Shown here: positions 1-64,000 of the stretch, in pieces | Numbering within the stretch: the stretch's first letter is position 1 | Layout: every line of letters starts with the position of its first letter | DNA from: Gemmobacter lutimaris | GTDB taxonomy: Bacteria > Pseudomonadota > Alphaproteobacteria > Rhodobacterales > Rhodobacteraceae | Length of the DNA stretch: 64,000 nt | NCBI RefSeq assembly: GCF_003570715.1 | Contig: NZ_QXXQ01000004.1 | Span: 1-64,000 of the forward strand | Direction: 5' to 3' | Translations under genes and position numbers: made by a program | Notes under the pieces: model-generated | The model's input: only the letters and a program-made list of their open reading frames with translations | Database searches by the model: none | What the model was told of the DNA's origin: nothing

Positions 1-60
1 AGCCGCCGCGGCCCGAAAAAAGAAGGAGACAAACCCGCCCTTGACCCCAGCATGAACCGA

Positions 61-495
61 AATCCATAATTAGAGGTGGCTCACTTCTCGGCGAAAAAAC
101 CGGCTCACTTCTGGGTGAAAATCAACAGTCCAGAACCAAGCGCACTGCACGCTCGCGCACTTCGGGAGAAAACTTGTTCGTGGTCTTGCTCATGATGCTC
201 CATCCTACTCAGAAGTTGGAGCCTCCGGCAAACCCGGCGCGGTTCATCCCTGCGGGCGAACCCGCTCGACATCCGCGAGCAATACGAGAAGCAGCTGAAG
301 GATCACCGTCTTTGGCGATGCCTGGATGATCAGGGCCTTGCTCCACCTTCCCCCACCGCTGCTACATCTTGGAAACCGGAAAAAATACCTTGCGCTTCAA
401 CGCAAGTTCAGCCGTAGAATCCAAAAAATTAATAATTTAAACAATGTCTTGACCACAATGGCACGCAAAATCCATAGTCACAGGTGGCTCACTTC
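61..495. repeat. Duplicated IS-end-like direct repeat (61-87 and 469-495)
   Basis: Two 27-bp direct copies share AATCCATA, five variable bases, then AGGTGGCTCACTTC, at 61-87 and 469-495. A shorter CGGCTCACTTC copy lies at 101-111. Multiple short repeats of this sort resemble the repeated terminal motifs of IS21-family elements, but no istA/istB coding sequence remains, so the family assignment is inference. The two copies flank about 380 bp in which no intact gene is recognisable. The second copy is fused in frame to the IS5-like transposase fragment. Confidence 0.5.
122..193 (-). pseudogene. IS3-family OrfA transposase, N-terminal remnant
   Basis: Reading leftward from an ATG at 193 gives MSKTTNKFSPEVRERAVR, the typical N-terminus of the small HTH OrfA of IS3-family elements, and then runs into a stop after 23 codons. 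The first 18 residues are family-like. The last five and the stop come from unrelated sequence, so the gene is truncated. The bases just upstream of the start (about 194-222) resemble the leader and terminal region usually found before OrfA. No OrfB or DDE domain is present nearby. The fragment is too short to be functional. Confidence 0.7.
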
Positions 496-615
496 CCGAT
501 GGAAAATCCGCCTCAGCAAGCGACGGTCATCGACCCGCAGCTTGCCATGGCTCTTGGGAAAGAAGGGCCGTAGCCGTTCTATCTGGGCTCCAGTTAGCCA
601 GTATAGATTGCTCAT
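478..615 (-). pseudogene. IS5-family transposase, N-terminal remnant
   Basis: From an ATG at 615, preceded on the minus strand by a GGAG-like site, the frame encodes MSNLYWLTGAQIERLRPFF followed by PKSHGK and RVDDRR, the N-terminal signature of IS5-family transposases. After about 38 residues the similarity stops and the frame continues into the IS-end-like repeat (…HREVSHL, stop at 478). The catalytic DDE core is missing. The chimaeric 3' end shows that another element or a recombination event cut this copy. It is a pseudogene and marks the area as an old insertion hotspot. Confidence 0.75.
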
Positions 616-794
616 TGATCAAGTCTCCTGACGAAGCCTGAGGCACGACCGCGCCGGAGGATCAATGGATCCTGACTCTAGCGACGGATGGCGGCGCGTC
701 CAGGGTCTGCAAAATACCTGTTGCCAGACTGCCGTGTTCGGATAGGCTCAGGAAAGGTCCGGCTTGGTTCTTATTTTCAACCCGATGGTGCGAC

Positions 795-2879
795 GTGACC
801 GCATTTCAGATACATTCGACACCTGCGAACTTTCAGAATCGCCCTCTCGCTGTGGTTCCCACATCGACGGGGGGCTTCGTGGCGCTGGCAGAGACAATTG
901 ATGTTCGGACAATCGACGAATTCTCGACCGAAGAGCGGTTCCGCTATGTCTTGACCGTCTTCGAGGATGCGGGGCCGGATCAGCCAGAGCAGCTGGGCGG
1001 CGACCAATTCGTCTTTTCGCTTGCCGACGGTCTGACCGTCTTTCCGCCAACAGTCATTCCATTGCGGAATGGTGAGTTTGCCGCTTACCAGTCCACGTTT
1101 CCCGACCTCGATCCAGACGGCGCGGCACCGACAGTCGAAATCCGCCTGTTCGATGAACTGGGCATCGAGGAGGACCAGATCACCCAGCTGAGCGCCTCTG
1201 CGCTCGCAGGCAACCTGATTGATCTGGGTGTGCTGCCGGGCGATGTGAATTACGCCGTCTTTGATCCGTTCCGGGCAACACTTCGTCGCGTCGATCCGTT
1301 GACAGGGGCAATCGGGCGACTGTCGGAGGCCATCGACCTCTCACAGATCGGGTCCGTTCTCCCGCTGGACGACGGCACGCTGATCCAGGCGCTTTCCGGT
1401 GATTTCCTTGCCCAGGGCGCGACGCTGGACGTCGGAGTCGTCGGCCCGGCAGGGGATGTTCCATCCTTTGCCTTCCCGGAGCTTCCGGTGTCGCTCGGGC
1501 GCGGCCAGTTCGACCTGATTGCGGCAGGAAATCTTCTTGTCCTGCAATCGGTTGACATCGCCGATCGGGGCGTGTCGCGGCCGGAATTCACCATCGTGCG
1601 CCCGGACGATGCACGAGATCCCGTCACCGTGGAGCTTGCGCAGCCCAACACGACGACAGCGGTCGCCACGACGGAAGTCAAGGGCATCGGCTTCGCGACG
1701 TTCATTGTCTACGCCGATCTGTCGGGTGGCGTGACAATCAGCACGGACGCGGAAATCGTCCTCATGGACTTTGACGGCGACATCCTTGCACGCCGGACGG
1801 TCGCCGATGCCGTGGGAGCAAACTTCTTCAGCGTCTTCGACACGATCGGCCTTCTGGACCTCGCGCGCCCGCATGATGACGGTGTGCGGCTGCTGACGAG
1901 TTGGACAGACGCGCCGTTTGGGCCTGGCAACAAGACGATGCTCGGAGAGGTGTTCCAGTTCTCGCCACGCATCGATGTAACGGGCACGTTCCGCGACGAC
2001 GTGCTCCTCGGGCTCGGACGCAATGATCAGATCGCGGGGAGCGGCGGCAATGACCTGCTGCTGGGGGCGGGGGGCGACGATACCCTTCTCGGCGGGGCGG
2101 GCGACGACAGGATTGATGGTGACGACGGCGACGACCTGATCCGTGGCGACGTGGGTGAGGATATTCTGCGCGGACTGCGGGGTAACGACGCCATAAGGGG
2201 AAACGGCGGCAACGATACAATTTCGGGGCAAGCCGGAAAGGACCAGTTGTTCGGTGACAACGGCGACGACCGCGCCCGGGGGGGAAGCGGAAACGACGAC
2301 CTGTTTGGCGGCAGCGGAGACGACACGCTTGACGGCGAAAGTGGAAAGGATCGTCTCGGCGGACAGTCCGGCAATGACACGTTGAACGGCGGTCAGGGAA
2401 ACGACGCGCTTGATGGCGGGGCTGGCCAGGATCATCTTGCCGGCGGTGGTGGCAAAGATGTTCTGCGCGGCGGGGACGGCGATGACATTCTTGATGGTGG
2501 CGCCGGTGATGATCGTCTCATCAGCGGCCGTGGTGCGGATGACCTCACCGGCGATGCAGGTGCTGACAGGTTTGTGTTGGTGGCGCTGACCGACAGTTCA
2601 AACGAGGCCGGAGTCGATCTGATCACCGACTTCTCGATTGCTGAAGGCGACCGGATCGACCTTTCGGCGATTGACGCAAAGTCCCGGGCTCCGGGTAACA
2701 ATGCGTTTGTCTTCATCGGGGCGGCCGAGTTTTCCAATCGCCGTGGCGAGCTTCGGATTGACCTCCGCGATACCGCTTCCACGACAATTCTGGGCGACGT
2801 AGATGGGGACGGACGCGAGGACCTCAGCCTGACCCTTAGCGGCAATTTTGTCCTGACAGCCTCTGAATTTGTGCTTTGA
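795..2879 (+). CDS. RTX-type calcium-binding secreted protein
   Basis: The 694-residue product has an acidic N-terminal half (about 1-400) that I do not recognise; recurring segments such as GGFVALAE and NGEFAAYQS hint at a beta-propeller-like fold. Residues about 400-590 hold some twenty nonapeptide repeats of the GGxGxDxLx type (for example GGAGDDRIDG, GGSGNDDLFG), the calcium-binding beta-roll of RTX exoproteins. A C-terminal segment (about 590-694, including ADRFVL and the DVDGDGREDLSL stretch) matches the serralysin-type tail. There is no Sec signal, so type I secretion is expected, with the signal at the C-terminus. The start is an in-frame GTG with no clear ribosome-binding site, so the N-terminus may be truncated by the IS debris upstream. 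No ABC exporter or membrane-fusion gene is adjacent. Confidence 0.85.
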   Translation: MTAFQIHSTPANFQNRPLAVVPTSTGGFVALAETIDVRTIDEFSTEERFRYVLTVFEDAGPDQPEQLGGDQFVFSLADGLTVFPPTVIPLRNGEFAAYQSTFPDLDPDGAAPTVEIRLFDELGIEEDQITQLSASALAGNLIDLGVLPGDVNYAVFDPFRATLRRVDPLTGAIGRLSEAIDLSQIGSVLPLDDGTLIQALSGDFLAQGATLDVGVVGPAGDVPSFAFPELPVSLGRGQFDLIAAGNLLVLQSVDIADRGVSRPEFTIVRPDDARDPVTVELAQPNTTTAVATTEVKGIGFATFIVYADLSGGVTISTDAEIVLMDFDGDILARRTVADAVGANFFSVFDTIGLLDLARPHDDGVRLLTSWTDAPFGPGNKTMLGEVFQFSPRIDVTGTFRDDVLLGLGRNDQIAGSGGNDLLLGAGGDDTLLGGAGDDRIDGDDGDDLIRGDVGEDILRGLRGNDAIRGNGGNDTISGQAGKDQLFGDNGDDRARGGSGNDDLFGGSGDDTLDGESGKDRLGGQSGNDTLNGGQGNDALDGGAGQDHLAGGGGKDVLRGGDGDDILDGGAGDDRLISGRGADDLTGDAGADRFVLVALTDSSNEAGVDLITDFSIAEGDRIDLSAIDAKSRAPGNNAFVFIGAAEFSNRRGELRIDLRDTASTTILGDVDGDGREDLSLTLSGNFVLTASEFVL

Positions 2880-3002
2880 CCATCTGACTCGCCACTGAAC
2901 TTTCATCCAGCGGCGACCGAAGCCGCTAGCCGTTTCACGCGTTTTGAAGCTTCGCCCGGCGCGCGGAACTTTCATCGCGTGAGGGCGGGGCCGGACGGGT
3001 GT

Positions 3003-3602
3003 TCAGCGCACCGCCTTGATCCCCTCAAGGATCAGTGTCGTCGCCACATCGGCATAATCGTCGCGGCTGATGCGGCCGCCTTCCTTGAACCACATGTAGA
3101 CCCAGTTCATCATGCCGAACAGCGACATGGTGACCGGCATCAAGAGCGGGCGGTCACTGCTGTCGAGGTCCGGGTTGATCTGGCGCAGCACGGTGGAAAA
3201 GCGCTTGACGATACGGCGCTCGACGCCGGTGATCTCGGCCTTCTGTTCGTCCGACAGGGCGGCAGAGGCATTGAGCTGCACCTTGTGCTGGTTGTCGGCA
3301 CCGCGATAGTTTTCCAGCACGGCCCCCACCAGTTGCCGCAGCCGGTCGGCCGGGGGCAGGGCGGGGTCGTCGGCCTCTTCCGTTGCGGCCTCCAGCCCCT
3401 CCAGATGCGTCATGATGATCGCGAAGATCAGCGCATCCTTGCTGGGGTAGTAATGATACAGCAGCGCCTTCGACACCTGCGCATGCGCGGCGATCTGGGA
3501 CATGGAGGCTTTCTCCATCCCCTGTTCGGCAAAGACGGCGGCGGCATTTTCCAGAATGCCGCGCTGCTTTTCTTCGAAATCTGTCGCTCTGGTCCGAGCC
3601 AT
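3003..3602 (-). CDS. TetR-family regulator, probable repressor of the phenylacetate cluster
   Basis: The product is 199 residues starting at MARTRATDF; a longer frame exists upstream but lacks a ribosome-binding site, while GCGAGAGA precedes this ATG. Residues about 10-55 form a TetR HTH (ILENAAAVFAEQGMEKASMSQIAA then VSKALLYHYYPSKDALI). The remainder is a helical ligand-binding domain. It sits at the end of paaG-paaI-paaK, and a GACCGGCCGGTC palindrome lies in the divergent promoter between paaG and paaN, so it is the natural candidate PaaR-like repressor responding to phenylacetyl-CoA. The ligand and target are inferred. A strong terminator (3629-3649) separates it from paaK. Confidence 0.8.
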   Translation of the reverse strand: MARTRATDFEEKQRGILENAAAVFAEQGMEKASMSQIAAHAQVSKALLYHYYPSKDALIFAIIMTHLEGLEAATEEADDPALPPADRLRQLVGAVLENYRGADNQHKVQLNASAALSDEQKAEITGVERRIVKRFSTVLRQINPDLDSSDRPLLMPVTMSLFGMMNWVYMWFKEGGRISRDDYADVATTLILEGIKAVR

Positions 3603-3628
3603 TCTCTCGCTTTCCTGCCATTCGGCCG

Positions 3629-3649
3629 AAAAAAGGGGGCAGGGCCCCC
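3629..3649 (-). terminator. Rho-independent terminator after paaK, before the tetR gene
   Basis: On the minus strand a GGGGGC-CCT-GCCCCC hairpin is followed directly by six T residues. It lies between the paaK stop and the tetR start, so it should end paaG-paaI-paaK transcription. The regulator would then depend on readthrough or a promoter inside or after paaK. Confidence 0.75.
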
Positions 3650-3705
3650 GTTTCTGCTTTAGCGGCAAGTCGCGGCCGAGTCACCCCGGCCGCAGAAATT
3701 CGCCG

Positions 3706-5016
3706 TCATTCCTTCGGACGGTTGTCGATCACGCGTTTGGCCTTGCCTTCCGACCGGGCCACCGCATTCGGATCGCGCACCTCGATTTTGGTCGAGACGC
3801 CGACGACCGACTTGATGTGATGCGCCAGTTCCTTGGCCGACTTCACGCGGGCGTCCTCGGCCGTCATGTCGGGGGTGCATTCGACGTGCACGGTCATGTT
3901 GTCCATCCGGCCCGAGCGGGTCAGTTCGATCTGGAAATGCGGGGCGAGGCCCTTGCACTTCAGGATCTGCTCTTCGATCTGGGTTGGGAAGACGTTGACG
4001 CCGCGCAGGATGATCATGTCGTCGCTGCGGCCGGTGATCTTTTCGATCCGGCGCATGGAACGGGCGGTGCCGGGCAGCAGGCGGGTCAGGTCGCGGGTGC
4101 GGTAACGCACCATCGGCAGACCTTCCTTGGTCAGCGTGGTGAAGACCAGTTCGCCCATCTCGCCGTCGGGCAGCACCTCTCCCGTCACCGGGTCGATGAT
4201 TTCCGGGTAGAAATGGTCTTCCCAGATGTGCAGCCCGTCCTTGGTTTCCACGCATTCCTGCGCGACACCCGGACCCATGACCTCGGACAGGCCGTAGATG
4301 TCCACTGCGTGCATGTCAAAAGCCTGCTCGATTTCCTCGCGCATGGCATTGGTCCACGGTTCGGCGCCGAAGATGCCGACCTTCAGCGAGGATTCGCGGG
4401 GGTCGAGGCCCTGACGGCGGAACTCATCAAGGATCGACAGCATGTAGCTCGGCGTCACCATGATGATGCGCGGCTTGAAGTCGTGGATCAGCGTGACCTG
4501 CCGTTCCGTCATCCCGCCGGAAATCGGCACCACGGTGCAGCCCAGCCGTTCCGCGCCGTAATGCGCGCCCAGACCGCCGGTGAACAACCCGTAGCCATAG
4601 GCGTTGTGCAGGATGTCACCCGGACGCCCGCCCGCCGCGCGGATGGACCGCGCGATGAGGTTCGCCCAATGGTCGATGTCGGCCGCCGTGTAGCCCACCA
4701 CGGTCGGCTTGCCGGTGGTGCCGGACGAACCATGGATGCGCACCAGTTTCGTCTGCGGCACGGCAAACATGCCGAAGGGATAGGTGTCGCGTAGATCCTG
4801 CTTGGTGGTGAAGGGGAACTTCGCCAAGTCCTTCAGCGACTTCAGCTCCTCGGGGTGGACGTCATGTTCAATGAAGCGGTTGCGGTAGAAGGGCGAGTTT
4901 TCATAGGCGTGCTTCAGCGACCGCTTCATGCGGTGGAATTGCAGCGCCTCGATTTCATCGCGCGAGGCGTATTCGATCGGGTCCAGATCCTGCTTGCGCG
5001 GCGTCAGGTCTTCCAT
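3706..5016 (-). CDS. paaK: Phenylacetate-CoA ligase
   Basis: The 436-residue, full-length adenylate-forming enzyme activates phenylacetate to phenylacetyl-CoA with ATP and CoA in the cytoplasm, the first step of the aerobic hybrid phenylacetate pathway. Recognisable parts are HAYENSPFYRNRF near residue 45, the P-loop-like IHGSSGTTGKPTVVGY near residue 95, YGLSEVMGPG near 240, the RTRDLT region near 305 and the C-terminal AMP-binding domain ending in KAKRVIDNRP. ATG at 5016 follows a GGGAGGA-type site. It lies 29 bp downstream of paaI in a paaG-paaI-paaK transcript. Confidence 0.95.
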   Translation of the reverse strand: MEDLTPRKQDLDPIEYASRDEIEALQFHRMKRSLKHAYENSPFYRNRFIEHDVHPEELKSLKDLAKFPFTTKQDLRDTYPFGMFAVPQTKLVRIHGSSGTTGKPTVVGYTAADIDHWANLIARSIRAAGGRPGDILHNAYGYGLFTGGLGAHYGAERLGCTVVPISGGMTERQVTLIHDFKPRIIMVTPSYMLSILDEFRRQGLDPRESSLKVGIFGAEPWTNAMREEIEQAFDMHAVDIYGLSEVMGPGVAQECVETKDGLHIWEDHFYPEIIDPVTGEVLPDGEMGELVFTTLTKEGLPMVRYRTRDLTRLLPGTARSMRRIEKITGRSDDMIILRGVNVFPTQIEEQILKCKGLAPHFQIELTRSGRMDNMTVHVECTPDMTAEDARVKSAKELAHHIKSVVGVSTKIEVRDPNAVARSEGKAKRVIDNRPKE

Positions 5017-5045
5017 GGTGTCCTCCCTTGGAAATGCGGGTCCGG

Positions 5046-5495
5046 TCAGGCTTCGACCGGCAGATGGCTGCCCTTCACGACACGCGAATGACCGCGGAAT
5101 TCCGCGATATGCTGGCCGTGCTGGTTGGTGATGCGGATGTCATAGATGCCCGACCGGCCCTGACGTGACAGCTCGGTCGCCGTGGCGACAAGGCGGTCGC
5201 CGATGCGGGCGGGGGCGATATAGGTGATCGAGCAGTGCTGGCCGACCACCACCTGATTGTGGCTGTTGCAGGCGAAGGCAAAGGCGCTGTCGCCCAGCGT
5301 GAAGATGAAGCCGCCGTGGCAATTGCCGTGGCCGTTCGACATGGCATCGGTCACGGTCATCGCCAGCCGCGCCTCGCCGGGGGCGATGTGTTCCAATTCC
5401 ATCCCAAGCCGCTGCGAGGTGCTGTCGTTGTTCCACATCGCATCGGCGCAGGCGCGCGCGATTTCCTGCGCGGTCATTTCGGCCATGTCCTTCAT
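5046..5495 (-). CDS. paaI: Hydroxyphenylacetyl-CoA thioesterase
   Basis: The 149-residue hotdog-fold thioesterase carries the PaaI signature HGNCHGGFIFTLGDSAFAFAC, including the HGG-(x)n-D catalytic pattern. PaaI hydrolyses ring-hydroxylated phenylacetyl-CoA side products and thereby frees CoA. The ATG at 5495 overlaps the paaG stop as ATGA, implying translational coupling; an ATG three codons later (5486) is an equally plausible start because AAGGGGG lies about 10 bases before it. It is followed by paaK. Confidence 0.92.
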   Translation of the reverse strand: MKDMAEMTAQEIARACADAMWNNDSTSQRLGMELEHIAPGEARLAMTVTDAMSNGHGNCHGGFIFTLGDSAFAFACNSHNQVVVGQHCSITYIAPARIGDRLVATATELSRQGRSGIYDIRITNQHGQHIAEFRGHSRVVKGSHLPVEA

Positions 5496-6286
5496 TCCCC
5501 CTTGAACTCCGGCTTGCGCTTTTCGAGGAAGGCGGTCACGCCCTCGGCATAATCGGCGCTGCGGCCCGCGATTTGCTGGCAATCGCGCTCCATGTCCAGT
5601 TGTTCGTCAAGGCTGTTGCTGCCCGCAGCCTGTATCAGCCGCTTGGTCATGCCAAGGCCCAGCGTCGGCCCGGCGGCAAGCGATTGCGCCAGTGCGGTCG
5701 CCTCGGCGAGCAGATCGGCGTCCTCCACCGCTTTCCAGATCAGGCCCCAGTCGGCGGCCTTTTCCGCCATCAGCGGTTCCGCCGTCAGCGCCAGCGCCTT
5801 CGCACGCGCCTCGCCCAGAAGGCGGGTCAGGCTCCATGTGCCGCCGGCATCTGGGACGAGGCCGATCCTGGCAAAAGCCTGGATGAATTTAGCGGATTTC
5901 GCCGCCAGCACGATGTCGCAGGCGAAGGCGATATTGGCGCCAGCCCCGGCGGCGACGCCGTTCACCGCGCAGACCACCGGCTTTTCAAGGCTGCGGATCA
6001 GGCGCAGATTCGGGTTGTAGAAAGTGTCCAGCGTATAGCCCAGATCGGGGGCGGGGCCGCCCTTGCGCGGATCGCGGTTGCCCAGATCCTGCCCGGCGCA
6101 GAAACCGCGCCCGGCGCCGGTCAGCAGAACGGCCCGGACGTCCGCATCGTCATGCGCCCGCTGGAAACCCGCGCGCAGCGCAAGGTGCATCTCTTCGTTG
6201 AACGAGTTCAGCTTGTCGGGGCGGTTCAGCGTCAGCGTCAGCACGCCGTCGGCCAGTGTGGCCAGAACGGTATCGGATTGGGTCAT
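5492..6286 (-). CDS. paaG: PaaG-type enoyl-CoA hydratase/isomerase
   Basis: The 264-residue crotonase-fold protein has the usual oxyanion-hole blocks: RAVLLTGAGRGFCAGQDLGNRDP near residue 55-75 and VCAVNGVAAGAGANIAFACDIV near 105-125, followed by FARIGLVPDAGGTW. By family and context it acts on 2-(1,2-epoxy-1,2-dihydrophenyl)acetyl-CoA, isomerising it to the oxepin-CoA. A longer upstream frame exists, but GGGAGAGAG directly before the ATG at 6286 fixes the start. It is first gene of the minus-strand operon and diverges from paaN across 101 bp. Confidence 0.9.
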   Translation of the reverse strand: MTQSDTVLATLADGVLTLTLNRPDKLNSFNEEMHLALRAGFQRAHDDADVRAVLLTGAGRGFCAGQDLGNRDPRKGGPAPDLGYTLDTFYNPNLRLIRSLEKPVVCAVNGVAAGAGANIAFACDIVLAAKSAKFIQAFARIGLVPDAGGTWSLTRLLGEARAKALALTAEPLMAEKAADWGLIWKAVEDADLLAEATALAQSLAAGPTLGLGMTKRLIQAAGSNSLDEQLDMERDCQQIAGRSADYAEGVTAFLEKRKPEFKGE

Positions 6287-6343
6287 CGCTCTCTCCCTTG
6301 CCCCGAAATCGTGGGGCCCTCGAAAATTCATGTTGCATAAACC

Positions 6344-6355
6344 GACCGGCCGGTC
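6344..6355. promoter_or_regulatory. Palindromic operator in the paaG/paaN divergent promoter
   Basis: GACCGGCCGGTC is a perfect 12-bp palindrome centred between the two divergent starts, within ACCGACCGGCCGGTCAAT. Its size and symmetry fit a TetR-family operator, and the only regulator of that family here is at 3003-3602. Binding is inferred, not shown. Confidence 0.6.
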
Positions 6356-6387
6356 AATGATAAAGCGCAGCCTGGGAGGAGGATGCC

Positions 6388-8040
6388 ATGACCGCCCTGT
6401 TCGATCGCCACCGCGAGATGCTGGACGATGCCGTGAAGGCCGTCCAGAGCCGTGCCTTCTGGACCCCGTTCCCCGAGGTGCCCAGCGGTAAAATCTATGG
6501 GGAATCCGCAAAATCCGACGGTGAAGCCGCCTATGTGGCGTTGCTGGGGCAGCCCTTCGCGCTGCCCGGTCATCCCGAATCGCGTCGGGCCGGGGCTGAG
6601 GTTTCGCCCTTTGGTGGCGCCTTGGGAATCACCTATCCGGCGGCGGATGTGCCTGCGCTGATCGCTGCCGCCGAAGCTGCCGCCCCGGCGCTGGCTGAGG
6701 CGGGGCCGGAGGCGCGGGTGGGCGTCTGTCTGGAAATCCTGACCCGGCTGAACCGCATCAGCTTTGTTCTGGGCAATGCCACGATGCACACCACCGGGCA
6801 GGCTTTCGCCATGGCGTTTCAGGCCGGCGGCCCCCATGCGCAGGATCGCGGGCTGGAGGCGGTCGCTGTCGCCTGGGCCGAGATGACGCGCTTTGCCCGT
6901 GACGCGATCTGGGAAAAACCGCAGGGCAAGGCCGCGCCCTTGGTGCTGGAAAAGCACTGGACGCTGGTGCCGCGCGGGCTGGCGCTGACCATCGGCTGTA
7001 ATACCTTTCCGACGTGGAATTCCTATCCCGGCATCTTCGCCAGCCTCGCCACCGGCAATCCGGTGATCGTGAAGCCGCATCCCGGCGCCATCCTGCCGCT
7101 GGCGCTGACCGTGCGGGTGGCGCGCGAGGTGCTGGCCGAGGCCGGTCTGCCTGCCGACGCCGTGCTTCTTGCGGTGGACGAGCCGGGGGCCGAGGTCACG
7201 AAGGCATTGGCCAGCGATCCGACGATCCGGCTGATCGACTACACCGGCTCCGCCACTTTCGGCGGCTGGCTGCGCGAACACGCCCGACAGGCGCAACTGT
7301 TCACCGAGGAAACCGGGGTTAACAGCATCACCCTTGCCGCGACGGATGATTTCGCGGGCATGTGCGCCAACCTCGCCTTCTCGCTGGCGCTGTATTCGGG
7401 GCAGATGTGCACCGCGCCGCAGAACATCTACATCCCCAAGGGCGGCATCAACACCGACGAGGGGCACAAAAGCTTTGACGCGGTGGCAGTGGCGCTGGCC
7501 GGGGCCATTGACGATCTGTTGGCCGATCCGGCCCGCGCGGCGGGTGTTTCTGGCGCGCTGGCCAATCCGGCCACTGCCGCCCGGCTGGAAGCGGTGCGTG
7601 GGCAGGGCAGGGTGGTGCGCGACAGCACAGGCGAAGGCCTCCTGCGCTCGCCCCTGCTGCTGGCGGTTGAAGGCGACAAGCCCGGCCCGCAGGACGGCGA
7701 ATGCTTCGGCCCCGTTGCCTTCCTGATCGCGGTCGCGGATACCGATGCGGGCATCACGGCGGCGGCGGAGATCGCCCGCCGCAAGGGCGCCATCACAGCC
7801 GCGCTTTACGACACCGACGAGCCGCGCATCGCCCGTGCGATCCGGGCTTTCGCAGGCGCGGGTGTCAACCTGTCGATCAACCTGACCGGCAATATCTTCG
7901 TCAACCAGTCCGCTGCTTTCAGTGACTTCCATGTCACCGGCGGCAATCCGGCCGGCAATGCCAGCCTGACCGACACCGCCTTTGTCGCCAGCCGCTTCAC
8001 CCGCGTGATGTGGCGCCGCCCCCTGCGGCAGGCGACCTGA
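6388..8040 (+). CDS. paaN: Phenylacetic acid degradation protein PaaN (aldehyde dehydrogenase-like)
   Basis: The 550-residue product matches the PaaN family in length and N-terminal region (FDRHREMLDDAVKAV). The ALDH part contains WNSYPGIFASLATGNPVIVKPHP near residue 210, the glutamate of TEETGVNSI near 310 and the catalytic cysteine in YSGQMCTAPQNIYIP near 343. PaaN-type ALDHs are proposed to oxidise the open-chain semialdehyde after oxepin-CoA ring opening. GGGAGGAGG lies before the ATG. It leads the plus-strand transcript toward the ABC transporter genes. A PaaZ fusion with a MaoC hydratase domain is excluded because no hotdog domain follows the ALDH part. Confidence 0.88.
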   Translation: MTALFDRHREMLDDAVKAVQSRAFWTPFPEVPSGKIYGESAKSDGEAAYVALLGQPFALPGHPESRRAGAEVSPFGGALGITYPAADVPALIAAAEAAAPALAEAGPEARVGVCLEILTRLNRISFVLGNATMHTTGQAFAMAFQAGGPHAQDRGLEAVAVAWAEMTRFARDAIWEKPQGKAAPLVLEKHWTLVPRGLALTIGCNTFPTWNSYPGIFASLATGNPVIVKPHPGAILPLALTVRVAREVLAEAGLPADAVLLAVDEPGAEVTKALASDPTIRLIDYTGSATFGGWLREHARQAQLFTEETGVNSITLAATDDFAGMCANLAFSLALYSGQMCTAPQNIYIPKGGINTDEGHKSFDAVAVALAGAIDDLLADPARAAGVSGALANPATAARLEAVRGQGRVVRDSTGEGLLRSPLLLAVEGDKPGPQDGECFGPVAFLIAVADTDAGITAAAEIARRKGAITAALYDTDEPRIARAIRAFAGAGVNLSINLTGNIFVNQSAAFSDFHVTGGNPAGNASLTDTAFVASRFTRVMWRRPLRQAT

Positions 8041-8073
8041 CCGTTTTCTCGTTTCTTTGGGAGGAGGAACCCC

Positions 8074-9213
8074 ATGAACAGACTGACCACCACCGCAATC
8101 GCCACCCTGATGGCGCTGGGCCTTGCTCCGGCGGCGCAGGCCGAAATCAAGATCGGCGCCACGCTGTCCGCTACAGGCCCGGCCTCTTTCCTGGGCGATC
8201 CGGAAGCCAAGACTCTGGAAATGCTCGTCGAGGAAGTGAATGCCGCAGGCGGCATCAATGGCGAGATGCTGGAACTGGTGATGTATGACGACGGCGGCGA
8301 CCCGAACAAGGCGCGTACCTTCGCCACCCGCCTGGTCGAGGATGACGAGGTCGTGGCCATCATCGGCGGCACCACCACCGGCGCCACCATGTCGATCATC
8401 CCGGTGGCGGAAGATGCGGAAATCCCCTTCATCTCGCTGGCAGGTGCGGTGGACATCATCGACCCGGTGAAAGCCTGGGTGTTCAAGACCCCGCATACCG
8501 ACCGCATGGCCTGCCAGAAAATCTTTGAGGACATGCAGAAGCGCGGCGTGACCAAGATCGGCATGATCTCGGGCACCGACGGCTTCGGCGCCTCGATGCA
8601 GGCACAGTGCAAGGGCGTGGTGGCGGATTACGGCATCGAGATCGTGGCGGATGAAACCTACGATCCCAAAGACGCCGACATGACGCCACAACTGACCAAC
8701 ATCAAGAACACCGCTGGCATTCAGGCCGTGCTGAACCCCGGCTTCGGTCAGGGCCCGTCCATCGTGACGCGCAACTACAAGCAGCTTGCCGTCGGCCTGC
8801 CGCTGTATCAGTCGCATGGTGTGGCCTCGAAAGGCTTCATCGACCTCGCGGGCGTGGAAGCGGCTGAAGGCGTGCGCCTGCCTGCCGCCGCACTTCTGGT
8901 GGCCGACATCCTGCCCGACAGCGACCCGCAGAAAGCGGTCGTGACCGCCTATCGCGACGGGTTCGAGAAGAAGACCGGCACCCCGGTTTCGACCTTCGGC
9001 GGCCACGCCTATGACGCGTTCATGATCCTGAAAGGCGCGCTGGAAAAGGCGGGGGCCGAGCCTGCCGCGATCCGTGACGCCATCGAAGGCACCACCGGCT
9101 ATGTCGGCACCGGCGGTATCGTCAACATGACGGCCGAGGATCACCTCGGGCTGGACCTGACCGCGTTCAAGATGCTGGAAATCAAGAACGGCGACTGGAC
9201 CATAGTGGAGTGA
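8074..9213 (+). CDS. Branched-chain-type ABC transporter substrate-binding protein
   Basis: This 379-residue periplasmic protein has a Sec signal (MNRLTTTAIATLMALGLAPAAQA, cleavage before EIKIG) followed by a type I periplasmic fold of the LivJ/K family: GATLSATGPASFLGDPEAKT, YDDGGDPNKARTFATRLVEDD and the IIGGTTTGATMSI ligand loop. Position between paaN and permease genes suggests that phenylacetate or a related aromatic acid is the ligand rather than leucine. That specificity is inferred from context. A GGGAGGAGG site precedes the ATG. Confidence 0.88.
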   Translation: MNRLTTTAIATLMALGLAPAAQAEIKIGATLSATGPASFLGDPEAKTLEMLVEEVNAAGGINGEMLELVMYDDGGDPNKARTFATRLVEDDEVVAIIGGTTTGATMSIIPVAEDAEIPFISLAGAVDIIDPVKAWVFKTPHTDRMACQKIFEDMQKRGVTKIGMISGTDGFGASMQAQCKGVVADYGIEIVADETYDPKDADMTPQLTNIKNTAGIQAVLNPGFGQGPSIVTRNYKQLAVGLPLYQSHGVASKGFIDLAGVEAAEGVRLPAAALLVADILPDSDPQKAVVTAYRDGFEKKTGTPVSTFGGHAYDAFMILKGALEKAGAEPAAIRDAIEGTTGYVGTGGIVNMTAEDHLGLDLTAFKMLEIKNGDWTIVE

Positions 9214-9254
9214 TCCAGCGTCGGGCATTCCTCGACTGACTTTCATTGACGGGA

Positions 9255-9277
9255 CGGGGCGGTCTTTGGCCGCCCCG
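9255..9277 (+). terminator. Intercistronic hairpin between binding-protein and permease genes
   Basis: CGGGGCGG (9255-9262) pairs with CCGCCCCG (9270-9277) around a seven-base loop. No T-run follows, so it is more likely an mRNA-stabilising or attenuating hairpin that keeps the binding protein in excess over the membrane components than a full terminator. Confidence 0.5.
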
Positions 9278-9306
9278 CGATCCCTGCCAGCCAGAGAGCC
9301 TCCTGC

Positions 9307-10179
9307 ATGTCGGAACTTTTGCAATTCCTCTTTTCCGGGGTGACGGTCGGCGCGGTCTATGCGCTTGTCGCGCTGGGCTTCACGATCATCTACAACGCCT
9401 CGGATGTCGTTAACTTCGCCCAGGGCGAGTTTGTCATGCTGGGTGGCATGGCCACTGTCTTTGCCCATGCCGCAGGGCTGCCGCTTCCGCTGGCGGCGCT
9501 GGCCGCCATCATAGGCACCGCCGCCGTGGGTGTGGCGCTGAACCGGCTGGCCATCGAACCCGCGCGCGGTGCGCCGGTCGTGTCGCTGATCATCATCACC
9601 ATCGGGGCCTCGATCTTCATTCGCGGCGCGGCGCAACTGGTGTTCGACAAGCAGATCCATACTTTCCCGGCCTTTTCGGGTGACGATCCCATCCGCATCC
9701 TCGGCGCGACGATCCTGCCACAGAGCCTGTGGGTCATCGCAGGTGCTGTGCTGGTTTTCGTGGCGCTCTGGCTGTTCTTCACCCGGACGCTTCTGGGGCG
9801 GGCGGTGCTGGCGACCTCGAACAACCGGCTGGCGGCGCAACTGGTGGGCATCAACACCAATTTCGTGATGACGCTTTCCTTCGCGCTGTCGGCGGGCATC
9901 GGGGCCTTGGCCGGTGTGCTGGTCACCCCGATCACGCTGACCTCGTATGACGTCGGCCTGACGCTGGCCCTGAAGGGCTTTGCCGCCGCCATGCTGGGCG
10001 GCATGGGCAACCCCAAGGGCGCGCTGGCGGGCGGGCTGCTGCTGGGCCTCCTGGAGGCGATGACGGCGGGTTACCTGAGTTCGCAATACAAGGATGCGGC
10101 GGCTTTCGTCGTCATCCTCGCGGTGCTGTTCCTGATGCCGCAGGGCCTGTTCGGCCGCAAATCCACGGATCGGGTGTGA
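9307..10179 (+). CDS. Branched-chain-type ABC transporter permease (LivH family)
   Basis: The 290-residue integral membrane protein has about eight hydrophobic segments and family blocks GVTVGAVYALVALGFTIIYNASDVVNFAQGE split across residues 10-40, and AAMLGGMGNPKGALAGGLLLGLLEA near 225-250, the EAA-like contact loop for the ATPase. It pairs with the LivM-type permease that begins five bases after its stop. Together they form the inner-membrane channel of the importer. Confidence 0.92.
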   Translation: MSELLQFLFSGVTVGAVYALVALGFTIIYNASDVVNFAQGEFVMLGGMATVFAHAAGLPLPLAALAAIIGTAAVGVALNRLAIEPARGAPVVSLIIITIGASIFIRGAAQLVFDKQIHTFPAFSGDDPIRILGATILPQSLWVIAGAVLVFVALWLFFTRTLLGRAVLATSNNRLAAQLVGINTNFVMTLSFALSAGIGALAGVLVTPITLTSYDVGLTLALKGFAAAMLGGMGNPKGALAGGLLLGLLEAMTAGYLSSQYKDAAAFVVILAVLFLMPQGLFGRKSTDRV

Positions 10180-10183
10180 CGCC

Positions 10184-11140
10184 ATGAAACTGACCCCGAA
10201 AACCGCAACCCTTCTGGTGCTGGCCGCGCTTGTGGCGATCACCCCGTTCTTCTTCCCTTCAGGCTATTACTACCGCGTGGGCGCCCTGATCTTCGTCAAT
10301 GGCCTTGCCGTGACCGGCATCGTGATCCTGACCGGCTATGCCGGGCAGGTGAGCCTTGGCCACGCCGGGTTCGCCGGGATCGGCGGCTATGCCTGTGCGC
10401 TGGCGCCGGTGCATCTGGGCCTGCCGCCCGTTCTGGCCGTGGTGCTGGGGGCCGCGATCTCTGCCGCGCTGGCCTGGCTGGTCGGGCGCCCGATCCTGCG
10501 GCTGAAAGGCTATTACCTTGGCGTTGCCTCGCTGGGCATGGGCATCCTGATTTCCATGGTGCTGAACAACGAACGCTGGCTGACGCGCGGCCCTGACGGG
10601 ATCGACGTGCCCGACCTCGGCCTGCGCGGCGTGCTGAAAGACTGGGGCCTGAACCTGTCGAATGGCGAGTTCTGGTATTTCTTCAGCGGCATCGTGATGA
10701 TCCTCGGCGCATGGGCCGCGCTGAACCTGCATCAAAGCCCGACCGGCCGCGCCCTGCGCGCGCTGCACGGGTCTGAAATCGCAGCCCGCACCGTGGGCGT
10801 CGATGTCAGCCGCCTGAAGCTTCAGGCCTTCGTCATCTCGGCGGTCTATGCCTCCGTTTCCGGCTCGCTGCTGGCCCTGCAAAACAAGTTCATCACCCCC
10901 GATGTCGCGGGCTTCATGCACTCGATCGAAATGGTGACCATGGCGGTTCTGGGCGGTGCGGGTTCGGTGCTGGGCGCGATCTTCGGCGCGGGCATCCTGA
11001 CGCTACTGCCGCAGGTTCTGACCGTCTTTGCCGAATACGAACAGATGGTGCTGGGTCTGGTGATGATGCTGGTGATGATCTTCCTGCGGGAGGGGCTTCT
11101 GCCCTCAATCCTGCGCAAGCTGCGGGGGACCGGGGAATGA
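10184..11140 (+). CDS. Branched-chain-type ABC transporter permease (LivM family)
   Basis: The 318-residue membrane protein starts with hydrophobic segments and contains the LivM block GYAGQVSLGHAGFAGIGGYACA near residue 46-67 and AVLGGAGSVLGAIFGAGIL near 255. It is the second permease of the importer. Its stop overlaps the next start by four bases (ATGA), indicating coupled translation with the ATPase gene. Confidence 0.92.
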   Translation: MKLTPKTATLLVLAALVAITPFFFPSGYYYRVGALIFVNGLAVTGIVILTGYAGQVSLGHAGFAGIGGYACALAPVHLGLPPVLAVVLGAAISAALAWLVGRPILRLKGYYLGVASLGMGILISMVLNNERWLTRGPDGIDVPDLGLRGVLKDWGLNLSNGEFWYFFSGIVMILGAWAALNLHQSPTGRALRALHGSEIAARTVGVDVSRLKLQAFVISAVYASVSGSLLALQNKFITPDVAGFMHSIEMVTMAVLGGAGSVLGAIFGAGILTLLPQVLTVFAEYEQMVLGLVMMLVMIFLREGLLPSILRKLRGTGE

Positions 11141-11913
11141 GCCTTCTCGACATCAAGGGCCTTGGCATTACCTTCGGCGGCCTGCGCGCGGTGAACGAGG
11201 TCAGCTTTTCGGTCAGTCCCGGTGAAATCGTCTCGGTCATCGGGCCGAACGGGGCGGGGAAGACCACGCTGTTCAACATGATTTCGGGCATCTATCTGCC
11301 CGGCGCGGGGCAGGTGGTGCTGAACGGCGAGGATGTGACGGGCATGCGCCCCGACCTTCTGGCCCGGCGCGGCATGAGCCGGACCTTCCAGAACCTGCAA
11401 ATCTTTCAAAGCATGACGGTGCTGGAAAATGCGATTTCCGGCTATCATCTGCAGGAACGCGGGCCGGTGCTGGCCGATCTTCTGGGCCTGCCTTCGTCGC
11501 GGCGGCGCTCGAAGGCGGCCGAGGAAGGCGCGCGCGCTTTGCTGGCGCGGGTGGGGCTGGAACGCGCCGCCGAACGCGAGGCGGGGAACCTGTCTTACGG
11601 CGCGCTGAAACGGCTGGAGATTGCGCGCGCGCTGGCGCTGAACCCCAAGGTTCTGTTGCTGGACGAACCCGCCGCCGGCTGCAACGCCGTGGAAACCGAG
11701 GAAATCGACCACCTGATCGCCGAGGTCGCCAAATCCGGCGTGGCGATCCTGCTGGTGGAGCATGACATGAAGATGGTCATGCGGATTTCCAGTCACATCG
11801 TGGTGCTGGACCATGGCGAGAAGATCGCCGAGGGCGACCCGGCCACGGTCAGCCGCGACCCGGCGGTGATCGCGGCCTATCTGGGAACGGAGGCCGAGAA
11901 TGCTGACGGTTGA
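11137..11913 (+). CDS. Branched-chain-type ABC transporter ATPase (LivG family)
   Basis: The 258-residue ATPase has Walker A GPNGAGKTTLFNMISG near residue 35, an LSYGALKRLEIARAL signature region near 150 (the family signature is LSYG rather than LSGG) and Walker B VLLLDEPAAG near 172, with a His switch in LLVEHDMKMV. It overlaps livM by four bases and the next ATPase by 14. In LivG proteins the extended C-terminus with IAEGDPATV is typical. Confidence 0.93.
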   Translation: MSLLDIKGLGITFGGLRAVNEVSFSVSPGEIVSVIGPNGAGKTTLFNMISGIYLPGAGQVVLNGEDVTGMRPDLLARRGMSRTFQNLQIFQSMTVLENAISGYHLQERGPVLADLLGLPSSRRRSKAAEEGARALLARVGLERAAEREAGNLSYGALKRLEIARALALNPKVLLLDEPAAGCNAVETEEIDHLIAEVAKSGVAILLVEHDMKMVMRISSHIVVLDHGEKIAEGDPATVSRDPAVIAAYLGTEAENADG

Positions 11914-12601
11914 GGGGCTGCGCTCGCGCTATGGGCGCATCGAGGTGCTGCATGGCATCGACCTGCATGTGGACAGCGGCGAGATCGTCACCGTGGTCGG
12001 CGCCAATGGCGCGGGCAAGACGACGCTTCTGCGCTGTCTGTCCGGCGTGCAGCCGGTCACGGGCGGCAGCATCACCTTCCGGGGTGAAGCACTGACCCCG
12101 GTGCCCGCCTACAAGCGGCTGAAACGCGGTCTCGCGCAATCGCCCGAGGGGCGGCAGATCTTCACCAACCTGACGGTCGAGGAAAACCTGCGGCTTGGCG
12201 CCTTCCTGTTCTCGGATGACCGGGTGGAAAAGGACATGGAAGATGCCTTCCAGATGTTCCCGATCCTGAAGGAAAAGCGCAATCTGGCGGCGGGTGGCCT
12301 GTCGGGTGGCCAGCAGCAGATGCTTGCCATGGCGCGGGCGCTGATGGGGCGGCCGTCCTGCCTGCTTCTGGACGAGCCGTCGATGGGTCTGGCGCCCATT
12401 GTCGTGCAGCAGATCTTCGACGTGGTGAAGGGTCTGAAGGCGCTGAACGTCACCGTCCTTCTGGTCGAACAGAATGCCTTCGGTGCCTTGAAGATTGCGG
12501 ATCGGGGCTATGTGATGGAAACAGGGCATATCACCATGAGCGGGACGGCGGCCGAGCTGATCGCCGATCCGCGCATCCGCGAAGCCTATCTGGGGATCTG
12601 A
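11900..12601 (+). CDS. Branched-chain-type ABC transporter ATPase (LivF family)
   Basis: The 233-residue ATPase carries Walker A GANGAGKTTLLRCLSG near residue 34, signature GGLSGGQQQMLAMARALM near 133 and Walker B CLLLDEPSMGLAP near 155, then LLVEQNAFGALKIAD. It completes a five-gene importer (binding protein, two permeases, two ATPases). Its start lies inside the 3' end of the LivG gene. The FadB-like enzyme gene starts two bases after its stop. Confidence 0.93.
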   Translation: MLTVEGLRSRYGRIEVLHGIDLHVDSGEIVTVVGANGAGKTTLLRCLSGVQPVTGGSITFRGEALTPVPAYKRLKRGLAQSPEGRQIFTNLTVEENLRLGAFLFSDDRVEKDMEDAFQMFPILKEKRNLAAGGLSGGQQQMLAMARALMGRPSCLLLDEPSMGLAPIVVQQIFDVVKGLKALNVTVLLVEQNAFGALKIADRGYVMETGHITMSGTAAELIADPRIREAYLGI

Positions 12602-12602
12602 G

Positions 12603-14546
12603 ATGAGCGTTGTAAGCATCGAACGCGAGGGCGAAGTCGCCGTCGTCACCGTGGACAACCCGCCGGTCAACGCGCTGGGACAGGCGCTGCGGCAAGGGCT
12701 GTGGGATGCGGTGGCCACGCTGGACGCTGATCCGGATGTGCGGGCGGTGGTGCTGATCTGCGCGGGCCGCACCTTCATCGCCGGGGCCGATGTGCGCGAA
12801 TTCGGCAAGCCGCCGGTCGAGCCGCATCTGCCCGATGTGGTCAACCGGATCGAGGGCGCGGTGAAACCCTGGGTCGCCGCCATTCATGGCAGCGCGCTGG
12901 GCGGCGGGTTCGAGGTGGCTTTGGGCTGTCGCTTCCGGGTGGCGCTGGATGGTGCCTCGGTCGGTCTGCCCGAAGTGGGTCTGGGCATCGTGCCCGGCGC
13001 CTCGGGCACGGTGCGCACGCCCCGCGTGGCGGGGGCTGCGGCCGCGGTGGATCTGGTGACGACCGGCAAGCCGGTGAAGGCTGCGAAGGCGCAGGCCATG
13101 GGTCTGGTCGATGCGGTTATGACCGGCGATCTGCGGGCCGGCGCGGTGGCCTTCGCCCGTGCCGCGCTGGGGGCACCGTTGCCGCTGCCCGCGTCAGAAC
13201 GCCCTGTCGCCGATCCGGGGGCCGACTTCTGGGCCGAACAGCAGACGGCAGTGGCCAAGCGGGCGAAGGGCGAGGCCGCCCCGTTGCGCGCGCTCGCTTG
13301 TGTGCAAAAGGCGGTTCAGGCGCCCTTTGCCGAAGCGCTGGCCTTTGAACGCGCGACCTTTCTTGACCTGCGCGGCTCCGATCAGGCTGCCGCGCTGCGC
13401 CATGTGTTCTTCGCTGAACGTGCCGCCCCGCGCCCGGCGCATCTGGGGGATGCCAAACTCTTGGCCCTGCGCACTGCCGGGGTGATCGGCGGCGGCACCA
13501 TGGGCGCGGGTATCGCCGCAGCACTGCGCGATGCGGGTCTGCCGGTCGTATTGATCGAACGCGATGCCGAGGCGCTGGCACGGGGGCTCGCCAACCTGCA
13601 AGCCATCTTCGACGGCGGGGTGAAGCGCGGCAAGCTGACCCCCGAACAGGCGGCGGCGCGTATGGCGGGCGTCAGCGGCTCCACCGATTACGCGGCTCTG
13701 GCCGACACCGATCTGGTGATCGAGGCGGTATTCGAGGAAATCGGGGTGAAACGCGCCGTCTTTGCCGAACTCGCCCGCCATTGCCGGGCAGATGCGGTGC
13801 TGGCCACCAATACCTCTTACCTCGATCCGCGCGCCATTGCCGAGGGGCTTGCGAACCCCGGTCGCTTCATCGGGCTGCATTTCTTCAGCCCGGCCAATGT
13901 GATGAAGTTGCTGGAAATCGTGCCGACACCCGAGACCGCGCCGGAAACGCTGGCCACCGGCTTCGCGCTGGCGCGCGCGCTGGGCAAGATCCCGGTGCAG
14001 GCCGGGATTTGCGAGGGCTTCATCGGCAACCGCATCCTGAAACGCTATCGTGCTGCCGCCGAAGCGCTGGTGCGGCAAGGCGTGGCGATTGCCGAGGTTG
14101 ACGCCGCCATGCGCGGCTTCGGCTTTGCCATGGGGCCGTTCGAGGCGCAGGATCTGGGCGGGCTAGACATTGCCTTCCTGCAACGCGAGGGCGCGCGGGC
14201 GGCAGGGCAGGAGGTGCCGGAAACGCTGGGCGACCTGCTGGTGCGGGCTGGTCGCAAGGGCCAGAAAACCGGCGGCGGCTGGTATGACTATGCGCCGGGT
14301 GACCGCAAGCCGCAGGCATCGGCCAGAGTGGCCGAGGTGCTGGCCGCCGTCATCACCGCCGGACCGGCGCTGGACCGTGCGGCCATTGCCGAACGGCTTG
14401 TCGGCGAAATGGCCGCTGAGGGGGAGGCGATCCTTGCGGAAGGCATCGCGCTCAGCCCGTCCGACATCGACCTTGTGGAAATCCATGGCTACGGCTTTCC
14501 GCGCTGGCGTGGCGGGCCGATGCATTACACCGCCCGCAAGGGGTGA
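12603..14546 (+). CDS. FadB-like bifunctional enoyl-CoA hydratase/isomerase and 3-hydroxyacyl-CoA dehydrogenase
   Basis: The 647-residue protein has an N-terminal crotonase domain (residues 1-190; VVLICAGRTFIAGADVREF and IHGSALGGGFEVALGCRF) fused to an NAD-binding 3-hydroxyacyl-CoA dehydrogenase (about 295-580; GVIGGGTMGAGIAAALRDAG, then FIGLHFFSPANVMKLLEIVP with the catalytic His and GFIGNRIL). It would process the beta-oxidation-like lower phenylacetate intermediates (3-hydroxyadipyl-CoA), the role filled by PaaF/PaaH elsewhere. It is shorter than E. coli FadB, as in the FadJ-like short forms. It is directly downstream of the transporter and ends five bases from the convergent kinase gene. 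Confidence 0.9.
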   Translation: MSVVSIEREGEVAVVTVDNPPVNALGQALRQGLWDAVATLDADPDVRAVVLICAGRTFIAGADVREFGKPPVEPHLPDVVNRIEGAVKPWVAAIHGSALGGGFEVALGCRFRVALDGASVGLPEVGLGIVPGASGTVRTPRVAGAAAAVDLVTTGKPVKAAKAQAMGLVDAVMTGDLRAGAVAFARAALGAPLPLPASERPVADPGADFWAEQQTAVAKRAKGEAAPLRALACVQKAVQAPFAEALAFERATFLDLRGSDQAAALRHVFFAERAAPRPAHLGDAKLLALRTAGVIGGGTMGAGIAAALRDAGLPVVLIERDAEALARGLANLQAIFDGGVKRGKLTPEQAAARMAGVSGSTDYAALADTDLVIEAVFEEIGVKRAVFAELARHCRADAVLATNTSYLDPRAIAEGLANPGRFIGLHFFSPANVMKLLEIVPTPETAPETLATGFALARALGKIPVQAGICEGFIGNRILKRYRAAAEALVRQGVAIAEVDAAMRGFGFAMGPFEAQDLGGLDIAFLQREGARAAGQEVPETLGDLLVRAGRKGQKTGGGWYDYAPGDRKPQASARVAEVLAAVITAGPALDRAAIAERLVGEMAAEGEAILAEGIALSPSDIDLVEIHGYGFPRWRGGPMHYTARKG

Positions 14547-14551
14547 ACCGT

Positions 14552-17419
14552 TCAGGCGCGGGGCACTGCATCGCCGTGCAGTGCCTCGTGCAGACGCAGG
14601 GCAAGATCGCGGCGCCGATAGGGCTTTGACAACAGACGCATCCCCGCGGCGAAATTACCCCGCCGCAGGATCGCGGTTTCCGAATAGCCCGAGGTGAACA
14701 GCACCCGCAGCGACGGAAATTCTGCCAGCGCATGTTCTGCAAGCATTAGCCCATTCATCTCGCCTGGCATGACCACATCTGTAAACAGCAGCCGCACATC
14801 CCTCGCCTCGCGGATCGTCCCCAGCGCCGCAGCCCCGTCCGCGACGGCTGTAACGCGGTAGCCAAGGCTTTCGACCAGCCGCGCCACATGCGGGCGCAGG
14901 GCCGGGTCGTCCTCGGCCACCACCACATGCTCTCCCGCACCCGTGGGCAAGGGACCATCTTCGGTGATCACAGCCAGTGCCGCCCCGCTGCCCTGTCGGC
15001 TGCGGGGCAGGTAAAGCCGGACCGTGGTTCCCTGTCCCGGTTCGCTGTAAAGCGTGACATGCCCCCCCGACTGGCTGACGAAGCCATGCACCATCGACAG
15101 GCCGAGGCCCGAGCCGCGCCCGACCGGCTTGGTGGTGAAGAACGGGTCGAAGGCGCGAGCGGTCACCTCGGCCGCCATGCCGGTGCCGCTATCGGTGATG
15201 GACAGTCGCAGAAACTCGCCCGGCCGGGCATCGGGGTTGGCGGCGGCATAGCTGCCGTCCAGAATGCAATTTTCGGCCTCGATCAGCAGATCGCCCCCTT
15301 CGGGCATCGCGTCCCCTGCATTGACCACAAGGTTCAGAAGCGCCGTCTGCAACTGCGCAGGATCGGCCTCGACGGGCCAAAGGTCATCAGGCGCGTGAAT
15401 GGCAAGGCGGATATAGGCGGGCAGGGTGCGGCCCAGCATGCCGCGCAATTCGGTCAGGACGGCGGCACTGTCCAGCGCACGCGGCGCCAGTGGCTGACGG
15501 CGGGCAAAGGACAAAAGGCTGCGCACCAGTTCAGCCCCGCGTTCGGCGGCCTGCACCACCTGCGCCGCGGGTCGCCGCGCGGTCTCTCCGGCAGAGCCAT
15601 CTGCCAGCAGTTCGGCATTGCCCAGGATCACGGACAGCAGGTTGTTGAAATCATGCGCGACACCGCCCGTCAGTTTGCCCAGAGCCTCCAGCCGTTGCGA
15701 CTGTTGCAGCTTGGCGGCCAGTTCCACCTCGTCGGTGATGTCTTCTATCGCGCCGACGATGCGGAATGCCTCGCCTTCGTCGTCGCGCAGGGCCAGCGCC
15801 CGGTCGCGCACATGGGCATAGCTGCCATCGGCGCGGCGCAGGCGATATTCCGCGCGCCAGTCCTCGCGCCGCCCTGCGATGAAGGTGCGGAACCGCCGCT
15901 GCACCTGTCCTGCATCCTCGGGATGAAGCGATTGCGTCCAGATGCCGGGCGAGGGTTGCTCGCCAGCCCATGCCGCGCCGAAGATCGCCACTGCGCCCTC
16001 GCTGTAAAGCACATTGCCCGCGCGCAGGTCGATTTCATAGACCACATCCGAGGCAAGCCGCAGCACCGCGCGCAGACGTTCCTCTTCTTCCCGCAGGCGG
16101 GTCACATCGACGATGGAGCCGATGAGCCTGTGCAACCGTCCGTCCGGGTGGCGCTGTGCCAGCGCGCGGTCGATCACATGGGCGACCGAACCGTCCCCGC
16201 GGATCACCCGATAGGTATATTCCCAACGGTCCTCCCCGCGCGTGATGGCAGTATCGCGCAGATGCAGGATGCGGGGCAGGTCGTCGGGATGGATCGCCGC
16301 GCGCCAACTGCCCGGACCGGAGGCCGGTGCGGTGGGGTCCAGCCCGAAGGTGCGGCTGTAGCTTTCACTGCGCCATGTGCGACCTGTTTCCGGTTCCCAT
16401 GAATAGATCACATCCTGCGAGGCCTCGGCTGCGAGGCGAAAGCGTTCCTGTCCCTCGCGCAAAGCGGTCATATCGACCATAGATCCCACACTCCGCAAGG
16501 CGCGCCCGCTGGCGTCACGCTGGAACCGCGCGCGGTCCAGTACCCAGACATAACTGCCATCGGCGCGGGCGAAGCGGTATTCCTCGGTCCACTGGTCATC
16601 GCTTCCTGCACGCGCCGCGTTAAAGCGTTCGCGCAGGCGTGGCGCATCCTCGGGGTGCACCCGCGACATCCACCAGTCTGTCGTTTCGACGCCGGGCACA
16701 TCCGCATGGCCGTATTGCCGGAACAGCGCGTCGCTCCACCAGATATTGTCTGCGACGAGATCGTGGATGAACAACACGTCGGTCGAGGCCGAGGTAGCAA
16801 GCTGAAACCGGGCTTCGACCTCGTGCACCGCGCTCACGTCCATCATCGTGCCGATCATGCGCCGCGCCTGCCCGCCTTCGTCGCGCAGCAAGAAGCCCCG
16901 GTCGATCACATGCGCCACCGTGCCATCGGCGCGCAGGAAACGGTAGGCCTCTTGCCATGTGTCCAGATCGCCCGGCACGGGCGACAGCACGGCGGCCGCG
17001 ATGCGGGGCCTGTCCTCGGGGTGGATGCGGTCAAGCCAGCGCAGGACGGTACCGGGAAATTCGGTCGTATCATAGCCCATCGTGTTCTCGGCGCTGGCGA
17101 ACCAGTCCAGCCGACCGTTCGACATGTCCCAGTCGAACATCACATGTCCCGACGCGCGCAGGGCAATATCCGCACGGTTTTCATGGCCGCATTGCGCCAC
17201 GAGGATGGTGCGCTCCTGCCCGTCAAGGTGCAGCGGCAGGCTCCAGCAGGTTACGGCAAGACGGCTGCTGACTGCGGCGATGATTTCGTCTGCGCTGGCA
17301 TTGGTCAGTGCGGGAAACATCAGCCTTGCGGGCGTATTGGCGCGACCGGGCCCCCCCGGTCGATCCGGCAGAAGCCAGGCGGGTGCCCCGATCTTGGTCA
17401 GATACTCTTCTGCGTCCAT
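14552..17419 (-). CDS. Hybrid sensor histidine kinase with four PAS/PAC domains and a C-terminal receiver
   Basis: This 955-residue soluble kinase has no membrane segment. Four consecutive PAS_3-type units occupy about residues 85-575, each ending in the same pattern: HPEDxPR, then YRxxRADGSxxHVxDRA, then RxIGxxxDVT. The dimerisation and phosphoacceptor site is in GGVAHDFNNLLSVILGN (His near 588). ATP-binding motifs are NAGDAMPEGGDL near 703 and the G-box GRGSGLGLSMVHGF near 773. The receiver (about 835-945) has its phosphoacceptor Asp in LLFTDVVMPG near 881, and the SKPYRRRDL lysine. The arrangement fits CckA-like or generic hybrid kinases. ATG at 17419 was preferred to an upstream TTG. The signal and the partner regulator are unknown. 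Confidence 0.9.
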   Translation of the reverse strand: MDAEEYLTKIGAPAWLLPDRPGGPGRANTPARLMFPALTNASADEIIAAVSSRLAVTCWSLPLHLDGQERTILVAQCGHENRADIALRASGHVMFDWDMSNGRLDWFASAENTMGYDTTEFPGTVLRWLDRIHPEDRPRIAAAVLSPVPGDLDTWQEAYRFLRADGTVAHVIDRGFLLRDEGGQARRMIGTMMDVSAVHEVEARFQLATSASTDVLFIHDLVADNIWWSDALFRQYGHADVPGVETTDWWMSRVHPEDAPRLRERFNAARAGSDDQWTEEYRFARADGSYVWVLDRARFQRDASGRALRSVGSMVDMTALREGQERFRLAAEASQDVIYSWEPETGRTWRSESYSRTFGLDPTAPASGPGSWRAAIHPDDLPRILHLRDTAITRGEDRWEYTYRVIRGDGSVAHVIDRALAQRHPDGRLHRLIGSIVDVTRLREEEERLRAVLRLASDVVYEIDLRAGNVLYSEGAVAIFGAAWAGEQPSPGIWTQSLHPEDAGQVQRRFRTFIAGRREDWRAEYRLRRADGSYAHVRDRALALRDDEGEAFRIVGAIEDITDEVELAAKLQQSQRLEALGKLTGGVAHDFNNLLSVILGNAELLADGSAGETARRPAAQVVQAAERGAELVRSLLSFARRQPLAPRALDSAAVLTELRGMLGRTLPAYIRLAIHAPDDLWPVEADPAQLQTALLNLVVNAGDAMPEGGDLLIEAENCILDGSYAAANPDARPGEFLRLSITDSGTGMAAEVTARAFDPFFTTKPVGRGSGLGLSMVHGFVSQSGGHVTLYSEPGQGTTVRLYLPRSRQGSGAALAVITEDGPLPTGAGEHVVVAEDDPALRPHVARLVESLGYRVTAVADGAAALGTIREARDVRLLFTDVVMPGEMNGLMLAEHALAEFPSLRVLFTSGYSETAILRRGNFAAGMRLLSKPYRRRDLALRLHEALHGDAVPRA

Positions 17420-17510
17420 GGAAATCGTCCACTGCAACCTGTGCGAGTATCTTCTGTTCTTCAGGGAAAGGAAACCGAAGCCTTGTCAATCGCGTGCCGC
17501 CGTGGCGCGT

Positions 17511-18428
17511 TCACCACGCCAGAAGTTCCTCCGCCGCTCGGCCCGAGACCTCTTGCAGCAGCCACTCGCGGAAGGCGACGAGCGGGGGATAGTTCTCTCC
17601 GATCCCCGGCCAGACGAGGTAGTAGCTGCCGACACTGGGTACCGGCCCGCCCCAGGCTTCAACCAGGCGACCATCGGCCAGTTCGGCCTTGGCCAGAAAC
17701 TCGGGCAGCAGGGCCACGCCCATGCCGTAGATGGCCGACTGGATCATCGGGGCGAACTGGTCGAACAGCATCCCCAGCGGGATAGAGGCAGATACGCCGT
17801 GGAACGAGAACCAACTGGCCCAGGCATTCGGCCGGGTTTCCAGTTGCAAGAGCGGCAGGCCGATCAGGTCGCGCGGGCTGTCGATGGGGTGGCTTGCCAG
17901 AAAGCCCGGCGCGGCGCAGGCGATCATCCTTTCGTCGAAGAGTTTCGCAAAACCCGCCTCGGGCCATGTGCGATCCCCGAAATGGATGGCGGCGTCAAAG
18001 CCCTCTTCCGCGAAATCGAAGGGCCGCAGCCGGGTGCCAAGGTTGATCGTCACCCCCGGATGGGCGGCCAGAAAGCGCGGCAGCCGCGGCGCCAGCCAGC
18101 GCGTGCCGAACGTGGGCAGGATCGACAGCGCCAGCGTGCCGCCTCCGGTGGTCGATCGCACCCGCATCGAGGCGCGGCTGATCAGGTCCATCGCCTTTGC
18201 CACGTCGCGCGCATAGGCCAGCGCATTTTCGGTGGGCACCAGTCGCCGCCCCTCGCGCCGGAACAGTTGCACGCCAAGCTGTGCCTCAAGGTTCTGCACC
18301 AGCCGGCTGACCGCGCCCTGTGTCAGTGCAAGGTCATTGGCGGCGGCAAGGGTCGATCCGGTGCGGATGACAGATTCGAAGGCCATCAGAAGCGAGATCG
18401 AGGGTAAAAGGCGGCGAGGAGTGGCCAT
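17511..18428 (-). CDS. LysR-family regulator, probable activator of glutaryl-CoA dehydrogenase (GcdR-like)
   Basis: The 305-residue LysR protein (start MATPRR at 18428) has an N-terminal winged HTH (SISLLMAFESVIRTGSTLAAA through LTQGAVSRLVQNLEAQLGVQLF) and a GcvA-like effector domain beginning GTLALSILPTFGTRWLAPRL. It diverges from gcdH by 100 bp with an ATAACG-N9-CGTTAT inverted repeat between them. Divergent LysR-gcdH pairs are the rule in proteobacteria, and glutarate or glutaryl-CoA is the likely effector. That effector is inferred. Confidence 0.87.
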   Translation of the reverse strand: MATPRRLLPSISLLMAFESVIRTGSTLAAANDLALTQGAVSRLVQNLEAQLGVQLFRREGRRLVPTENALAYARDVAKAMDLISRASMRVRSTTGGGTLALSILPTFGTRWLAPRLPRFLAAHPGVTINLGTRLRPFDFAEEGFDAAIHFGDRTWPEAGFAKLFDERMIACAAPGFLASHPIDSPRDLIGLPLLQLETRPNAWASWFSFHGVSASIPLGMLFDQFAPMIQSAIYGMGVALLPEFLAKAELADGRLVEAWGGPVPSVGSYYLVWPGIGENYPPLVAFREWLLQEVSGRAAEELLAW

Positions 18429-18448
18429 GTATGCTTTCCATGCATAGG

Positions 18449-18469
18449 ATAACGTCAATCTATCGTTAT
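18449..18469. promoter_or_regulatory. LysR-type inverted repeat in the gcdH divergent promoter
   Basis: ATAACG (18449-18454) and CGTTAT (18464-18469) form a 6-9-6 inverted repeat, 20 bp upstream of the regulator start and about 60 bp from the gcdH start. The geometry fits a LysR recognition site that could serve autoregulation and activation. Confidence 0.55.
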
Positions 18470-18528
18470 TCTGTCGATGAACAATCCCTTATAGACATAT
18501 CCAACCGCTTCACCCGAAAGGCAAAGAC

Positions 18529-19737
18529 ATGGCCCTGAAACCGAAAGACGCCCCCGACCTCGGCCGCTTCGACTGGGAAGATGCTTTCCGTCTGGAAGAC
18601 CAGCTGACCGAAGACGAGCGCATGCTGCGCGATGCTGCCCGCGCCTATGCGCAGGACAAGCTGCAATCCCGTGTGATCAAGGCCTTCGCCGATGAAGAGA
18701 CCGATCCGGCCATCTTCCGCGAGATGGGCGAAATGGGTCTTCTGGGCGTGACCGTGCCGGAAGAATACGGCGGACTTGGCGCCTCTTACGTCTCTTACGG
18801 GCTGGTGGCGCGTGAAGTGGAGCGCGTCGATTCGGGCTACCGTTCGATGATGTCGGTGCAGTCGTCGCTGGTGATGTATCCGATCTACGCTTACGGCTCG
18901 GAAGAGCAGCGCATGAAATACCTGCCGAAGCTCGCCTCGGGCGAATATATCGGCTGCTTCGGTCTGACCGAACCCGATGCCGGTTCCGATCCGGCCGGCA
19001 TGAAGACCGTCGCCCGCAAGACCGCCAATGGCTATGTCCTGAACGGCGCGAAGATGTGGATCTCCAACGCGCCCATCGCCGATGTCTTTGTCGTCTGGGC
19101 GAAATCCGAGGCGCATGGCGGCAAGATCCGGGGTTTCGTGCTTGAGAAAGGCATGAAAGGTCTCTCGGCGCCGAAGATTGGTGGAAAGCTCTCCCTCCGC
19201 GCTTCGGTGACCGGCGAGATCGTGATGAAGGATGTCGAAGTCGGCGAAGATGCGCTGCTGCCGGGCGTCGAGGGGCTGAAAGGGCCGTTCGGCTGTCTGA
19301 ACCGCGCCCGCTATGGCATCTCGTGGGGCGTCTTGGGCGCGGCCGAGTTCTGCCTGTCGGCGGCCCGCCAGTATGGCCTTGACCGCAAGCAGTTCAACAA
19401 GCCCATCGCCGGCACGCAGCTTTACCAGCTGAAACTGGCGAACATGCTGACCGAGATCAGCCTTGGCCTGCAAGCCTCGCTGCGTGTCGGCCGTCTGCTG
19501 GACGAGGCCAATGCCGCGCCCGAGATGATTTCCATCGTCAAGCGCAACAACTGCGGCAAGGCGCTGGACATCGCCCGCTGGGCCCGCGACATGCACGGTG
19601 GCAACGGCATCCAGCAGGAATTCCAGGTCATCCGCCATATGGTGAACCTGGAAACGGTGAACACCTACGAAGGCACCCATGACGTGCATGCCCTGATCCT
19701 GGGTCGCGCTATCACCGGCCTGCAAGCGTTCTTCTGA
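18529..19737 (+). CDS. gcdH: Glutaryl-CoA dehydrogenase
   Basis: The 402-residue acyl-CoA dehydrogenase converts glutaryl-CoA to crotonyl-CoA and CO2 with electrons to ETF. Diagnostic features are the N-terminal [36 protein letters not shown] near residue 145, the substrate-carboxylate Arg region in [20 protein letters not shown] near 100 and the catalytic Glu in [20 protein letters not shown] near 380. It heads a run of co-directional genes for lysine catabolism, whose end product is glutaryl-CoA. Confidence 0.95.
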
Positions 19738-19743
19738 GACGAC

Positions 19744-19780
19744 GTCGGGGCGCGCGCCGATCCGCGGCGCGCGCCCCGAC
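19744..19780. terminator. Perfect 16-bp GC-rich hairpin after gcdH
   Basis: The 16 bases at 19744-19759 are the exact reverse complement of 19765-19780, with a five-base loop. It lies 7 bp past the gcdH stop and 25 bp before the next start. No T-run follows, so it may act as an intrinsic terminator of weak type, an RNase barrier, or a bidirectional structure that uncouples gcdH from the downstream genes. Confidence 0.6.
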
Positions 19781-19804
19781 CAATGATCAACAACAGGGGC
19801 CGGC

Positions 19805-21988
19805 ATGGATCGCGCCGATATCGTTCACGACAATTTCCTGCGCCGCATCGCGTCGCGGGACTTTCCGCATGGCCGCGCTCCTTCGGGGGCGCTTTCGGCG
19901 TTTCAGGCGGTGGAGATTTACCGCGCCGCCTGTCTCAGCCGTGCGCTGGACCGGCAAAGCCGGGTGATGCAGCGGGCCGGGCAGGGGTTCTATACCATCG
20001 GATCATCGGGGCATGAGGGGCTGGCGGCGGTGGCTGCCGCGCTGCGCCCGACCGACATGGCCTTCCTGCATTACCGCGATGCCGCTTTCCAGATCGGTCG
20101 CAGCGCGCAGGTGCCGGGGCAAAGCATTGCATGGGACATGCTGTTGTCCTTCGCGGCCTCCAGCGAAGACCCGATTTCCGGCGGGCGGCACAAGGTGCTG
20201 GGGTCTAAGGCGCTGAGCATTCCGCCGCAGACATCGACCATCGCCTCGCATCTGCCCAAGGCCGTGGGCGCGGCCTATGCAATCGGTGCGGCACGGCGGC
20301 ACCGGCCCGAGCACGCCGAACTGCCCGAAGATGCCATCGTCTATTGCAGCTTCGGCGATGCCTCGGCCAACCATTCCACCGCGCAGGGCGCTTTCAACAC
20401 CGCGCAATGGACCTCGTATCAGTCGATCCCGCTGCCACTGCTGTTTGCCTGCGAGGACAACGGTATCGGCATTTCCACCAAGACGCCGAAAGGCTGGATC
20501 GGGGCGAGCTTCCAGAACCGGCCCGGCCTGAAGTATTTCGCCTGTGACGGGCTCGATATCTTTGACACTTTCGCCACGGCGCAGGAGGCGGCGCATTATG
20601 TGCGGACCCGGCGCAAGCCCGCCTTCCTGCATATCCGCACCATCCGTCTTTACGGCCATGCCGGGGCCGACATGCCCACGACCTACATGCCGCGCGAGGA
20701 GGTGGAGGCCGAAGAGGCGCAGGACCCGCTGCTGCATATGGTGCGCGGGCTGGACCAGATGGGCGCGATGACGGCCGAGGCTGCCTTGCAGGTCTATAAC
20801 GACACCAACGCCCGAGTGGCCCGCATCGCCGCCGAGGCAGTGACCCGCCCGCGCCTGCGCGATGCGGCGGGCGTCATGGCCTCGCTGATCCCGCCGAAGC
20901 GCGATTGCGCGCCGACCAACGGCCCCGCGTCCGAGGCGCGCGCGGCGGCCTTCGGTAGCGACATGAAGCAGATGGCCGAGCCGCAGATCATGTCGCGACT
21001 CATCAACTGGGCGCTGACCGACCTGATGCTGGCGCATCGGGAAATCGTGATGATGGGCGAGGATGTCGGCCGTAAGGGTGGCGTCTATGGCGTGACGCAG
21101 AAGCTGCAACAGCGTTTCGGCCCGGACCGGATGATCGACACGCTGCTGGATGAACAAAGCATTCTGGGCCTTGCCATCGGCATGGCGCAGAACGGCTTCA
21201 TTCCCATGCCGGAAATCCAGTTCCTCGCCTATCTGCACAATGCCGAGGATCAGTTGCGCGGCGAGGCGGCGACGCTGCCCTTCTTCTCGAACGGCCAATA
21301 TACCAACCCGATGGTGCTGCGCATCGCGGGGCTGGGCTATCAGAAGGGCTTTGGCGGGCATTTCCACAACGACAACTCCTTCGCCGTGCTGCGTGACATT
21401 CCGGGGCTGATCCTTGCCTGTCCGTCGAACGGCGCCGATGCCGCGCGGATGCTGCGCGAATGCGTGCGGCTGGCACGCGAGGAACAGCGGCTGGTGGTGT
21501 TTCTGGAACCCATCGCGCTCTATCCGATGCGCGATCTGCATGGCGACAAGGATGGCGGCTGGATGTGCCACTATCCCGACCCGTCCGAGATCATCCCCTT
21601 CGGGCAGGTGGGCACGCATGGCGCGGGCGAGGATCTGGCCATCGTCACCTTCGGGAACGGGGTTTACCTTTCCCGTCAGGCCGAACCCGTGCTGGCGGCG
21701 GCCGGGATCAAGACCCGGATCGTGGACACGCGCTGGCTGTCGCCGCTGCCGAAAGAGGCGCTGACCGAGGCCGTGAAGGGCGCGAAACGCATCCTGATCG
21801 TCGATGAGACCCGTCACACCGGCGGTTTTGCCGAAGCCCTGATGGCGCATTTCCACGAGGCTTGCCCCGGCACGCCGCTTTCGCGTCTGACCGCCGAGGA
21901 CAGTTTCATCGCTACCGGCCCGGCCTATGCGGCCACCATGCCCTCCACCGCGCAGGTCGTGGCGGCGGCGCAGGAGATGATGAAATGA
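19805..21988 (+). CDS. Fused E1 alpha-beta subunit of a TPP-dependent 2-oxoacid dehydrogenase
   Basis: The 727-residue protein joins an E1-alpha-like half (about 1-340) to an E1-beta transketolase half (about 395-727). The TPP/Mg motif is visible as YCSFGDASANHSTAQGAFN near residue 180 and CEDNGIGIST near 215. The beta half has VMMGEDVGRKGGVYGVTQKL near 415, GRKGGV and LDEQSILGLAIGMAQNG near 450, and the C-terminal TRHTGGFAEAL. Single-chain fusions of this type are usually annotated as branched-chain 2-oxoacid dehydrogenase E1. Location between gcdH and the aminoadipate genes suggests 2-oxoadipate as substrate, yielding glutaryl-CoA. No E2 or E3 gene is adjacent. Function is inference; the family call is firm. 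Confidence 0.85.
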   Translation: MDRADIVHDNFLRRIASRDFPHGRAPSGALSAFQAVEIYRAACLSRALDRQSRVMQRAGQGFYTIGSSGHEGLAAVAAALRPTDMAFLHYRDAAFQIGRSAQVPGQSIAWDMLLSFAASSEDPISGGRHKVLGSKALSIPPQTSTIASHLPKAVGAAYAIGAARRHRPEHAELPEDAIVYCSFGDASANHSTAQGAFNTAQWTSYQSIPLPLLFACEDNGIGISTKTPKGWIGASFQNRPGLKYFACDGLDIFDTFATAQEAAHYVRTRRKPAFLHIRTIRLYGHAGADMPTTYMPREEVEAEEAQDPLLHMVRGLDQMGAMTAEAALQVYNDTNARVARIAAEAVTRPRLRDAAGVMASLIPPKRDCAPTNGPASEARAAAFGSDMKQMAEPQIMSRLINWALTDLMLAHREIVMMGEDVGRKGGVYGVTQKLQQRFGPDRMIDTLLDEQSILGLAIGMAQNGFIPMPEIQFLAYLHNAEDQLRGEAATLPFFSNGQYTNPMVLRIAGLGYQKGFGGHFHNDNSFAVLRDIPGLILACPSNGADAARMLRECVRLAREEQRLVVFLEPIALYPMRDLHGDKDGGWMCHYPDPSEIIPFGQVGTHGAGEDLAIVTFGNGVYLSRQAEPVLAAAGIKTRIVDTRWLSPLPKEALTEAVKGAKRILIVDETRHTGGFAEALMAHFHEACPGTPLSRLTAEDSFIATGPAYAATMPSTAQVVAAAQEMMK

Positions 21989-23016
21989 AAACCGCGGTCG
22001 TGATCTGCCCCGGCAGGGGCACGTATACCAAGACTGAACTGGGCGTGCTGGGTCGGCATTTCCACGACAAGGCGCTGCTGGCGAATTTCGACGCCCGCCG
22101 CGCTGCGCTGGGGCAGGAAACCTTGTCGGCGCTGGATGGCGCTGCCAGCTATTCGGTGGCGAAGCACACGCGGGGCGACAATGCCAGCGCGCTGATCTAT
22201 GCCGCGACGCTGGCCGATTTTCGCGCGATTGAAGGCGTAGAGGTGGTCGCCGTCACCGGCAACTCGATGGGCTGGTATTCGGCGCTGGCCTGCGGTGGCG
22301 CGCTGACGACAGAAGGCGGGTTCGAGGTGGTCAACACCATGGGCACGCTGATGCAGGAACGGCTGATCGGTGGCCAGATCATCTATCCCTTCATGGGCGA
22401 GGACTGGCTGCCCGACCCGACCCGCAAAGCCGAGATCATGGCCATCGTCGCAGGTATCGGCGCCCGCCCGGATCATGTTCTTGGCCTGTCGATCGACCTT
22501 GGCGGCATGCTGGTGCTGGCGGGGAACGAGGCCGGGCTGAAGGCGTTCGAGGGCGCCGTGCCGCCGGTGCAGGGCCGCTTTCCGATGCGGCTCGCCAATC
22601 ACGCGGGCTTCCATACCGCCATGCAGGCCCCGGTGGCCGAGGCGGGGCGCGCGCGTCTGGCGCCGGGCCTGTTCGGGCAACCGACGATCCCGATGATCGA
22701 CGGGCGCGGCCATATCTGGTGGCCCGGTGCCTGCGATCTGCATGCGCTCTGGGATTACACGCTGGGGCATCAGGTGGTGGAGCCCTACGACTTCACCCGT
22801 GCCATTACCCATGCGGCGCGCGAATTCGCGCCCGACCTCTTCATCGTCACCGGCCCCGGCACCACATTGGGCGGGGCGGTGGCGCAATCGCTCATCCTCG
22901 CCGACTGGCGCGGGATGCGCAGCAAATCCGATTTCCAATCGCGGCAATCCGCCGATCCCCTTCTGGTTTCCATGGGGATGGAGGATCAACGCCGTCAGGT
23001 CACCAAGGGAGACTGA
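21985..23016 (+). CDS. FabD-like acyltransferase with altered acyl-binding site
   Basis: The 343-residue protein has the alpha/beta acyltransferase fold of malonyl-CoA:ACP transacylases: N-terminal VVICPGRGTYTKTELG (PGQGSQ in FabD), nucleophile elbow VTGNSMGWYSALACGG near residue 90 and the catalytic His in NHAGFHTAMQAPV near 206. Aligning without gaps from the nucleophile Ser to LMQE, the malonate-binding Arg of E. coli FabD (Arg117) is a Met here, and the later Gln (NPVQW) is replaced by Asp in VEPYDF. It therefore probably does not use malonyl-CoA. The start overlaps the E1 stop (ATGA), implying coupled translation and a shared reaction. A general fatty-acid synthesis role is unlikely. Confidence 0.8.
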   Translation: MKTAVVICPGRGTYTKTELGVLGRHFHDKALLANFDARRAALGQETLSALDGAASYSVAKHTRGDNASALIYAATLADFRAIEGVEVVAVTGNSMGWYSALACGGALTTEGGFEVVNTMGTLMQERLIGGQIIYPFMGEDWLPDPTRKAEIMAIVAGIGARPDHVLGLSIDLGGMLVLAGNEAGLKAFEGAVPPVQGRFPMRLANHAGFHTAMQAPVAEAGRARLAPGLFGQPTIPMIDGRGHIWWPGACDLHALWDYTLGHQVVEPYDFTRAITHAAREFAPDLFIVTGPGTTLGGAVAQSLILADWRGMRSKSDFQSRQSADPLLVSMGMEDQRRQVTKGD

Positions 23017-23017
23017 T

Positions 23018-24517
23018 ATGACCCATGCCGAAATCCTGAAGGCCAATGGCCTGAGCCAAGCCGAACTGACCGGCGGCACGCTGGCCGTGCGTTCGCCCAT
23101 CGACGGCGAGGTGGTGGCCCATGTCCACGAAACCGACGCGGGTGACATGCCCGCAATCATTGCCAAATCGCAGGAAGCCTTCCGTGCCTGGCGCACCGTT
23201 CCGGCCCCGCGCCGCGGCGAACTCGTCCGCCTCCTGGGCGAGGAACTGCGCGCCAGCAAAGAGGCGCTGGGCGCGCTGGTGACGCTGGAGGCGGGCAAGA
23301 TCACCTCCGAGGGTCTGGGCGAAGTGCAGGAGATGATCGACATTTGCGATTTCGCCGTCGGCCTGTCGCGGCAGATCTATGGCCTGACCATCGCCTCGGA
23401 ACGCCCCTCGCACCGGATGATGGAAACCTGGCACCCGATGGGGCCTTGCGGCATCATCTCGGCCTTCAACTTCCCCGTGGCCGTGTGGTCGTGGAACGCG
23501 GCGCTGGCGCTGGTCTGCGGCGATCCCGTGATCTGGAAACCGTCCGAGAAAACCCCGCTGACCGCCATGGCCAGCATGAAGATCATGGAACGCGCGCTGG
23601 CGCGGTTTGGCGATGCACCCGAGGGACTGGTGCAACTGGTGATCGGCGGCCCGGCGGTGGGCGAGGCGCTTGTTGCGTCGAAAGACGTGCCGATCCTGTC
23701 GGCCACCGGCTCGACCCGCATGGGCAGCATCGTCGGCCCGAAAGTTGCCGCCCGCTGGGGGCGCCCAATCCTCGAACTTGGCGGCAACAATGCGATGATC
23801 GTGGCGCCTTCAGCGGATCTCGATATGGCGGTGCGCGCCATTGCCTTTTCGGCAGTCGGAACTGCGGGCCAGCGCTGCACGACGCTGCGCCGCCTGATCG
23901 CGCATAACTCGGTCCGTGCCGAACTGGTGGAGCGCCTGACCAAGGCCTATGCCAGCCTGCCCATCGGCGACCCGCGCCGCGCGACCACACTGATCGGCCC
24001 GCTGGTCGATCACGCCAGCCGCGACCGCATGCTGGCGCAGATCGAGAAGGCCCGCGCCGAGGGTGGCACCGTCCATGGCGGCCAGACCGTGACCGACGGC
24101 GTGCCGCAGGGCGGCGCCTATATCAGCCCTGCGCTGATCGAGATGCCGCAGCAGACCGACACCGTGCGCGAGGAAACCTTTGCCCCGATCCTCTATGTCA
24201 TGGGCTATGACACGCTGGACGAGGCGCTGGCGATCCAGAACGACGTGCCGCAGGGCCTGTCCTCCTGCATCTTCACGCTGAACATGCGCGAGGCGGAAAC
24301 CTTCCTGTCGGCCGCCGGCTCGGATTGCGGCATTGCCAATGTCAATATCGGCCCCTCGGGCGCAGAAATCGGCGGCGCCTTCGGCGGCGAAAAGGAAACC
24401 GGCGGCGGACGCGAAAGTGGCTCGGATGCCTGGAAGGGCTATATGCGGCGCCAGACCAATACCATCAACTACGGCGCCACCCTGCCGCTGGCGCAGGGCG
24501 TGAAGTTCGACTTCTGA
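23018..24517 (+). CDS. amaB: Alpha-aminoadipate semialdehyde dehydrogenase (ALDH7-type)
   Basis: The 499-residue aldehyde dehydrogenase belongs to the ALDH7/antiquitin group: TWHPMGPCGIISAFNFPVAVW split near residue 145, WKPSEKTPLTAMA near 175, ELGGNNAMIV near 255 with the general-base Glu, and the catalytic Cys in AGQRCTTLRRLIAHNS near 289. The C-terminal GPSGAEIGGAFGGEKETGGGRESGSD is characteristic of aminoadipate-semialdehyde dehydrogenases. It oxidises aminoadipate semialdehyde (in equilibrium with piperideine-6-carboxylate) to 2-aminoadipate in lysine catabolism. AAGGGAG precedes the ATG, which is one base after the upstream stop. Confidence 0.9.
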   Translation: MTHAEILKANGLSQAELTGGTLAVRSPIDGEVVAHVHETDAGDMPAIIAKSQEAFRAWRTVPAPRRGELVRLLGEELRASKEALGALVTLEAGKITSEGLGEVQEMIDICDFAVGLSRQIYGLTIASERPSHRMMETWHPMGPCGIISAFNFPVAVWSWNAALALVCGDPVIWKPSEKTPLTAMASMKIMERALARFGDAPEGLVQLVIGGPAVGEALVASKDVPILSATGSTRMGSIVGPKVAARWGRPILELGGNNAMIVAPSADLDMAVRAIAFSAVGTAGQRCTTLRRLIAHNSVRAELVERLTKAYASLPIGDPRRATTLIGPLVDHASRDRMLAQIEKARAEGGTVHGGQTVTDGVPQGGAYISPALIEMPQQTDTVREETFAPILYVMGYDTLDEALAIQNDVPQGLSSCIFTLNMREAETFLSAAGSDCGIANVNIGPSGAEIGGAFGGEKETGGGRESGSDAWKGYMRRQTNTINYGATLPLAQGVKFDF

Positions 24518-24523
24518 TCACTT

Positions 24524-24554
24524 CGGGCGGGCTGTCATTTCGACGGCCCGCCCG
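24524..24554 (+). terminator. Long hairpin after amaB
   Basis: CGGGCGGGC (24524-24532) pairs with GCCCGCCCG (24546-24554), extended inward by TGTC/GACG around an ATTTC loop, giving about 13 bp. There is no T-run. It lies between the aldehyde dehydrogenase and the saccharopine dehydrogenase genes. Confidence 0.55.
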
Positions 24555-24673
24555 GCATTCTGCCGAAGAAACGCTTCACTTTGGGCGCTATGCCGGGCGC
24601 ATTCGGCACTCCCCTCGGTCATTCTGCCAAATATGCGCCTCCGCAAAGGCGGGGCAGGAACGAGGGAAATACA

Positions 24674-25753
24674 ATGTCTTTCAACAAGATCGCTGTTCTG
24701 GGGCTTGGCAAGGTCGGCCATCTGGCGGCCGAGCTGCTGGTGGAAAGCGGCTTCACCGTCACTGGCATCGACGCCCGCGAAACCCGCGCGCCCTTCGCCA
24801 CGAAAACCGTGGACCTGTCGGACACCGCTGCGCTGAAAGCCGCGCTGGAAGGGCAGGAGGCGGTGCTGTCCTGCCTGCCTTACCACCTGAACATCGGCGT
24901 CTCGACCGTCGCGCATGGGCTGGGTCTGCATTACTTCGACCTGACCGAGGATGTGCCGACGACGAAACACATCCGCGAACTCGCCAAGACCTCCAAGGGT
25001 CTGATGGCGCCGCAATGTGGCCTTGCGCCGGGCTTCGTCGGGATCGTGGCCGCCGATCTGGCGAACCAGTTCGACAGCGTGCGTTCCATCAAGCTGCGTG
25101 TCGGCGCGCTGCCGCAGAACCCGACGGGCCTGTTGGGCTATGCCTTCAACTGGTCGCCCGAAGGCGTGGTGAATGAATACCTCAATGATTGCGAGGTGAT
25201 CGAGGAAGGCGTGCTGAAAACCGTCTCGGCGATGGAATGGACGGAAGCCATCTATATCGACGGGATGCAGCTTGAAGCCTTCACCACCTCGGGCGGCCTT
25301 GGCACCATGTGCGAGACCTATCTCGGCAAGATCGAGAACCTTGATTACAAGACCATGCGCTATCCCGGCCATGTGCAGTTGATGAACTTTTTCTTCCATG
25401 AACTGCTGATGCGCGAGAACCGGGCCGAGGCGGGCCGCATCCTGACCAATGCGAAACCGCCGGTGGACGAGGATGTGGTCTATGTCCACGTCGCGGCCGA
25501 GGGTCGGGTGGATGGCCAGATGCGGCGCAAGGAATTCGTGCGCAGCTACTATCCGGTCGAGATCGGCGGCAAGTCCCGCACCGCGATCGCCTGGACCACC
25601 TCGGCCTCGGTGGTGGCGGTGATCGAGATGGTGCGCGGCGGCGCCCTGCCGCAACAAGGCTTCCTGAAGCAGGAGGACATTCCGCTGAAACCCTATCTGG
25701 ACACCCGGACCGGCCATTACTACCAGATCGGCCACCGCGCCCGTCACGCCTGA
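24674..25753 (+). CDS. Saccharopine dehydrogenase, glutamate-forming (Lys9-like)
   Basis: The 359-residue protein begins with a Rossmann motif (KIAVLGLGKVGHLAAELLVESG) and continues with LSCLPYHLNIGVSTVAHGLGLHYFDLTED and the APQCGLAPGFVGIVAADL block typical of Lys9-type saccharopine reductases. It would oxidise saccharopine to glutamate and aminoadipate semialdehyde, feeding the ALDH7 gene upstream. A Lys1-type lysine-ketoglutarate reductase is not in the window. GAGGGAAA precedes the ATG. The 156-bp gap with a hairpin before it suggests its own expression level. Confidence 0.88.
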   Translation: MSFNKIAVLGLGKVGHLAAELLVESGFTVTGIDARETRAPFATKTVDLSDTAALKAALEGQEAVLSCLPYHLNIGVSTVAHGLGLHYFDLTEDVPTTKHIRELAKTSKGLMAPQCGLAPGFVGIVAADLANQFDSVRSIKLRVGALPQNPTGLLGYAFNWSPEGVVNEYLNDCEVIEEGVLKTVSAMEWTEAIYIDGMQLEAFTTSGGLGTMCETYLGKIENLDYKTMRYPGHVQLMNFFFHELLMRENRAEAGRILTNAKPPVDEDVVYVHVAAEGRVDGQMRRKEFVRSYYPVEIGGKSRTAIAWTTSASVVAVIEMVRGGALPQQGFLKQEDIPLKPYLDTRTGHYYQIGHRARHA

Positions 25754-25770
25754 GACGCCAGTCAGGCGGA

Positions 25771-25807
25771 GCGCGGCCCTGCGGGGCCGCGCAAGCCTTT
25801 TCATTTT
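25771..25807 (+). terminator. Terminator after the saccharopine dehydrogenase gene
   Basis: GCGCGGCCC-TGCG-GGGCCGCGC is a perfect 9-bp stem with a tetraloop, followed by AAGCCTTTTCATTTT. It ends the lysine cluster. Confidence 0.75.
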
Positions 25808-25834
25808 CCGGCTGCGCCGGGATGCCTCCGGCGG

Positions 25835-25882
25835 GAGTATTTTTGCAAGAAGCAAAGGGCCTTGCTTCTTGTCCAAATACTC
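25835..25882. repeat. Palindromic intergenic repeat, copy A
   Basis: Outer arms GAGTATTT (25835-25842) and AAATACTC (25875-25882) enclose GCAAGAAGCAAAGG and CCTTGCTTCTTG, an almost complete palindrome. The left flank contains GATGCCTCCGGCGG. Related copies lie at 34805-34882 and 48971-49019, with a half copy near 58790. It separates the lysine cluster from coaBC and could act as a bidirectional terminator. Confidence 0.85.
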
Positions 25883-25980
25883 ATGCGACATTGCCGTTCC
25901 GATTTCGGCCGTGCAGAGGCGCCCGGTTGAGTTTCCGGGTTTTGCCCCCTACACCTTCGGTAACGGGTTGGAGAGGCGCG

Positions 25981-27180
25981 ATGCTGGCAGGAAAACGTAT
26001 TCTTCTGATCGTCGGCGGCGGGATCGCGGCTTACAAGGCGCTGGATCTGATCCGGCGGCTGCGCGAGCGGGGTGCAAGCGTTCGGGCGGTGATGACGGCG
26101 GCGGCGCAGGAATTCGTGACGCCGCTGTCGGTGGGGGCGTTGACGGCGGATCATGTGTTCACCGATCTGTTTGACCGGCAGGACGAACAGGATGTGGGGC
26201 ACATCCGGCTGGCGCGCGAGGCCGATCTGGTGGTGGTGGCGCCCGCGACAGCCGATCTGATGGCGAAGCTTGCGCATGGCCATGCCAATGATCTGGCGTC
26301 CGCCGTCCTGCTGGCGACGGACAGGCCGGTGCTGCTGGCGCCCGCGATGAACCCGCGCATGTGGGCGCATCCGGCGACCCGGCGTAATCGGGCGGTTCTG
26401 GCCGGGGACGGGGTTCTGTTCGTCGGGCCGAACCGGGGCGAGATGGCCGAGGCGGGCGAAGCGGGCGAAGGGCGCATGGCCGAGCCTCTGGAGATTGTTG
26501 CGGCGGTCGAGGCCACGCTGGGCGGTGGGCCGTTGGCGGGGCGGCATGTGCTGGTCACTTCGGGGCCGACGCATGAGCCGATTGATCCGGTGCGCTATAT
26601 CGCCAACCGCTCGTCCGGGGCGCAGGGCACGGCCTTGGCGGCGGCCCTGCGTGATCTGGGGGCGGATGTGACCTTTGTCACCGGCCCCGCCAGCGTGCCG
26701 CCGCCCGCAGGGGTGCGGGTGGTGCGGGTGGAAACCGCGCGCGAGATGCTGGCGGCGGTCGAGGCGGCGTTGCCGGCTGAGGCGGCGATCTTTGCAGCGG
26801 CGGTGGCCGACTGGCGCGTGGCCAATGCCGGGGTGCAGAAAATGAAGAAGGATGGCTCGGGCCGGGCACCTGCGCTGGAGTTTGCGGAAAATCCCGACAT
26901 TCTGGCGACGGTGTCCCGGCTGGCCGAGGGGCGCCCGCGGCTGGTCGTGGGCTTTGCGGCGGAGACGGAAACCGTCGTGGACCATGCGACGGCCAAGCGG
27001 GCGCGCAAGGGGTGTGACTGGATCGTGGCCAATGATGTCAGCCCTGCGACCGGCATCATGGGCGGGGCCGAGAATGCGGTGGTCCTGATCACTGACGCGG
27101 GAGCCGAGGCATGGCCGCGCATGGGCAAGGATGCGGTGGCACGGCAGTTGGCGGCGCGTATTGCGGCGGCGCTGGGTTGA
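25981..27180 (+). CDS. coaBC: Bifunctional phosphopantothenoylcysteine decarboxylase/phosphopantothenate-cysteine ligase
   Basis: The 399-residue fusion makes 4'-phosphopantetheine for CoA. The N-terminal CoaC flavoprotein domain (1-185) shows LLIVGGGIAAYKALDLIRRL, the catalytic His in QDVGHIRLAREAD near 75 and the PAMNPRMW motif near 121. The CoaB domain (about 190-399) has LVTSGPTHEPIDPVRYIANRSSG split around 200 and the VADW and KMKK motifs near 285-298. ATG at 25981 is preferred over an upstream extension that covers the palindromic repeat. It is convergent with the next gene, the stops being adjacent. Confidence 0.95.
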   Translation: MLAGKRILLIVGGGIAAYKALDLIRRLRERGASVRAVMTAAAQEFVTPLSVGALTADHVFTDLFDRQDEQDVGHIRLAREADLVVVAPATADLMAKLAHGHANDLASAVLLATDRPVLLAPAMNPRMWAHPATRRNRAVLAGDGVLFVGPNRGEMAEAGEAGEGRMAEPLEIVAAVEATLGGGPLAGRHVLVTSGPTHEPIDPVRYIANRSSGAQGTALAAALRDLGADVTFVTGPASVPPPAGVRVVRVETAREMLAAVEAALPAEAAIFAAAVADWRVANAGVQKMKKDGSGRAPALEFAENPDILATVSRLAEGRPRLVVGFAAETETVVDHATAKRARKGCDWIVANDVSPATGIMGGAENAVVLITDAGAEAWPRMGKDAVARQLAARIAAALG

Positions 27181-27984
27181 TCAGTCTACCGGGCAGCCGG
27201 TGACCTCGACCGCTTCGGTGGCAGACAGCACGGTGAGGCGCAGCGTCGCCGGATCAAAGGTCAGCGGTGTGCCGCGCGGGGGTTCCATTTCCGCAACGGC
27301 AACCAATTCAGCGCCTTCCCGACGCACCTCGGTATCCGAAACCCAGAGGCTTCCCCCCGGTTCCATCACCACGGTTTCCGGCGACGTGGCCGCGGGAAGG
27401 TGCAACCGGGCTGTTACCCGAAGGCCGTCCTCTGTGGGGGTGAATTCACAATGCAGCGCCGTCAGCCCGGCCTCGGTGGCGGGGCGGGGTTGTGCGTCCA
27501 GCGCGGCGGTGATCAACCCATCGGGCGCCCCCGGACCCGTCAGTTCGGCCCCGAGTTCCAGTGTGGCGGGCATGCAGATGTCGTTGCAGACCCCGAGATC
27601 CATATCTGCGCGCAGGGACACCGGCTTGCTTGGATCGGCGGGGGTGACCTCGACCGGAAGCACGACCTCATCGCGGTAGCCGATGGTTTGCATCCCGAGA
27701 AAATCGAACACTTCGGGGCGCGGCCAATGCACCTTGACCGATCCCAGATTGCTGGAGCCCGCCCAGTCAAACACCGGCGGCACACCGGCATCGCCGGGGC
27801 TGCGCCAATAGGTCTTCCAGTGCGGTGCAAGGCGCAGATGCAGGGCTGCGAAATGGCGTCCGTCTGCCTCGCGCCAGCCGGGGCGCAACTCGGCTTGCAG
27901 GATGTCGGCCTGGGTCGGCACCTCTGCCAGGGCAGGCAGGGCGGTCAGGGCGAGCAGGGGAGCAAGGAAGGGGCGCATCATCAT
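27181..27984 (-). CDS. Exported DsbD N-terminal-domain protein
   Basis: The roughly 267-residue protein starts with a Sec signal (FLAPLLALTALPALA, cleavage before EVPTQ) and then consists of one or two immunoglobulin-like modules. DMDLGVCNDICMPATLEL near residue 135 carries a C-x3-C pair and the surrounding pattern of the DsbD-alpha domain, the part that receives electrons in DsbD or ScsB. The transmembrane and C-terminal thioredoxin domains of full DsbD are absent, so this is a stand-alone periplasmic thiol protein. Three consecutive ATGs leave the exact start open. A role in periplasmic disulfide or metal handling is inferred. Confidence 0.75.
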   Translation of the reverse strand: MMMRPFLAPLLALTALPALAEVPTQADILQAELRPGWREADGRHFAALHLRLAPHWKTYWRSPGDAGVPPVFDWAGSSNLGSVKVHWPRPEVFDFLGMQTIGYRDEVVLPVEVTPADPSKPVSLRADMDLGVCNDICMPATLELGAELTGPGAPDGLITAALDAQPRPATEAGLTALHCEFTPTEDGLRVTARLHLPAATSPETVVMEPGGSLWVSDTEVRREGAELVAVAEMEPPRGTPLTFDPATLRLTVLSATEAVEVTGCPVD

Positions 27985-28156
27985 GGCGCCAAGATAGGCA
28001 TCGGGGGCGGAATGCGAAATCACATTCCGGCGACAGCTTCGTGTGCGTGTCCTGCATGTCGCAGGTTGTGGCGCGCTGCCCGGCGCCGATGTCGGGAACC
28101 GGGGGCTTGAGGCCCGCCGGGCTTCGCGCCATATGATAGGGCGAAGGGAGATCGCC

Positions 28157-28711
28157 ATGGACCTCGCCGGAGCCCTGCTTATCTCGATGCCCGCCCTGGG
28201 CGATCCGCGCTTTGAGAAAAGCGTCATTCTGATCTGTGCGCACAGCGATGAGGGCGCGATGGGTCTGATCGTCAACAAACCCTCGCAAGAGCTGGATTTC
28301 GCGGGACTTCTGGAGCATCTGGAAATTTCTGCCGCCCCCGAGGGGCGCGACATCCGTGTGCATTTCGGCGGGCCGGTGGAAATGGGACGCGGATTTGTGC
28401 TGCATTCTGCGGATTACCGGGCGGTTGGCGGCACGATGGAAGTTGCGGGCGGCTATGCGATGACCGCGACACTGGACATCCTTCAGGAACTGGCGCAGGG
28501 CGGCGGGCCGCGCGATGCGCTTCTGGCCCTTGGCTATGCCGGCTGGGGGCCGGGACAGCTTGAGGCGGAAATCGCGCGTAACGACTGGTTGACGACAGAG
28601 CCGCCTCCGGGGCTGATCTTTGCAGCAGATGATGCGGGCAAATGGTCGGCGGCGCTGAAAGCCATGGGGATCGACCCGCTGGTCCTGTCGCCCGCTGCCG
28701 GGCGCGCCTGA
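28157..28711 (+). CDS. YqgE/AlgH family protein
   Basis: The 184-residue protein matches the UPF0301 (YqgE/AlgH) family: LLISMPALGDPRFEKSVILIC at the N-terminus, GAMGLIVNKPS near residue 35, FGGPVEMGRGFVLHS near 75 and LGYAGWGPGQLEAEI near 130. The biochemical role of the family is not settled. GAAGGGAG directly upstream fixes the ATG at 28157 rather than an upstream in-frame codon. It is divergent from the DsbD-domain gene. Confidence 0.9.
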   Translation: MDLAGALLISMPALGDPRFEKSVILICAHSDEGAMGLIVNKPSQELDFAGLLEHLEISAAPEGRDIRVHFGGPVEMGRGFVLHSADYRAVGGTMEVAGGYAMTATLDILQELAQGGGPRDALLALGYAGWGPGQLEAEIARNDWLTTEPPPGLIFAADDAGKWSAALKAMGIDPLVLSPAAGRA

Positions 28712-28775
28712 TCCACCCGTGCGAAACTGGAACTTTCGTTAAAACTCCGGCGCATTTTCCTGTAGGGAATTTGGC

Positions 28776-29837
28776 TCAGAGCCAGCGGTCGCGTCCGGTT
28801 CCGACAGCTTCGGCAAGTGTGGCAAAGCCTTCGCGGGCCGCGATCATGTCCAGCCCGCGCGCGATGCGGGCGGCGAGCGAGATACCTTCATAGACCATCG
28901 CGGTATAGACCTGCACGGCCGTGGCTCCTGCGCGGATCTTTTCCCATGCCTGTTCCGGGGTCGAGACGCCGCCAACGCCGATCAGCGGCAGGCGACCTTC
29001 GGTCAGAGCAGAGAGGCGGGCAAGGACGCGGGTCGATTTCTCGAACAGCGGCGCACCGGACAGCCCGCCCGCCTGCTCGCGGTGGGGCGAGGCGAGGCCG
29101 TCGCGTGACAGGGTGGTATTGGTGGCAATGATGCCGCTTATCCCCGATTCCAGCGCGACACCGGCCACGTCTTCCAGTTCTGCCGCCGACAGGTCGGGGG
29201 CGATCTTCAGGAAAACCGGCACCGGCCGGGCCAGACCGGCGCGCACTTCCATCACACCGGCCAGCAGTGCGGCCAGCGCGGCACGCCCCTGAAGATCGCG
29301 CAGTTTTTCGGTGTTGGGGGAACTGACGTTCACCGTGGCAAAGTCGATATGCGGGCCGCAGGTGGCCAGAACCACGCCGAAATCGGCGGCGCGGTCGGCC
29401 GAATCCTTATTGGCACCGAGGTTCAGCCCCACTGGCACCGGCCCTTTCGGGCGCAGCGCAAGACGGGCTGAAATGGCGCAGGCGCCTTCATTGTTGAAAC
29501 CGAAGCGGTTGATCGCCGCGCGATCCTCGCCAAGGCGGAACAGGCGCGGTTTCGGGTTGCCGGGCTGCGGGCGCGGCGTGGCGGCGCCCACCTCAAGAAA
29601 CCCGAAGCCCGACCGCATCAGCGGCGCCAGCGCCACGGCATTCTTGTCGAAACCGGCGGCAAGCCCGACCGGGTTGGGCAGTTTCATCCCGGCCAGATCC
29701 GTCGCCAGCCGCGGCGAGGTCACGACACCCGGCAGCGGCACCAGACCACTGCGCAGGGCGGTCAGCGACAGGCCATGCGCGCGCTCGGGATCGCAGCGGT
29801 GCAGGGCGGCAAGACCCAGTGTTTCGATCAGGCTCAA
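28776..29837 (-). CDS. pyrD: Quinone-dependent dihydroorotate dehydrogenase
   Basis: The 353-residue class 2 enzyme oxidises dihydroorotate to orotate with quinone as acceptor at the inner membrane. Features are the N-terminal [18 protein letters not shown] helical region typical of membrane-associated forms, [12 protein letters not shown] near residue 58, [20 protein letters not shown] near 80, [10 protein letters not shown] near 108, [15 protein letters not shown] with the catalytic Ser near 170 and [19 protein letters not shown] near 295. The best start is a TTG at 29837 overlapping the preceding stop as TTGA; a longer frame would run into the upstream gene. Confidence 0.93.
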
Positions 29838-30172
29838 ATCACGCCCTCGGGGAAGATATGGCCGGAAATGCCCAGCGGCAGGGATTTGTCCCACACCACA
29901 TCGGCAAGGCGCAACGGCCGGTAAAGATGCGGGAACAGCGCACCTCCGCGCGAGGGTTCCCATTTCAGATCGGGGCCGAGGCTGTCACCGTTCACGGCGA
30001 CAAGTACAAGATCGCTTTCCGCCGCAAACCATTTGGCTGCGGTTTCCACCACCTGAGCGGCGGTCGAGAAATGGATGAAACCATCCGCCAGATCGACGGG
30101 GGCGCCGGCGGTCTGGCCGACGGTGCGGAACGCATCCCATTCGGGGCGACGGAAGATCTTGTAGATCAGCAT
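29834..30172 (-). CDS. DUF952 family protein
   Basis: The 112-residue protein (start MLIYKIF) matches the small DUF952 family often found just upstream of pyrD in alphaproteobacteria: [20 protein letters not shown] near residue 35 and [10 protein letters not shown] near 88. No signal peptide is present. Function is unknown. It overlaps the pyrD TTG start by three bases, implying co-translation. Confidence 0.85.
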
Positions 30173-30387
30173 GTGGCCTGATTGCACCTTGCAAGGCTTT
30201 TGGTCAATGCCTGACCGGCTTGCGCGGAAAATTGCTGGCCTGCGCGGCGCGTGGCAATCCGTGTGTTTCGTGCCGGTGCCCCGATCATGGGGTTGTCACC
30301 TTCCTTCGGCATCTGGAACGGAAGGCTTTGACTCGCGGCCGCCTGTCGCCGCAGTCTGGCAGGATCAACCAGAAACGGAGTTTCAGC

Positions 30388-31887
30388 ATGTTCGCACGAT
30401 TCCTTCTTTCGGCGGCGGTTCTCGGGCTGGGCACGGGCGCTGCGCTGGCCGAGCAGGTCACCATCACCCTTCTCGGTGTCGGCGATGTTTACAATTTCGA
30501 GGAAGAGGACGGGCGGGGCGGTTTCGCACGGCTGAATGCCGTGGCACGGGCGGAACGTGCTGCCAATCCGAATACGCTTTACCTCTTCGACGGTGACATG
30601 CTGTCGCCGTCGCTGATGTCGGGCTTCGACAAGGGCCAGAACACCATCGACCTGACGAATATCGTGCCCTTCGATCTTGCCGTGCCGGGCAACCATGAAT
30701 TCGACTTCGGCCCCGAGAATTTCTTCGAGAAGATGAAGGCGTCGAAATACCCCTGGGCCGCCATCAACATCACCAATGCCGACGGCTCGGCCATTGAAGG
30801 GCTGGGCGGGGTGATGATGAAAGAGGTGGCCGGGCTGAAGGTCGCGCTGATCCCTGTGGCGCAGGATACCTCGCCGCAGGTGTCCTCGACCGGCGATCTG
30901 AAGTTCCTGCCGACGGTCAAGACCGCCATTGCCGCCGCCGAACAGGCCATCGAGGACGGCGCCGATCTGGTGGTGGGTGTCGTGCAGACTGACATGGTCA
31001 ACGACCGTGCGCTGCTGGCCAGCCATGCTTTCGACGTGATCCTGTCGGGGGACGATCATTCCTATGCCACCGCCTATGACGGGGTGACGGCCTATGTGGA
31101 AACCTCGGTCGATGGGCAGTTCCTGAATCCGGTCGATCTGAAGATCGACATTTCCGAAAAGGACGGCAAACGCGTCATCAAATGGACACCGGAGTTCCGG
31201 TTCATCGACACGGCCGACGTGCAGCCGGACCCGGAAACGCAAGCCATGGTGGACAAGCTGGCGGCGGGACTGGATGAAACGCTGGGAGTTGAGATCGGCA
31301 CCACCGAAACCGCACTCGACAGCCGCCGCAACGTGGTGCGGGGTGAGGAATCGACCATGGGCAACCTGATCGCCGATGCGATGCGGGCCCAGACCGGCGC
31401 CGACATCGCCCTGATGAATGGCGGCGGCATCCGTGCCGATCGCACCTATGACGCCGGCGCGAAACTGACCCGCCGCGACATTCTGAGCGAGCTGCCCTTT
31501 GGCAATGTCACCGTGGTGACCGAGATTCCGGGTTCGCAAGTCCTCGGGGCACTCGAAAACGCGGTGAGCCAGGTCGAGAAGGGGGCGGGCCGGTTCGCGC
31601 AGGTGTCCGGCCTGACCTTTGCCTATGATGCCGCGGCCGAGCCGGGCAAGCGGGTGTCCGAGATCATGGTGGGCGATGTGCCGCTGGATGCGGACAAGCT
31701 CTATACCGTGGCTGTCAACGATTACATCCTTGGCGGTGGTGACGGCTATGCTGCGCTGGGCGGTGGCCGGATCGTGACTGAAGGGGTGACCGGGGCGCTC
31801 GTAGCCAATGACGTGATGGCCTATATCGAGAAGATGGGCAATGTCGCGCCCAAGGTTGAAGGGCGTATTCGCAAGCTGGGCCAATAA
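30388..31887 (+). CDS. Periplasmic 5'-nucleotidase-family metallophosphatase
   Basis: The 499-residue protein has a Sec signal (MFARFLLSAAVLGLGTGAALA) and the two-domain UshA-like architecture. The calcineurin-like domain includes VPGNHEFDFGPENF near residue 110, and the C-terminal substrate domain has GNLIADAMRAQTG, MNGGGIRADRTYDAGA near 347 and NDYILGGGDGYAALGGG near 448. Two metal-ligand positions look altered: the first motif is GVGDVYNFE, where DxH is usual, and the GHxH-type loop reads LSGDDHSYAT. Activity may therefore be shifted. A strong terminator follows. Confidence 0.87.
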   Translation: MFARFLLSAAVLGLGTGAALAEQVTITLLGVGDVYNFEEEDGRGGFARLNAVARAERAANPNTLYLFDGDMLSPSLMSGFDKGQNTIDLTNIVPFDLAVPGNHEFDFGPENFFEKMKASKYPWAAINITNADGSAIEGLGGVMMKEVAGLKVALIPVAQDTSPQVSSTGDLKFLPTVKTAIAAAEQAIEDGADLVVGVVQTDMVNDRALLASHAFDVILSGDDHSYATAYDGVTAYVETSVDGQFLNPVDLKIDISEKDGKRVIKWTPEFRFIDTADVQPDPETQAMVDKLAAGLDETLGVEIGTTETALDSRRNVVRGEESTMGNLIADAMRAQTGADIALMNGGGIRADRTYDAGAKLTRRDILSELPFGNVTVVTEIPGSQVLGALENAVSQVEKGAGRFAQVSGLTFAYDAAAEPGKRVSEIMVGDVPLDADKLYTVAVNDYILGGGDGYAALGGGRIVTEGVTGALVANDVMAYIEKMGNVAPKVEGRIRKLGQ

Positions 31888-31908
31888 TCCGCCCGGCCAC
31901 CCGAAGAA

Positions 31909-31939
31909 ACGGCCGGGTCAGCCCGGCCGTTTTCGTTTT
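31909..31939 (+). terminator. Rho-independent terminator after the nucleotidase gene
   Basis: ACGGCCGGG-TCAG-CCCGGCCGT is a perfect 9-bp stem with a tetraloop followed by TTTCGTTTT, 22 bp past the stop. Confidence 0.9.
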
Positions 31940-31956
31940 CCCGTAAAGGCCCTTGA

Positions 31957-31968
31957 ATTTGATCAAAT
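31957..31968. promoter_or_regulatory. Palindrome ATTTGATCAAAT in the aminotransferase promoter
   Basis: A perfect 12-bp AT-rich palindrome sits 35 bp upstream of the aminotransferase start, between the terminator and the gene. The TTTGATCAAA core resembles operators of GntR-type repressors. No regulator gene is adjacent, so the binder is unknown. Confidence 0.45.
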
Positions 31969-32002
31969 CTGTGACATAAGGCGATGAACCGGAGGTAGCC
32001 CC

Positions 32003-33376
32003 ATGTCCGTCCCATCCGACTCGCTTGTTGCAGGCGTCGATCTGGCCTGTCTGTCCTCCCTTGCCGCGCGCGAGGCGAAGCGCTTCGCGGCTGCCCGTCC
32101 GAAGACCCGCGCGGCGCTGGAAGCCGGGGCAGGGGCCTATCTGGGCGATGTTCCGATGCACTGGATGCGGGACTGGCCGATGCCCTTCCCCATGCTGGTG
32201 AAACGGGCCGAGGGCGCGCGGCTGACTGACATCGACGGCTTCCGCATCGACGATTTCTGTCTGGGGGATACCGGCTCGATGTTCGGCCATTCCCCGGCGC
32301 CGGTGGCACGCGCCATCCGCCGTCAGGCGCGGCGCGGCCTGACCTACATGCTGCCCACCGAGGCCGCGCTAGAGGCGGGCGCGCTGCTGAACCGCCGCTT
32401 CGGCACCTACCGCTGGCAGATCGCCACCACCGCCACCGATGCCAACCGCTTTGCCCTGCGCGTGGCGCGGGCGGTGACGGGGCGGCCGAAGGTGCTGGTG
32501 TTCAACGGCTGCTATCATGGCACCGTGGACGACACGATGGTCGAGCTGCACGACGGTCATACACGCGCCCGGCAGGGACTGGTCGGTCAGGTCGAGGATC
32601 TGTCGCTGGTCGCCGAAGTGGTGGAGTTCAATGATCTTTCCGCCGTGGAGGTCGCGCTGGCCAAGGGCGACATTGCTGCCATCCTGACCGAGCCGGTGAT
32701 GACCAATTCCTGCATGGTGCTGCCGCAGGCGGGGTTCCATGACGGGCTGCGCACGCTCAGCCGCCGTTATGGCGCCCTGTTGATCATCGACGAAACGCAT
32801 ACGATTTCCTCGGGTCTTGGCGGTTACAGTCGGGTGCATTCGCTGTCACCCGATCTTTTCGTCGTCGGCAAATGCGTGGCGGGCGGTATGCCCACCGCCG
32901 TCTGGGGGATGACGGACGAGGTGGCCGCGCGCTTTGCAGAATATGACGCACGGCGCCCTTCGGGCCATTCCGGCATGGGCACCACGCTTTCGGCCAACCC
33001 GATGCAATTCGCCTGCCTCAAGGCCAATCTGGCCGAGGTAATGACACCCGAGGCTTATGCCCATATGGAAAAGGGCGCCGAACGCCTTTCGGCCGGTCTG
33101 CGCCGCGTGATCGAGGCGCATGGCGCGCCCTGGCATGTGGTGCGGGTGGGCGCGCGGGTGGAATTCATCTGCGCCCCCGGCCCGCTGAAGAACGGCGCCG
33201 AGGCTGCCAGCGCGCATCAACCGGCACTGGAAGCGGCGATTCATACCGCGCTGCTTAATCGTGGCAGCCTGATCGCCCCTTTCCACAACATGATGTTGGT
33301 CAGCCCGGTCACCAGAAAACGTCAGATCGACCGTCTGATCGCTGCCTTCGACGAAATCCTTACCGAACTGTTCTGA
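32003..33376 (+). CDS. Class III PLP aminotransferase (glutamate-1-semialdehyde-aminomutase-like)
   Basis: The 457-residue enzyme has GDTGSMFGHSPAPVARAIRRQ near residue 90, LVFNGCYHGTVDDTMVELHDG near 170, the PLP-binding IIDETHTISSGLGGYSR near 260 and the Schiff-base Lys in VVGKCVAGGMPTAVWGM near 289. Overall it groups with GSA aminomutase-like transaminases but is not HemL: the N-terminal 50 residues and the partner differ. The next gene, a glutamine-synthetase-like ligase, starts three bases after its stop. The pair suggests an amine or amino acid route that combines gamma-glutamylation and transamination. The substrate is not known. Confidence 0.85.
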   Translation: MSVPSDSLVAGVDLACLSSLAAREAKRFAAARPKTRAALEAGAGAYLGDVPMHWMRDWPMPFPMLVKRAEGARLTDIDGFRIDDFCLGDTGSMFGHSPAPVARAIRRQARRGLTYMLPTEAALEAGALLNRRFGTYRWQIATTATDANRFALRVARAVTGRPKVLVFNGCYHGTVDDTMVELHDGHTRARQGLVGQVEDLSLVAEVVEFNDLSAVEVALAKGDIAAILTEPVMTNSCMVLPQAGFHDGLRTLSRRYGALLIIDETHTISSGLGGYSRVHSLSPDLFVVGKCVAGGMPTAVWGMTDEVAARFAEYDARRPSGHSGMGTTLSANPMQFACLKANLAEVMTPEAYAHMEKGAERLSAGLRRVIEAHGAPWHVVRVGARVEFICAPGPLKNGAEAASAHQPALEAAIHTALLNRGSLIAPFHNMMLVSPVTRKRQIDRLIAAFDEILTELF

Positions 33377-33379
33377 GAC

Positions 33380-34774
33380 ATGACCCAACTGCACAGCCCC
33401 TCGGGCTCGACGCTTGCCGAGGCCGAAGCCTTCCTTGACGCCCATCCGGAAATCGAAGCCTTCGACATCGTGCTGCACGACGCCAATGGCATCGGGCGCG
33501 GCAAGATCATCCGCCGTCACGAACTGCTGTCCTTCTACAAGGGCGGGCGGCATCTGCCGATCTCGATTCTGGGCCTCGACATCTGCGGCGAGGATGTGCA
33601 CGAAACCGGGCTGATCTGGGACCAGGGCGACGGCGACCTGCGCGCCTGGCCGATCCCCGGCACGTTGAAGCCGCTGCACAACACCACGCCCCCGCGTGGC
33701 GAGGTCTTCATGTCGATGTATGACCTCGACGGTAACAAGATGACCTCGGACCCGCGCCATGCCCTGCAACGGCAGGTCGATGCACTGGCGGCAGAGGGGC
33801 TGCATCCGGCGGGCGCGTTCGAGCTGGAGTTCTTTCTTCTGGCGAATGAACGCGACGCCAATGGCAAGATGGTCCCGGCGCGCGACGTGCTGGATGGCCG
33901 TCCGTCTTCCAAGACCGAGGTCTATTCGGTCGATCACCTGCACGGGATGCTGCCGCTGTTTTCCGACATCTATGCGGCGGCGGGCAAGTCGGGGATCACG
34001 GCGGAAACCATGATTTCTGAATATGCCCCCGGCCAATACGAGTTGACGCTGCATTACCGCGAGGATGTGATGCAGGCAGCGGATGATCTGATGCGCCTGA
34101 AACGCATCGTCCGGGCGCAAGCGCGGGCACATGGCGTGACCGCCTGTTTCATGGCCAAGCCCAACGAGGATTATGCAGGCTCCGGCATGCATTTCCACGT
34201 CTCGATGCAGGATGACGAAGGCCGCAATGTCTTTGTCGAGGAAGCCGAGGGTCAGTGGTCCGATACCATCCTGCACGCGCTGGGGGGACTGCGGGCGACC
34301 ATGGGCGAAAGCATGCTGGTCTTCGCGCCCCATGCGAATAGCTGGCGCCGCTTTGCCGCGCAAAGCTATGCGCCGGTCAGCCCGACATGGGGGGTAAACA
34401 ACCGCTCGGTCGCGCTGCGCATCCCGGCCGGCGACATCCGTGCGCGAAGGATTGAACACCGCCCCGCCGGGGTGGACGCCAACCCCTATCTGGTCGCCGC
34501 CACCGTGCTGGCTGGCATCCGCAAGGGGATGGCCGAAAGGATCGACCCCGGCCCGGAAACCACTGGCAATGGCTACGAGGGCGGGCAGGACGCGCCGCCG
34601 ATCCCGGTGGACTGGCGCTCGGCCATCGAGGCGGCAAAGGGCTCGGCCTTCCTGAAAGAGGCGCTGGGCGAGGACATGCACCGCACCTTCACCGCGATCA
34701 AGGCCGCCGAATATGCCCGCGTCGCGCGCACCGTGTCAGAGGTGGATTTCGACCTCTACCTGCATACGGTCTGA
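33380..34774 (+). CDS. Glutamine-synthetase-family ligase (gamma-glutamylamide synthetase type)
   Basis: The 464-residue protein has GS family blocks: FDIVLHDANGIGRGKIIRR near residue 27, MSMYDLDGNKMTSDPRHAL near 112, FELEFFL near 148, ISEYAPGQYELTLHYRED near 212, CFMAKPNEDYAGSGMHFHVS near 255 and NRSVALRIPAG near 335. It belongs to the PuuA/GlnT-like branch that ligates glutamate to amines such as putrescine, ethylamine or monoamines, rather than GlnA: no adenylylation-site context is seen. It forms an operon with the aminotransferase. Confidence 0.85.
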   Translation: MTQLHSPSGSTLAEAEAFLDAHPEIEAFDIVLHDANGIGRGKIIRRHELLSFYKGGRHLPISILGLDICGEDVHETGLIWDQGDGDLRAWPIPGTLKPLHNTTPPRGEVFMSMYDLDGNKMTSDPRHALQRQVDALAAEGLHPAGAFELEFFLLANERDANGKMVPARDVLDGRPSSKTEVYSVDHLHGMLPLFSDIYAAAGKSGITAETMISEYAPGQYELTLHYREDVMQAADDLMRLKRIVRAQARAHGVTACFMAKPNEDYAGSGMHFHVSMQDDEGRNVFVEEAEGQWSDTILHALGGLRATMGESMLVFAPHANSWRRFAAQSYAPVSPTWGVNNRSVALRIPAGDIRARRIEHRPAGVDANPYLVAATVLAGIRKGMAERIDPGPETTGNGYEGGQDAPPIPVDWRSAIEAAKGSAFLKEALGEDMHRTFTAIKAAEYARVARTVSEVDFDLYLHTV

Positions 34775-34804
34775 CCCCCGGCGCCACGCCGGGTGGCGCT
34801 GTCG

Positions 34805-34882
34805 GATTTTGAGTATTTGGGCAAGAAGCAAGGGGCAGGGCGCGCGCTTAGCCCCTTGCTTCTTGTAAAAATACTCAAAATC
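34805..34882. repeat. Palindromic intergenic repeat, copy B (most complete)
   Basis: Outer arms GATTTTGAGTATTT (34805-34818) and AAATACTCAAAATC (34869-34882) are exact complements; inside, GCAAGAAGCAAGGGGC pairs with GCCCCTTGCTTCTTG. The whole 78-bp unit is nearly a perfect cruciform. It sits between convergent genes, the expected site for a bidirectional terminator. Confidence 0.9.
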
Positions 34883-34905
34883 CCCGGCCGGGGCGCCCCG
34901 CGCGG

Positions 34906-35811
34906 TCAGCGGGCAAAGGCGCCTTCCGGCAGCCGCAGGATCAGGTTCGGCTCGGGGCAGATGTCCTGCCAGACATCCCACAGGCTTTCGTGCCCGACGC
35001 CGAAGAAATTGCCGCCTGTCTGTTCCAGCATGTCGGTCATGATCTGGAAATGCAGATGCGGCGCCCAGCCGCCGTTTTCGGGCCAGTCGCCGAGATGGGC
35101 GATGATCTGACCGGCGGCGACGCTCTGGCCAGGCTTGCAAAGACCGGGCAGGCTCGCGCCCAGATGGCCGTAAAGCGTGAAGAACCGGGTCTCGCCGGCC
35201 TCGTGTTCCAGAATCAGCGTATGGCCGTAATCCAGCGGGTCGGCGTTGTAGGTAACGTGCAGCACGCGGCCGGGCAGGGGAGCGTGGACCGGGGTGCCGG
35301 CCGGGGCGAAGACGTCGATGCCCATATGGATCATCCGCCGTTCGGCGCTGGCGGCATCGGCGAATTGCGCGGCGGTATAGACGCTGCGTTTCTCGCCATA
35401 GGGGCCGAGGCCGTAATCCGCGCCGGTTGCCGCGAACCAAGGGTCGAAAGCCGGGTCGGAGTAGGCGGGCATGTCGGGCATCTGGCCGCCGGTCAGCAGG
35501 GCGATATGGCGGCGGGCGGCGATGTCCGGGCGGAAGATGGGCGCCACCTCCGCCTGTGTCAGCCAGTCGCGCACGGCGGCAGCATTGCGCGTGGCGGGCA
35601 GGCCCGCGCCCGCGCGCAGCACGGCGCGGAGAAGCCCCTGATCGACGCAAGCCAGCCGTGCCGCCTCGGGTGCGTCGCCAAGAGCGGCCAGCAGGGCGGG
35701 CAGCAGCACCTCGACCTCGGCCGGGGGCAGGCCGGTTCCGGCGCGGCGCAGGGCGGCGTAAAGGTCGTCCTGCCCGGTCAGGCTGGTGGCGATGCGGTCG
35801 ATGTCTGCCAT
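34906..35811 (-). CDS. M23-type metallopeptidase-like protein without signal peptide
   Basis: The 301-residue protein has a roughly 160-residue helical N-terminal part of unknown function and a C-terminal M23 (LytM-like) domain: RRMIHMGIDVFAPAGTPVHAP near 165, FFTLYGHLGASLPGL near 215 and APHLHFQIMTD near 255, which supply the expected H-x3-D, YGHL and HxH ligands. No signal peptide or membrane segment is present, so it should be cytoplasmic, unlike ordinary peptidoglycan hydrolases. The C-terminal ending (WQDICPEPNLILRLPEG) resembles the M23 module that occurs inside large kinase-M23-class III aminotransferase fusions. Here it lies beside a separate class III aminotransferase gene, though on the opposite strand. 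Confidence 0.8.
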   Translation of the reverse strand: MADIDRIATSLTGQDDLYAALRRAGTGLPPAEVEVLLPALLAALGDAPEAARLACVDQGLLRAVLRAGAGLPATRNAAAVRDWLTQAEVAPIFRPDIAARRHIALLTGGQMPDMPAYSDPAFDPWFAATGADYGLGPYGEKRSVYTAAQFADAASAERRMIHMGIDVFAPAGTPVHAPLPGRVLHVTYNADPLDYGHTLILEHEAGETRFFTLYGHLGASLPGLCKPGQSVAAGQIIAHLGDWPENGGWAPHLHFQIMTDMLEQTGGNFFGVGHESLWDVWQDICPEPNLILRLPEGAFAR

Positions 35812-35820
35812 GTGGGGCCT

Positions 35821-36417
35821 CTAAACCTGTCTGCGGGCGCGCAGGGCCGCGCCGATCGTGCCATCGTCGAGATAGTCAAGCTCACCGCCCACCGGCACGC
35901 CCTGCGCCAGCGAGGTGAGACGCACGCCGATCGGCTCCAGCGCATCGGCGATGTAATGCGCCGTGGTCTGGCCATCGACCGTGGCATTGAGCGCAAGGAT
36001 CACCTCGGCCGTTGCCTCGTCCCGCACGCGGGCGACCAGCGCGGGGATGCGCAGTTCATCCGGGCCGGTGCCATCCAGTGCCGACAGAGTGCCACCCAGC
36101 ACATGATAGCGCCCGCGAAACACCCCTGCGCGTTCCATCGCCCAGAGGTCGGCCACATCGGCCACCACACAGATTTCGCCGGTCTGGCGTTTCGGGTCGG
36201 CGCAGATCGGGCACAGATCGGAGGTGCCGATATTGCCGCAGGTGGTGCAATCGCGCGCGGTCAGCGCAACATGGGCCATGGCCTGCGCCAGCGGCGCCAT
36301 CAGCGGGCCGCGCTTCTTCAGAAGCATCAGCACCGCGCGCCGGGCCGAGCGGGGACCAAGCCCCGGCAGCCGGGCCATCAGCCCGATCAGATCCTCGATG
36401 TCCGAGGGGGCGGTCAT
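35821..36417 (-). CDS. recR: Recombination mediator protein RecR
   Basis: The 198-residue protein contains the N-terminal HhH region ([21 protein letters not shown]), a four-cysteine zinc finger ([16 protein letters not shown] near residue 57), and a Toprim domain with [15 protein letters not shown] and the C-terminal [18 protein letters not shown]. It loads RecA at gaps with RecFO. Its ATG overlaps the ybaB stop (TGATG), the conserved dnaX-ybaB-recR arrangement. Confidence 0.95.
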
Positions 36418-36761
36418 CAGAACGGCAATTTGAAATCGGGCGGCAGGCCCAGACCTTCGGTCATCTTGGCCATTTCCTGCTGGCCGCGTTGGGCCGCCTT
36501 GGCCTGCGCGTCCTTGATCGCGGCGACGATCAGATCCTCCACCACTTCCTTTTCGGAGGGCACGAGGATCGCCGGGTCGATGTCCAGCCCGGTGATGTCG
36601 CCCTTCGCCGTGCAGCGCGCCTTGACCAGCCCGGCCCCGGCCTCGCCGATGACCACGCTGTTGGCGAGCGTTTCCTGCATTTCGGCCATTTTGGCCTGCA
36701 TGTCCTGCGCGGCTTTCATCATCTTGGCCATGTCGCCAAGCCCGCCCAAACCTTTCAGCAT
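36417..36761 (-). CDS. YbaB/EbfC nucleoid-associated protein
   Basis: The 114-residue protein begins [19 protein letters not shown], then a Met/Ala-rich helix ([24 protein letters not shown]) and the core [19 protein letters not shown], as in the YbaB DNA-binding family. An upstream extension in the same frame lies in the dnaX 3' region and lacks a ribosome-binding site. It lies 50 bp after dnaX and one base overlaps recR. Confidence 0.93.
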
Positions 36762-36811
36762 CGCATCCTCATTGTTCTGTCTGTGGAAGATAGGGCGCCG
36801 CCGGGGCGGGC

Positions 36812-38569
36812 TCAATCCTCTTCGAAGGGATCCCATTCATCCTCGACCTCGGGCAGGGCCTGAACGGCGGCTTCCTGCGCCATGGCCTCGGGCGTGCGGA
36901 TATCGGTGATCCTGGCGCCGGGAAAGCTGGTCAGCACCGCCTGCACCAGCGGGTTCTCCAGTGCCTCGGCCTCGGCCGCACGGCGGTCCGCATCACGGGT
37001 TTCCGCGACGGTGGCCGCCCCGCCGGTCGAGACGACCGATACGCCCCAGCGCGCGCCGGTCCAGCCTTGCAGCCGCTGCGACAGCGTGGCGGCAAGGTCC
37101 GAAGGCGCGTCGGGCGTCGGTTCGAACTCGATCCGGCCGGGGGCGTATTTCGCCAGCCGCACATGACGTTCCACCGACAGAAGCAGCGTCATGTCGCGCT
37201 TGTCGCGGATCAGGTCCAACACATGATCGAAGGTGGCATAGACCTTGAGCCGATCCTCGGCCACCGCCAGCGCGGCGCCGCCCTGCATGGTCGGCCCCAT
37301 GGCGGGGCCGCGCGCGGGCGCCATCATGCGGGCCGGGGCATGGACCATGCCACCACCACCGCCGCCGGCAGGGGCGCCGCCGCCTGGCCCCGGCGCGGGC
37401 GGCGGGCCGGATTGCAGGCGACGGATCAGCGCCTCGGGATCGGGAAGATCGGCCACATGGGTCAGCCGGATCACCGCCATTTCGGCGGCCATCATGGCGT
37501 TCGGCGCCAGCCCGACTTCCTCGATGGCCTTGAGCAGCATCTGCCACATCCGTGACAGCACCCGCATCGGCAGGCGCTGGCTCATGTCAAGGCCACGGGC
37601 GCGTTCGTCGGGCGGCACGGTCGGGTCATCCGCCGCTTCGGGCGTGATCTTGATGACCGAAATCCAGTGCGTGATCTCGGCCAGATCGCGCAGCACCGCC
37701 ATCGGATCGGCGCCATCGGAATATTGCGCCGAGAGTTCGGCCAGCGCGGCGGGCGCGTCGCCCCGCATCACCATGTCAAAGAGATCGAGCGTGCGGCCGC
37801 GATCGGCCAGCCCCAGCATGGCGCGCACCTGATCGGCGGTGGTTTCCCCGGCGCCGTGGGCAATGGCCTGATCCATGAGGCTCATCGCGTCGCGGACGGA
37901 CCCTTCAGCGGCGCGGGTAATCAGCGCCAGCGCGTCGGGGGCGAGCTTCGCGCCTTCCTTTTCTGCCACCTTCGCCAGATGCGCCATCATCACCTCGGGT
38001 TCGATCCGTTTCAGATCGAACCGCTGGCAGCGGCTGAGCACGGTCACCGGCACCTTGCGGATTTCGGTGGTAGCGAAGATAAATTTCACATGCGGCGGCG
38101 GTTCTTCCAGCGTCTTGAGCAGCGCGTTGAAGGCGCTGTTCGACAGCATGTGAACTTCGTCGATGATGTAGATTTTATAGCGGGCCGAGGCGGCGCGATA
38201 GTGCACGCTTTCGATGATTTCACGAATGTCGCCCACCCCGGTGCGCGATGCGGCGTCCATCTCCATCACATCGACATGGCGGCCTTCAGCGATAGCGCGA
38301 CACTGGTCGCAGATCCCGCAGGGTTCGATCGTCGGGCCGCCCTGACCATCGGGGCCGATGCAGTTCAGCCCCTTGGCGATGATGCGGGCGGTGGTGGTCT
38401 TGCCGACACCGCGCACCCCGGTCATCACGAAGGCATGGGCGATACGATCCGCCGCGAAGGCGTTCTTCAGCGTGCGCACCATCGCCTCTTGCCCGATCAG
38501 GTCGGCGAAAGTGGCGGGGCGGTATTTGCGGGCCAGAACCTGATAGCCCTGCGCGGCGGTTTCGGACAT
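36812..38569 (-). CDS. dnaX: DNA polymerase III subunits gamma and tau
   Basis: The 585-residue clamp-loader ATPase has YQVLARKYRPATFADLIGQE at the N-terminus, Walker A TGVRGVGKTTTARI near residue 53, a zinc motif with CGICDQC near 85, DEVHMLSNSAFNALLKTLEEPP near 135 and the SRC sensor motif. A Pro/Gly-rich linker (about 395-435, with GGGAPAGGGGGG) joins the ATPase core to the tau C-terminal region that contacts the polymerase and helicase. No frameshift signal was evident. Confidence 0.96.
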   Translation of the reverse strand: MSETAAQGYQVLARKYRPATFADLIGQEAMVRTLKNAFAADRIAHAFVMTGVRGVGKTTTARIIAKGLNCIGPDGQGGPTIEPCGICDQCRAIAEGRHVDVMEMDAASRTGVGDIREIIESVHYRAASARYKIYIIDEVHMLSNSAFNALLKTLEEPPPHVKFIFATTEIRKVPVTVLSRCQRFDLKRIEPEVMMAHLAKVAEKEGAKLAPDALALITRAAEGSVRDAMSLMDQAIAHGAGETTADQVRAMLGLADRGRTLDLFDMVMRGDAPAALAELSAQYSDGADPMAVLRDLAEITHWISVIKITPEAADDPTVPPDERARGLDMSQRLPMRVLSRMWQMLLKAIEEVGLAPNAMMAAEMAVIRLTHVADLPDPEALIRRLQSGPPPAPGPGGGAPAGGGGGGMVHAPARMMAPARGPAMGPTMQGGAALAVAEDRLKVYATFDHVLDLIRDKRDMTLLLSVERHVRLAKYAPGRIEFEPTPDAPSDLAATLSQRLQGWTGARWGVSVVSTGGAATVAETRDADRRAAEAEALENPLVQAVLTSFPGARITDIRTPEAMAQEAAVQALPEVEDEWDPFEED

Positions 38570-38634
38570 GGGGTTCCCTTCGTCTGCGAGGCTAACCTAA
38601 GGGCTCGGGCCGCCGCCGTCCATGGCTTGCGGGG

Positions 38635-39303
38635 TCAATGCCAGTCCCAGTTCACCCTCGGTCGTGTCAGGCAGCGGGTCCGGGCCTTCAGGGCGCGGGT
38701 GCGGGCGGCGAGCGCGCGCACCACCCGTTCATGCGATTCGATGAAGACCTGATCGACGCGTGCGAAATCCGGGCTTTGCAGCAGCGCCTCGATCAGCGGC
38801 ACTTCCGCGCCCTCGATGTCGATCTTCAGCACCGCAACCTCGCGGTTCAGGCGGCCGAGGAAATCTGGAAAGCCGATCATCTCCACCTCATGCGGGCGAC
38901 CGGGGTCCATCTTGTGCTTGTCAGAAAAGATGGAGGAGGAACTGGTCCGCCGGTCGGGGGCAGCATCGAAATCCGTGCGGCGATAAAGGTTGATCTTTCC
39001 ATCCGCCACCCCGGCGGCGGCGGGGATCAGCCGCACGTTCGGCCGTGTTCCGACCCGCGCCTGCAACAGCGAGAAAGCATGCGGATCAGGTTCGAAAGCG
39101 ATGACATCCGCCCCGGTTTCGGCCAGCCGTTCCGTATACACCCCGACATTGGCGCCAAGATCAATCGCCAGTGCACCGGGGCCAAGCCGGGACAGGGCGG
39201 TTTCGAACGCCTCGAAAGCGGCGCGCCGGGCGCGGGCCTTGCGTCCGGTCAGGCGGGACAGAAGATAATCGGCTTCGGTGTGAAGGGTGTGGAAAAGCTG
39301 CAT
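38635..39303 (-). CDS. FkbM family methyltransferase
   Basis: The 222-residue SAM-dependent methyltransferase (start MQLFHT at 39303) has ALAIDLGANVGVYTERLAE near residue 45 as motif I, VIAFEPDPHAFSLLQARVG near 66, and VAVLKIDIEGAEVPLIEALL near 145, the FkbM signature. Such enzymes methylate sugars or small molecules; the substrate cannot be told. It lies 65 bp upstream of dnaX on the same strand. Confidence 0.85.
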   Translation of the reverse strand: MQLFHTLHTEADYLLSRLTGRKARARRAAFEAFETALSRLGPGALAIDLGANVGVYTERLAETGADVIAFEPDPHAFSLLQARVGTRPNVRLIPAAAGVADGKINLYRRTDFDAAPDRRTSSSSIFSDKHKMDPGRPHEVEMIGFPDFLGRLNREVAVLKIDIEGAEVPLIEALLQSPDFARVDQVFIESHERVVRALAARTRALKARTRCLTRPRVNWDWH

Positions 39304-39479
39304 GAGGGTCCATCGTTGGCGCGCTGCAAAGGTGATCATTCGCGCGCGCCATTTCCAGCCCCTTTGCAGGGAAAAGCCGGAAATTCGGCAGCAGATCGCG
39401 GGGGGTGGTGCCCGCGCGATCATGCCGCCCCTTGCATTCGTCCGGACGCAGGCGCAGCATGATGCAACAGGAGGTTCCC

Positions 39480-39806
39480 ATGATCGAGATCAGCCCTGCC
39501 AAGGTGGTGCATGTCATCTATCAGTCGCGGGAAGGCGATATGGCCGACCGCGAGCTTCATGCCTTCATCCGGGGGCTGAACGAGGATGAACAGGCGCATC
39601 TTGTGGCAATCGCCTGGGTGGGGCGCGGCGTCTATGAGGCCGACGATTACGCCGAGGCGCTGGCCACTGCCTACCGCGAACGCGCGGTGCCGACGGACAA
39701 ATACCTGATGGGCATGCCGCATCTTGCCGAAAACCTTGAAGCCGGTCTGGAGGCCATGGGCATTGACGTCAGCGCGGAAGAGGAATCCTTCCTGCGCGAT
39801 CACTGA
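39480..39806 (+). CDS. DUF3775 domain protein
   Basis: The 108-residue acidic protein starts after a consensus AGGAGG (about 39469-39474). Its sequence (MIEISPAKVVHVIYQSREGD, then DEQAHLVAIAWVGRGVYEADDYAEA and KYLMGMPHLAENLEAGLEA) fits the DUF3775 family of small alphaproteobacterial proteins of unknown role. No signal peptide or catalytic motif is apparent. It is flanked by minus-strand genes. Confidence 0.82.
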   Translation: MIEISPAKVVHVIYQSREGDMADRELHAFIRGLNEDEQAHLVAIAWVGRGVYEADDYAEALATAYRERAVPTDKYLMGMPHLAENLEAGLEAMGIDVSAEEESFLRDH

Positions 39807-39834
39807 CGGGGCAGGGCGGTTCAGAACCGCCGCT

Positions 39835-40707
39835 TCAGAACCACTGACCCGGTTCCATCAGCCCCAGATCCATCAATTGCTGGCTGTGCCACTGGAATTC
39901 GGTCGAGTTGCGCCAGCGGAAATCGGGGATCGAAAAGCGCGAGCCGGGATTGGTCTTCAGTGCCTTGGCGGTGCGGAAGGAACAGACAGCGGCGGTCAGG
40001 TTGTGGTGCCACGGGCAGGAATAGGTGTTATATTCCTCGTCATTGAAGGTGAAATCCCAGCTCAGTTTCAATCCGGGCCGTGACCGGAACAGCGAGACCC
40101 GGTCGATCTTGCGCTTGGTCCAGGTCACATATTCCTCGAACCGCCAGCGCAGACCACCGAAGAAATCAAGCTGACGGTCCTTGGCCTGCCAGTTCTTTTC
40201 CGGGTCTTTTCGGCCGAGCGCGTAATACCCAGACCTGTCCAGATGCGCGTCCTCCAGCGACACGGCATTGGGATAACGGTCCAGATCGCCGGCATAGAGG
40301 TCGATCACATAGGTCAGCATGGAATCGCGCCGTTCTTCCGTCTGGAAGGTCAGCAGATCGCGCACAGTCCGGCTTTCGCAGAAGGGGAAGAACAGGTATT
40401 CCGCATTGAAACAGTAATATAGCCAGGTTCCCGGTGGCGCCGCCTCGTTGATGGCGTTGACCGCATCGGGCACGGCGTCATCGGCGTGAACGTCATGGTC
40501 GATGCGGTGAACCCGTTCCTCCAGATCGGCGGGCAGTGGAATTTCGGGATGCGCGAACAGCAGCACCTGACGAAAGCCGCTGTTGAGGTGGTGGCGGATC
40601 GTAGTATCCACCTCGACGGTATCCTCGGCAAAGATCAGGGCGACAGGCCCCTTGGCCAGCGCCTTGTCGCCTGTCGCCCTGAATTCCGCCAGATTGCCGT
40701 AACGCAT
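39835..40707 (-). CDS. Conserved hypothetical, glycosyltransferase-like
   Basis: The 290-residue cytoplasmic protein (start MRYGNLAEF at 40707) is rich in aromatic residues. The first half ([20 protein letters not shown], then [16 protein letters not shown] and [19 protein letters not shown]) has the alternating strand-helix pattern and a late aspartate cluster that recall GT-A glycosyltransferases of the Glyco_tranf_2_4 type. The second half ([21 protein letters not shown]) is not recognised. No confident motif was seen, so the enzyme class is a guess. It is divergent from miaB. Confidence 0.6.
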
Positions 40708-40843
40708 TCCGATACTCTTTCCGCTGTTGCCGCGAACCGGGGGCAGATTCGGCGAAGAACGGCGTCTTTGCAAGCCTTTGCCCCTTTGTTGCGCGGCCGG
40801 ACGGTTTTCGCTAGAAGAACCGCCTAGCCGAAGGGGGCCGCCG

Positions 40844-42205
40844 ATGACCGAACAGCCGACCGAGATTGCCACCGACGCACCCGCCGAAGGGACGGAGGCG
40901 CCCAAGAAGCTGTTCATCAAGACCTATGGCTGTCAGATGAATGTCTATGACAGCGAGCGCATGGCCGAAGCGCTGGGCGCGAAAGGCTATGTCACGACCG
41001 AGGTGGCGGAAGAAGCGGACATGGTTCTGCTGAACACTTGCCACATCCGCGAGAAGGCGGCGGAAAAGGTTTATTCAGACCTCGGGCGGCTGCGTCCGCT
41101 GAAACAGGCGAAACCCGATCTGAAGATCGGCGTGGCGGGTTGCGTTGCCCAGGCCGAGGGCGAGGAAATCCTGCGCCGCATGCCGCTGGTCGATCTGGTG
41201 GTCGGGCCGCAAAGCTATCACCGCCTGCCCGAGATGGTGGAGGCTAAGGGCAAGGTCATCGACACCGATTTCCCGGAAGAGGACAAGTTCGACCACCTTC
41301 CAAAGCGCAAGGCCCTGCGCGGACCAACCGCTTTCCTGACCGTGCAGGAAGGCTGCGACAAGTTCTGTGCGTTCTGCGTGGTGCCCTATACCCGTGGCGC
41401 CGAGGTCAGCCGCCCGGCGGCGCGGCTTCTGGCCGAGGCTCGCGATCTGGTGTCGCGCGGGGTGCGCGAGATCACCCTGCTGGGCCAGAACGTCAACGGC
41501 TATCACGGCGCGGGAGACGGCGGCACCTGGGGGCTGGGTCGCCTGATCCGCGAGATGGCCGCGATCGACGGGCTGGACCGGCTGCGCTATACCACCAGCC
41601 ACCCCAACGACATGGATGACGACCTGATCGCCGCCCATGCCGAGGTGCCCCAGCTGATGCCTTACCTGCATCTGCCGGTGCAATCGGGCAGCGACCGTAT
41701 CCTCAAGGCCATGAACCGCAAGCATACAGCCGAGCAGTATCTGCGACTGATCGAGCGCATCCGGGCTGCGCGCCCCGACATCCTGCTCAGCTCGGATTTC
41801 ATCGTGGGTTTCCCCGGCGAAACCGATGCCGATTTCGAGGCGACGATGGATCTGATCCGGGCTGTCGGCTTTGGCGCGGCGTTCAGTTTCAAATACTCCG
41901 CCCGGCCCGGCACACCTGCGGCGGAAAAGCCGGAGCTTCCCGCCGAGCTCTGCGATGCGCGGCTTCAGGCGCTTCAGGCGCTGATCACCGAACAGCAGCG
42001 CGCGGTGCAGGTGGCGATGGTGGGCCGCGAGGTGGGTGTGCTTTACGAAAAGCCCGGCCGCCTGCCGGGGCAGATGGTAGGCAAGTCCGATCACCTGCAT
42101 GCGGTGCATGTGGCCGATTCCCTTGGCAAGCCGGGCGATCTGGTTCGGGTGCGCATCACCGCCTCGGCGCCCAACTCGCTGGCCGGAGAGCCGCTGCGCG
42201 GCTGA
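40844..42205 (+). CDS. miaB: tRNA-2-methylthio-N6-dimethylallyladenosine synthase
   Basis: The 453-residue radical-SAM methylthiotransferase has an N-terminal UPF0004 domain with the first cluster cysteines ([39 protein letters not shown]), the radical-SAM motif [17 protein letters not shown] near residue 170 and a C-terminal TRAM domain. It modifies A37 of tRNAs reading UNN codons. An upstream extension of the frame exists, but AAGGGGGCC before ATG 40844 supports this start. In many alphaproteobacteria miaB is next to phoH-ybeY; here two envelope genes intervene. Confidence 0.95.
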
Positions 42206-42287
42206 GGCGCGGTTTCCGCGATGGCGTCAATATCACGATTCGTTCTGTCTTGTCGCGCAGTCACGCAACAATTGGTGTGCGATCACC

Positions 42288-42331
42288 CCGTTACGCCATA
42301 GATTTTGCTTTACTTCAGAATGGAGTAACGG
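42288..42331 (+). promoter_or_regulatory. Leader hairpin upstream of the OmpA-like gene
   Basis: CCGTTACgCCAT (42288-42299) pairs with ATGGaGTAACGG (42320-42331), with one internal mismatch and a 20-base AT-rich loop. It lies in the 179-bp AT-rich gap, 53 bp before the GTG start, and resembles a structured 5' leader or a protein-binding inverted repeat. Which of these it is cannot be decided from one sequence. Confidence 0.4.
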
Positions 42332-42384
42332 CATTTCTGGGTTTAATACTAAATAAGTTATGTGTGAATTAGGGGAGCTGCGAC

Positions 42385-42948
42385 GTGGAACCGATTTCCA
42401 AAGCAGTGCGGATGATCGTAGGGGGCGTTGCACTCGCCATCGGCTTGGCCGGTGCCGCTCAGGCGCAGCAGGCGCCCGAGATTTCCGGCAAGATCAACTG
42501 GGGCGTCTGGGTCGATGACGACGGTTGCATGCACTGGTGGGCAGATGGCGGGGTCGAAGGCTATATGCTTGACCGCGTGAACCCCAAGACCGGCAAGCCC
42601 GTCTGCCTGAAACGCAATACCTGTCTGGTGCAGAACACAGATACACTGTTCGCCACCGACAGCGCAAAACTCACCGCCTCGGGTCGCAGCTATCTGCAAC
42701 AGTTCTTCCAGCAGGCCGGGGCCTTCGGTTACGCCGTCTATGGCCATACCGACAGCCGCGCTTCTGACGAATACAACATGGGTCTGTCGCAGCGTCGCGC
42801 CAAGGCCGTGGCCGATGTGGCCCGTTCGGTCGGGGCCATGGTAGAGCGCGAAATCGGCTTTGGCGAACGCCAGCCCGTCGCGTCGAACAGCACGGCGGCG
42901 GGGATGCAGAAGAACCGTCGCGTCGAAGTCGTTTGCTATCGGTGGTGA
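42385..42948 (+). CDS. OmpA-family envelope protein with N-terminal Cys module
   Basis: The 187-residue exported protein starts at GTG after AGGGGAG and has a Sec signal ending in GAAQAQQ. Residues about 36-75 form a short module (DDDGCMHWWADGGVEGYM, then NPKTGKPVC). The rest is an OmpA-C peptidoglycan-binding domain: LFATDSAKLTASGRSYLQQF, VYGHTDSRASDEYNMGLSQRRA and NRRVEVVCYRW. The protein should be periplasmic, bound to peptidoglycan. Its N-terminal module recurs in the lipoprotein encoded six bases downstream, so the two are probably partners. Confidence 0.87.
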   Translation: MEPISKAVRMIVGGVALAIGLAGAAQAQQAPEISGKINWGVWVDDDGCMHWWADGGVEGYMLDRVNPKTGKPVCLKRNTCLVQNTDTLFATDSAKLTASGRSYLQQFFQQAGAFGYAVYGHTDSRASDEYNMGLSQRRAKAVADVARSVGAMVEREIGFGERQPVASNSTAAGMQKNRRVEVVCYRW

Positions 42949-42953
42949 TCAGG

Positions 42954-43313
42954 ATGACCAAACTTATCGTTCCGGGCCTTGCCCTTCTTGCCATCACCAC
43001 GCTCGCCGGTTGTGTCGAAGGGGTGACCCCCTATCGCCAGAGCCCCGATACCGTGATCGCCACCAATGCCGACCGTGGCCGCGACAATGTCGCGCTGGCG
43101 CCGGGGGGCGGGGCCATTGCCTATGACCCCGACGGTTGCCAAGGCTGGATCATCGACGACGGCGTCGAGGGGTATTCGGGGCGCCGTTTCGACCCGGTTT
43201 CGGGTCTTCCGATCTGCAACAACCACTATCCGCCGGGCACGGTGGTTCGCAACTACCAGACCCCGGATGCGGGCTTGCGCGATTATGTGCCTTCCGCAGG
43301 CCGCCGGAACTGA
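42954..43313 (+). CDS. Small lipoprotein sharing the Cys module of its neighbour
   Basis: The 119-residue protein begins with a lipoprotein signal, MTKLIVPGLALLAITTLAGC, whose LAGC box gives Cys19 as lipidation site. The mature part contains YDPDGCQGWIIDDGVEGYS and DPVSGLPIC, matching the module in the upstream OmpA-like protein in order and spacing (DGC, W, D-GVEGY, R, P-x-G-x-P-x-C). The C-terminal tail is polar. Function is unknown; the pair is likely one operon ending at a terminator. ATG at 42954 follows ATCAGG; an upstream in-frame Met overlaps the previous gene. Confidence 0.8.
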   Translation: MTKLIVPGLALLAITTLAGCVEGVTPYRQSPDTVIATNADRGRDNVALAPGGGAIAYDPDGCQGWIIDDGVEGYSGRRFDPVSGLPICNNHYPPGTVVRNYQTPDAGLRDYVPSAGRRN

Positions 43314-43338
43314 TCCCGTCAGAAATCGCATGTCGGAA

Positions 43339-43369
43339 GGGCCGCGCTACGCCGCGGCCCTTTTCGTTT
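43339..43369 (+). terminator. Rho-independent terminator after the lipoprotein gene
   Basis: GGGCCGCG (43339-43346) pairs with CGCGGCCC (43353-43360) around a six-base loop, followed by TTTTCGTTT. It separates the envelope pair from phoH. Confidence 0.85.
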
Positions 43370-43549
43370 GTCGGTTGCTACATTTTTCGTCGCGGGACCT
43401 ACAATCCCTAGGGGTGGTGTGGCGGAAATGTGCAACATCTGCAATTTTGCGGGCAGGTGGTGAAAGTTTGAACAGCTTTGTCTTGTTTCCGTGACCTTCG
43501 AGGCGCAGATTTTGAATCAGGAAGCCCTCGAACCGCAAAGGATGATGAT

Positions 43550-44566
43550 TTGGGCATCAGCGCGCTGACCCCCCCGCCCCGTGCCGAAGATGTCGTTGAA
43601 ATGGCTCTGGAATTTCCCGACAATCGGCTGCTGATCGATCTGTGTGGCGAATATGACCGCAATCTGGCGCAGATCGAACATGAAGTGGGGGTGCATATCC
43701 TCCGACGTGGCAACCGGCTGGCCGTGATCGGGGAAAAGGGCGCAAGGGAACAGGCGGCGGCGGTGCTTCAGTCGCTGTATGCGCGTCTGGAAGCCGGTCG
43801 TGGTGTGACGGCGGGCGACATCGAAGGGGCCATCCGCATGGGGCGACCGATGCCCGAAACCCCGCGCGAAGGCTCCGAACAGATCGAGATGTTCGGAGCG
43901 GGTTCGATCGAGTTGCGCACCCGCAAGAAGCCGATCGAGCCGCGCACCGAGGCGCAGAAAGCCTATGTCGCCAATCTGTTCGCCAATGAACTGGGCTTCG
44001 GCATCGGCCCGGCGGGCACCGGCAAGACTTACCTGGCGGTCGCTGTCGGCGTGACCATGTTCATCTCAGGCGCGGTGGAAAAGATCATCCTCTCCCGTCC
44101 GGCGGTGGAAGCGGGCGAACGCCTTGGCTTCCTGCCGGGCGATATGAAGGAAAAGGTCGATCCCTACATGCAGCCGCTTTATGACGCGCTGAATGACTTC
44201 CTTCCGGCCAAGCAGGTTCAGAAGTTGATGGAGGAAAAGCGGATCGAGATTGCGCCGCTGGCCTTTATGCGCGGGCGCACCCTCTCCAACGCCTTTGTGG
44301 TGCTGGACGAGGCGCAGAACGCCACCACCATGCAGATGAAGATGTTCCTCACCCGCTTGGGCGAAGGCTCGCGCATGGTGATCACCGGCGACCGCACGCA
44401 GGTCGATCTGCCGCGCGGCGTGGCTTCGGGTTTGCAGGACGCCGAACGCATCCTGAAAGGGGTGAAAGGCGTCAGCTTCAACTACTTCACCGCAAAGGAT
44501 GTGGTGCGGCATCCGCTGGTGGCGCGGATCATCGAAGCCTATGACCGCGAAGAGGGGCAGGGCTGA
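43550..44566 (+). CDS. phoH: PhoH-like ATPase (YbeZ)
   Basis: The roughly 338-residue protein has an N-terminal KH-like part (NRLLIDLCGEYDRNLAQIEHE) and a PhoH ATPase core: Walker A GFGIGPAGTGKTYLAVAVG near residue 150, SRPAVEAGERLGFLPGDMKEK near 185 and Walker B NAFVVLDEAQNATTMQMKMFL near 245, then ITGDRTQVDLP. It works with YbeY in rRNA maturation. The likely start is TTG at 43550 after AAAGGA; a further TTG at 43478 is less supported. It leads phoH-ybeY-corC-lnt. Confidence 0.93.
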   Translation: MGISALTPPPRAEDVVEMALEFPDNRLLIDLCGEYDRNLAQIEHEVGVHILRRGNRLAVIGEKGAREQAAAVLQSLYARLEAGRGVTAGDIEGAIRMGRPMPETPREGSEQIEMFGAGSIELRTRKKPIEPRTEAQKAYVANLFANELGFGIGPAGTGKTYLAVAVGVTMFISGAVEKIILSRPAVEAGERLGFLPGDMKEKVDPYMQPLYDALNDFLPAKQVQKLMEEKRIEIAPLAFMRGRTLSNAFVVLDEAQNATTMQMKMFLTRLGEGSRMVITGDRTQVDLPRGVASGLQDAERILKGVKGVSFNYFTAKDVVRHPLVARIIEAYDREEGQG

Positions 44567-44572
44567 ACGATT

Positions 44573-44596
44573 CCCGATCCGGTTTGCCGGATCGGG
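44573..44596 (+). terminator. Hairpin between phoH and ybeY
   Basis: CCCGATCCGG-TTTG-CCGGATCGGG is a perfect 10-bp stem with tetraloop, followed only by CTTTCCC. It could attenuate or stabilise the transcript rather than end it, since ybeY follows on the same strand. Confidence 0.55.
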
Positions 44597-44671
44597 CTTT
44601 CCCGCCACAGGGCCCGTCACACGGGATGAAAGCCGTTTGCGCATTGCCCGCCGTGGCCCTATGAGGCGCGC

Positions 44672-45175
44672 ATGAGTGCATGCGTCGAAATCGTGATCGA
44701 GGATGAGCGTTGGTCGGCCTTCGGGCTGGAGGTTGCGGCCGGTCGTGCGGCCAGCGCAACGCTGACGCATCTCGGGCTGGCGCCGGATCTGTTCGGCCTT
44801 GTGGTCATGGGCTGCGATGATGCCCGTATCGCCGGTCTGAACGGCGAGTTCCGCGACAAGGCAAAGCCCACCAATGTGCTCAGCTGGCCTTCCGAAGAAC
44901 GCGGCAGCGAATTCGCGGGTGAGGCGCCGGAGCGGCCCGAACCGGGAACGGTGGAAGAACCGGCCTCGTTGGGCGATATTGCCATTGCCTATGAAACCTG
45001 CACCCGCGAAGCCGCCGAGCAGGGCAAGGACATTCATGATCATGTCACGCATCTGCTGGTTCATGCGGTGCTGCACCTGCTGGGTTATGATCACATCGAC
45101 GATGATGATGCGGATTTGATGGAAGAGACCGAGCGGCAGATACTTGCCTCGCTTGGCATTGCAGACCCATATTAG
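44672..45175 (+). CDS. ybeY: Endoribonuclease YbeY
   Basis: The 167-residue metal-dependent RNase has the zinc motif HLLVHAVLHLLGYDHIDDDDAD near residue 128-149 and NGEFRDKAKPTNVLSWP near 56. It takes part in 16S rRNA 3' maturation and ribosome quality control. It is within the conserved phoH-ybeY-corC-lnt group. Confidence 0.95.
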   Translation: MSACVEIVIEDERWSAFGLEVAAGRAASATLTHLGLAPDLFGLVVMGCDDARIAGLNGEFRDKAKPTNVLSWPSEERGSEFAGEAPERPEPGTVEEPASLGDIAIAYETCTREAAEQGKDIHDHVTHLLVHAVLHLLGYDHIDDDDADLMEETERQILASLGIADPY

Positions 45176-45215
45176 GATGGGCGCTGCGACGCGGGATATT
45201 CGGGTAAAAGGACAG

Positions 45216-46133
45216 ATGGGCAGTAGTTACGAAGGATCGACCGCGGTGCCGCAGCAGGCACCTTCCGAGGGATCATCCGGCGAAGAGGGCGAGTCTCGGC
45301 CCGATCCTGCCCAGAAAGGCTTTTTCGGTAGGCTGCTTTCGGCCTTTTCGCCGCAGGACGCGGCAGAGCCTGACGGCCCCGCGATGACGACGAATCCTGC
45401 GCCGGTGCAGCTTCCCGGTCTTGCAAACCTGCGCAAGCTGCGCGTCGATGACGTGGCCATTCCGAAAGTCGAAATCGCGGCGGTGCCGCTGGACATCGGC
45501 AAGGATGAACTGGTCGAGGTGTTTCGCCAACAAGGCTTTTCGCGGCTGCCGGTCTACAAGGGCACGCTGGACCATCCGCAGGGTCTGGTGATGCTGAAGG
45601 ATATGGCGCTCCAGCACGGCTTTGGCGCGGGCGGGCGGTTCAGCCTGAAGAAACTCCTGCGGCCGATCCTTTATGCGCCGCCCTCGATGCCGCTGCATGT
45701 TCTGTTGCAGAAGATGCAGAAAGAGCGCGTCCATATGGCGTTGGTGATCGACGAATACGGCGGCGTGGACGGTCTGGTGACCATTGAAGACCTGATCGAA
45801 ACCGTTATCGGCGAGATCGAGGATGAACATGACGAGGCCGAGGGCACGCTGTGGAAACAGGAAAAGCCCGGCGTCTGGCTGATGCAATCCACCGCGCCGC
45901 TGGACGAGGTGGAGGCCGAGATCGGCATGGGTCTGCGCACCGGCGAGGACGATGGCGAGATCGACACGCTGGGCGGTCTGGTCTTCCTGCGCACCGGCCG
46001 GGTTCCCGCACGGGGCGAGATCGTGACCCATGAAACCGGGGTGCAGTTCGAGGTGGTTGATGCCGACCCCCGCCGCATCAAGCGCCTGCGCCTGCGTCTG
46101 CCCGAGGTTCCGGCTCCGGTTGACGGTGCCTGA
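45216..46133 (+). CDS. CorC-like CBS-domain protein
   Basis: The 305-residue cytoplasmic protein (start MGSSYEG after AAAAGGACAG) has a low-complexity N-terminus rich in Glu, Ser and Pro, two CBS domains (EVFRQQGFSRLPVYKGTLDH near residue 93 and LVIDEYGGVDGLVTIEDLIE near 175) and a C-terminal CorC/HlyC domain (GLRTGEDDGEIDTLGGLVF). It belongs to the small CorC group without the DUF21 membrane domain. The stop overlaps the lnt start by one base. Confidence 0.9.
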   Translation: MGSSYEGSTAVPQQAPSEGSSGEEGESRPDPAQKGFFGRLLSAFSPQDAAEPDGPAMTTNPAPVQLPGLANLRKLRVDDVAIPKVEIAAVPLDIGKDELVEVFRQQGFSRLPVYKGTLDHPQGLVMLKDMALQHGFGAGGRFSLKKLLRPILYAPPSMPLHVLLQKMQKERVHMALVIDEYGGVDGLVTIEDLIETVIGEIEDEHDEAEGTLWKQEKPGVWLMQSTAPLDEVEAEIGMGLRTGEDDGEIDTLGGLVFLRTGRVPARGEIVTHETGVQFEVVDADPRRIKRLRLRLPEVPAPVDGA

Positions 46134-47599
46134 TGGGCTTGCCGCGCTGGCGTGACCTTGCGCCCGCTTTCGGGCTTGGTGTGCTGGCCGCTGCGGGTCA
46201 GGCGCCATTCGGCGCGTGGCATGTTGCCTTGCCCGCTTTTGCGGCAATCATCTGGCAGGTTGTAGCGGGGCGCCCTGCCTTGCGCGGGTGGGCGGCGGGA
46301 ACCGGCTATTTTGCTGCCGCGCTCAACTGGATCGTGCAGCCCTTCTTCGTGGAACCCGAAACCTATGGCTGGATGGCGCCCTTCGCTCTGGTGCTGATGG
46401 CTGGCGGACTTGCGCTGTTCTGGGGCGCGGCAGCAGCGGTCTCGGCCCGGCTGACCCCTAACCTCGGCCGTCGCGCCTTTGCTTTCGCCCTGTGCCTCAC
46501 GACGGCCGAGGCGCTGCGTGGCGTGGTGTTCACCGGCTTTCCCTGGGCGCAGCCGGGGCATATCTGGATCGACACGCCAGTTGCGCAACTGGCTGCGCTG
46601 TTCGGGGCGGACGGCCTGACGCTGCTGACGCTGGTTCTGGCGGCGCTGCCGGTCATGGTGGGGGGCTGGGGGGCCGCGCTGGCGGCGCTGGCTCTGGTCG
46701 CGGTCTGGGGCGGCGGTGCCTGGCGACTGGCGCAGCCTGACCCGGTGGCGCCAGGTCTGACCTTCCGGCTGGTGCAACCGGCTGCCGAGCAAAGCCTGAA
46801 ATGGGATCCGTCACAGGCCGAACGGCTTTACCGGCTGCAAACCGGCTACACGGCAGCAGAGCCGCGCCCCGATCTGGTGATCTGGCCGGAAACCGCGCTG
46901 CCCTACCTTTATGATGCCGGCGGCGATGCGGCGCAGGGCGTGGCCGAGGCTGCGCGCGGCGTGCCGGTTGCCATGGGTGTGCAGCGGGTGGAGGGCGCCG
47001 CGGCCTATAACAGCCTCGCAGTGCTGGGCCCGGATGGCTATCAGATCGCCATTTACGACAAGGCGCATCTGGTGCCCTTTGGCGAATACCTACCCTTTGG
47101 CGATCTGGCGTGGCGGCTTTTTGGCATCTCGGCGTTCGCGGCGCGGCAGGGCTATGGCTATGCCGCCGGGCCGGGGCCGCGCGTGCTCGACCTTGGGCGG
47201 CTTGGCAAGGCGTTGCCCCTGATCTGCTATGAGGCGGTCTTTCCTGCCGAGGTGAATGCCGCCCCCGAACGTCCCGGCTGGTTGTTGCAGATCACCAATG
47301 ACGCCTGGTTCGGCACGCTGACTGGCCCGTTTCAACATGCCGCGCAGGCCCGGCTGCGGGCTGTGGAACAGGGATTGCCGCTGGTGCGTGTGGCCAACAC
47401 CGGCGTGACGCAGATGGTGGATGCGAAGGGCCGGGTCACCGCCGAACTGCGGTTCGGCAGCCCCGGCTATCTGGATGCGGCGCTTCCGGCCGCCTTGCCG
47501 CCTACACTTTTTGCACGCTACGGCGCACTGCCCTTCCTTCTGTTGCTGGGCGGGCTCGGCCTCGCGCTGCTGTTACACCGTTCACACCCTTCCGCTTGA
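46133..47599 (+). CDS. lnt: Apolipoprotein N-acyltransferase
   Basis: The 488-residue inner-membrane enzyme has several N-terminal transmembrane segments and a nitrilase-type periplasmic domain with the catalytic triad: Glu in LVIWPETALPY near residue 252, Lys in YDKAHLVPFGEYLPFGD near 310 and Cys in LPLICYEAVFP near 363. It N-acylates the lipidated cysteine of lipoproteins such as the one at 42954. It is the last gene of its group, followed by the metK leader. Confidence 0.95.
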   Translation: MGLPRWRDLAPAFGLGVLAAAGQAPFGAWHVALPAFAAIIWQVVAGRPALRGWAAGTGYFAAALNWIVQPFFVEPETYGWMAPFALVLMAGGLALFWGAAAAVSARLTPNLGRRAFAFALCLTTAEALRGVVFTGFPWAQPGHIWIDTPVAQLAALFGADGLTLLTLVLAALPVMVGGWGAALAALALVAVWGGGAWRLAQPDPVAPGLTFRLVQPAAEQSLKWDPSQAERLYRLQTGYTAAEPRPDLVIWPETALPYLYDAGGDAAQGVAEAARGVPVAMGVQRVEGAAAYNSLAVLGPDGYQIAIYDKAHLVPFGEYLPFGDLAWRLFGISAFAARQGYGYAAGPGPRVLDLGRLGKALPLICYEAVFPAEVNAAPERPGWLLQITNDAWFGTLTGPFQHAAQARLRAVEQGLPLVRVANTGVTQMVDAKGRVTAELRFGSPGYLDAALPAALPPTLFARYGALPFLLLLGGLGLALLLHRSHPSA

Positions 47600-47637
47600 C
47601 TGTGGGGCGGTCGGGGCATAACTCCGGGGTCATCGAA

Positions 47638-47684
47638 CCGTCACAACGGCTTCCTGGCGTGACGGGGATATATCAACGGAGCAC
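47638..47684 (+). ncRNA. SAM/SAH-type riboswitch in the metK leader
   Basis: P1 is formed by CCGTCAC (47638-47644) and GTGACGG (47659-47665). The loop AACGGCTTCCTGGC contains GCTTCC, which can pair with GGAGC at 47678-47682 to form the pseudoknot, and GGAG is the metK ribosome-binding site, 10 bp before the ATG. This layout and the bases ACAACGGCTTCCTGGCGTG match the SAM/SAH riboswitch class known from Rhodobacterales metK leaders. Ligand binding should sequester the ribosome-binding site. Confidence 0.92.
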
Positions 47685-47690
47685 TTCCCC

Positions 47691-48857
<1,167 letters not shown>

Positions 48858-48869
48858 CCCAAAAACGGG

Positions 48870-48904
48870 GCCTTCACCGGGGGCATCGAGCCCCCGTCGA
48901 AGGC
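48870..48904 (+). terminator. Nested hairpin after metK
   Basis: GCCTTC (48870-48875) pairs with GAAGGC (48899-48904), enclosing CGGGGGC/GCCCCCG around an ATCGA loop. A second structure with a T-rich tail follows at 48922. Confidence 0.6.
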
Positions 48905-48921
48905 GTTGCCACGCAAGGCTC

Positions 48922-48953
48922 GGCCCGGTCGCAAGGGTCGGGCCTTTGCTTTT
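48922..48953 (+). terminator. Rho-independent terminator after metK
   Basis: GGCCCG (48922-48927) pairs with CGGGCC (48939-48944), followed by TTTGCTTTT. With the nested hairpin just before it, this forms a tandem terminator. Confidence 0.65.
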
Positions 48954-48970
48954 CTGAACCGGTGACAGGT

Positions 48971-49019
48971 GAGTATTTATGCAAGAAGCAAAGCCGCCTT
49001 GCTTCTTGTCCAAATACTC
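48971..49019. repeat. Palindromic intergenic repeat, copy C
   Basis: GAGTATTT (48971-48978) and AAATACTC (49012-49019) enclose GCAAGAAGCAAAG and CTTGCTTCTTG. The right flank CCGCCGGAGGCA is the reverse complement of the left flank in copy A, so the copies share flanks in inverted orientation. It lies between the convergent metK and sulfatase genes. Confidence 0.85.
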
Positions 49020-49102
49020 CCGCCGGAGGCACGTCCGAGGCCACCGGCGCAGCCGGGGCCGAGACGAAAGGCTTGCGCCGCAGGCGCGCTATATAAGAAG
49101 AG

Positions 49103-50611
49103 TCATTCCCCACGTGGGAAGCGTTTGCTTTCTTCCAGCACATTCAGGTCCATATGGTTGCGCATGTAGCGTTCCGACGCTGCGCGCAGAGGTTGGTAAT
49201 CCCAGGGGAAATAGCTGCCGTTGCGCAGGGCTTCATAGACCACCCAGCGGCGGGCCTGACTTTCGCGGACCTCGGCGTCGTAGCGTTTCAGATCCCAGCG
49301 GGTGTCGGCCATGGCGCGGAAATGGGCGAGGGTTTCGGCATGTGCCGGGTCTTGTGCGAGGTTGATGCGTTCCTCGACATCGGTATCGAGGTCGAACAGC
49401 ATTTCGGGGTCTGCGAGGCAGCGCACATATTTCCAGCGGCCTTCGCGCAGCGCGACCAGCGGTGTGATGCTGCCCTCGGCGGCATATTCCATCGCTACGG
49501 GACTGGTGCGGTCGAAGCCTTTCGCCAGCGGCACGAGGCTTTCGCCGTCGGTCCAGGGCATGACCTCGTCCATCGAGATGCCCGCCAGATCGCAGAGTGT
49601 GGGGGTCACGTCGATGGTGCAGACCGGGGTTTCCACCCGGCCGGGGGCCAGTCCGGGAGCGGCGATCATCAGGGGCACGCGGGCCGCGCCTTCGAAGAAG
49701 TTCATCTTGAACCACAGACCGCGGCGGCCCAGCATCTCGCCGTGATCCGAGACGAAGACGATGATCGCCTCTTGCCGCGTCGCCTCCAATGCCGCGAGAA
49801 TTTCGCCGATCTTGTCATCGACGTAAGAGATATTGGCGAAGTAGCCCTGCCGGGCGCGGCGGATATGGTCGGGCGTAACTTCCAGCCCGCGCCAGTCGCA
49901 GGCATCCATCAGGCGCTGCGAATGGGGGTCCATGTCCTCGTAGGGGATCGCCTCGGGCGGATCGAGGTGCTGGCAGTCGTTATAGAGATCCCAGTATTTG
50001 CGACGCGCGACGAAAGGATCATGCGGGTGGGTGAAGCTGGCGCACAGCGTCCAGGGGCGGGCATCCAGGCCGCGGGACAGGTCGTAAAGCTTCTGCACCG
50101 CCTGGAAACACACGTCGTCGTCATATTCCAGCTGGTTGGTGATCTCGGCCACGCCTGCCCCGGTGACCGAGCCGAGATTGTGATACCACCAGTCGATCCG
50201 CTCGTCCGGTTTGCGGTAATCCGGGGTCCAGCCGAAATCGGCGGGGTAGATGTCGGTTGTCAGGCGTTGTTCGAACCCATGAAGCTGGTCGGGGCCGACG
50301 AAGTGCATCTTGCCGGAAAGGGCTGTCTGGTATCCGGCGCGGCGCAGATGATGGGCGAAGGTCGGGATGTCCGAGGTGAACTCGGCCGCATTGTCGTAAA
50401 CCCGTGTCCGGCGTGGCAGTTGCCCGGACATGAAACTGGCCCGCGCCGGGGCGCAGAGCGGCGAGGCGGTATAGGCATTGGTGAAGCGGACTGCGCCTTC
50501 GGCCAGCCGTTTCAGGTTGGGTGCATGCAGCCAGTCGGCGGGGCCATCCGGGAACAGCGTTCCCGTCAGCTGATCGACCATCAGGATAAGAATATTGGGC
50601 CTGTCCGCCAT
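49103..50611 (-). CDS. betC: Choline sulfatase
   Basis: The 502-residue type I sulfatase hydrolyses choline-O-sulfate to choline and sulfate. It has the N-terminal metal-site motif RPNILILMVDQLTG, the formylglycine motif SPLCAPARASFMSGQLP near residue 52, FVSDHGEMLGRRGLWFKMNFFE near 290 and a C-terminal choline-sulfatase region (LREGRWKYVRCL, then ERYMRNHMDLNVLE). The start MADRPN at 50611 is preferred over an in-frame Met 27 codons upstream. The divergent LysR gene is of the type that controls choline-sulfate use. No betA/betB gene is in the window. Confidence 0.92.
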   Translation of the reverse strand: MADRPNILILMVDQLTGTLFPDGPADWLHAPNLKRLAEGAVRFTNAYTASPLCAPARASFMSGQLPRRTRVYDNAAEFTSDIPTFAHHLRRAGYQTALSGKMHFVGPDQLHGFEQRLTTDIYPADFGWTPDYRKPDERIDWWYHNLGSVTGAGVAEITNQLEYDDDVCFQAVQKLYDLSRGLDARPWTLCASFTHPHDPFVARRKYWDLYNDCQHLDPPEAIPYEDMDPHSQRLMDACDWRGLEVTPDHIRRARQGYFANISYVDDKIGEILAALEATRQEAIIVFVSDHGEMLGRRGLWFKMNFFEGAARVPLMIAAPGLAPGRVETPVCTIDVTPTLCDLAGISMDEVMPWTDGESLVPLAKGFDRTSPVAMEYAAEGSITPLVALREGRWKYVRCLADPEMLFDLDTDVEERINLAQDPAHAETLAHFRAMADTRWDLKRYDAEVRESQARRWVVYEALRNGSYFPWDYQPLRAASERYMRNHMDLNVLEESKRFPRGE

Positions 50612-50686
50612 GATCTGCGCCTTTTGCTTCCGTTCATATTGAAACACCATATGTTGTGAACAAGAAAGACAGGAGTTTTCGATGTT

Positions 50687-50709
50687 TTGCATAAAGATGA
50701 TTTATGCAA
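50687..50709. promoter_or_regulatory. Inverted repeat TTGCATAAA-N5-TTTATGCAA overlapping the regulator start codon
   Basis: A perfect 9-5-9 inverted repeat covers 50687-50709, and its right arm contains the ATG (50704) of the LysR gene. A CATATG-centred region (about 50644-50660) lies nearer to betC. The site suggests autorepression that blocks initiation directly. Confidence 0.6.
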
Positions 50710-51588
50710 CTTGACCCGGCAGCCCTTCGGGTGATCGAGGCGGTGGCGCGGCACGGGTCTTTGACGCGGGCCGGGGCGGCGCTGGGGCTCAGCCAGCCGG
50801 CGATCAGCTATCAGCTGCGCCGGGCGGAAGATCATCTGGGCGTGGCGCTGTTCACGCGGGGGCGGGGCGGCTGTCTGCCGACCCCGGCAGGGGACGTGCT
50901 GTTGCGCGCTCTGCTGCCGGCGCTGGCGCAGATCGACGCCGCGCTGGCCGAGGTGTCGGGGCTGGCGCGGGCGCCCGCGCTGCGCATCCTCACCGATTTT
51001 GGCTTTGCAGGGTTGTGGCTGATGCCCCGTCTGGCGCGGTTTCGCAGCCTGCATCCGGGGATCGAGGTGCAGATCACCGCCTCGCAGGAAAACCGCGCGC
51101 CGCAGGTGGGGGAGGTGGCGATCCGCTTTGCGCAGCAGGGGGATCTGGCTGAAGGGGCGTGGCTGCTGATGCCGGAACGGGTGGTTCCTGTTTGCGCGCC
51201 GGAGTTTCTGGATGCGCAGGGGCCGCTGGATACACCCGCGCTGTTGGCGCAGGCAGTGTTGCTGCATCTGGATGCACCGGCGGAGGCGCGCTGGTTCACC
51301 TGGGCAGGCTGGTTTGCCGATCAGGGGATCGCCCGACCACGCCGGAGTGGCGAATTGGGCATGAATACCTATGATTTCGTTGTGCAGGCCGCGTTGGCAG
51401 GGCAGGGGGTGGCGCTGGGGTGGCTGCCCCTGATCGCGCCGCATCTGGCCTCCGGTGCGCTGGCGCCACTGGGGCCCGAGATCCTGCGGGCAGAGAGCGG
51501 TTATTGGGTGGAAACGCGTGGGGCTGCCACGGCGGCTCAGGCCGCTTTGGCAGATTGGTTGCGTTCGGAAGTAAGGCATGGTTCATAA
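50704..51588 (+). CDS. LysR-family choline-sulfate-utilisation regulator
   Basis: The 294-residue LysR protein has the N-terminal HTH (LDPAALRVIEAVARHGSLTRAG, LSQPAISYQLRRAEDHLGVALF) and a GcvA-like effector domain starting RILTDFGFAGLWLMPRLARF. It is divergent from betC by 92 bp, the arrangement typical of choline-sulfate regulons. The ATG lies within an inverted repeat. Unlike many LysR genes it has no separate transporter next to it, the next gene being a CocE hydrolase. Confidence 0.87.
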   Translation: MQLDPAALRVIEAVARHGSLTRAGAALGLSQPAISYQLRRAEDHLGVALFTRGRGGCLPTPAGDVLLRALLPALAQIDAALAEVSGLARAPALRILTDFGFAGLWLMPRLARFRSLHPGIEVQITASQENRAPQVGEVAIRFAQQGDLAEGAWLLMPERVVPVCAPEFLDAQGPLDTPALLAQAVLLHLDAPAEARWFTWAGWFADQGIARPRRSGELGMNTYDFVVQAALAGQGVALGWLPLIAPHLASGALAPLGPEILRAESGYWVETRGAATAAQAALADWLRSEVRHGS

Positions 51589-51674
51589 GCGACAAAATAA
51601 TGTCGAATTTCGGCATGACGCGGCGGGCTGTCAGGATCAGCCTGCCGCAGCACCCAACAGACCCCGGAGTTGCC

Positions 51675-53681
51675 ATGACCGCGCTCACCACCGTTTCGGA
51701 ATTTCCGCACAAGCTGATCGACGATCCTGATGTCGGGATTGTCATGCCCGATGGCACCCGGCTTTCGGCGCGGATCTGGCGACCCGCCGGATCGGAGGCG
51801 CAGCCGGTTCCGGCGGTGCTGGAATACATCCCCTATCGCAAGCGCGACGGAACCTTGCCGCGAGACGAGTTGATGCACCCCCATGTCGCAGGCCATGGCT
51901 ATGCGTCGGTCCGGGTGGACATGCGCGGCAACGGCGACAGCGAAGGGCTGATGACCGACGAATACACGCAGCAGGAAATGGATGATGCGCTTGCCGTCAT
52001 CGCCTGGCTGGCGGAACAGCCCTGGTGCAGCGGTGCGGTCGGGATGATGGGCAAAAGCTGGGGTGGGTTCAACTGCCTGCAAACCGCCTATCTGCGGCCA
52101 GCTGCGCTGAAAGCGGTGATCTCGGTCTGCTCTACCACCGATCGCTTTGCCGATGACGTGCATTTCAAGGGCGGCTGCATGCTGGGCGAAAATCCGGGCT
52201 GGGGGGCTGTGATGCTGTCCTTCAGCTCGCGTCCTGCCGACCCGGCGTTGCGGCCTGACTGGCGGGCCGACTGGCTGCGGCGGTTGGAGGCCGAGCCCTA
52301 TCTTGCCCCACGCTGGGCCAGCCACCAAAACCGCGATGCCTATTGGCAGCATGGCTCGGTCTGTGAGGACTGGGCTGCCATTCAGGTGCCGGTGCTGAGC
52401 GTGGGTGGATGGGCCGACAATTACATGAATACCGTCGGGCATCTGATGGGCAAGCAGCAGTCGCTGGTGCAGGGGCTGATGGGGCCCTGGGTGCATCAAT
52501 ACCCGCATACCGCCGTGCCGGGGCCGCAGATCGGTTTCCTGCAAGTGGCGATCCGCTGGTGGGATCGCTGGCTGAAGGGAATTGCAAACGGGGCGGAGGC
52601 CGATCCGGCCTATCGGGCCTATATGCTGCATTCCGAACAGCCTTCGGCCGCGCCCGCCTTTCGCAAAGGCCATTGGGTGACGGAAACCGCATGGCCCAGC
52701 CCGCGCGTCACGCCCGAGGTCTGGCCTCTGGCGCCGGGGCGTCTGGGCGGCGAGGGGGAGCCGCTGGATGTGGGGGTGAACACGCCGCAGCATCTGGGCC
52801 TGCATACCGGCGAATATTTCCCGATGGGGCTGAATGCCGAAATGCCCGGTGACCAGCGCGAGGATGATGCGATGTCGGTCTGCTTTGACAGCGCGCCGCT
52901 GGCCGGGGGGATGGATCTTCTGGGCCGCGCGGTGCTGCGGTTGCGGCTGACCTGTGACAAGCCCTTCGCCCAGATCTTCGCCCGGCTGTGCGATGTGGCG
53001 CCCGATGGAAGCTCGGTTCGTATCTGCCACGGCATGTTGAACCTGCGCCACCGCGACAGCATGGAAAACCCGACGCCGGTGCCGGTGGGCGAGGCTTTCG
53101 GCATCGAACTGGCGCTGGACGAGATGGGCTATCGGCTTGCCCCCGGCCACCGGCTGCGGCTGGCGCTTTCGACGACCTATTGGCCTTTCGCCTGGCCGTC
53201 GGCCGAGGCGGCGACACTGACCTTGCAGGAGGGCAGCCTTGAACTGCCGCGTCATTCCGGCAGCACCGGCGACGAATGGACGCCGCCCCCACCGGAAGCC
53301 GCACCTGCATGGCGCCACCGGGTGCTGCGCGAAGGCAGCGCCGCCCGGAGGATCGAGCGCGATCTGATCACCGGCGAGGTGTCGCTTGTGGTGGCAGAGG
53401 ACAGCGGCGATGCCGAAAACCTCGATCACGGGCTGATCAGCGGCGATACGATGCGCGAGGTCTGGACCATTCATCCCGACGATCCGTTGTCCGCGCGTGT
53501 GGCCATCACCTATGAACAGCGCCTGTCACGCGGCGAATGGTCGGTTCGCACCCTTGCCGAGACGAATCTGACCTCGGAAAGCGGGCATCTTGTGTTCACC
53601 GCCAGGTTGCAAGCCTGGGAGGGGGAGGCAGAGGTCTTCGCCCGCGATTTCCGTGAATTTGTCAAACGCGACCACCTCTGA
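51675..53681 (+). CDS. CocE/NonD family alpha/beta hydrolase
   Basis: The 668-residue protein is of the cocaine esterase/X-Pro dipeptidyl-peptidase type. The catalytic domain has SARIWRPAGS, VRVDMRGNGDSEG near residue 78, the nucleophile elbow MMGKSWGGFNCLQTAYL near 118, VLSVGGWADNYMN near 240 with the acid, and MGPWVHQYPH near 275 with the His. A C-terminal jelly-roll domain (about 350-570, LLGRAVLRLRLTCDKPFAQIF) and a roughly 100-residue extension follow. No signal peptide is present, so it acts in the cytoplasm. It directly precedes a peptide-type importer and may process the imported compound. Substrate unknown. Confidence 0.88.
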   Translation: MTALTTVSEFPHKLIDDPDVGIVMPDGTRLSARIWRPAGSEAQPVPAVLEYIPYRKRDGTLPRDELMHPHVAGHGYASVRVDMRGNGDSEGLMTDEYTQQEMDDALAVIAWLAEQPWCSGAVGMMGKSWGGFNCLQTAYLRPAALKAVISVCSTTDRFADDVHFKGGCMLGENPGWGAVMLSFSSRPADPALRPDWRADWLRRLEAEPYLAPRWASHQNRDAYWQHGSVCEDWAAIQVPVLSVGGWADNYMNTVGHLMGKQQSLVQGLMGPWVHQYPHTAVPGPQIGFLQVAIRWWDRWLKGIANGAEADPAYRAYMLHSEQPSAAPAFRKGHWVTETAWPSPRVTPEVWPLAPGRLGGEGEPLDVGVNTPQHLGLHTGEYFPMGLNAEMPGDQREDDAMSVCFDSAPLAGGMDLLGRAVLRLRLTCDKPFAQIFARLCDVAPDGSSVRICHGMLNLRHRDSMENPTPVPVGEAFGIELALDEMGYRLAPGHRLRLALSTTYWPFAWPSAEAATLTLQEGSLELPRHSGSTGDEWTPPPPEAAPAWRHRVLREGSAARRIERDLITGEVSLVVAEDSGDAENLDHGLISGDTMREVWTIHPDDPLSARVAITYEQRLSRGEWSVRTLAETNLTSESGHLVFTARLQAWEGEAEVFARDFREFVKRDHL

Positions 53682-53781
53682 TACAAAACCGACAGGTTTT
53701 CAGGTCAGAAAACAATTTACGCCGGGCCGCCTTGTGCATCATGCTCGGGAAAACACAACAAGACTGTCAGGGAGTCCCTAA

Positions 53782-55368
53782 ATGAAAGACGATCTCGCCA
53801 AGCTGATCGAGCTTATCGACAACGGCGGGCTGAACCGCCGCGCCTTCCTTGGGCGCACGGCGGCCTTCGGCCTGACTGCCGCGCTTGGCACCTCGCTGCT
53901 GCCCGGCGCGGCGCGTGCGGACGAGCCCAAGAAGGGCGGCGTTCTCAAGCTGGGTCTGGGCGGCGGCGAAAGCACCGATGCCATTGATCCGGGTCTGGCC
54001 GATGGGCCGGTGTCGTTCAACGTCAACCGCCAGTGGGGCGATACGATCGTCAATGTCGCACCCGACATGTCGGTCGAGCCGCGTCTGGCCGAAAGCTTTG
54101 AAAGCAATGAGGATTCGACGGTCTGGACCTTCAAGATCCGCAAGGGCGTGAAGTTCCATGACGGCAGCGAGATGACGCCCGAGGACGTGGCCGCGACCTT
54201 CAAGCGCCATTCTGACCAGAATGCCAAATCCGGCGCCTATGGCATCATGCAGGGCATTTCCGACATCAAGGTCGATGGCGACAATGTCGTGATGACCATG
54301 ACCTCGGGCAATGCCGACCTTCCCTATCTGCTGGCCGATTATCACCTTGTGGTGCAGCCGGGTGGTGGCGTGGATGACCCGAACAAAGGCATTGGCACCG
54401 GCCCCTACAAGATCGCCTCTGCCGAGCCGGGGGTCCGCTATGTCTTTGAAAAGAATGCCGATGACTGGGATACGACCCGCGGTCACTATGACAGCGTCGA
54501 GTTCCTCGTGATCAACGACACCACCGCCCGCACCGCCGCGCTGCAATCGGGGCAGGTGCATATGATCAACCGGGTCGATCCGAAGGTGGCGAAGCTTCTG
54601 TCGCGGGCGCCGGGGGTGGTGGTCACCAATGCCTCGGGCCGTGGGCATTATGTGTTCATCATGCACTGCAACACCGCGCCCTTCGACAACAATGACCTGC
54701 GTTTGGCGCTGAAATATGCGATCAACCGGCAGGAGATGGTGGACAAGATCCTCGACGGCTACGGTTCGGTCGGCAACGACATCCCGATCAACAAATCCTA
54801 TCCGCTGTTCGACGAAAGCCTGCCGCAGCGCGAGTTTTCCATCGAGAAGGCGGCAGAGCATTACAAGGCTTCCGGCCATGACGGCAGCCCGATCGAGCTG
54901 ATCGTGGCCGACGGCGCTTTCCCCGGAGCAGTGGATGCCGCGGCGCTGTTCCAGGCGACGGCGAAACAGGCGGGCATCCCGCTGGAAATCAAGCGTGTGC
55001 CGGATGACGGCTACTGGTCGGATGTGTGGAACGTCAAACCCTTCTGCGCAAGCTATTGGGGCGGCCGCCCGGTGCAGGACCAGATGTATTCCACGGCTTA
55101 CCTTTCGACCGCCGACTGGAACGACACCAAGTTCTTCAACAAGGAGTTTGACGATCTGGTTCTGGCGGGCCGCGCGGAAACCGATCAGGAAAAGCGCAAG
55201 GAAATCTACAGCAAATGCGCGCATATCCTGTGGGAGCAGGGCGGCGTGATCTGCCCGATGTTCAATGATTTCATCGACGCCCACGCCGAAGCCGTCGCCG
55301 GCTGGATCGAGGATTCCAACCTTGAACTTATGAACGGCTTCGCCACCGCCAAGACCTGGTTCGCGTAA
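53782..55368 (+). CDS. Dipeptide-type ABC transporter substrate-binding protein, Tat-exported
   Basis: The 528-residue family 5 solute-binding protein begins with a twin-arginine-like signal: an N-region followed by LNRRAFLGRTAAFGLTAALG and an alanine cleavage site near ARADEP (residue 48). The mature part has the family pattern TVWTFKIRKGVKFHDGSEMTPEDVAA near 115, then NDLRLALKYAINRQEMVDKIL near 312. Tat export of an SBP implies folding before transport. It is first of a co-directional set of two permeases and a double ATPase. The ligand could be a peptide, opine-like or other amide. Confidence 0.87.
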   Translation: MKDDLAKLIELIDNGGLNRRAFLGRTAAFGLTAALGTSLLPGAARADEPKKGGVLKLGLGGGESTDAIDPGLADGPVSFNVNRQWGDTIVNVAPDMSVEPRLAESFESNEDSTVWTFKIRKGVKFHDGSEMTPEDVAATFKRHSDQNAKSGAYGIMQGISDIKVDGDNVVMTMTSGNADLPYLLADYHLVVQPGGGVDDPNKGIGTGPYKIASAEPGVRYVFEKNADDWDTTRGHYDSVEFLVINDTTARTAALQSGQVHMINRVDPKVAKLLSRAPGVVVTNASGRGHYVFIMHCNTAPFDNNDLRLALKYAINRQEMVDKILDGYGSVGNDIPINKSYPLFDESLPQREFSIEKAAEHYKASGHDGSPIELIVADGAFPGAVDAAALFQATAKQAGIPLEIKRVPDDGYWSDVWNVKPFCASYWGGRPVQDQMYSTAYLSTADWNDTKFFNKEFDDLVLAGRAETDQEKRKEIYSKCAHILWEQGGVICPMFNDFIDAHAEAVAGWIEDSNLELMNGFATAKTWFA

Positions 55369-55371
55369 CCG

Positions 55372-56331
55372 ATGGTCCATCCGGTGATCAAACTGGTTGC
55401 CCAGCGCATTGCGCTGGGCCTCCTGTTGCTGCTTGCAGCTTCGGTGCTGATTTTCGTGGGAACGCAGATTCTGCCCGGCGATGTCGCGCAATCGATCCTC
55501 GGTCAGTCGGCCACGCCTGAGACGCTGGCCAACCTGCGTCAGGAACTGGGGCTGAACGAACCGGCGCTGACGCGCTATTTTTCGTGGCTCGGCGGGGTGT
55601 TGCATGGCGATCTTGGCAATGCGCTGACCAATGGCCAGCCTATCGCGCCCGCGCTTGGCAAACGCCTGCTGAACACATTGTTCCTTGCCGCCTGCGCCGC
55701 TGTCATCGCGGTGCCCTTGGCCATCATTCTGGGGCTGGTGTCGGTGCGCTATCGCAACCGCTGGCCCGACAAGCTGATTTCGGCGGTGACGCTCGCCACC
55801 ATTTCGGTGCCCGAGTTCCTGCTGGGATATATCGTGATCTTCTTCCTTGCAGTGCAATACCGGCTGCTGCCCTCGCTCTCGACCGTCTATGATGGAATGG
55901 GCTTCGGCGACCGGCTTTACGCCATCGGCCTGCCGGTGATCGTGCTGGTGCTGGCCGTGCTGGGCCACATGATGCGGATGACCCGCGCCGCCATCCTGAA
56001 CGTGATGCAATCGGCCTATATCGAAACGGCCGAGTTGAAGGGGCTGCGTCCCTTCGCCATCATCGCGCGCCATGCCCTTCCCAATGCCGTCGCGCCGGTG
56101 GTCAACGTGGTGATGATCAACCTCGCCTATCTGGTGGTGGGCGTTGTGGTGGTCGAGGTGGTCTTCGTCTATCCCGGCATGGGGCAATATCTGGTCGATC
56201 ACGTTTCCAAACGTGACGTGCCGGTGGTACAGGCCTGCGGGCTTGTCTTCGCCGGGGTCTATATCGGGCTGAACCTGATTGCCGACCTCGTTTCCATCCT
56301 TGCAAATCCGCGACTGAGGCACCCGAAATGA
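55372..56331 (+). CDS. Dipeptide-type ABC transporter permease (DppB family)
   Basis: The 319-residue permease has an N-terminal transmembrane segment and a binding-protein-dependent transport domain: GTQILPGDVAQSILGQSATPE near residue 31, LNEPALTRYFSWLGGVLHGDLG near 60 and the EAA-type loop YIETAELKGLRPFAIIARHALPNA near 213. It overlaps the next permease start as ATGA. Confidence 0.92.
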   Translation: MVHPVIKLVAQRIALGLLLLLAASVLIFVGTQILPGDVAQSILGQSATPETLANLRQELGLNEPALTRYFSWLGGVLHGDLGNALTNGQPIAPALGKRLLNTLFLAACAAVIAVPLAIILGLVSVRYRNRWPDKLISAVTLATISVPEFLLGYIVIFFLAVQYRLLPSLSTVYDGMGFGDRLYAIGLPVIVLVLAVLGHMMRMTRAAILNVMQSAYIETAELKGLRPFAIIARHALPNAVAPVVNVVMINLAYLVVGVVVVEVVFVYPGMGQYLVDHVSKRDVPVVQACGLVFAGVYIGLNLIADLVSILANPRLRHPK

Positions 56332-57146
56332 CGCGACTGCCCCTGGCCGCGCTGATCGGCCTCGTCTTCACCGGCGCCTACTTCGCCGCCGCATTGCTCG
56401 CCCCCTGGATTGCCCCTTACGGCATGGCCGAAATCGTCGGCGACAGTTGGGAACCCTCGTCGAGCCAGTTCTGGCTGGGCACCGATTCCATCGGGCGTGA
56501 CCTGATGTCCCGGATGATCTGGGGCGGGCGCACCACGATCTTCATCGCCACCTGCGCGACGCTGCTGTCCTTCGGCATGGGCTCGATTCTGGGCTTCTTC
56601 GCGGCGGTCAAGGGCGGCTGGGTCGATCAGGTGCTGTCGCGTCTGGTTGACCTGATGATGTCCATCCCCTCGCTGATCTCGGCGCTGGTGGTGCTGTCGG
56701 TCATGCCGGTCACCATCCCGGTGCTGATCCTCGTCATGGGGATCCTCGACAGCACGCGGGTGTTCCGTCTGGCCCGCGCCGTGGCGGTGGACATCGCCGT
56801 TATGGACTACGTCGAGGCCGCGCGCCTGCGGGGCGAGAAACAGGGCTGGATCATCTTCCGCGAGATCCTGCCCAATGCGCTGTCGCCGCTGGTCGCCGAA
56901 ATGGGGCTGCGCTTCATCTTTGCCGTGCTGTTCATCTCGACCCTCTCGTTCCTCGGCCTTGGCGTTCAGCCGCCGATGGCGGATTGGGGCGGCATCGTGA
57001 AGGAAAACAAGGAGGGCATCGTCTACGGCATTCCCGCGGCGCTGATCCCGGCCTTCGCAATTGCGACGCTGGCGATTTCGGTGAACCTCGTGGCCGACTG
57101 GGTGCTGAACCGCACTTCCAGCCTGAAAGGAGGCCGCGGTGCCTGA
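56328..57146 (+). CDS. Dipeptide-type ABC transporter permease (DppC family)
   Basis: The 272-residue permease shows FWLGTDSIGRDLMSRMIWGGRTT near residue 45, the DppC hallmark, and the EAA loop YVEAARLRGEKQGWIIFREILPNALSP near 163. It lies between DppB-type and ATPase genes, overlapping the latter by eight bases. Confidence 0.92.
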   Translation: MTRLPLAALIGLVFTGAYFAAALLAPWIAPYGMAEIVGDSWEPSSSQFWLGTDSIGRDLMSRMIWGGRTTIFIATCATLLSFGMGSILGFFAAVKGGWVDQVLSRLVDLMMSIPSLISALVVLSVMPVTIPVLILVMGILDSTRVFRLARAVAVDIAVMDYVEAARLRGEKQGWIIFREILPNALSPLVAEMGLRFIFAVLFISTLSFLGLGVQPPMADWGGIVKENKEGIVYGIPAALIPAFAIATLAISVNLVADWVLNRTSSLKGGRGA

Positions 57147-58776
57147 GACGCTTCTTGACGTGCGCGGCCTCGTGATCGAGGCGACCAGCTATCCGCCGGG
57201 CGAGCCGCCCAAAGACGTGACTCTGGTGCATGGCGTGTCCTTCACGCTGGAAAAGGGCAAGGTGCTGGGCCTGATCGGCGAAAGCGGCGCTGGCAAATCC
57301 ACCATCGGGCTGTCGTCCATGGCCTATGGCCGGGGCGGGGTCCGTATCACCGGGGGCGAGGTCTGGCTGAACGGCCGCGACATCCTCAAGGGCGGGGCGG
57401 GGGGGCTGCGCGCCCTGCGCGGCAAAGAGGTGACCTATGTCGCCCAATCCGCCGCCGCCGCCTTCAACCCGGCGAAACCGCTGATGGAACAGGTGATCGA
57501 AACCACGTTGGCGCGCGGCATGATGGGCCGCGCCGAGGCTGAGGCCCGCGCCGTCGATCTGTTCCGCCAGCTTGGCCTGCCCAACCCCGAAACCATCGGC
57601 AAGCGTTTCCCGCATCAGGTGTCTGGCGGGCAGTTGCAGCGGGTGATGACGGCGATGGCGCTGTGCCCGAAGCCGGATCTGGTGATCTTCGACGAACCGA
57701 CCACGGCGCTGGACGTGACGACCCAGATCGATGTGCTGGCGGCGATCAAGCGGGCGATCCACGAAACCGGGGTCGGCGCGCTTTACATCACACATGACCT
57801 TGCGGTGGTGGCGCAGGTCTCCGATCACATCATGGTGCTGCGCCATGGCAAGACTGTCGAATACGGCACCTGCCAGCAGATCATCGAGGCCCCGCAAGAG
57901 GACTATACTCGTGCTCTGGTCTCGGTCCGTTCCATCGACCACGCCGAGAAAAACCCCGATGTCGCGCCGGTGCTCAGCGTCCAGAACGTCACCGCGCGCT
58001 ACAAGGGCACGCATTTCGATGTGCTGAAGAACGTGACCGTCGATCTGCCGCCGGGGCAGACTCTGGCCATTGTCGGCGAAAGCGGCTCCGGCAAATCGAC
58101 GCTGGCGCGGGTGATCACCGGGCTTCTGCCCGCCGCGCAGGGCCGGATTACCTTTGACGGGCGTGATCTTTCACCCGATCTGTCGGGTCGATCACGCAAT
58201 GATCTGCGCGAATTGCAGATGATCTACCAGATGGCCGATGTGGCGATGAACCCGCGGCAGACAGTGGAAACCATCATCGGCCGCCCGCTGGAGTTCTATT
58301 TCGGCCTGCGCGGCGCCGAGAAACGCAAGCGCGTGCAGGAATTGCTTGACCAGATCGAGATGGGCAAGGGCTTTGCAGACCGTTACCCGGCCGAGCTTTC
58401 CGGTGGCCAGAAGCAGCGCGTCTGCATCGCCCGCGCCCTGGCGGCAAAGCCGAAGCTGATCATCTGCGACGAGGTGACCTCGGCGCTTGATCCGCTGGTG
58501 GCCGACGGCATCCTGAAACTCCTGCTGGAGCTTCAGGCGCAGGAGGGCGTGGCTTACCTGTTCATCACCCATGACCTTGCGACCGTCCGCGCCATCGCCG
58601 ACCGCATCGCGGTGATGTTCAAGGGCAAGGTGCAGCGCTACGGGCCGAAATCCGATGTGCTGGCGCCGCCCTTCGATGATTACACCGATCTGCTCTTGTC
58701 CTCGGTGCCGGAAATGAAGCTCGGTTGGCTGGAACAGGTGCTCGACCATCGCAAGATGGAAGGCGCCGGCAACTGA
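57139..58776 (+). CDS. Fused double ABC ATPase of the dipeptide-type importer
   Basis: The 545-residue protein carries two complete ATPase domains (DppD- and DppF-like) in one chain. Domain 1 has Walker A GLIGESGAGKSTIGLSSMAY near residue 48, signature HQVSGGQLQRVMTAMAL near 160 and Walker B LVIFDEPTTALDV near 180. Domain 2 repeats them as VGESGSGKSTLARVITG near 315, AELSGGQKQRVCIARALA near 420 and LIICDEVTSALDP near 440. The start is GTG after AAGGAGG. The fusion fixes a 1:1 heterodimer-like ATPase pair for the two permeases. Confidence 0.93.
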   Translation: MPETLLDVRGLVIEATSYPPGEPPKDVTLVHGVSFTLEKGKVLGLIGESGAGKSTIGLSSMAYGRGGVRITGGEVWLNGRDILKGGAGGLRALRGKEVTYVAQSAAAAFNPAKPLMEQVIETTLARGMMGRAEAEARAVDLFRQLGLPNPETIGKRFPHQVSGGQLQRVMTAMALCPKPDLVIFDEPTTALDVTTQIDVLAAIKRAIHETGVGALYITHDLAVVAQVSDHIMVLRHGKTVEYGTCQQIIEAPQEDYTRALVSVRSIDHAEKNPDVAPVLSVQNVTARYKGTHFDVLKNVTVDLPPGQTLAIVGESGSGKSTLARVITGLLPAAQGRITFDGRDLSPDLSGRSRNDLRELQMIYQMADVAMNPRQTVETIIGRPLEFYFGLRGAEKRKRVQELLDQIEMGKGFADRYPAELSGGQKQRVCIARALAAKPKLIICDEVTSALDPLVADGILKLLLELQAQEGVAYLFITHDLATVRAIADRIAVMFKGKVQRYGPKSDVLAPPFDDYTDLLLSSVPEMKLGWLEQVLDHRKMEGAGN

Positions 58777-58789
58777 ACAGGCGGGGCAG

Positions 58790-58839
58790 GGCGCGACCTT
58801 GCCCCTTCATCTTGGCCCAAATATCCCCGCCGGAGGCAT
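58790..58839. repeat. Degenerate half copy of the palindromic repeat (copy D)
   Basis: GGGCGCGACCTTGCCCCTTCATCTTGGCCCAAATAT followed by CCCCGCCGGAGGCATCC keeps the right arm and the right flank of the other copies, with AAATAT for AAATAC, but lacks a clear left arm. It lies between the ATPase gene and the phosphatase-like gene. Confidence 0.55.
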
Positions 58840-58882
58840 CCGCCCGCATCGCCGGGCGGCCCCGCCGGGATGGAGCGACCCG

Positions 58883-59713
58883 ATGCCCAAGCTGCTTCTC
58901 ATCCTCATCGACGGCGTGCCCTATGCCAACTGGCGCAGGCTATTCGGCAACCTGGAAGGTTGGGTCGCGCGCGGCGACGCGCGGGTGTGGAAGATGCGCT
59001 CGGTCCTGCCCTCGACCTCGGCTACCTGTTATGCCTCGATCCACACCGGCCTGCCGCCGCAAATCACCCGTGTCTGGGGGAACGAGGCGGTTCGGCGACT
59101 CGACCACCCCGACATCTTTTCCGAATCGCATCGCGCCGGGCTGAAAACCGGGGCCGTGGCGCACAGCTTCTGGTCGGAATTCTTCAACCGCGCGCCCTTC
59201 GATGCCGTGCGCGATGTGGAATATGACGAACCCGATGGCCCGATCAGCCATGGCCGCTTCCACACGATGTATGGCTACAACCTGATCAACCAGACCACGC
59301 CCGCCGACCACGATCTTTTCGCCACGCTGACCAGGCTGTGTGAACGCCACGGTATCGACTACGGCATGCTGCACACCTGCACGCTTGACAGCATGGGCCA
59401 CCGTTTTGGCCATGCCTGCCACGAGATGGATCACGCCTGTTATGCGCTGGATGCGCAGCTTGCGCCCTTCCTGCAACGCTGGCTGGATGCGGGGTATGAG
59501 GTCATCGTGACTGCCGATCACGGGCAGGACATGCGCGGCCATCACGGTGGCGCGGCGGATGACCAGCGCGACTTCGCGCTTTATTACTTCGGCGCGGCCG
59601 AGGGGCCAGCACCGGATGTGCTGCTGGATCAGCTTTCGCTGGCGCCGACGATCCTGAGCCGACTGGGGGTGGCGGTGCCGGACAGCATGACCGGGCCGCT
59701 CTTTCTGCGTTAA
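58883..59713 (+). CDS. Alkaline-phosphatase-superfamily hydrolase (nucleotide pyrophosphatase/phosphodiesterase-like)
   Basis: The 276-residue cytoplasmic protein (start MPKLLLILIDGVPYANW) has the superfamily metal motifs LLILIDGVPYA near residue 4, the nucleophile-containing SVLPSTSATCYASIHTGLPP near 41 and VIVTADHGQDMRGHHGG near 212, with HRFGHACHEMDHA near 172. It resembles phosphonoacetate hydrolase or autotaxin-like phosphodiesterases more than sulfatases, since no C-x-P-x-R motif is present. It follows the peptide-type importer and probably acts on the imported compound. Its stop overlaps the convergent esterase gene by four bases. Confidence 0.8.
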   Translation: MPKLLLILIDGVPYANWRRLFGNLEGWVARGDARVWKMRSVLPSTSATCYASIHTGLPPQITRVWGNEAVRRLDHPDIFSESHRAGLKTGAVAHSFWSEFFNRAPFDAVRDVEYDEPDGPISHGRFHTMYGYNLINQTTPADHDLFATLTRLCERHGIDYGMLHTCTLDSMGHRFGHACHEMDHACYALDAQLAPFLQRWLDAGYEVIVTADHGQDMRGHHGGAADDQRDFALYYFGAAEGPAPDVLLDQLSLAPTILSRLGVAVPDSMTGPLFLR

Positions 59714-60618
59714 GCCAGTGCCTTGAGACGCGCCAGTATCCGGTCGAAAGCCGCGCGGGCACGCGGAACGCTGTGGCGTCCGCGCAGCCAGCCATGCACC
59801 AGCCCGTCATCCAGCAGGGCCTCGGCCTCGCCACCGGCGGCGCGCACTTTCGCGGCATAGGTGAACGGGTCATCGGCCAGCGGATCGCATTCTGCGGCGA
59901 ACGCCACCACCGGCGGCAGGCCGCTGAAATCTGTGTCGCGCAGGGCCGAGGCGGTGGGGTCGGCTGAGGGCGGCGTGCCACCGTGGCGGATCTTTTCGTA
60001 ATATTCCGTATCCGCAAGCGTCAGCATCGGCGCCTCGGCATGGGTCTGGTAGCTGCCTGTCGTCCGGTCGCCGCCAAGGCCCGGATAGATCAGCAACATC
60101 CCCTTCAGAGCCAGTTCCCCGCGCAGCGCGTGCGCAACCGATGCCGCCAGCGCGCCCCCCGCCGAATCACCCGCAAGGATCAGTGCCCCGCCATAATCCG
60201 CGGCCGTCGCCCGCGTTGCGGCGAGACAATCGTCAAAAGCCGCCGGATGCACGTGTTCCGGGCACAGCCGGTAATCGGCACTGACCACGCGAAAGCCGGT
60301 GGCAAACGCCATTTCGGCACAAACGTCATCGTGACTGTCGAGTCCGCCGACGACGAACCCGCCGCCGTGGAAATACATCATGGTCTGTCGCGCGCCGTTC
60401 GGCGTGTAGATCCGGCAGGGCACGCCGCCCATGGCGCGATCCTCAACCGTCAAGCCTTCGGGGCGCGGCTGGCGAAAGGCGGCGCACATCCGGTCATAGA
60501 CCTCGCGCTGGCCTTCGATGGTCAGGCCCACGGCATCCGGGGGATACCAGCGTTCCGTTTCGCGGATGAAGGCCCAGGTGGGGCCGTCGATAAGCTTCTG
60601 GTAATCGCTCGGTGCCAT
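59710..60618 (-). CDS. HSL-type alpha/beta hydrolase
   Basis: The 302-residue esterase (start MAPSDYQKLI) has the HGG motif MYFHGGGFVVGGLDSHDD near residue 78, the nucleophile elbow LILAGDSAGGALAASV near 150 and a late Asp in FAAECDPLADD near 247, with His in DDGLVHGWLRG near 275. This is the hormone-sensitive-lipase family. It would hydrolyse short-chain esters in the cytoplasm. It is convergent with the phosphatase-like gene and divergent from the next. Confidence 0.9.
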   Translation of the reverse strand: MAPSDYQKLIDGPTWAFIRETERWYPPDAVGLTIEGQREVYDRMCAAFRQPRPEGLTVEDRAMGGVPCRIYTPNGARQTMMYFHGGGFVVGGLDSHDDVCAEMAFATGFRVVSADYRLCPEHVHPAAFDDCLAATRATAADYGGALILAGDSAGGALAASVAHALRGELALKGMLLIYPGLGGDRTTGSYQTHAEAPMLTLADTEYYEKIRHGGTPPSADPTASALRDTDFSGLPPVVAFAAECDPLADDPFTYAAKVRAAGGEAEALLDDGLVHGWLRGRHSVPRARAAFDRILARLKALA

Positions 60619-60777
60619 GATGATTCCCTGCACACTGCCTTGACCGCATGAAAGCAGACCGGCCGCGCCCCTGCCAGAGGCGCCGGTCCGGGGAGGATAG
60701 AACATCCTTTCCCCTCAAATCCGCCATATTCCGCCTGTAGCAACAGGATGATCGAAGCCCAGTCCGTGAGGTTTGCC

Positions 60778-61218
60778 ATGCAGATGTTTCGTCCGATGGA
60801 AGAAGACGCCGCCCTCGTCGGTTGGGGGGTCCGGGTCTTGTTGCTGGCGGATCCGGGCGCGAACCGGACGGAAGAGATCACCCGCCGTGTCGCCGGTTTC
60901 GGCGGCTTGGTCGAGGAACAGCACGAACTGTTTGCCGCCATGGCGGCACTGCTTGACGATCCCTCGGGTTACGGGATGGTCATGATGGATTGCGATTTCT
61001 TCGGCGGGCTGGAGGCGGGCCAACGCGCCCTGTCGCTGCTGCGGGGCAGTGGGCTGCGGCTTCCCGCGATCCTGTTGTCGTCCGAGGTGAAGGGCGGCCA
61101 GAGCTTCCCCGAAGACCGGCTGGAGCCGATCCTGCTGCGCGCGCCGGTTTCGGCGGTATCGCTGCGCGTCGGCTTTGAACATGCCCTGCGCGAACGCATG
61201 ATCTGGCGCGCGGCCTGA
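60778..61218 (+). CDS. Receiver-like small protein
   Basis: The 146-residue protein (start MQMFRPMEED after GAGG; an ATG at 60748 is an alternative) shows a response-regulator-like alternating fold: VRVLLLADPG, then YGMVMMDCDFFGGLEAG with a possible phosphoacceptor Asp near residue 73, and RLPAILLSSEV. The usual Asp-Asp pair is reduced to one Asp (LLLADP) and the conserved Lys is replaced in LLRAPVSA. No output domain is attached. It is either a degenerate receiver used for protein contacts or a divergent single-domain regulator. It ends at a clear terminator. Confidence 0.7.
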   Translation: MQMFRPMEEDAALVGWGVRVLLLADPGANRTEEITRRVAGFGGLVEEQHELFAAMAALLDDPSGYGMVMMDCDFFGGLEAGQRALSLLRGSGLRLPAILLSSEVKGGQSFPEDRLEPILLRAPVSAVSLRVGFEHALRERMIWRAA

Positions 61219-61242
61219 TTGCAAGACCGTTTCTGACGACCG

Positions 61243-61268
61243 GGCGTGCCTTTCTGGCACGCCTTTTG
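61243..61268 (+). terminator. Rho-independent terminator before ccr
   Basis: GGCGTGCC-TTTCT-GGCACGCC is a perfect 8-bp stem followed by TTTTGC. Confidence 0.85.
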
Positions 61269-61432
61269 CTATTCGGGTCTATGTCACAGCTTATACGGTA
61301 ACGCTGCGACGCGGCGGACATAAAATTACAACTCCTACTTTATTGTTGTTGCAAAGTTGCGCGTCGAATGTATTTCTGTGCCCAGACCCGCGCCGATTCT
61401 GCGGCGCGGCATCATTCTGGCAGGAGGCCCCG

Positions 61433-62725
61433 ATGGCACTGGATACGCAATCCGCGATCGCCGCTTATGACGCGCCGAAAAAAGATCTGTATGAGATTGG
61501 TGAAATGCCACCGCTCGGCCATGTTCCGAAGAACATGTATGCTTGGGCCATCCGCCGCGAGCGTCATGGCGAGCCCGAGCAGGCGATGCAGCTTGAGGTC
61601 GTGCCGACCTGGGAATTGGACAGCCATGAGGTGCTGGTTCTCGTGATGGCTGCCGGGGTGAACTACAACGGCGTCTGGGCCGGTCTCGGCGTGCCGATCT
61701 CGCCCTTCGACGGCCACAAGCAACCCTATCACATCGCTGGCTCCGATGCCTCGGGCATTGTCTGGGCGGTCGGCGACCGCGTGACCCGCTGGAAAGTGGG
61801 CGATGAGGTGGTGATCCACTGCAACCAGGACGATGGTGACGACGAGGAATGCAACGGCGGCGATCCGATGTTCTCGCCCACCCAGCGGATCTGGGGCTAC
61901 GAGACGCATGATGGTTCCTTCGCGCAGTTCACCCGTGTTCAGGCCCAGCAGCTGATGCCGCGCCCGAAGCACCTTACCTGGGAAGAATCCGCCTGCTACA
62001 CGCTGACGCTGGCCACCGCCTACCGGATGCTGTTCGGCCACCACCCGCACGAACTGAAACCCGGCCAGAACGTGCTGGTCTGGGGCGCCTCGGGCGGTCT
62101 GGGGTCTTATGCGATCCAGCTGGCCAATGCCGCGGGCGCCAATGCGATCGGCGTCATCTCGGACGAGGACAAGCGCGATTTCGTCATGGGCCTTGGCGCC
62201 AAGGGCGTGATCAACCGCAAGGACTTCAAGTGCTGGGGGCAACTGCCCACCGTCAACAGCCCCGAATATAACGAATGGCTGAAAGAGGCCCGCAAGTTTG
62301 GCAAGGCCATCTGGGACATCACCGGCAAGGGTGTCAGCGTCGACATGGTGTTCGAACATCCCGGTGAAAGCACCTTCCCGGTGTCGACGCTGGTGGTGAA
62401 GAAGGGCGGCATGGTCGTGATCTGCGCCGGCACCTCTGGCTTCAACTGCACCTTCGACGTGCGGTATATGTGGATGCACCAGAAGCGCCTGCAAGGCAGC
62501 CACTTTGCCCATCTGAAACAGGCCGCCGCCGCCAACCGCCTGATGTGCGAGCGCCGTCTGGACCCCTGCATGTCCGAGGTCTTTCCCTGGGCCGAAATCC
62601 CGAAGGCCCATACGCTCATGCTGCGCAACCAGCACAAGCCGGGCAACATGGCTGTGCTTGTGCAGGCGCCGCGCACCGGCCTGCGCACTTTCGAGGATAC
62701 GCTGGAAGCCAGCCGCGAACGCTGA
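61433..62725 (+). CDS. ccr: Crotonyl-CoA carboxylase/reductase
   Basis: The 430-residue MDR-family enzyme reductively carboxylates crotonyl-CoA to (2S)-ethylmalonyl-CoA with NADPH and CO2, the key step of the ethylmalonyl-CoA pathway for acetyl-CoA assimilation. Features are LYEIGEMPPLGHVPKNMYAW at the N-terminus, HIAGSDASGIVWAVGD near residue 100, HCNQDDGDDEECNGGDPM near 130 and the NADP Rossmann VLVWGASGGLGSYAIQLANAAG near 215. AGGAGG precedes the ATG at 61433. Its substrate crotonyl-CoA is also the product of gcdH at 18529, linking lysine breakdown to assimilation. Confidence 0.96.
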   Translation: MALDTQSAIAAYDAPKKDLYEIGEMPPLGHVPKNMYAWAIRRERHGEPEQAMQLEVVPTWELDSHEVLVLVMAAGVNYNGVWAGLGVPISPFDGHKQPYHIAGSDASGIVWAVGDRVTRWKVGDEVVIHCNQDDGDDEECNGGDPMFSPTQRIWGYETHDGSFAQFTRVQAQQLMPRPKHLTWEESACYTLTLATAYRMLFGHHPHELKPGQNVLVWGASGGLGSYAIQLANAAGANAIGVISDEDKRDFVMGLGAKGVINRKDFKCWGQLPTVNSPEYNEWLKEARKFGKAIWDITGKGVSVDMVFEHPGESTFPVSTLVVKKGGMVVICAGTSGFNCTFDVRYMWMHQKRLQGSHFAHLKQAAAANRLMCERRLDPCMSEVFPWAEIPKAHTLMLRNQHKPGNMAVLVQAPRTGLRTFEDTLEASRER

Positions 62726-62744
62726 TCCGGCTGTCACAGACAAG

Positions 62745-62779
62745 GCAAACGCCGCCCCATCGGGCGGCGTTTTGCTTTG
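62745..62779 (+). terminator. Rho-independent terminator after ccr
   Basis: ACGCCGCCC pairs with GGGCGGCGT around CATC, extended by AAA/TTT and a GC pair, with TTTTGCTTT on the 3' side, 20 bp past the stop. Confidence 0.88.
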
Positions 62780-62882
62780 CAGGCCGGTCCTTGGTGACAT
62801 TCTATTGACCACTCTGGCGATAATGTCACGTTGGGTTGGGGATTGTTCCCGATTCAGCGTAAGTTCAGGACTTGGGGGTTCC

Positions 62883-63074
62883 ATGCGTGATGACTGGATT
62901 TTCGATGTCCTGGAAGACCTGCACAATTTCGCGCTGACCAACGGCCTGCCTGCCCTTGCGGCACAGATTCACACAGCGCAACAGGTGGCCGAAGCCGAGA
63001 TTTCGGCCCTTGCGGAAAACGGCGACGAAGCGCGCGGCCGTGCCATGGCAAATGGCGGTGGCAGGCCAAACTGA
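62883..63074 (+). CDS. Small hypothetical protein
   Basis: A 63-residue frame starts at ATG 62883 after TTGGGGG. The product, MRDDWIFDVLEDLHNFALTN followed by a helix-rich region (LAAQIHTAQQVAEAEISALAE), is acidic and amphipathic with no known motif. A longer in-frame reading upstream lies over the ccr 3' end and its terminator and is rejected. The gene precedes the helicase gene by 43 bp on the same strand. Confidence 0.6.
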   Translation: MRDDWIFDVLEDLHNFALTNGLPALAAQIHTAQQVAEAEISALAENGDEARGRAMANGGGRPN

Positions 63075-63117
63075 CGCCCTCTCGCCATTGCGGTGCGGCT
63101 GGTCTATGGTCCGCCGC

Positions 63118-64000
63118 ATGCAGAAACCCGCACTTCAGTTTTCCGACGATCAGGCCGAAGCCTGGGACCGCGTGGCCGAACGGCTGCGCGGCATGGGGAT
63201 CGACATCGCGGACGGCACACTGACCCCGCCAGTCGAGGGCAAGAACACCGTTCTGGCAGTGATCGGCAAGGCCGGTTCGGGCAAGACCATGCTGCTGGCC
63301 AATCTTTACAAGGCCTTGCAGGATGCCGGGGTGGATATTGTCTCGGGCGATTATGAAGGCAAAAAGCGCAAGGACCGCCGCACGCTGGCAATTCTGGCGC
63401 CGACAAACAAGGCCGCTTCGGTGCTGCGGATGCGTGGCGTTCCGGCGACGACGATCCACCGTATCCTCTATACTCCGGTCTATGACCCGCAATACGAATT
63501 GATCGCCGAATGGCTGGCGGGAAATGCCAAACGGCCGGAAGTCGAGGGCCTGACCGAACAGGCGCTGGACCGGGCGAAGGCGTTCTACGATCAGGTCGCC
63601 TCAATCCCTGGCGCGCTTGCGGCGGCGGGTTTGCGCGGGTCCGATTTCATCAAGGGTTGGAAACGGCGGGAAGAGCCGCTGGACGTGGGGTTCATCGACG
63701 AAAGCTCGATGCTCGACGACCGGCAATTCGATGACCTGCGCGAGATCTTCCCTTCGCTGGTGCTGTTCGGTGATCCGGCGCAGCTTGCCCCGGTGGGGCA
63801 AAGCGGCCAGATGGTGTTCGACACGCTGGGCGAGCATGCGAAGCTGATGCTCAGCCGTATTCACCGGCAAGCCGAGGGCAACCCGATCCTCGATCTGGCA
63901 CATGCGCTGGCAGACCCCGATCTGCGCTTCGAAGAGTTCGAGCGCATGGTTGAAAACGCCGCCCGCAGCGATGACCGCGTGATCTGGGCGGAACGTGTGG
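63118..64000 (+). CDS. RecD-like ATP-dependent helicase (N-terminal part, cut by window end)
   Basis: The open frame begins with MQKPALQFSDDQAEAWDRVA at 63118 and continues without stop to the window end (294 codons seen). It has Walker A LAVIGKAGSGKTMLLANLYKA near residue 49, motif Ia LAILAPTNKAASVLRMRG near 89, Walker B VGFIDESSMLDDRQF near 192 and motif III VLFGDPAQLAPVG near 218, then LSRIHRQAEGNPILDLA. This is the superfamily 1B RecD/AAA_30 pattern. The C-terminal half is outside the window. Confidence 0.85.
   Translation, partial: MQKPALQFSDDQAEAWDRVAERLRGMGIDIADGTLTPPVEGKNTVLAVIGKAGSGKTMLLANLYKALQDAGVDIVSGDYEGKKRKDRRTLAILAPTNKAASVLRMRGVPATTIHRILYTPVYDPQYELIAEWLAGNAKRPEVEGLTEQALDRAKAFYDQVASIPGALAAAGLRGSDFIKGWKRREEPLDVGFIDESSMLDDRQFDDLREIFPSLVLFGDPAQLAPVGQSGQMVFDTLGEHAKLMLSRIHRQAEGNPILDLAHALADPDLRFEEFERMVENAARSDDRVIWAERV

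What the first reader, a model, noticed from the sequence alone, without database searches (positions are those of the whole stretch)
19805..23016. Fused E1 dehydrogenase and FabD-like acyltransferase embedded in a lysine degradation cluster
gcdH, a saccharopine dehydrogenase and aminoadipate-semialdehyde dehydrogenase define the lysine to glutaryl-CoA route. The one missing step, 2-oxoadipate to glutaryl-CoA, is exactly where these two translationally coupled genes sit. Classical 2-oxoadipate dehydrogenase needs E1, E2 and E3, but no lipoyl E2 or E3 is here. The pair may be a dedicated E1 borrowing a general E2, or a system in which the acyltransferase passes the acyl group to CoA or a carrier. 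Seen: gene order, overlap and family motifs. Inferred: the reaction.
Basis: partly seen in the sequence, partly recalled or inferred. Interest (0 to 1): 0.75.

Follow-up and report, generated by a model that had tools for sequence, protein, structure and literature searches.

The report
Lysine-breakdown enzyme pair lacking usual partner
Two overlapping bacterial genes, one related to the first subunit of classic 2-oxoacid dehydrogenases and one shaped like a fatty-acid-synthesis acyltransferase, most likely carry out a poorly understood step of lysine breakdown without the partner subunit such enzymes normally have of their own.

Summary
A fused alpha-beta E1 (19805-21988) overlaps by 4 bases a FabD-fold protein, here "AT" (21985-23016), between gcdH and an L-piperidine-6-carboxylate dehydrogenase (PipDH); a lysine-6-dehydrogenase-like gene follows. 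E1 and AT were adjacent in 45 of 45 fetched order relatives and 10 of 10 loci outside the order. At least one of gcdH, PipDH, LysDH or a pipecolate-oxidase-like gene lies within 7.5 kb in 23 of 45 and 54 of 79 named loci. In 3 of 3 genomes with both PipDH and HglS, the known 2-oxoadipate enzyme, HglS sits beside PipDH and an aminotransferase; none of 7 HglS genomes has this E1. This points to 2-oxoadipate to glutaryl-CoA. No dedicated E2 was found: 31 of 46 AT-bearing genomes have exactly two E2 genes. I infer that E1 borrows a lipoyl domain, as human DHTKD1 does, and that AT (Ser94, His210 kept; malonyl-binding Arg replaced by Met) moves or removes glutaryl on thioesters. Against an obligate two-part enzyme: 21 of 67 E1 genomes lack AT. 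Chemistry is untested. My searches turned up no paper describing the pair. New variant of a known kind.

The parts
17511..18458 (-). LysR-family regulator, divergent from the cluster (GcvA-like)
   Evidence: Pfam LysR_substrate and HTH_1; nearest NCBIfam GcvA, below cut-off. A LysR lies near the pair in 25 of 45 order loci and 54 of 79 named loci.
18529..19737 (+). gcdH-type acyl-CoA dehydrogenase (glutaryl-CoA to crotonyl-CoA)
   Evidence: Acyl-CoA_dh domains. NCBIfam glutaryl-CoA dehydrogenase Acd 210.7 bits, below its cut-off of 470, and not the top hit, so the exact substrate is inferred. Orthologue (60 % identity or more) within 7.5 kb in 14 of 45 order loci and 30 of 79 named loci.
19805..21988 (+). 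fused alpha-beta 2-oxoacid dehydrogenase E1 (ThDP)
   Evidence: PF00676, PF02779, PF02780. Asp185, Asn219, His285, Glu450, His519 and His521 are the same in 77 of 77 relatives; the places of His285, Glu450 and His521 are read from alignments to known E1 chains.
21985..21988 (+). ATGA overlap of the E1 stop and the AT start
   Evidence: read
21985..23016 (+). FabD-fold acyltransferase (AT): GNSMG Ser94, His210, Gln263; FabD malonyl-binding Arg replaced by Met119; PGRG for PGQG
   Evidence: alignments and model
23018..24517 (+). L-piperidine-6-carboxylate / aminoadipate-semialdehyde dehydrogenase (PipDH, amaB-like)
   Evidence: NF050084 810.3 bits, above its cut-off of 730
24668..25753 (+). L-lysine 6-dehydrogenase-like protein (saccharopine dehydrogenase fold)
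   Evidence: Sacchrp_dh_NADP and Sacchrp_dh_C; best PDB match 3abi. Start chosen by eye; the ORF list gives TTG at 24581.

Best explanation
The pair converts 2-oxoadipate to glutaryl-CoA in a lysine/pipecolate route: LysDH or pipecolate oxidase, then P6C dehydrogenase, aminotransferase, E1 with AT, then gcdH. E1 decarboxylates 2-oxoadipate on ThDP. It then reductively glutarylates a lipoyl domain borrowed from a housekeeping complex, most likely the 2-oxoglutarate dehydrogenase E2. AT, a Ser/His acyltransferase, handles the glutaryl thioester: it passes glutaryl from dihydrolipoyl to CoA, or clears stuck glutaryl-lipoyl from the shared E2. Shown by sequence: gene order, families, active-site residues, no E2 gene that goes with the pair, and HglS in the same gene context in other genomes. 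Inferred: substrate (strong), borrowed lipoyl (moderate), AT chemistry (weak to moderate).
For: E1 beside AT in 45 of 45 order loci, 75 of 79 named loci (in the other four the contig begins inside or just after E1) and 10 of 10 loci outside the order, which were found through AT. Context of gcdH, PipDH, LysDH, class I/II aminotransferase and L-pipecolate-oxidase-like genes. AT and PipDH co-occur in 28 genomes where about 11 are expected (46 and 47 of 196; Fisher p 3e-10, not corrected for descent). HglS (2-oxoadipate to 2-hydroxyglutarate; PMC7286885, passages) is in 7 of 196 genomes, none with E1. In 3 of 3 PipDH+HglS genomes it lies co-directional with PipDH and an aminotransferase, with no gcdH hit at the thresholds printed. 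E2 genes: exactly two in 31 of 46 AT+ genomes and in 74 of 129 E1-negative ones, so no extra E2 comes with the pair. His residues needed for reductive acylation in known E1s (role recalled) are invariant. AT keeps Ser94, His210 and Gln263 and loses the malonyl Arg. Precedents: PMC5986005 (passages) states that human DHTKD1 appears to recruit E2 and E3 of OGDH, and that E. coli E1o glutarylates its lipoyl domain from 2-oxoadipate at 22 per s; glutaryl-lipoyl adducts are removed by a serine hydrolase, ABHD11, in human cells (PMC12643935, passages); A. tumefaciens resting cells make the biotin precursor from 2-oxoadipate (PMC7645780, passages and one section).
Against: 21 of 67 E1 genomes have no AT orthologue and no remnant by tblastn in the fetched loci, yet 15 of these 21 keep gcdH beside E1; AT is therefore not always needed. 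22 of 45 order loci and 25 of 79 named loci have none of gcdH, PipDH, LysDH or AmaA-like nearby. 18 of 46 AT+ genomes lack PipDH at the threshold used. HglS/E1 exclusion is only p = 0.05. A. tumefaciens could reach glutaryl-CoA by way of glutarate and CaiB (PMC7645780), so that precedent does not prove a dehydrogenase. The glutaryl preference of AT is not shown. The E1 model was poor (pLDDT 73.6), so the substrate pocket was not examined.
Confidence: 0.6

Rival explanations
1. E1 works as a plain DHTKD1 analogue with the whole 2-oxoglutarate (or pyruvate) dehydrogenase E2-E3 core making glutaryl-CoA. AT is an accessory on a side branch, for example a thioesterase, or a transfer of glutaryl from CoA to a carrier such as ACP.
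For: E1 persists without AT in 21 of 67 genomes, often still beside gcdH (15 of 21). In one of these (L192) genes of a PDH-type lipoyl E1 beta and E2 lie 5.4-8.2 kb from E1. Human DHTKD1 is described as sharing OGDH's E2 and E3 (PMC5986005 passages). Alphaproteobacteria use glutaryl-CoA for biotin (PMC7645780 passages).
Against: E1 and AT adjoin in the loci examined and overlap in the window. E1 residues Trp110 and Arg340 tend to change where AT is absent: same direction in 4.5 and 4.9 of 7 independent pairs, median p 0.125 and 0.06, the two best of 8 positions tested, which only hints at contact. No ACP turned up among the flanking proteins scanned with Pfam, though ACP was not searched for. 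BioZ prefers glutaryl-CoA, and glutaryl-ACP has not been observed in nature according to PMC7645780.
Confidence: 0.22
2. The pair acts without any lipoyl group: E1 oxidises the ThDP adduct with another acceptor, and AT picks up the acyl group on Ser94 and hands it to CoA.
For: No lipoyl gene recognised near AT-bearing E1s (motif scans) and no extra E2 in the genomes. An open frame with iron-sulfur domains (Fer2, Fer4) lies 2-5 kb downstream in 8 of 45 order loci, though not in the window's cluster.
Against: E1 keeps the His residues used for reductive acylation. The iron-sulfur frame is confined to those 8 loci; the flavin gene that recurs (9 of 45) looks like pipecolate oxidase.
Confidence: 0.08
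3. The E1 acts on another 2-oxoacid (branched-chain or aromatic); proximity to lysine genes reflects a broader amino-acid island.
For: Sequence similarity is to branched-chain and pyruvate E1 chains. About half of the order loci show no lysine neighbour.
Against: HglS beside PipDH and the aminotransferase in other genomes. gcdH beside E1 also in AT-less and non-order loci (15 of 21; 5 of 10). Among the clusters of flanking genes found in 5 or more order loci, the 8 whose representatives I scanned gave no other catabolic pathway; two clusters (numbers 2 and 8) were not scanned. The window genome has another fused E1 with its own E2 (L218).
Confidence: 0.1

Closest known systems
Human 2-oxoadipate dehydrogenase DHTKD1 (E1a), which shares E2 and E3 with OGDH
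   Same: Proposed reaction (2-oxoadipate to glutaryl-CoA); an E1 with no E2 of its own.
   Different: Here a PDH/BCKDH-type fused alpha-beta E1, with no OGDH-type E1 model among 11 NCBIfam hits, coupled to a FabD-fold protein that DHTKD1 lacks (recalled).
HglS / DUF1338 hydroxyglutarate synthase (PF07063)
   Same: Same substrate step; in 3 genomes of the order it sits beside PipDH and an aminotransferase, where E1-AT sits in others.
   Different: Unrelated family; product 2-hydroxyglutarate, not glutaryl-CoA; no gcdH hit in those loci at the thresholds printed.
FabD (malonyl-CoA:ACP transacylase) and MdcH
   Same: Fold, GxSxG Ser, catalytic His and Gln.
   Different: 15-22 % identity in the 50 best structural matches listed; below NCBIfam cut-offs; malonyl-binding Arg lost (Met119); PGRG for PGQG.
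ABHD11, human glutaryl-lipoyl thioesterase
   Same: Possible function: a serine enzyme that frees glutaryl from lipoyl (PMC12643935, passages).
   Different: Alpha/beta hydrolase, a different fold; functional analogy only, untested.
Fused E1 plus E2 at G000:C74 in the same genome (L218)
   Same: Fused alpha-beta E1, 29 % identical in its aligned part.
   Different: Followed by its own lipoyl E2, nearest to SucB models but below their cut-offs.

Membership tests
PDH/BCKDH-type 2-oxoacid dehydrogenase E1 | E1_dh + Transket_pyr + Transketolase_C domains | tested here: met
   all three above curated cut-offs
PDH/BCKDH-type 2-oxoacid dehydrogenase E1 | ThDP-site and catalytic His/Glu residues | tested here: met
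   Asp185, Asn219, His285, Glu450, His521 in 77 of 77; mapped by alignment
2-oxoacid dehydrogenase complex with its own E2 and E3 | lipoyl E2 encoded with the E1 | tested here: not met
   no lipoyl motif in the window or in ORFs near the 45 order pairs; no extra E2 in AT+ genomes. E3 not tested.
2-oxoadipate dehydrogenase | activity on 2-oxoadipate giving glutaryl-CoA | not testable with these tools
   context only
DHTKD1/OGDH-type E1 | similarity to OGDH-type E1 models | tested here: not met
   11 NCBIfam hits, none an OGDH E1
FabD / malonyl-CoA:ACP transacylase | FabD fold | tested here: met
   Foldseek best E 1.8e-17, TM 0.75
FabD / malonyl-CoA:ACP transacylase | catalytic Ser and His | tested here: met
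   Ser94 and His210 invariant in 26 and in 45 aligned sequences
FabD / malonyl-CoA:ACP transacylase | Arg that binds the malonyl carboxylate (Arg117 in E. coli, number and role recalled) | tested here: not met
   Met119 at that place, invariant
FabD / malonyl-CoA:ACP transacylase | NCBIfam fabD score above cut-off | tested here: not met
   35.5 bits against 260.9; no Pfam hit
L-piperidine-6-carboxylate dehydrogenase (neighbour) | NF050084 above cut-off | tested here: met
   810.3 against 730

The most novel reading that the evidence does not exclude
A 2-oxoadipate dehydrogenase in which a FabD-fold serine acyltransferase does the job of the E2 catalytic core: it unloads glutaryl from a lipoyl domain stolen from another complex on to CoA. 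This would be a non-homologous replacement of E2 catalysis in a 2-oxoacid dehydrogenase.
Probability: 0.27. Interest if true: 0.82.

Novelty: new variant of a known kind. Interest (0 to 1): 0.6.

Why it matters
It gives candidate genes for 2-oxoadipate to glutaryl-CoA in Alphaproteobacteria and some other Proteobacteria, a step that feeds lysine carbon to central metabolism and may, in some Alphaproteobacteria, feed biotin synthesis (PMC7645780, passages). If AT unloads glutaryl from lipoyl groups, it would be an E2-like activity on a fatty-acid-synthesis fold. It would also offer a bacterial counterpart to the recently described removal of glutaryl-lipoyl adducts in human cells (PMC12643935, passages). 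Both ideas can be tested with a few purified proteins.

Tried and rejected
True saccharopine route: the 361-aa gene resembles lysine 6-dehydrogenase more than the longer saccharopine reductases, so I read the entry step as LysDH. A hidden lipoyl or carrier gene: motif scans of ORFs near the pair and of the window in six frames found none that fits; the one true lipoyl hit is the PDH-type pair 5.4-8.2 kb from the AT-less E1 of L192. The eight PF00364 places of the window genome are four lipoyl and four biotin domains; glycine-cleavage H protein was not sought. A pseudogene of AT in the 21 E1-only loci: tblastn found nothing convincing (best E 0.59). A separate E1 subfamily without AT: the tree needs 9 label changes, at least 7 on supported branches, so AT-less E1s are scattered. 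The 10 rows from outside the order were all chosen through the AT search, so repeated loss rather than repeated gain is likely but not proven. Coevolving E1 surface: Trp110 and Arg340 are suggestive, not significant; the other 6 of 8 positions tested were weaker. Structure of E1: poor model, not used. One search carried a wrong 'HglS' label because my script took an antisense ORF as the query; redid it with the right protein, and only one search is used.

E2 counts were typed by hand from the table, and the genome lists by hand. One named locus (L150) was dropped from the count of 80: an open frame spanning E1 and AT was labelled E1 by my script. The pdb_via structure library was not available.
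Full report
What is there. The window belongs to a 4.66 Mb genome; the closest named AT relatives listed are mostly Gemmobacter, at 85-86 % identity. The cluster reads LysR (minus), gcdH, E1, AT, PipDH, LysDH-like. E1 and AT overlap by ATGA, and PipDH starts one base after the AT stop. E1 is a single 727-aa chain with the alpha (E1_dh) and beta (Transket_pyr, Transketolase_C) halves of a PDH/BCKDH-type E1. AT has no Pfam match and scores far below the NCBIfam FabD and MdcH cut-offs, but PDB sequence search finds FabD chains (best E 1.4e-8). Its AlphaFold2 model (pLDDT 95.1, 45 sequences) finds FabD structures first.

Active sites. In AT the nucleophile motif GNSMG (Ser94), His210 and Gln263 align with FabD Ser, His and Gln and are invariant. 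The FabD arginine that binds the malonyl carboxylate (role recalled) is Met119, and PGQG has become PGRG. An active acyltransferase that is not malonyl-specific is the natural reading (inference). In E1, Asp185, Asn219, His285, Glu450, His519 and His521 are identical in 77 of 77 relatives. By alignment to known E1 chains, Glu450, His521 and His285 fall where the catalytic Glu and two His of other E1s lie. The role of those residues, including the His in reductive acylation of lipoyl, is recalled.

How widespread. In 196 genomes of the order, AT hits split cleanly: 46 orthologues at E<1e-100, then weak hits from E 1.6e-11 upward, taken to be ordinary FabD and polyketide acyltransferases (178 of 196 have some match at E<=1e-3). 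E1 (profile A2, E<=1e-100) is in 67, including all 46. In 398 genomes drawn from the phylum, AT is in 16. Ten of those lie outside the window's family: four in the same class, six only in the same phylum. In all 10 the E1 is beside AT.

Neighbourhoods. I fetched up to 20 kb around the 45 order pairs other than the window (L065 is shorter and L064 begins near a contig end). E1 and AT are adjacent in 45 of 45. Within 7.5 kb, midpoint to midpoint: LysR 25, gcdH 14, class I/II aminotransferase 14, PipDH 9, pipecolate-oxidase-like 9, LysDH 5; 22 have none of gcdH, PipDH, LysDH or AmaA-like. In 80 named loci (the best 80 of 538, so biased to close relatives; one dropped) the counts of 79 are: E1 75, LysR 54, PipDH 50, gcdH 30, LysDH 25, aminotransferase 23, pipecolate-oxidase-like 8; 25 have none of the four. 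The four without E1 begin inside or just after it. The pipecolate-oxidase-like gene has NF050086 AmaA as best hit, 413.5 bits, below the cut-off of 600. So different ways into the same intermediate (LysDH, pipecolate oxidase, or neither nearby) are found with the same PipDH, aminotransferase, E1-AT and gcdH, in varying subsets. Other genes also recur in parts of the sample, for instance an iron-sulfur open frame 2-5 kb downstream in 8 of 45 and a short-chain dehydrogenase in 6 of 45.

Co-occurrence. PipDH (E<=1e-150) is in 47 of 196 genomes, and 28 of these also have AT (Fisher p 3e-10; descent not corrected). The sharpest evidence is HglS, the enzyme known to turn 2-oxoadipate into 2-hydroxyglutarate (PMC7286885, passages). 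It is in 7 of 196 genomes, 0 of them with E1 (p 0.05). Three genomes have both HglS and PipDH, and in all three HglS lies next to PipDH, in the same direction, with the aminotransferase on the other side and no gcdH hit at the thresholds printed. The same slot is thus filled by E1-AT (often with gcdH) or by HglS (without). This is the strongest argument that the E1 substrate is 2-oxoadipate and the product glutaryl-CoA. Fifteen PipDH genomes have neither.

No E2 of its own. All 196 genomes have PF00198 E2 genes. Exactly two are found in 31 of 46 AT+ genomes, 14 of 21 E1+AT- and 74 of 129 E1-. I take the two to be those of PDH and OGDH; this was not checked genome by genome. The window genome has four lipoyl domains: the E2 at C23, taken as the OGDH one because a 987-aa ORF lies beside it, the PDH-type E2 and its lipoyl neighbour at C53, and a third E2 that follows another fused E1. 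Its other four PF00364 places are biotin domains. Glycine-cleavage H protein was not sought. Borrowing is therefore the simplest reading, as described for human DHTKD1 (PMC5986005, passages). Among AT-less loci, L192 has PDH-type lipoyl genes 5.4-8.2 kb from E1.

What AT may do. 21 of 67 E1 genomes lack AT, with no remnant at the fetched loci; 15 of these 21 still have gcdH beside E1, but only 1 has PipDH, against 28 of 46 with AT (p 1e-5, uncorrected). AT therefore seems to improve or extend the reaction rather than being indispensable. Two chemical roles fit a Ser/His acyltransferase coupled to this E1: moving glutaryl from dihydrolipoyl to CoA, or clearing glutaryl-lipoyl from an E2 that the cell also needs for the TCA cycle. 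The second has a functional precedent in human ABHD11 (PMC12643935, passages). Neither is shown here. E1 positions Trp110 (53 of 56 with AT, 5 of 21 without) and Arg340 (49 of 56, 1 of 21) hint at a contact lost with AT, but they are the best of 8 positions tested and the paired test is not significant.

What is known. In Ruegeria pomeroyi, SPO0234 (lysine dehydrogenase) and SPO0235 (aminoadipate-semialdehyde dehydrogenase) carry consecutive tags and are re-annotated by function, with several genes of the lysine pathways said to be verified by experiment (PMC4334477, passages). A Ruegeria locus here (L115) has LysDH-like (41 % to the window's), PipDH, LysR, aminotransferase, gcdH, E1, AT in a row. 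In Phaeobacter inhibens labelling shows pipecolate and 2-aminoadipate as lysine products beside a cadaverine route; 2-oxoadipate was not detected and, in the passages seen, no gene is named for its conversion (PMC5653290, passages). A. tumefaciens cells make biotin precursor from 2-oxoadipate, though CaiB, which makes glutaryl-CoA from glutarate, is essential there (PMC7645780, passages and one section). Paper searches listed none that I recognised as describing this pair; for most hits only titles and abstract starts were seen, and subscription journals and preprints are mostly not covered.

Verdict. Substrate step: likely (about 0.8). Borrowed lipoyl domain: about 0.65. AT acting on a glutaryl thioester: about 0.45. 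The pair is a new variant of a known kind.

Noticed in passing
G000:C74, L218:2969-6269: A second fused alpha-beta E1 (29 % identical in its aligned part) directly followed by its own lipoyl E2 (nearest SucB models, below cut-off); substrate unknown.
   Followed up: partly
window 19745-19781: A GC-rich inverted repeat (TCGGGGCGCGCGCCG ... CGGCGCGCGCCCCGA) between gcdH and E1, read by eye; may attenuate transcription between the two.
   Followed up: no
L222-L236 (15 PipDH-positive genomes): PipDH without E1-AT or HglS: how these genomes use 2-oxoadipate is open.
   Followed up: partly
L197:9149-12535: An AT-less E1 lies directly downstream of a kynureninase-family gene; tryptophan breakdown can also give 2-oxoadipate (recalled).
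   Followed up: no
L206:8738-13847: An AT-less E1 is followed by a second, unrelated ThDP enzyme and a family III CoA transferase, the family of the glutarate-activating CaiB; possibly another route to glutaryl-CoA.
   Followed up: no
L044, L046, L048, L052, L056, L057, L058, L062: An open frame of 1070-1091 aa, whose scanned representative has Fer2 and Fer4 iron-sulfur domains, lies 2-5 kb downstream of the pair.
   Followed up: no
window 8074-12601: Branched-chain-type amino acid ABC transporter set (binding protein, permeases, ATPase-like genes; binding protein and one permease confirmed by Pfam) between a PaaN-like gene (6388-8040) and a FadB/FadJ-like gene (12603-14546).
   Followed up: no
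window 14552-17437 (-): Hybrid histidine kinase with four PAS_3 stretches and a receiver, next to the LysR gene of the cluster.
   Followed up: no
window 795-2879: Protein with RTX calcium-binding repeats (PF00353).
   Followed up: no
E1 Trp110 and Arg340 (window E1 numbering): These residues tend to change where AT is missing; possible contact site.
   Followed up: partly
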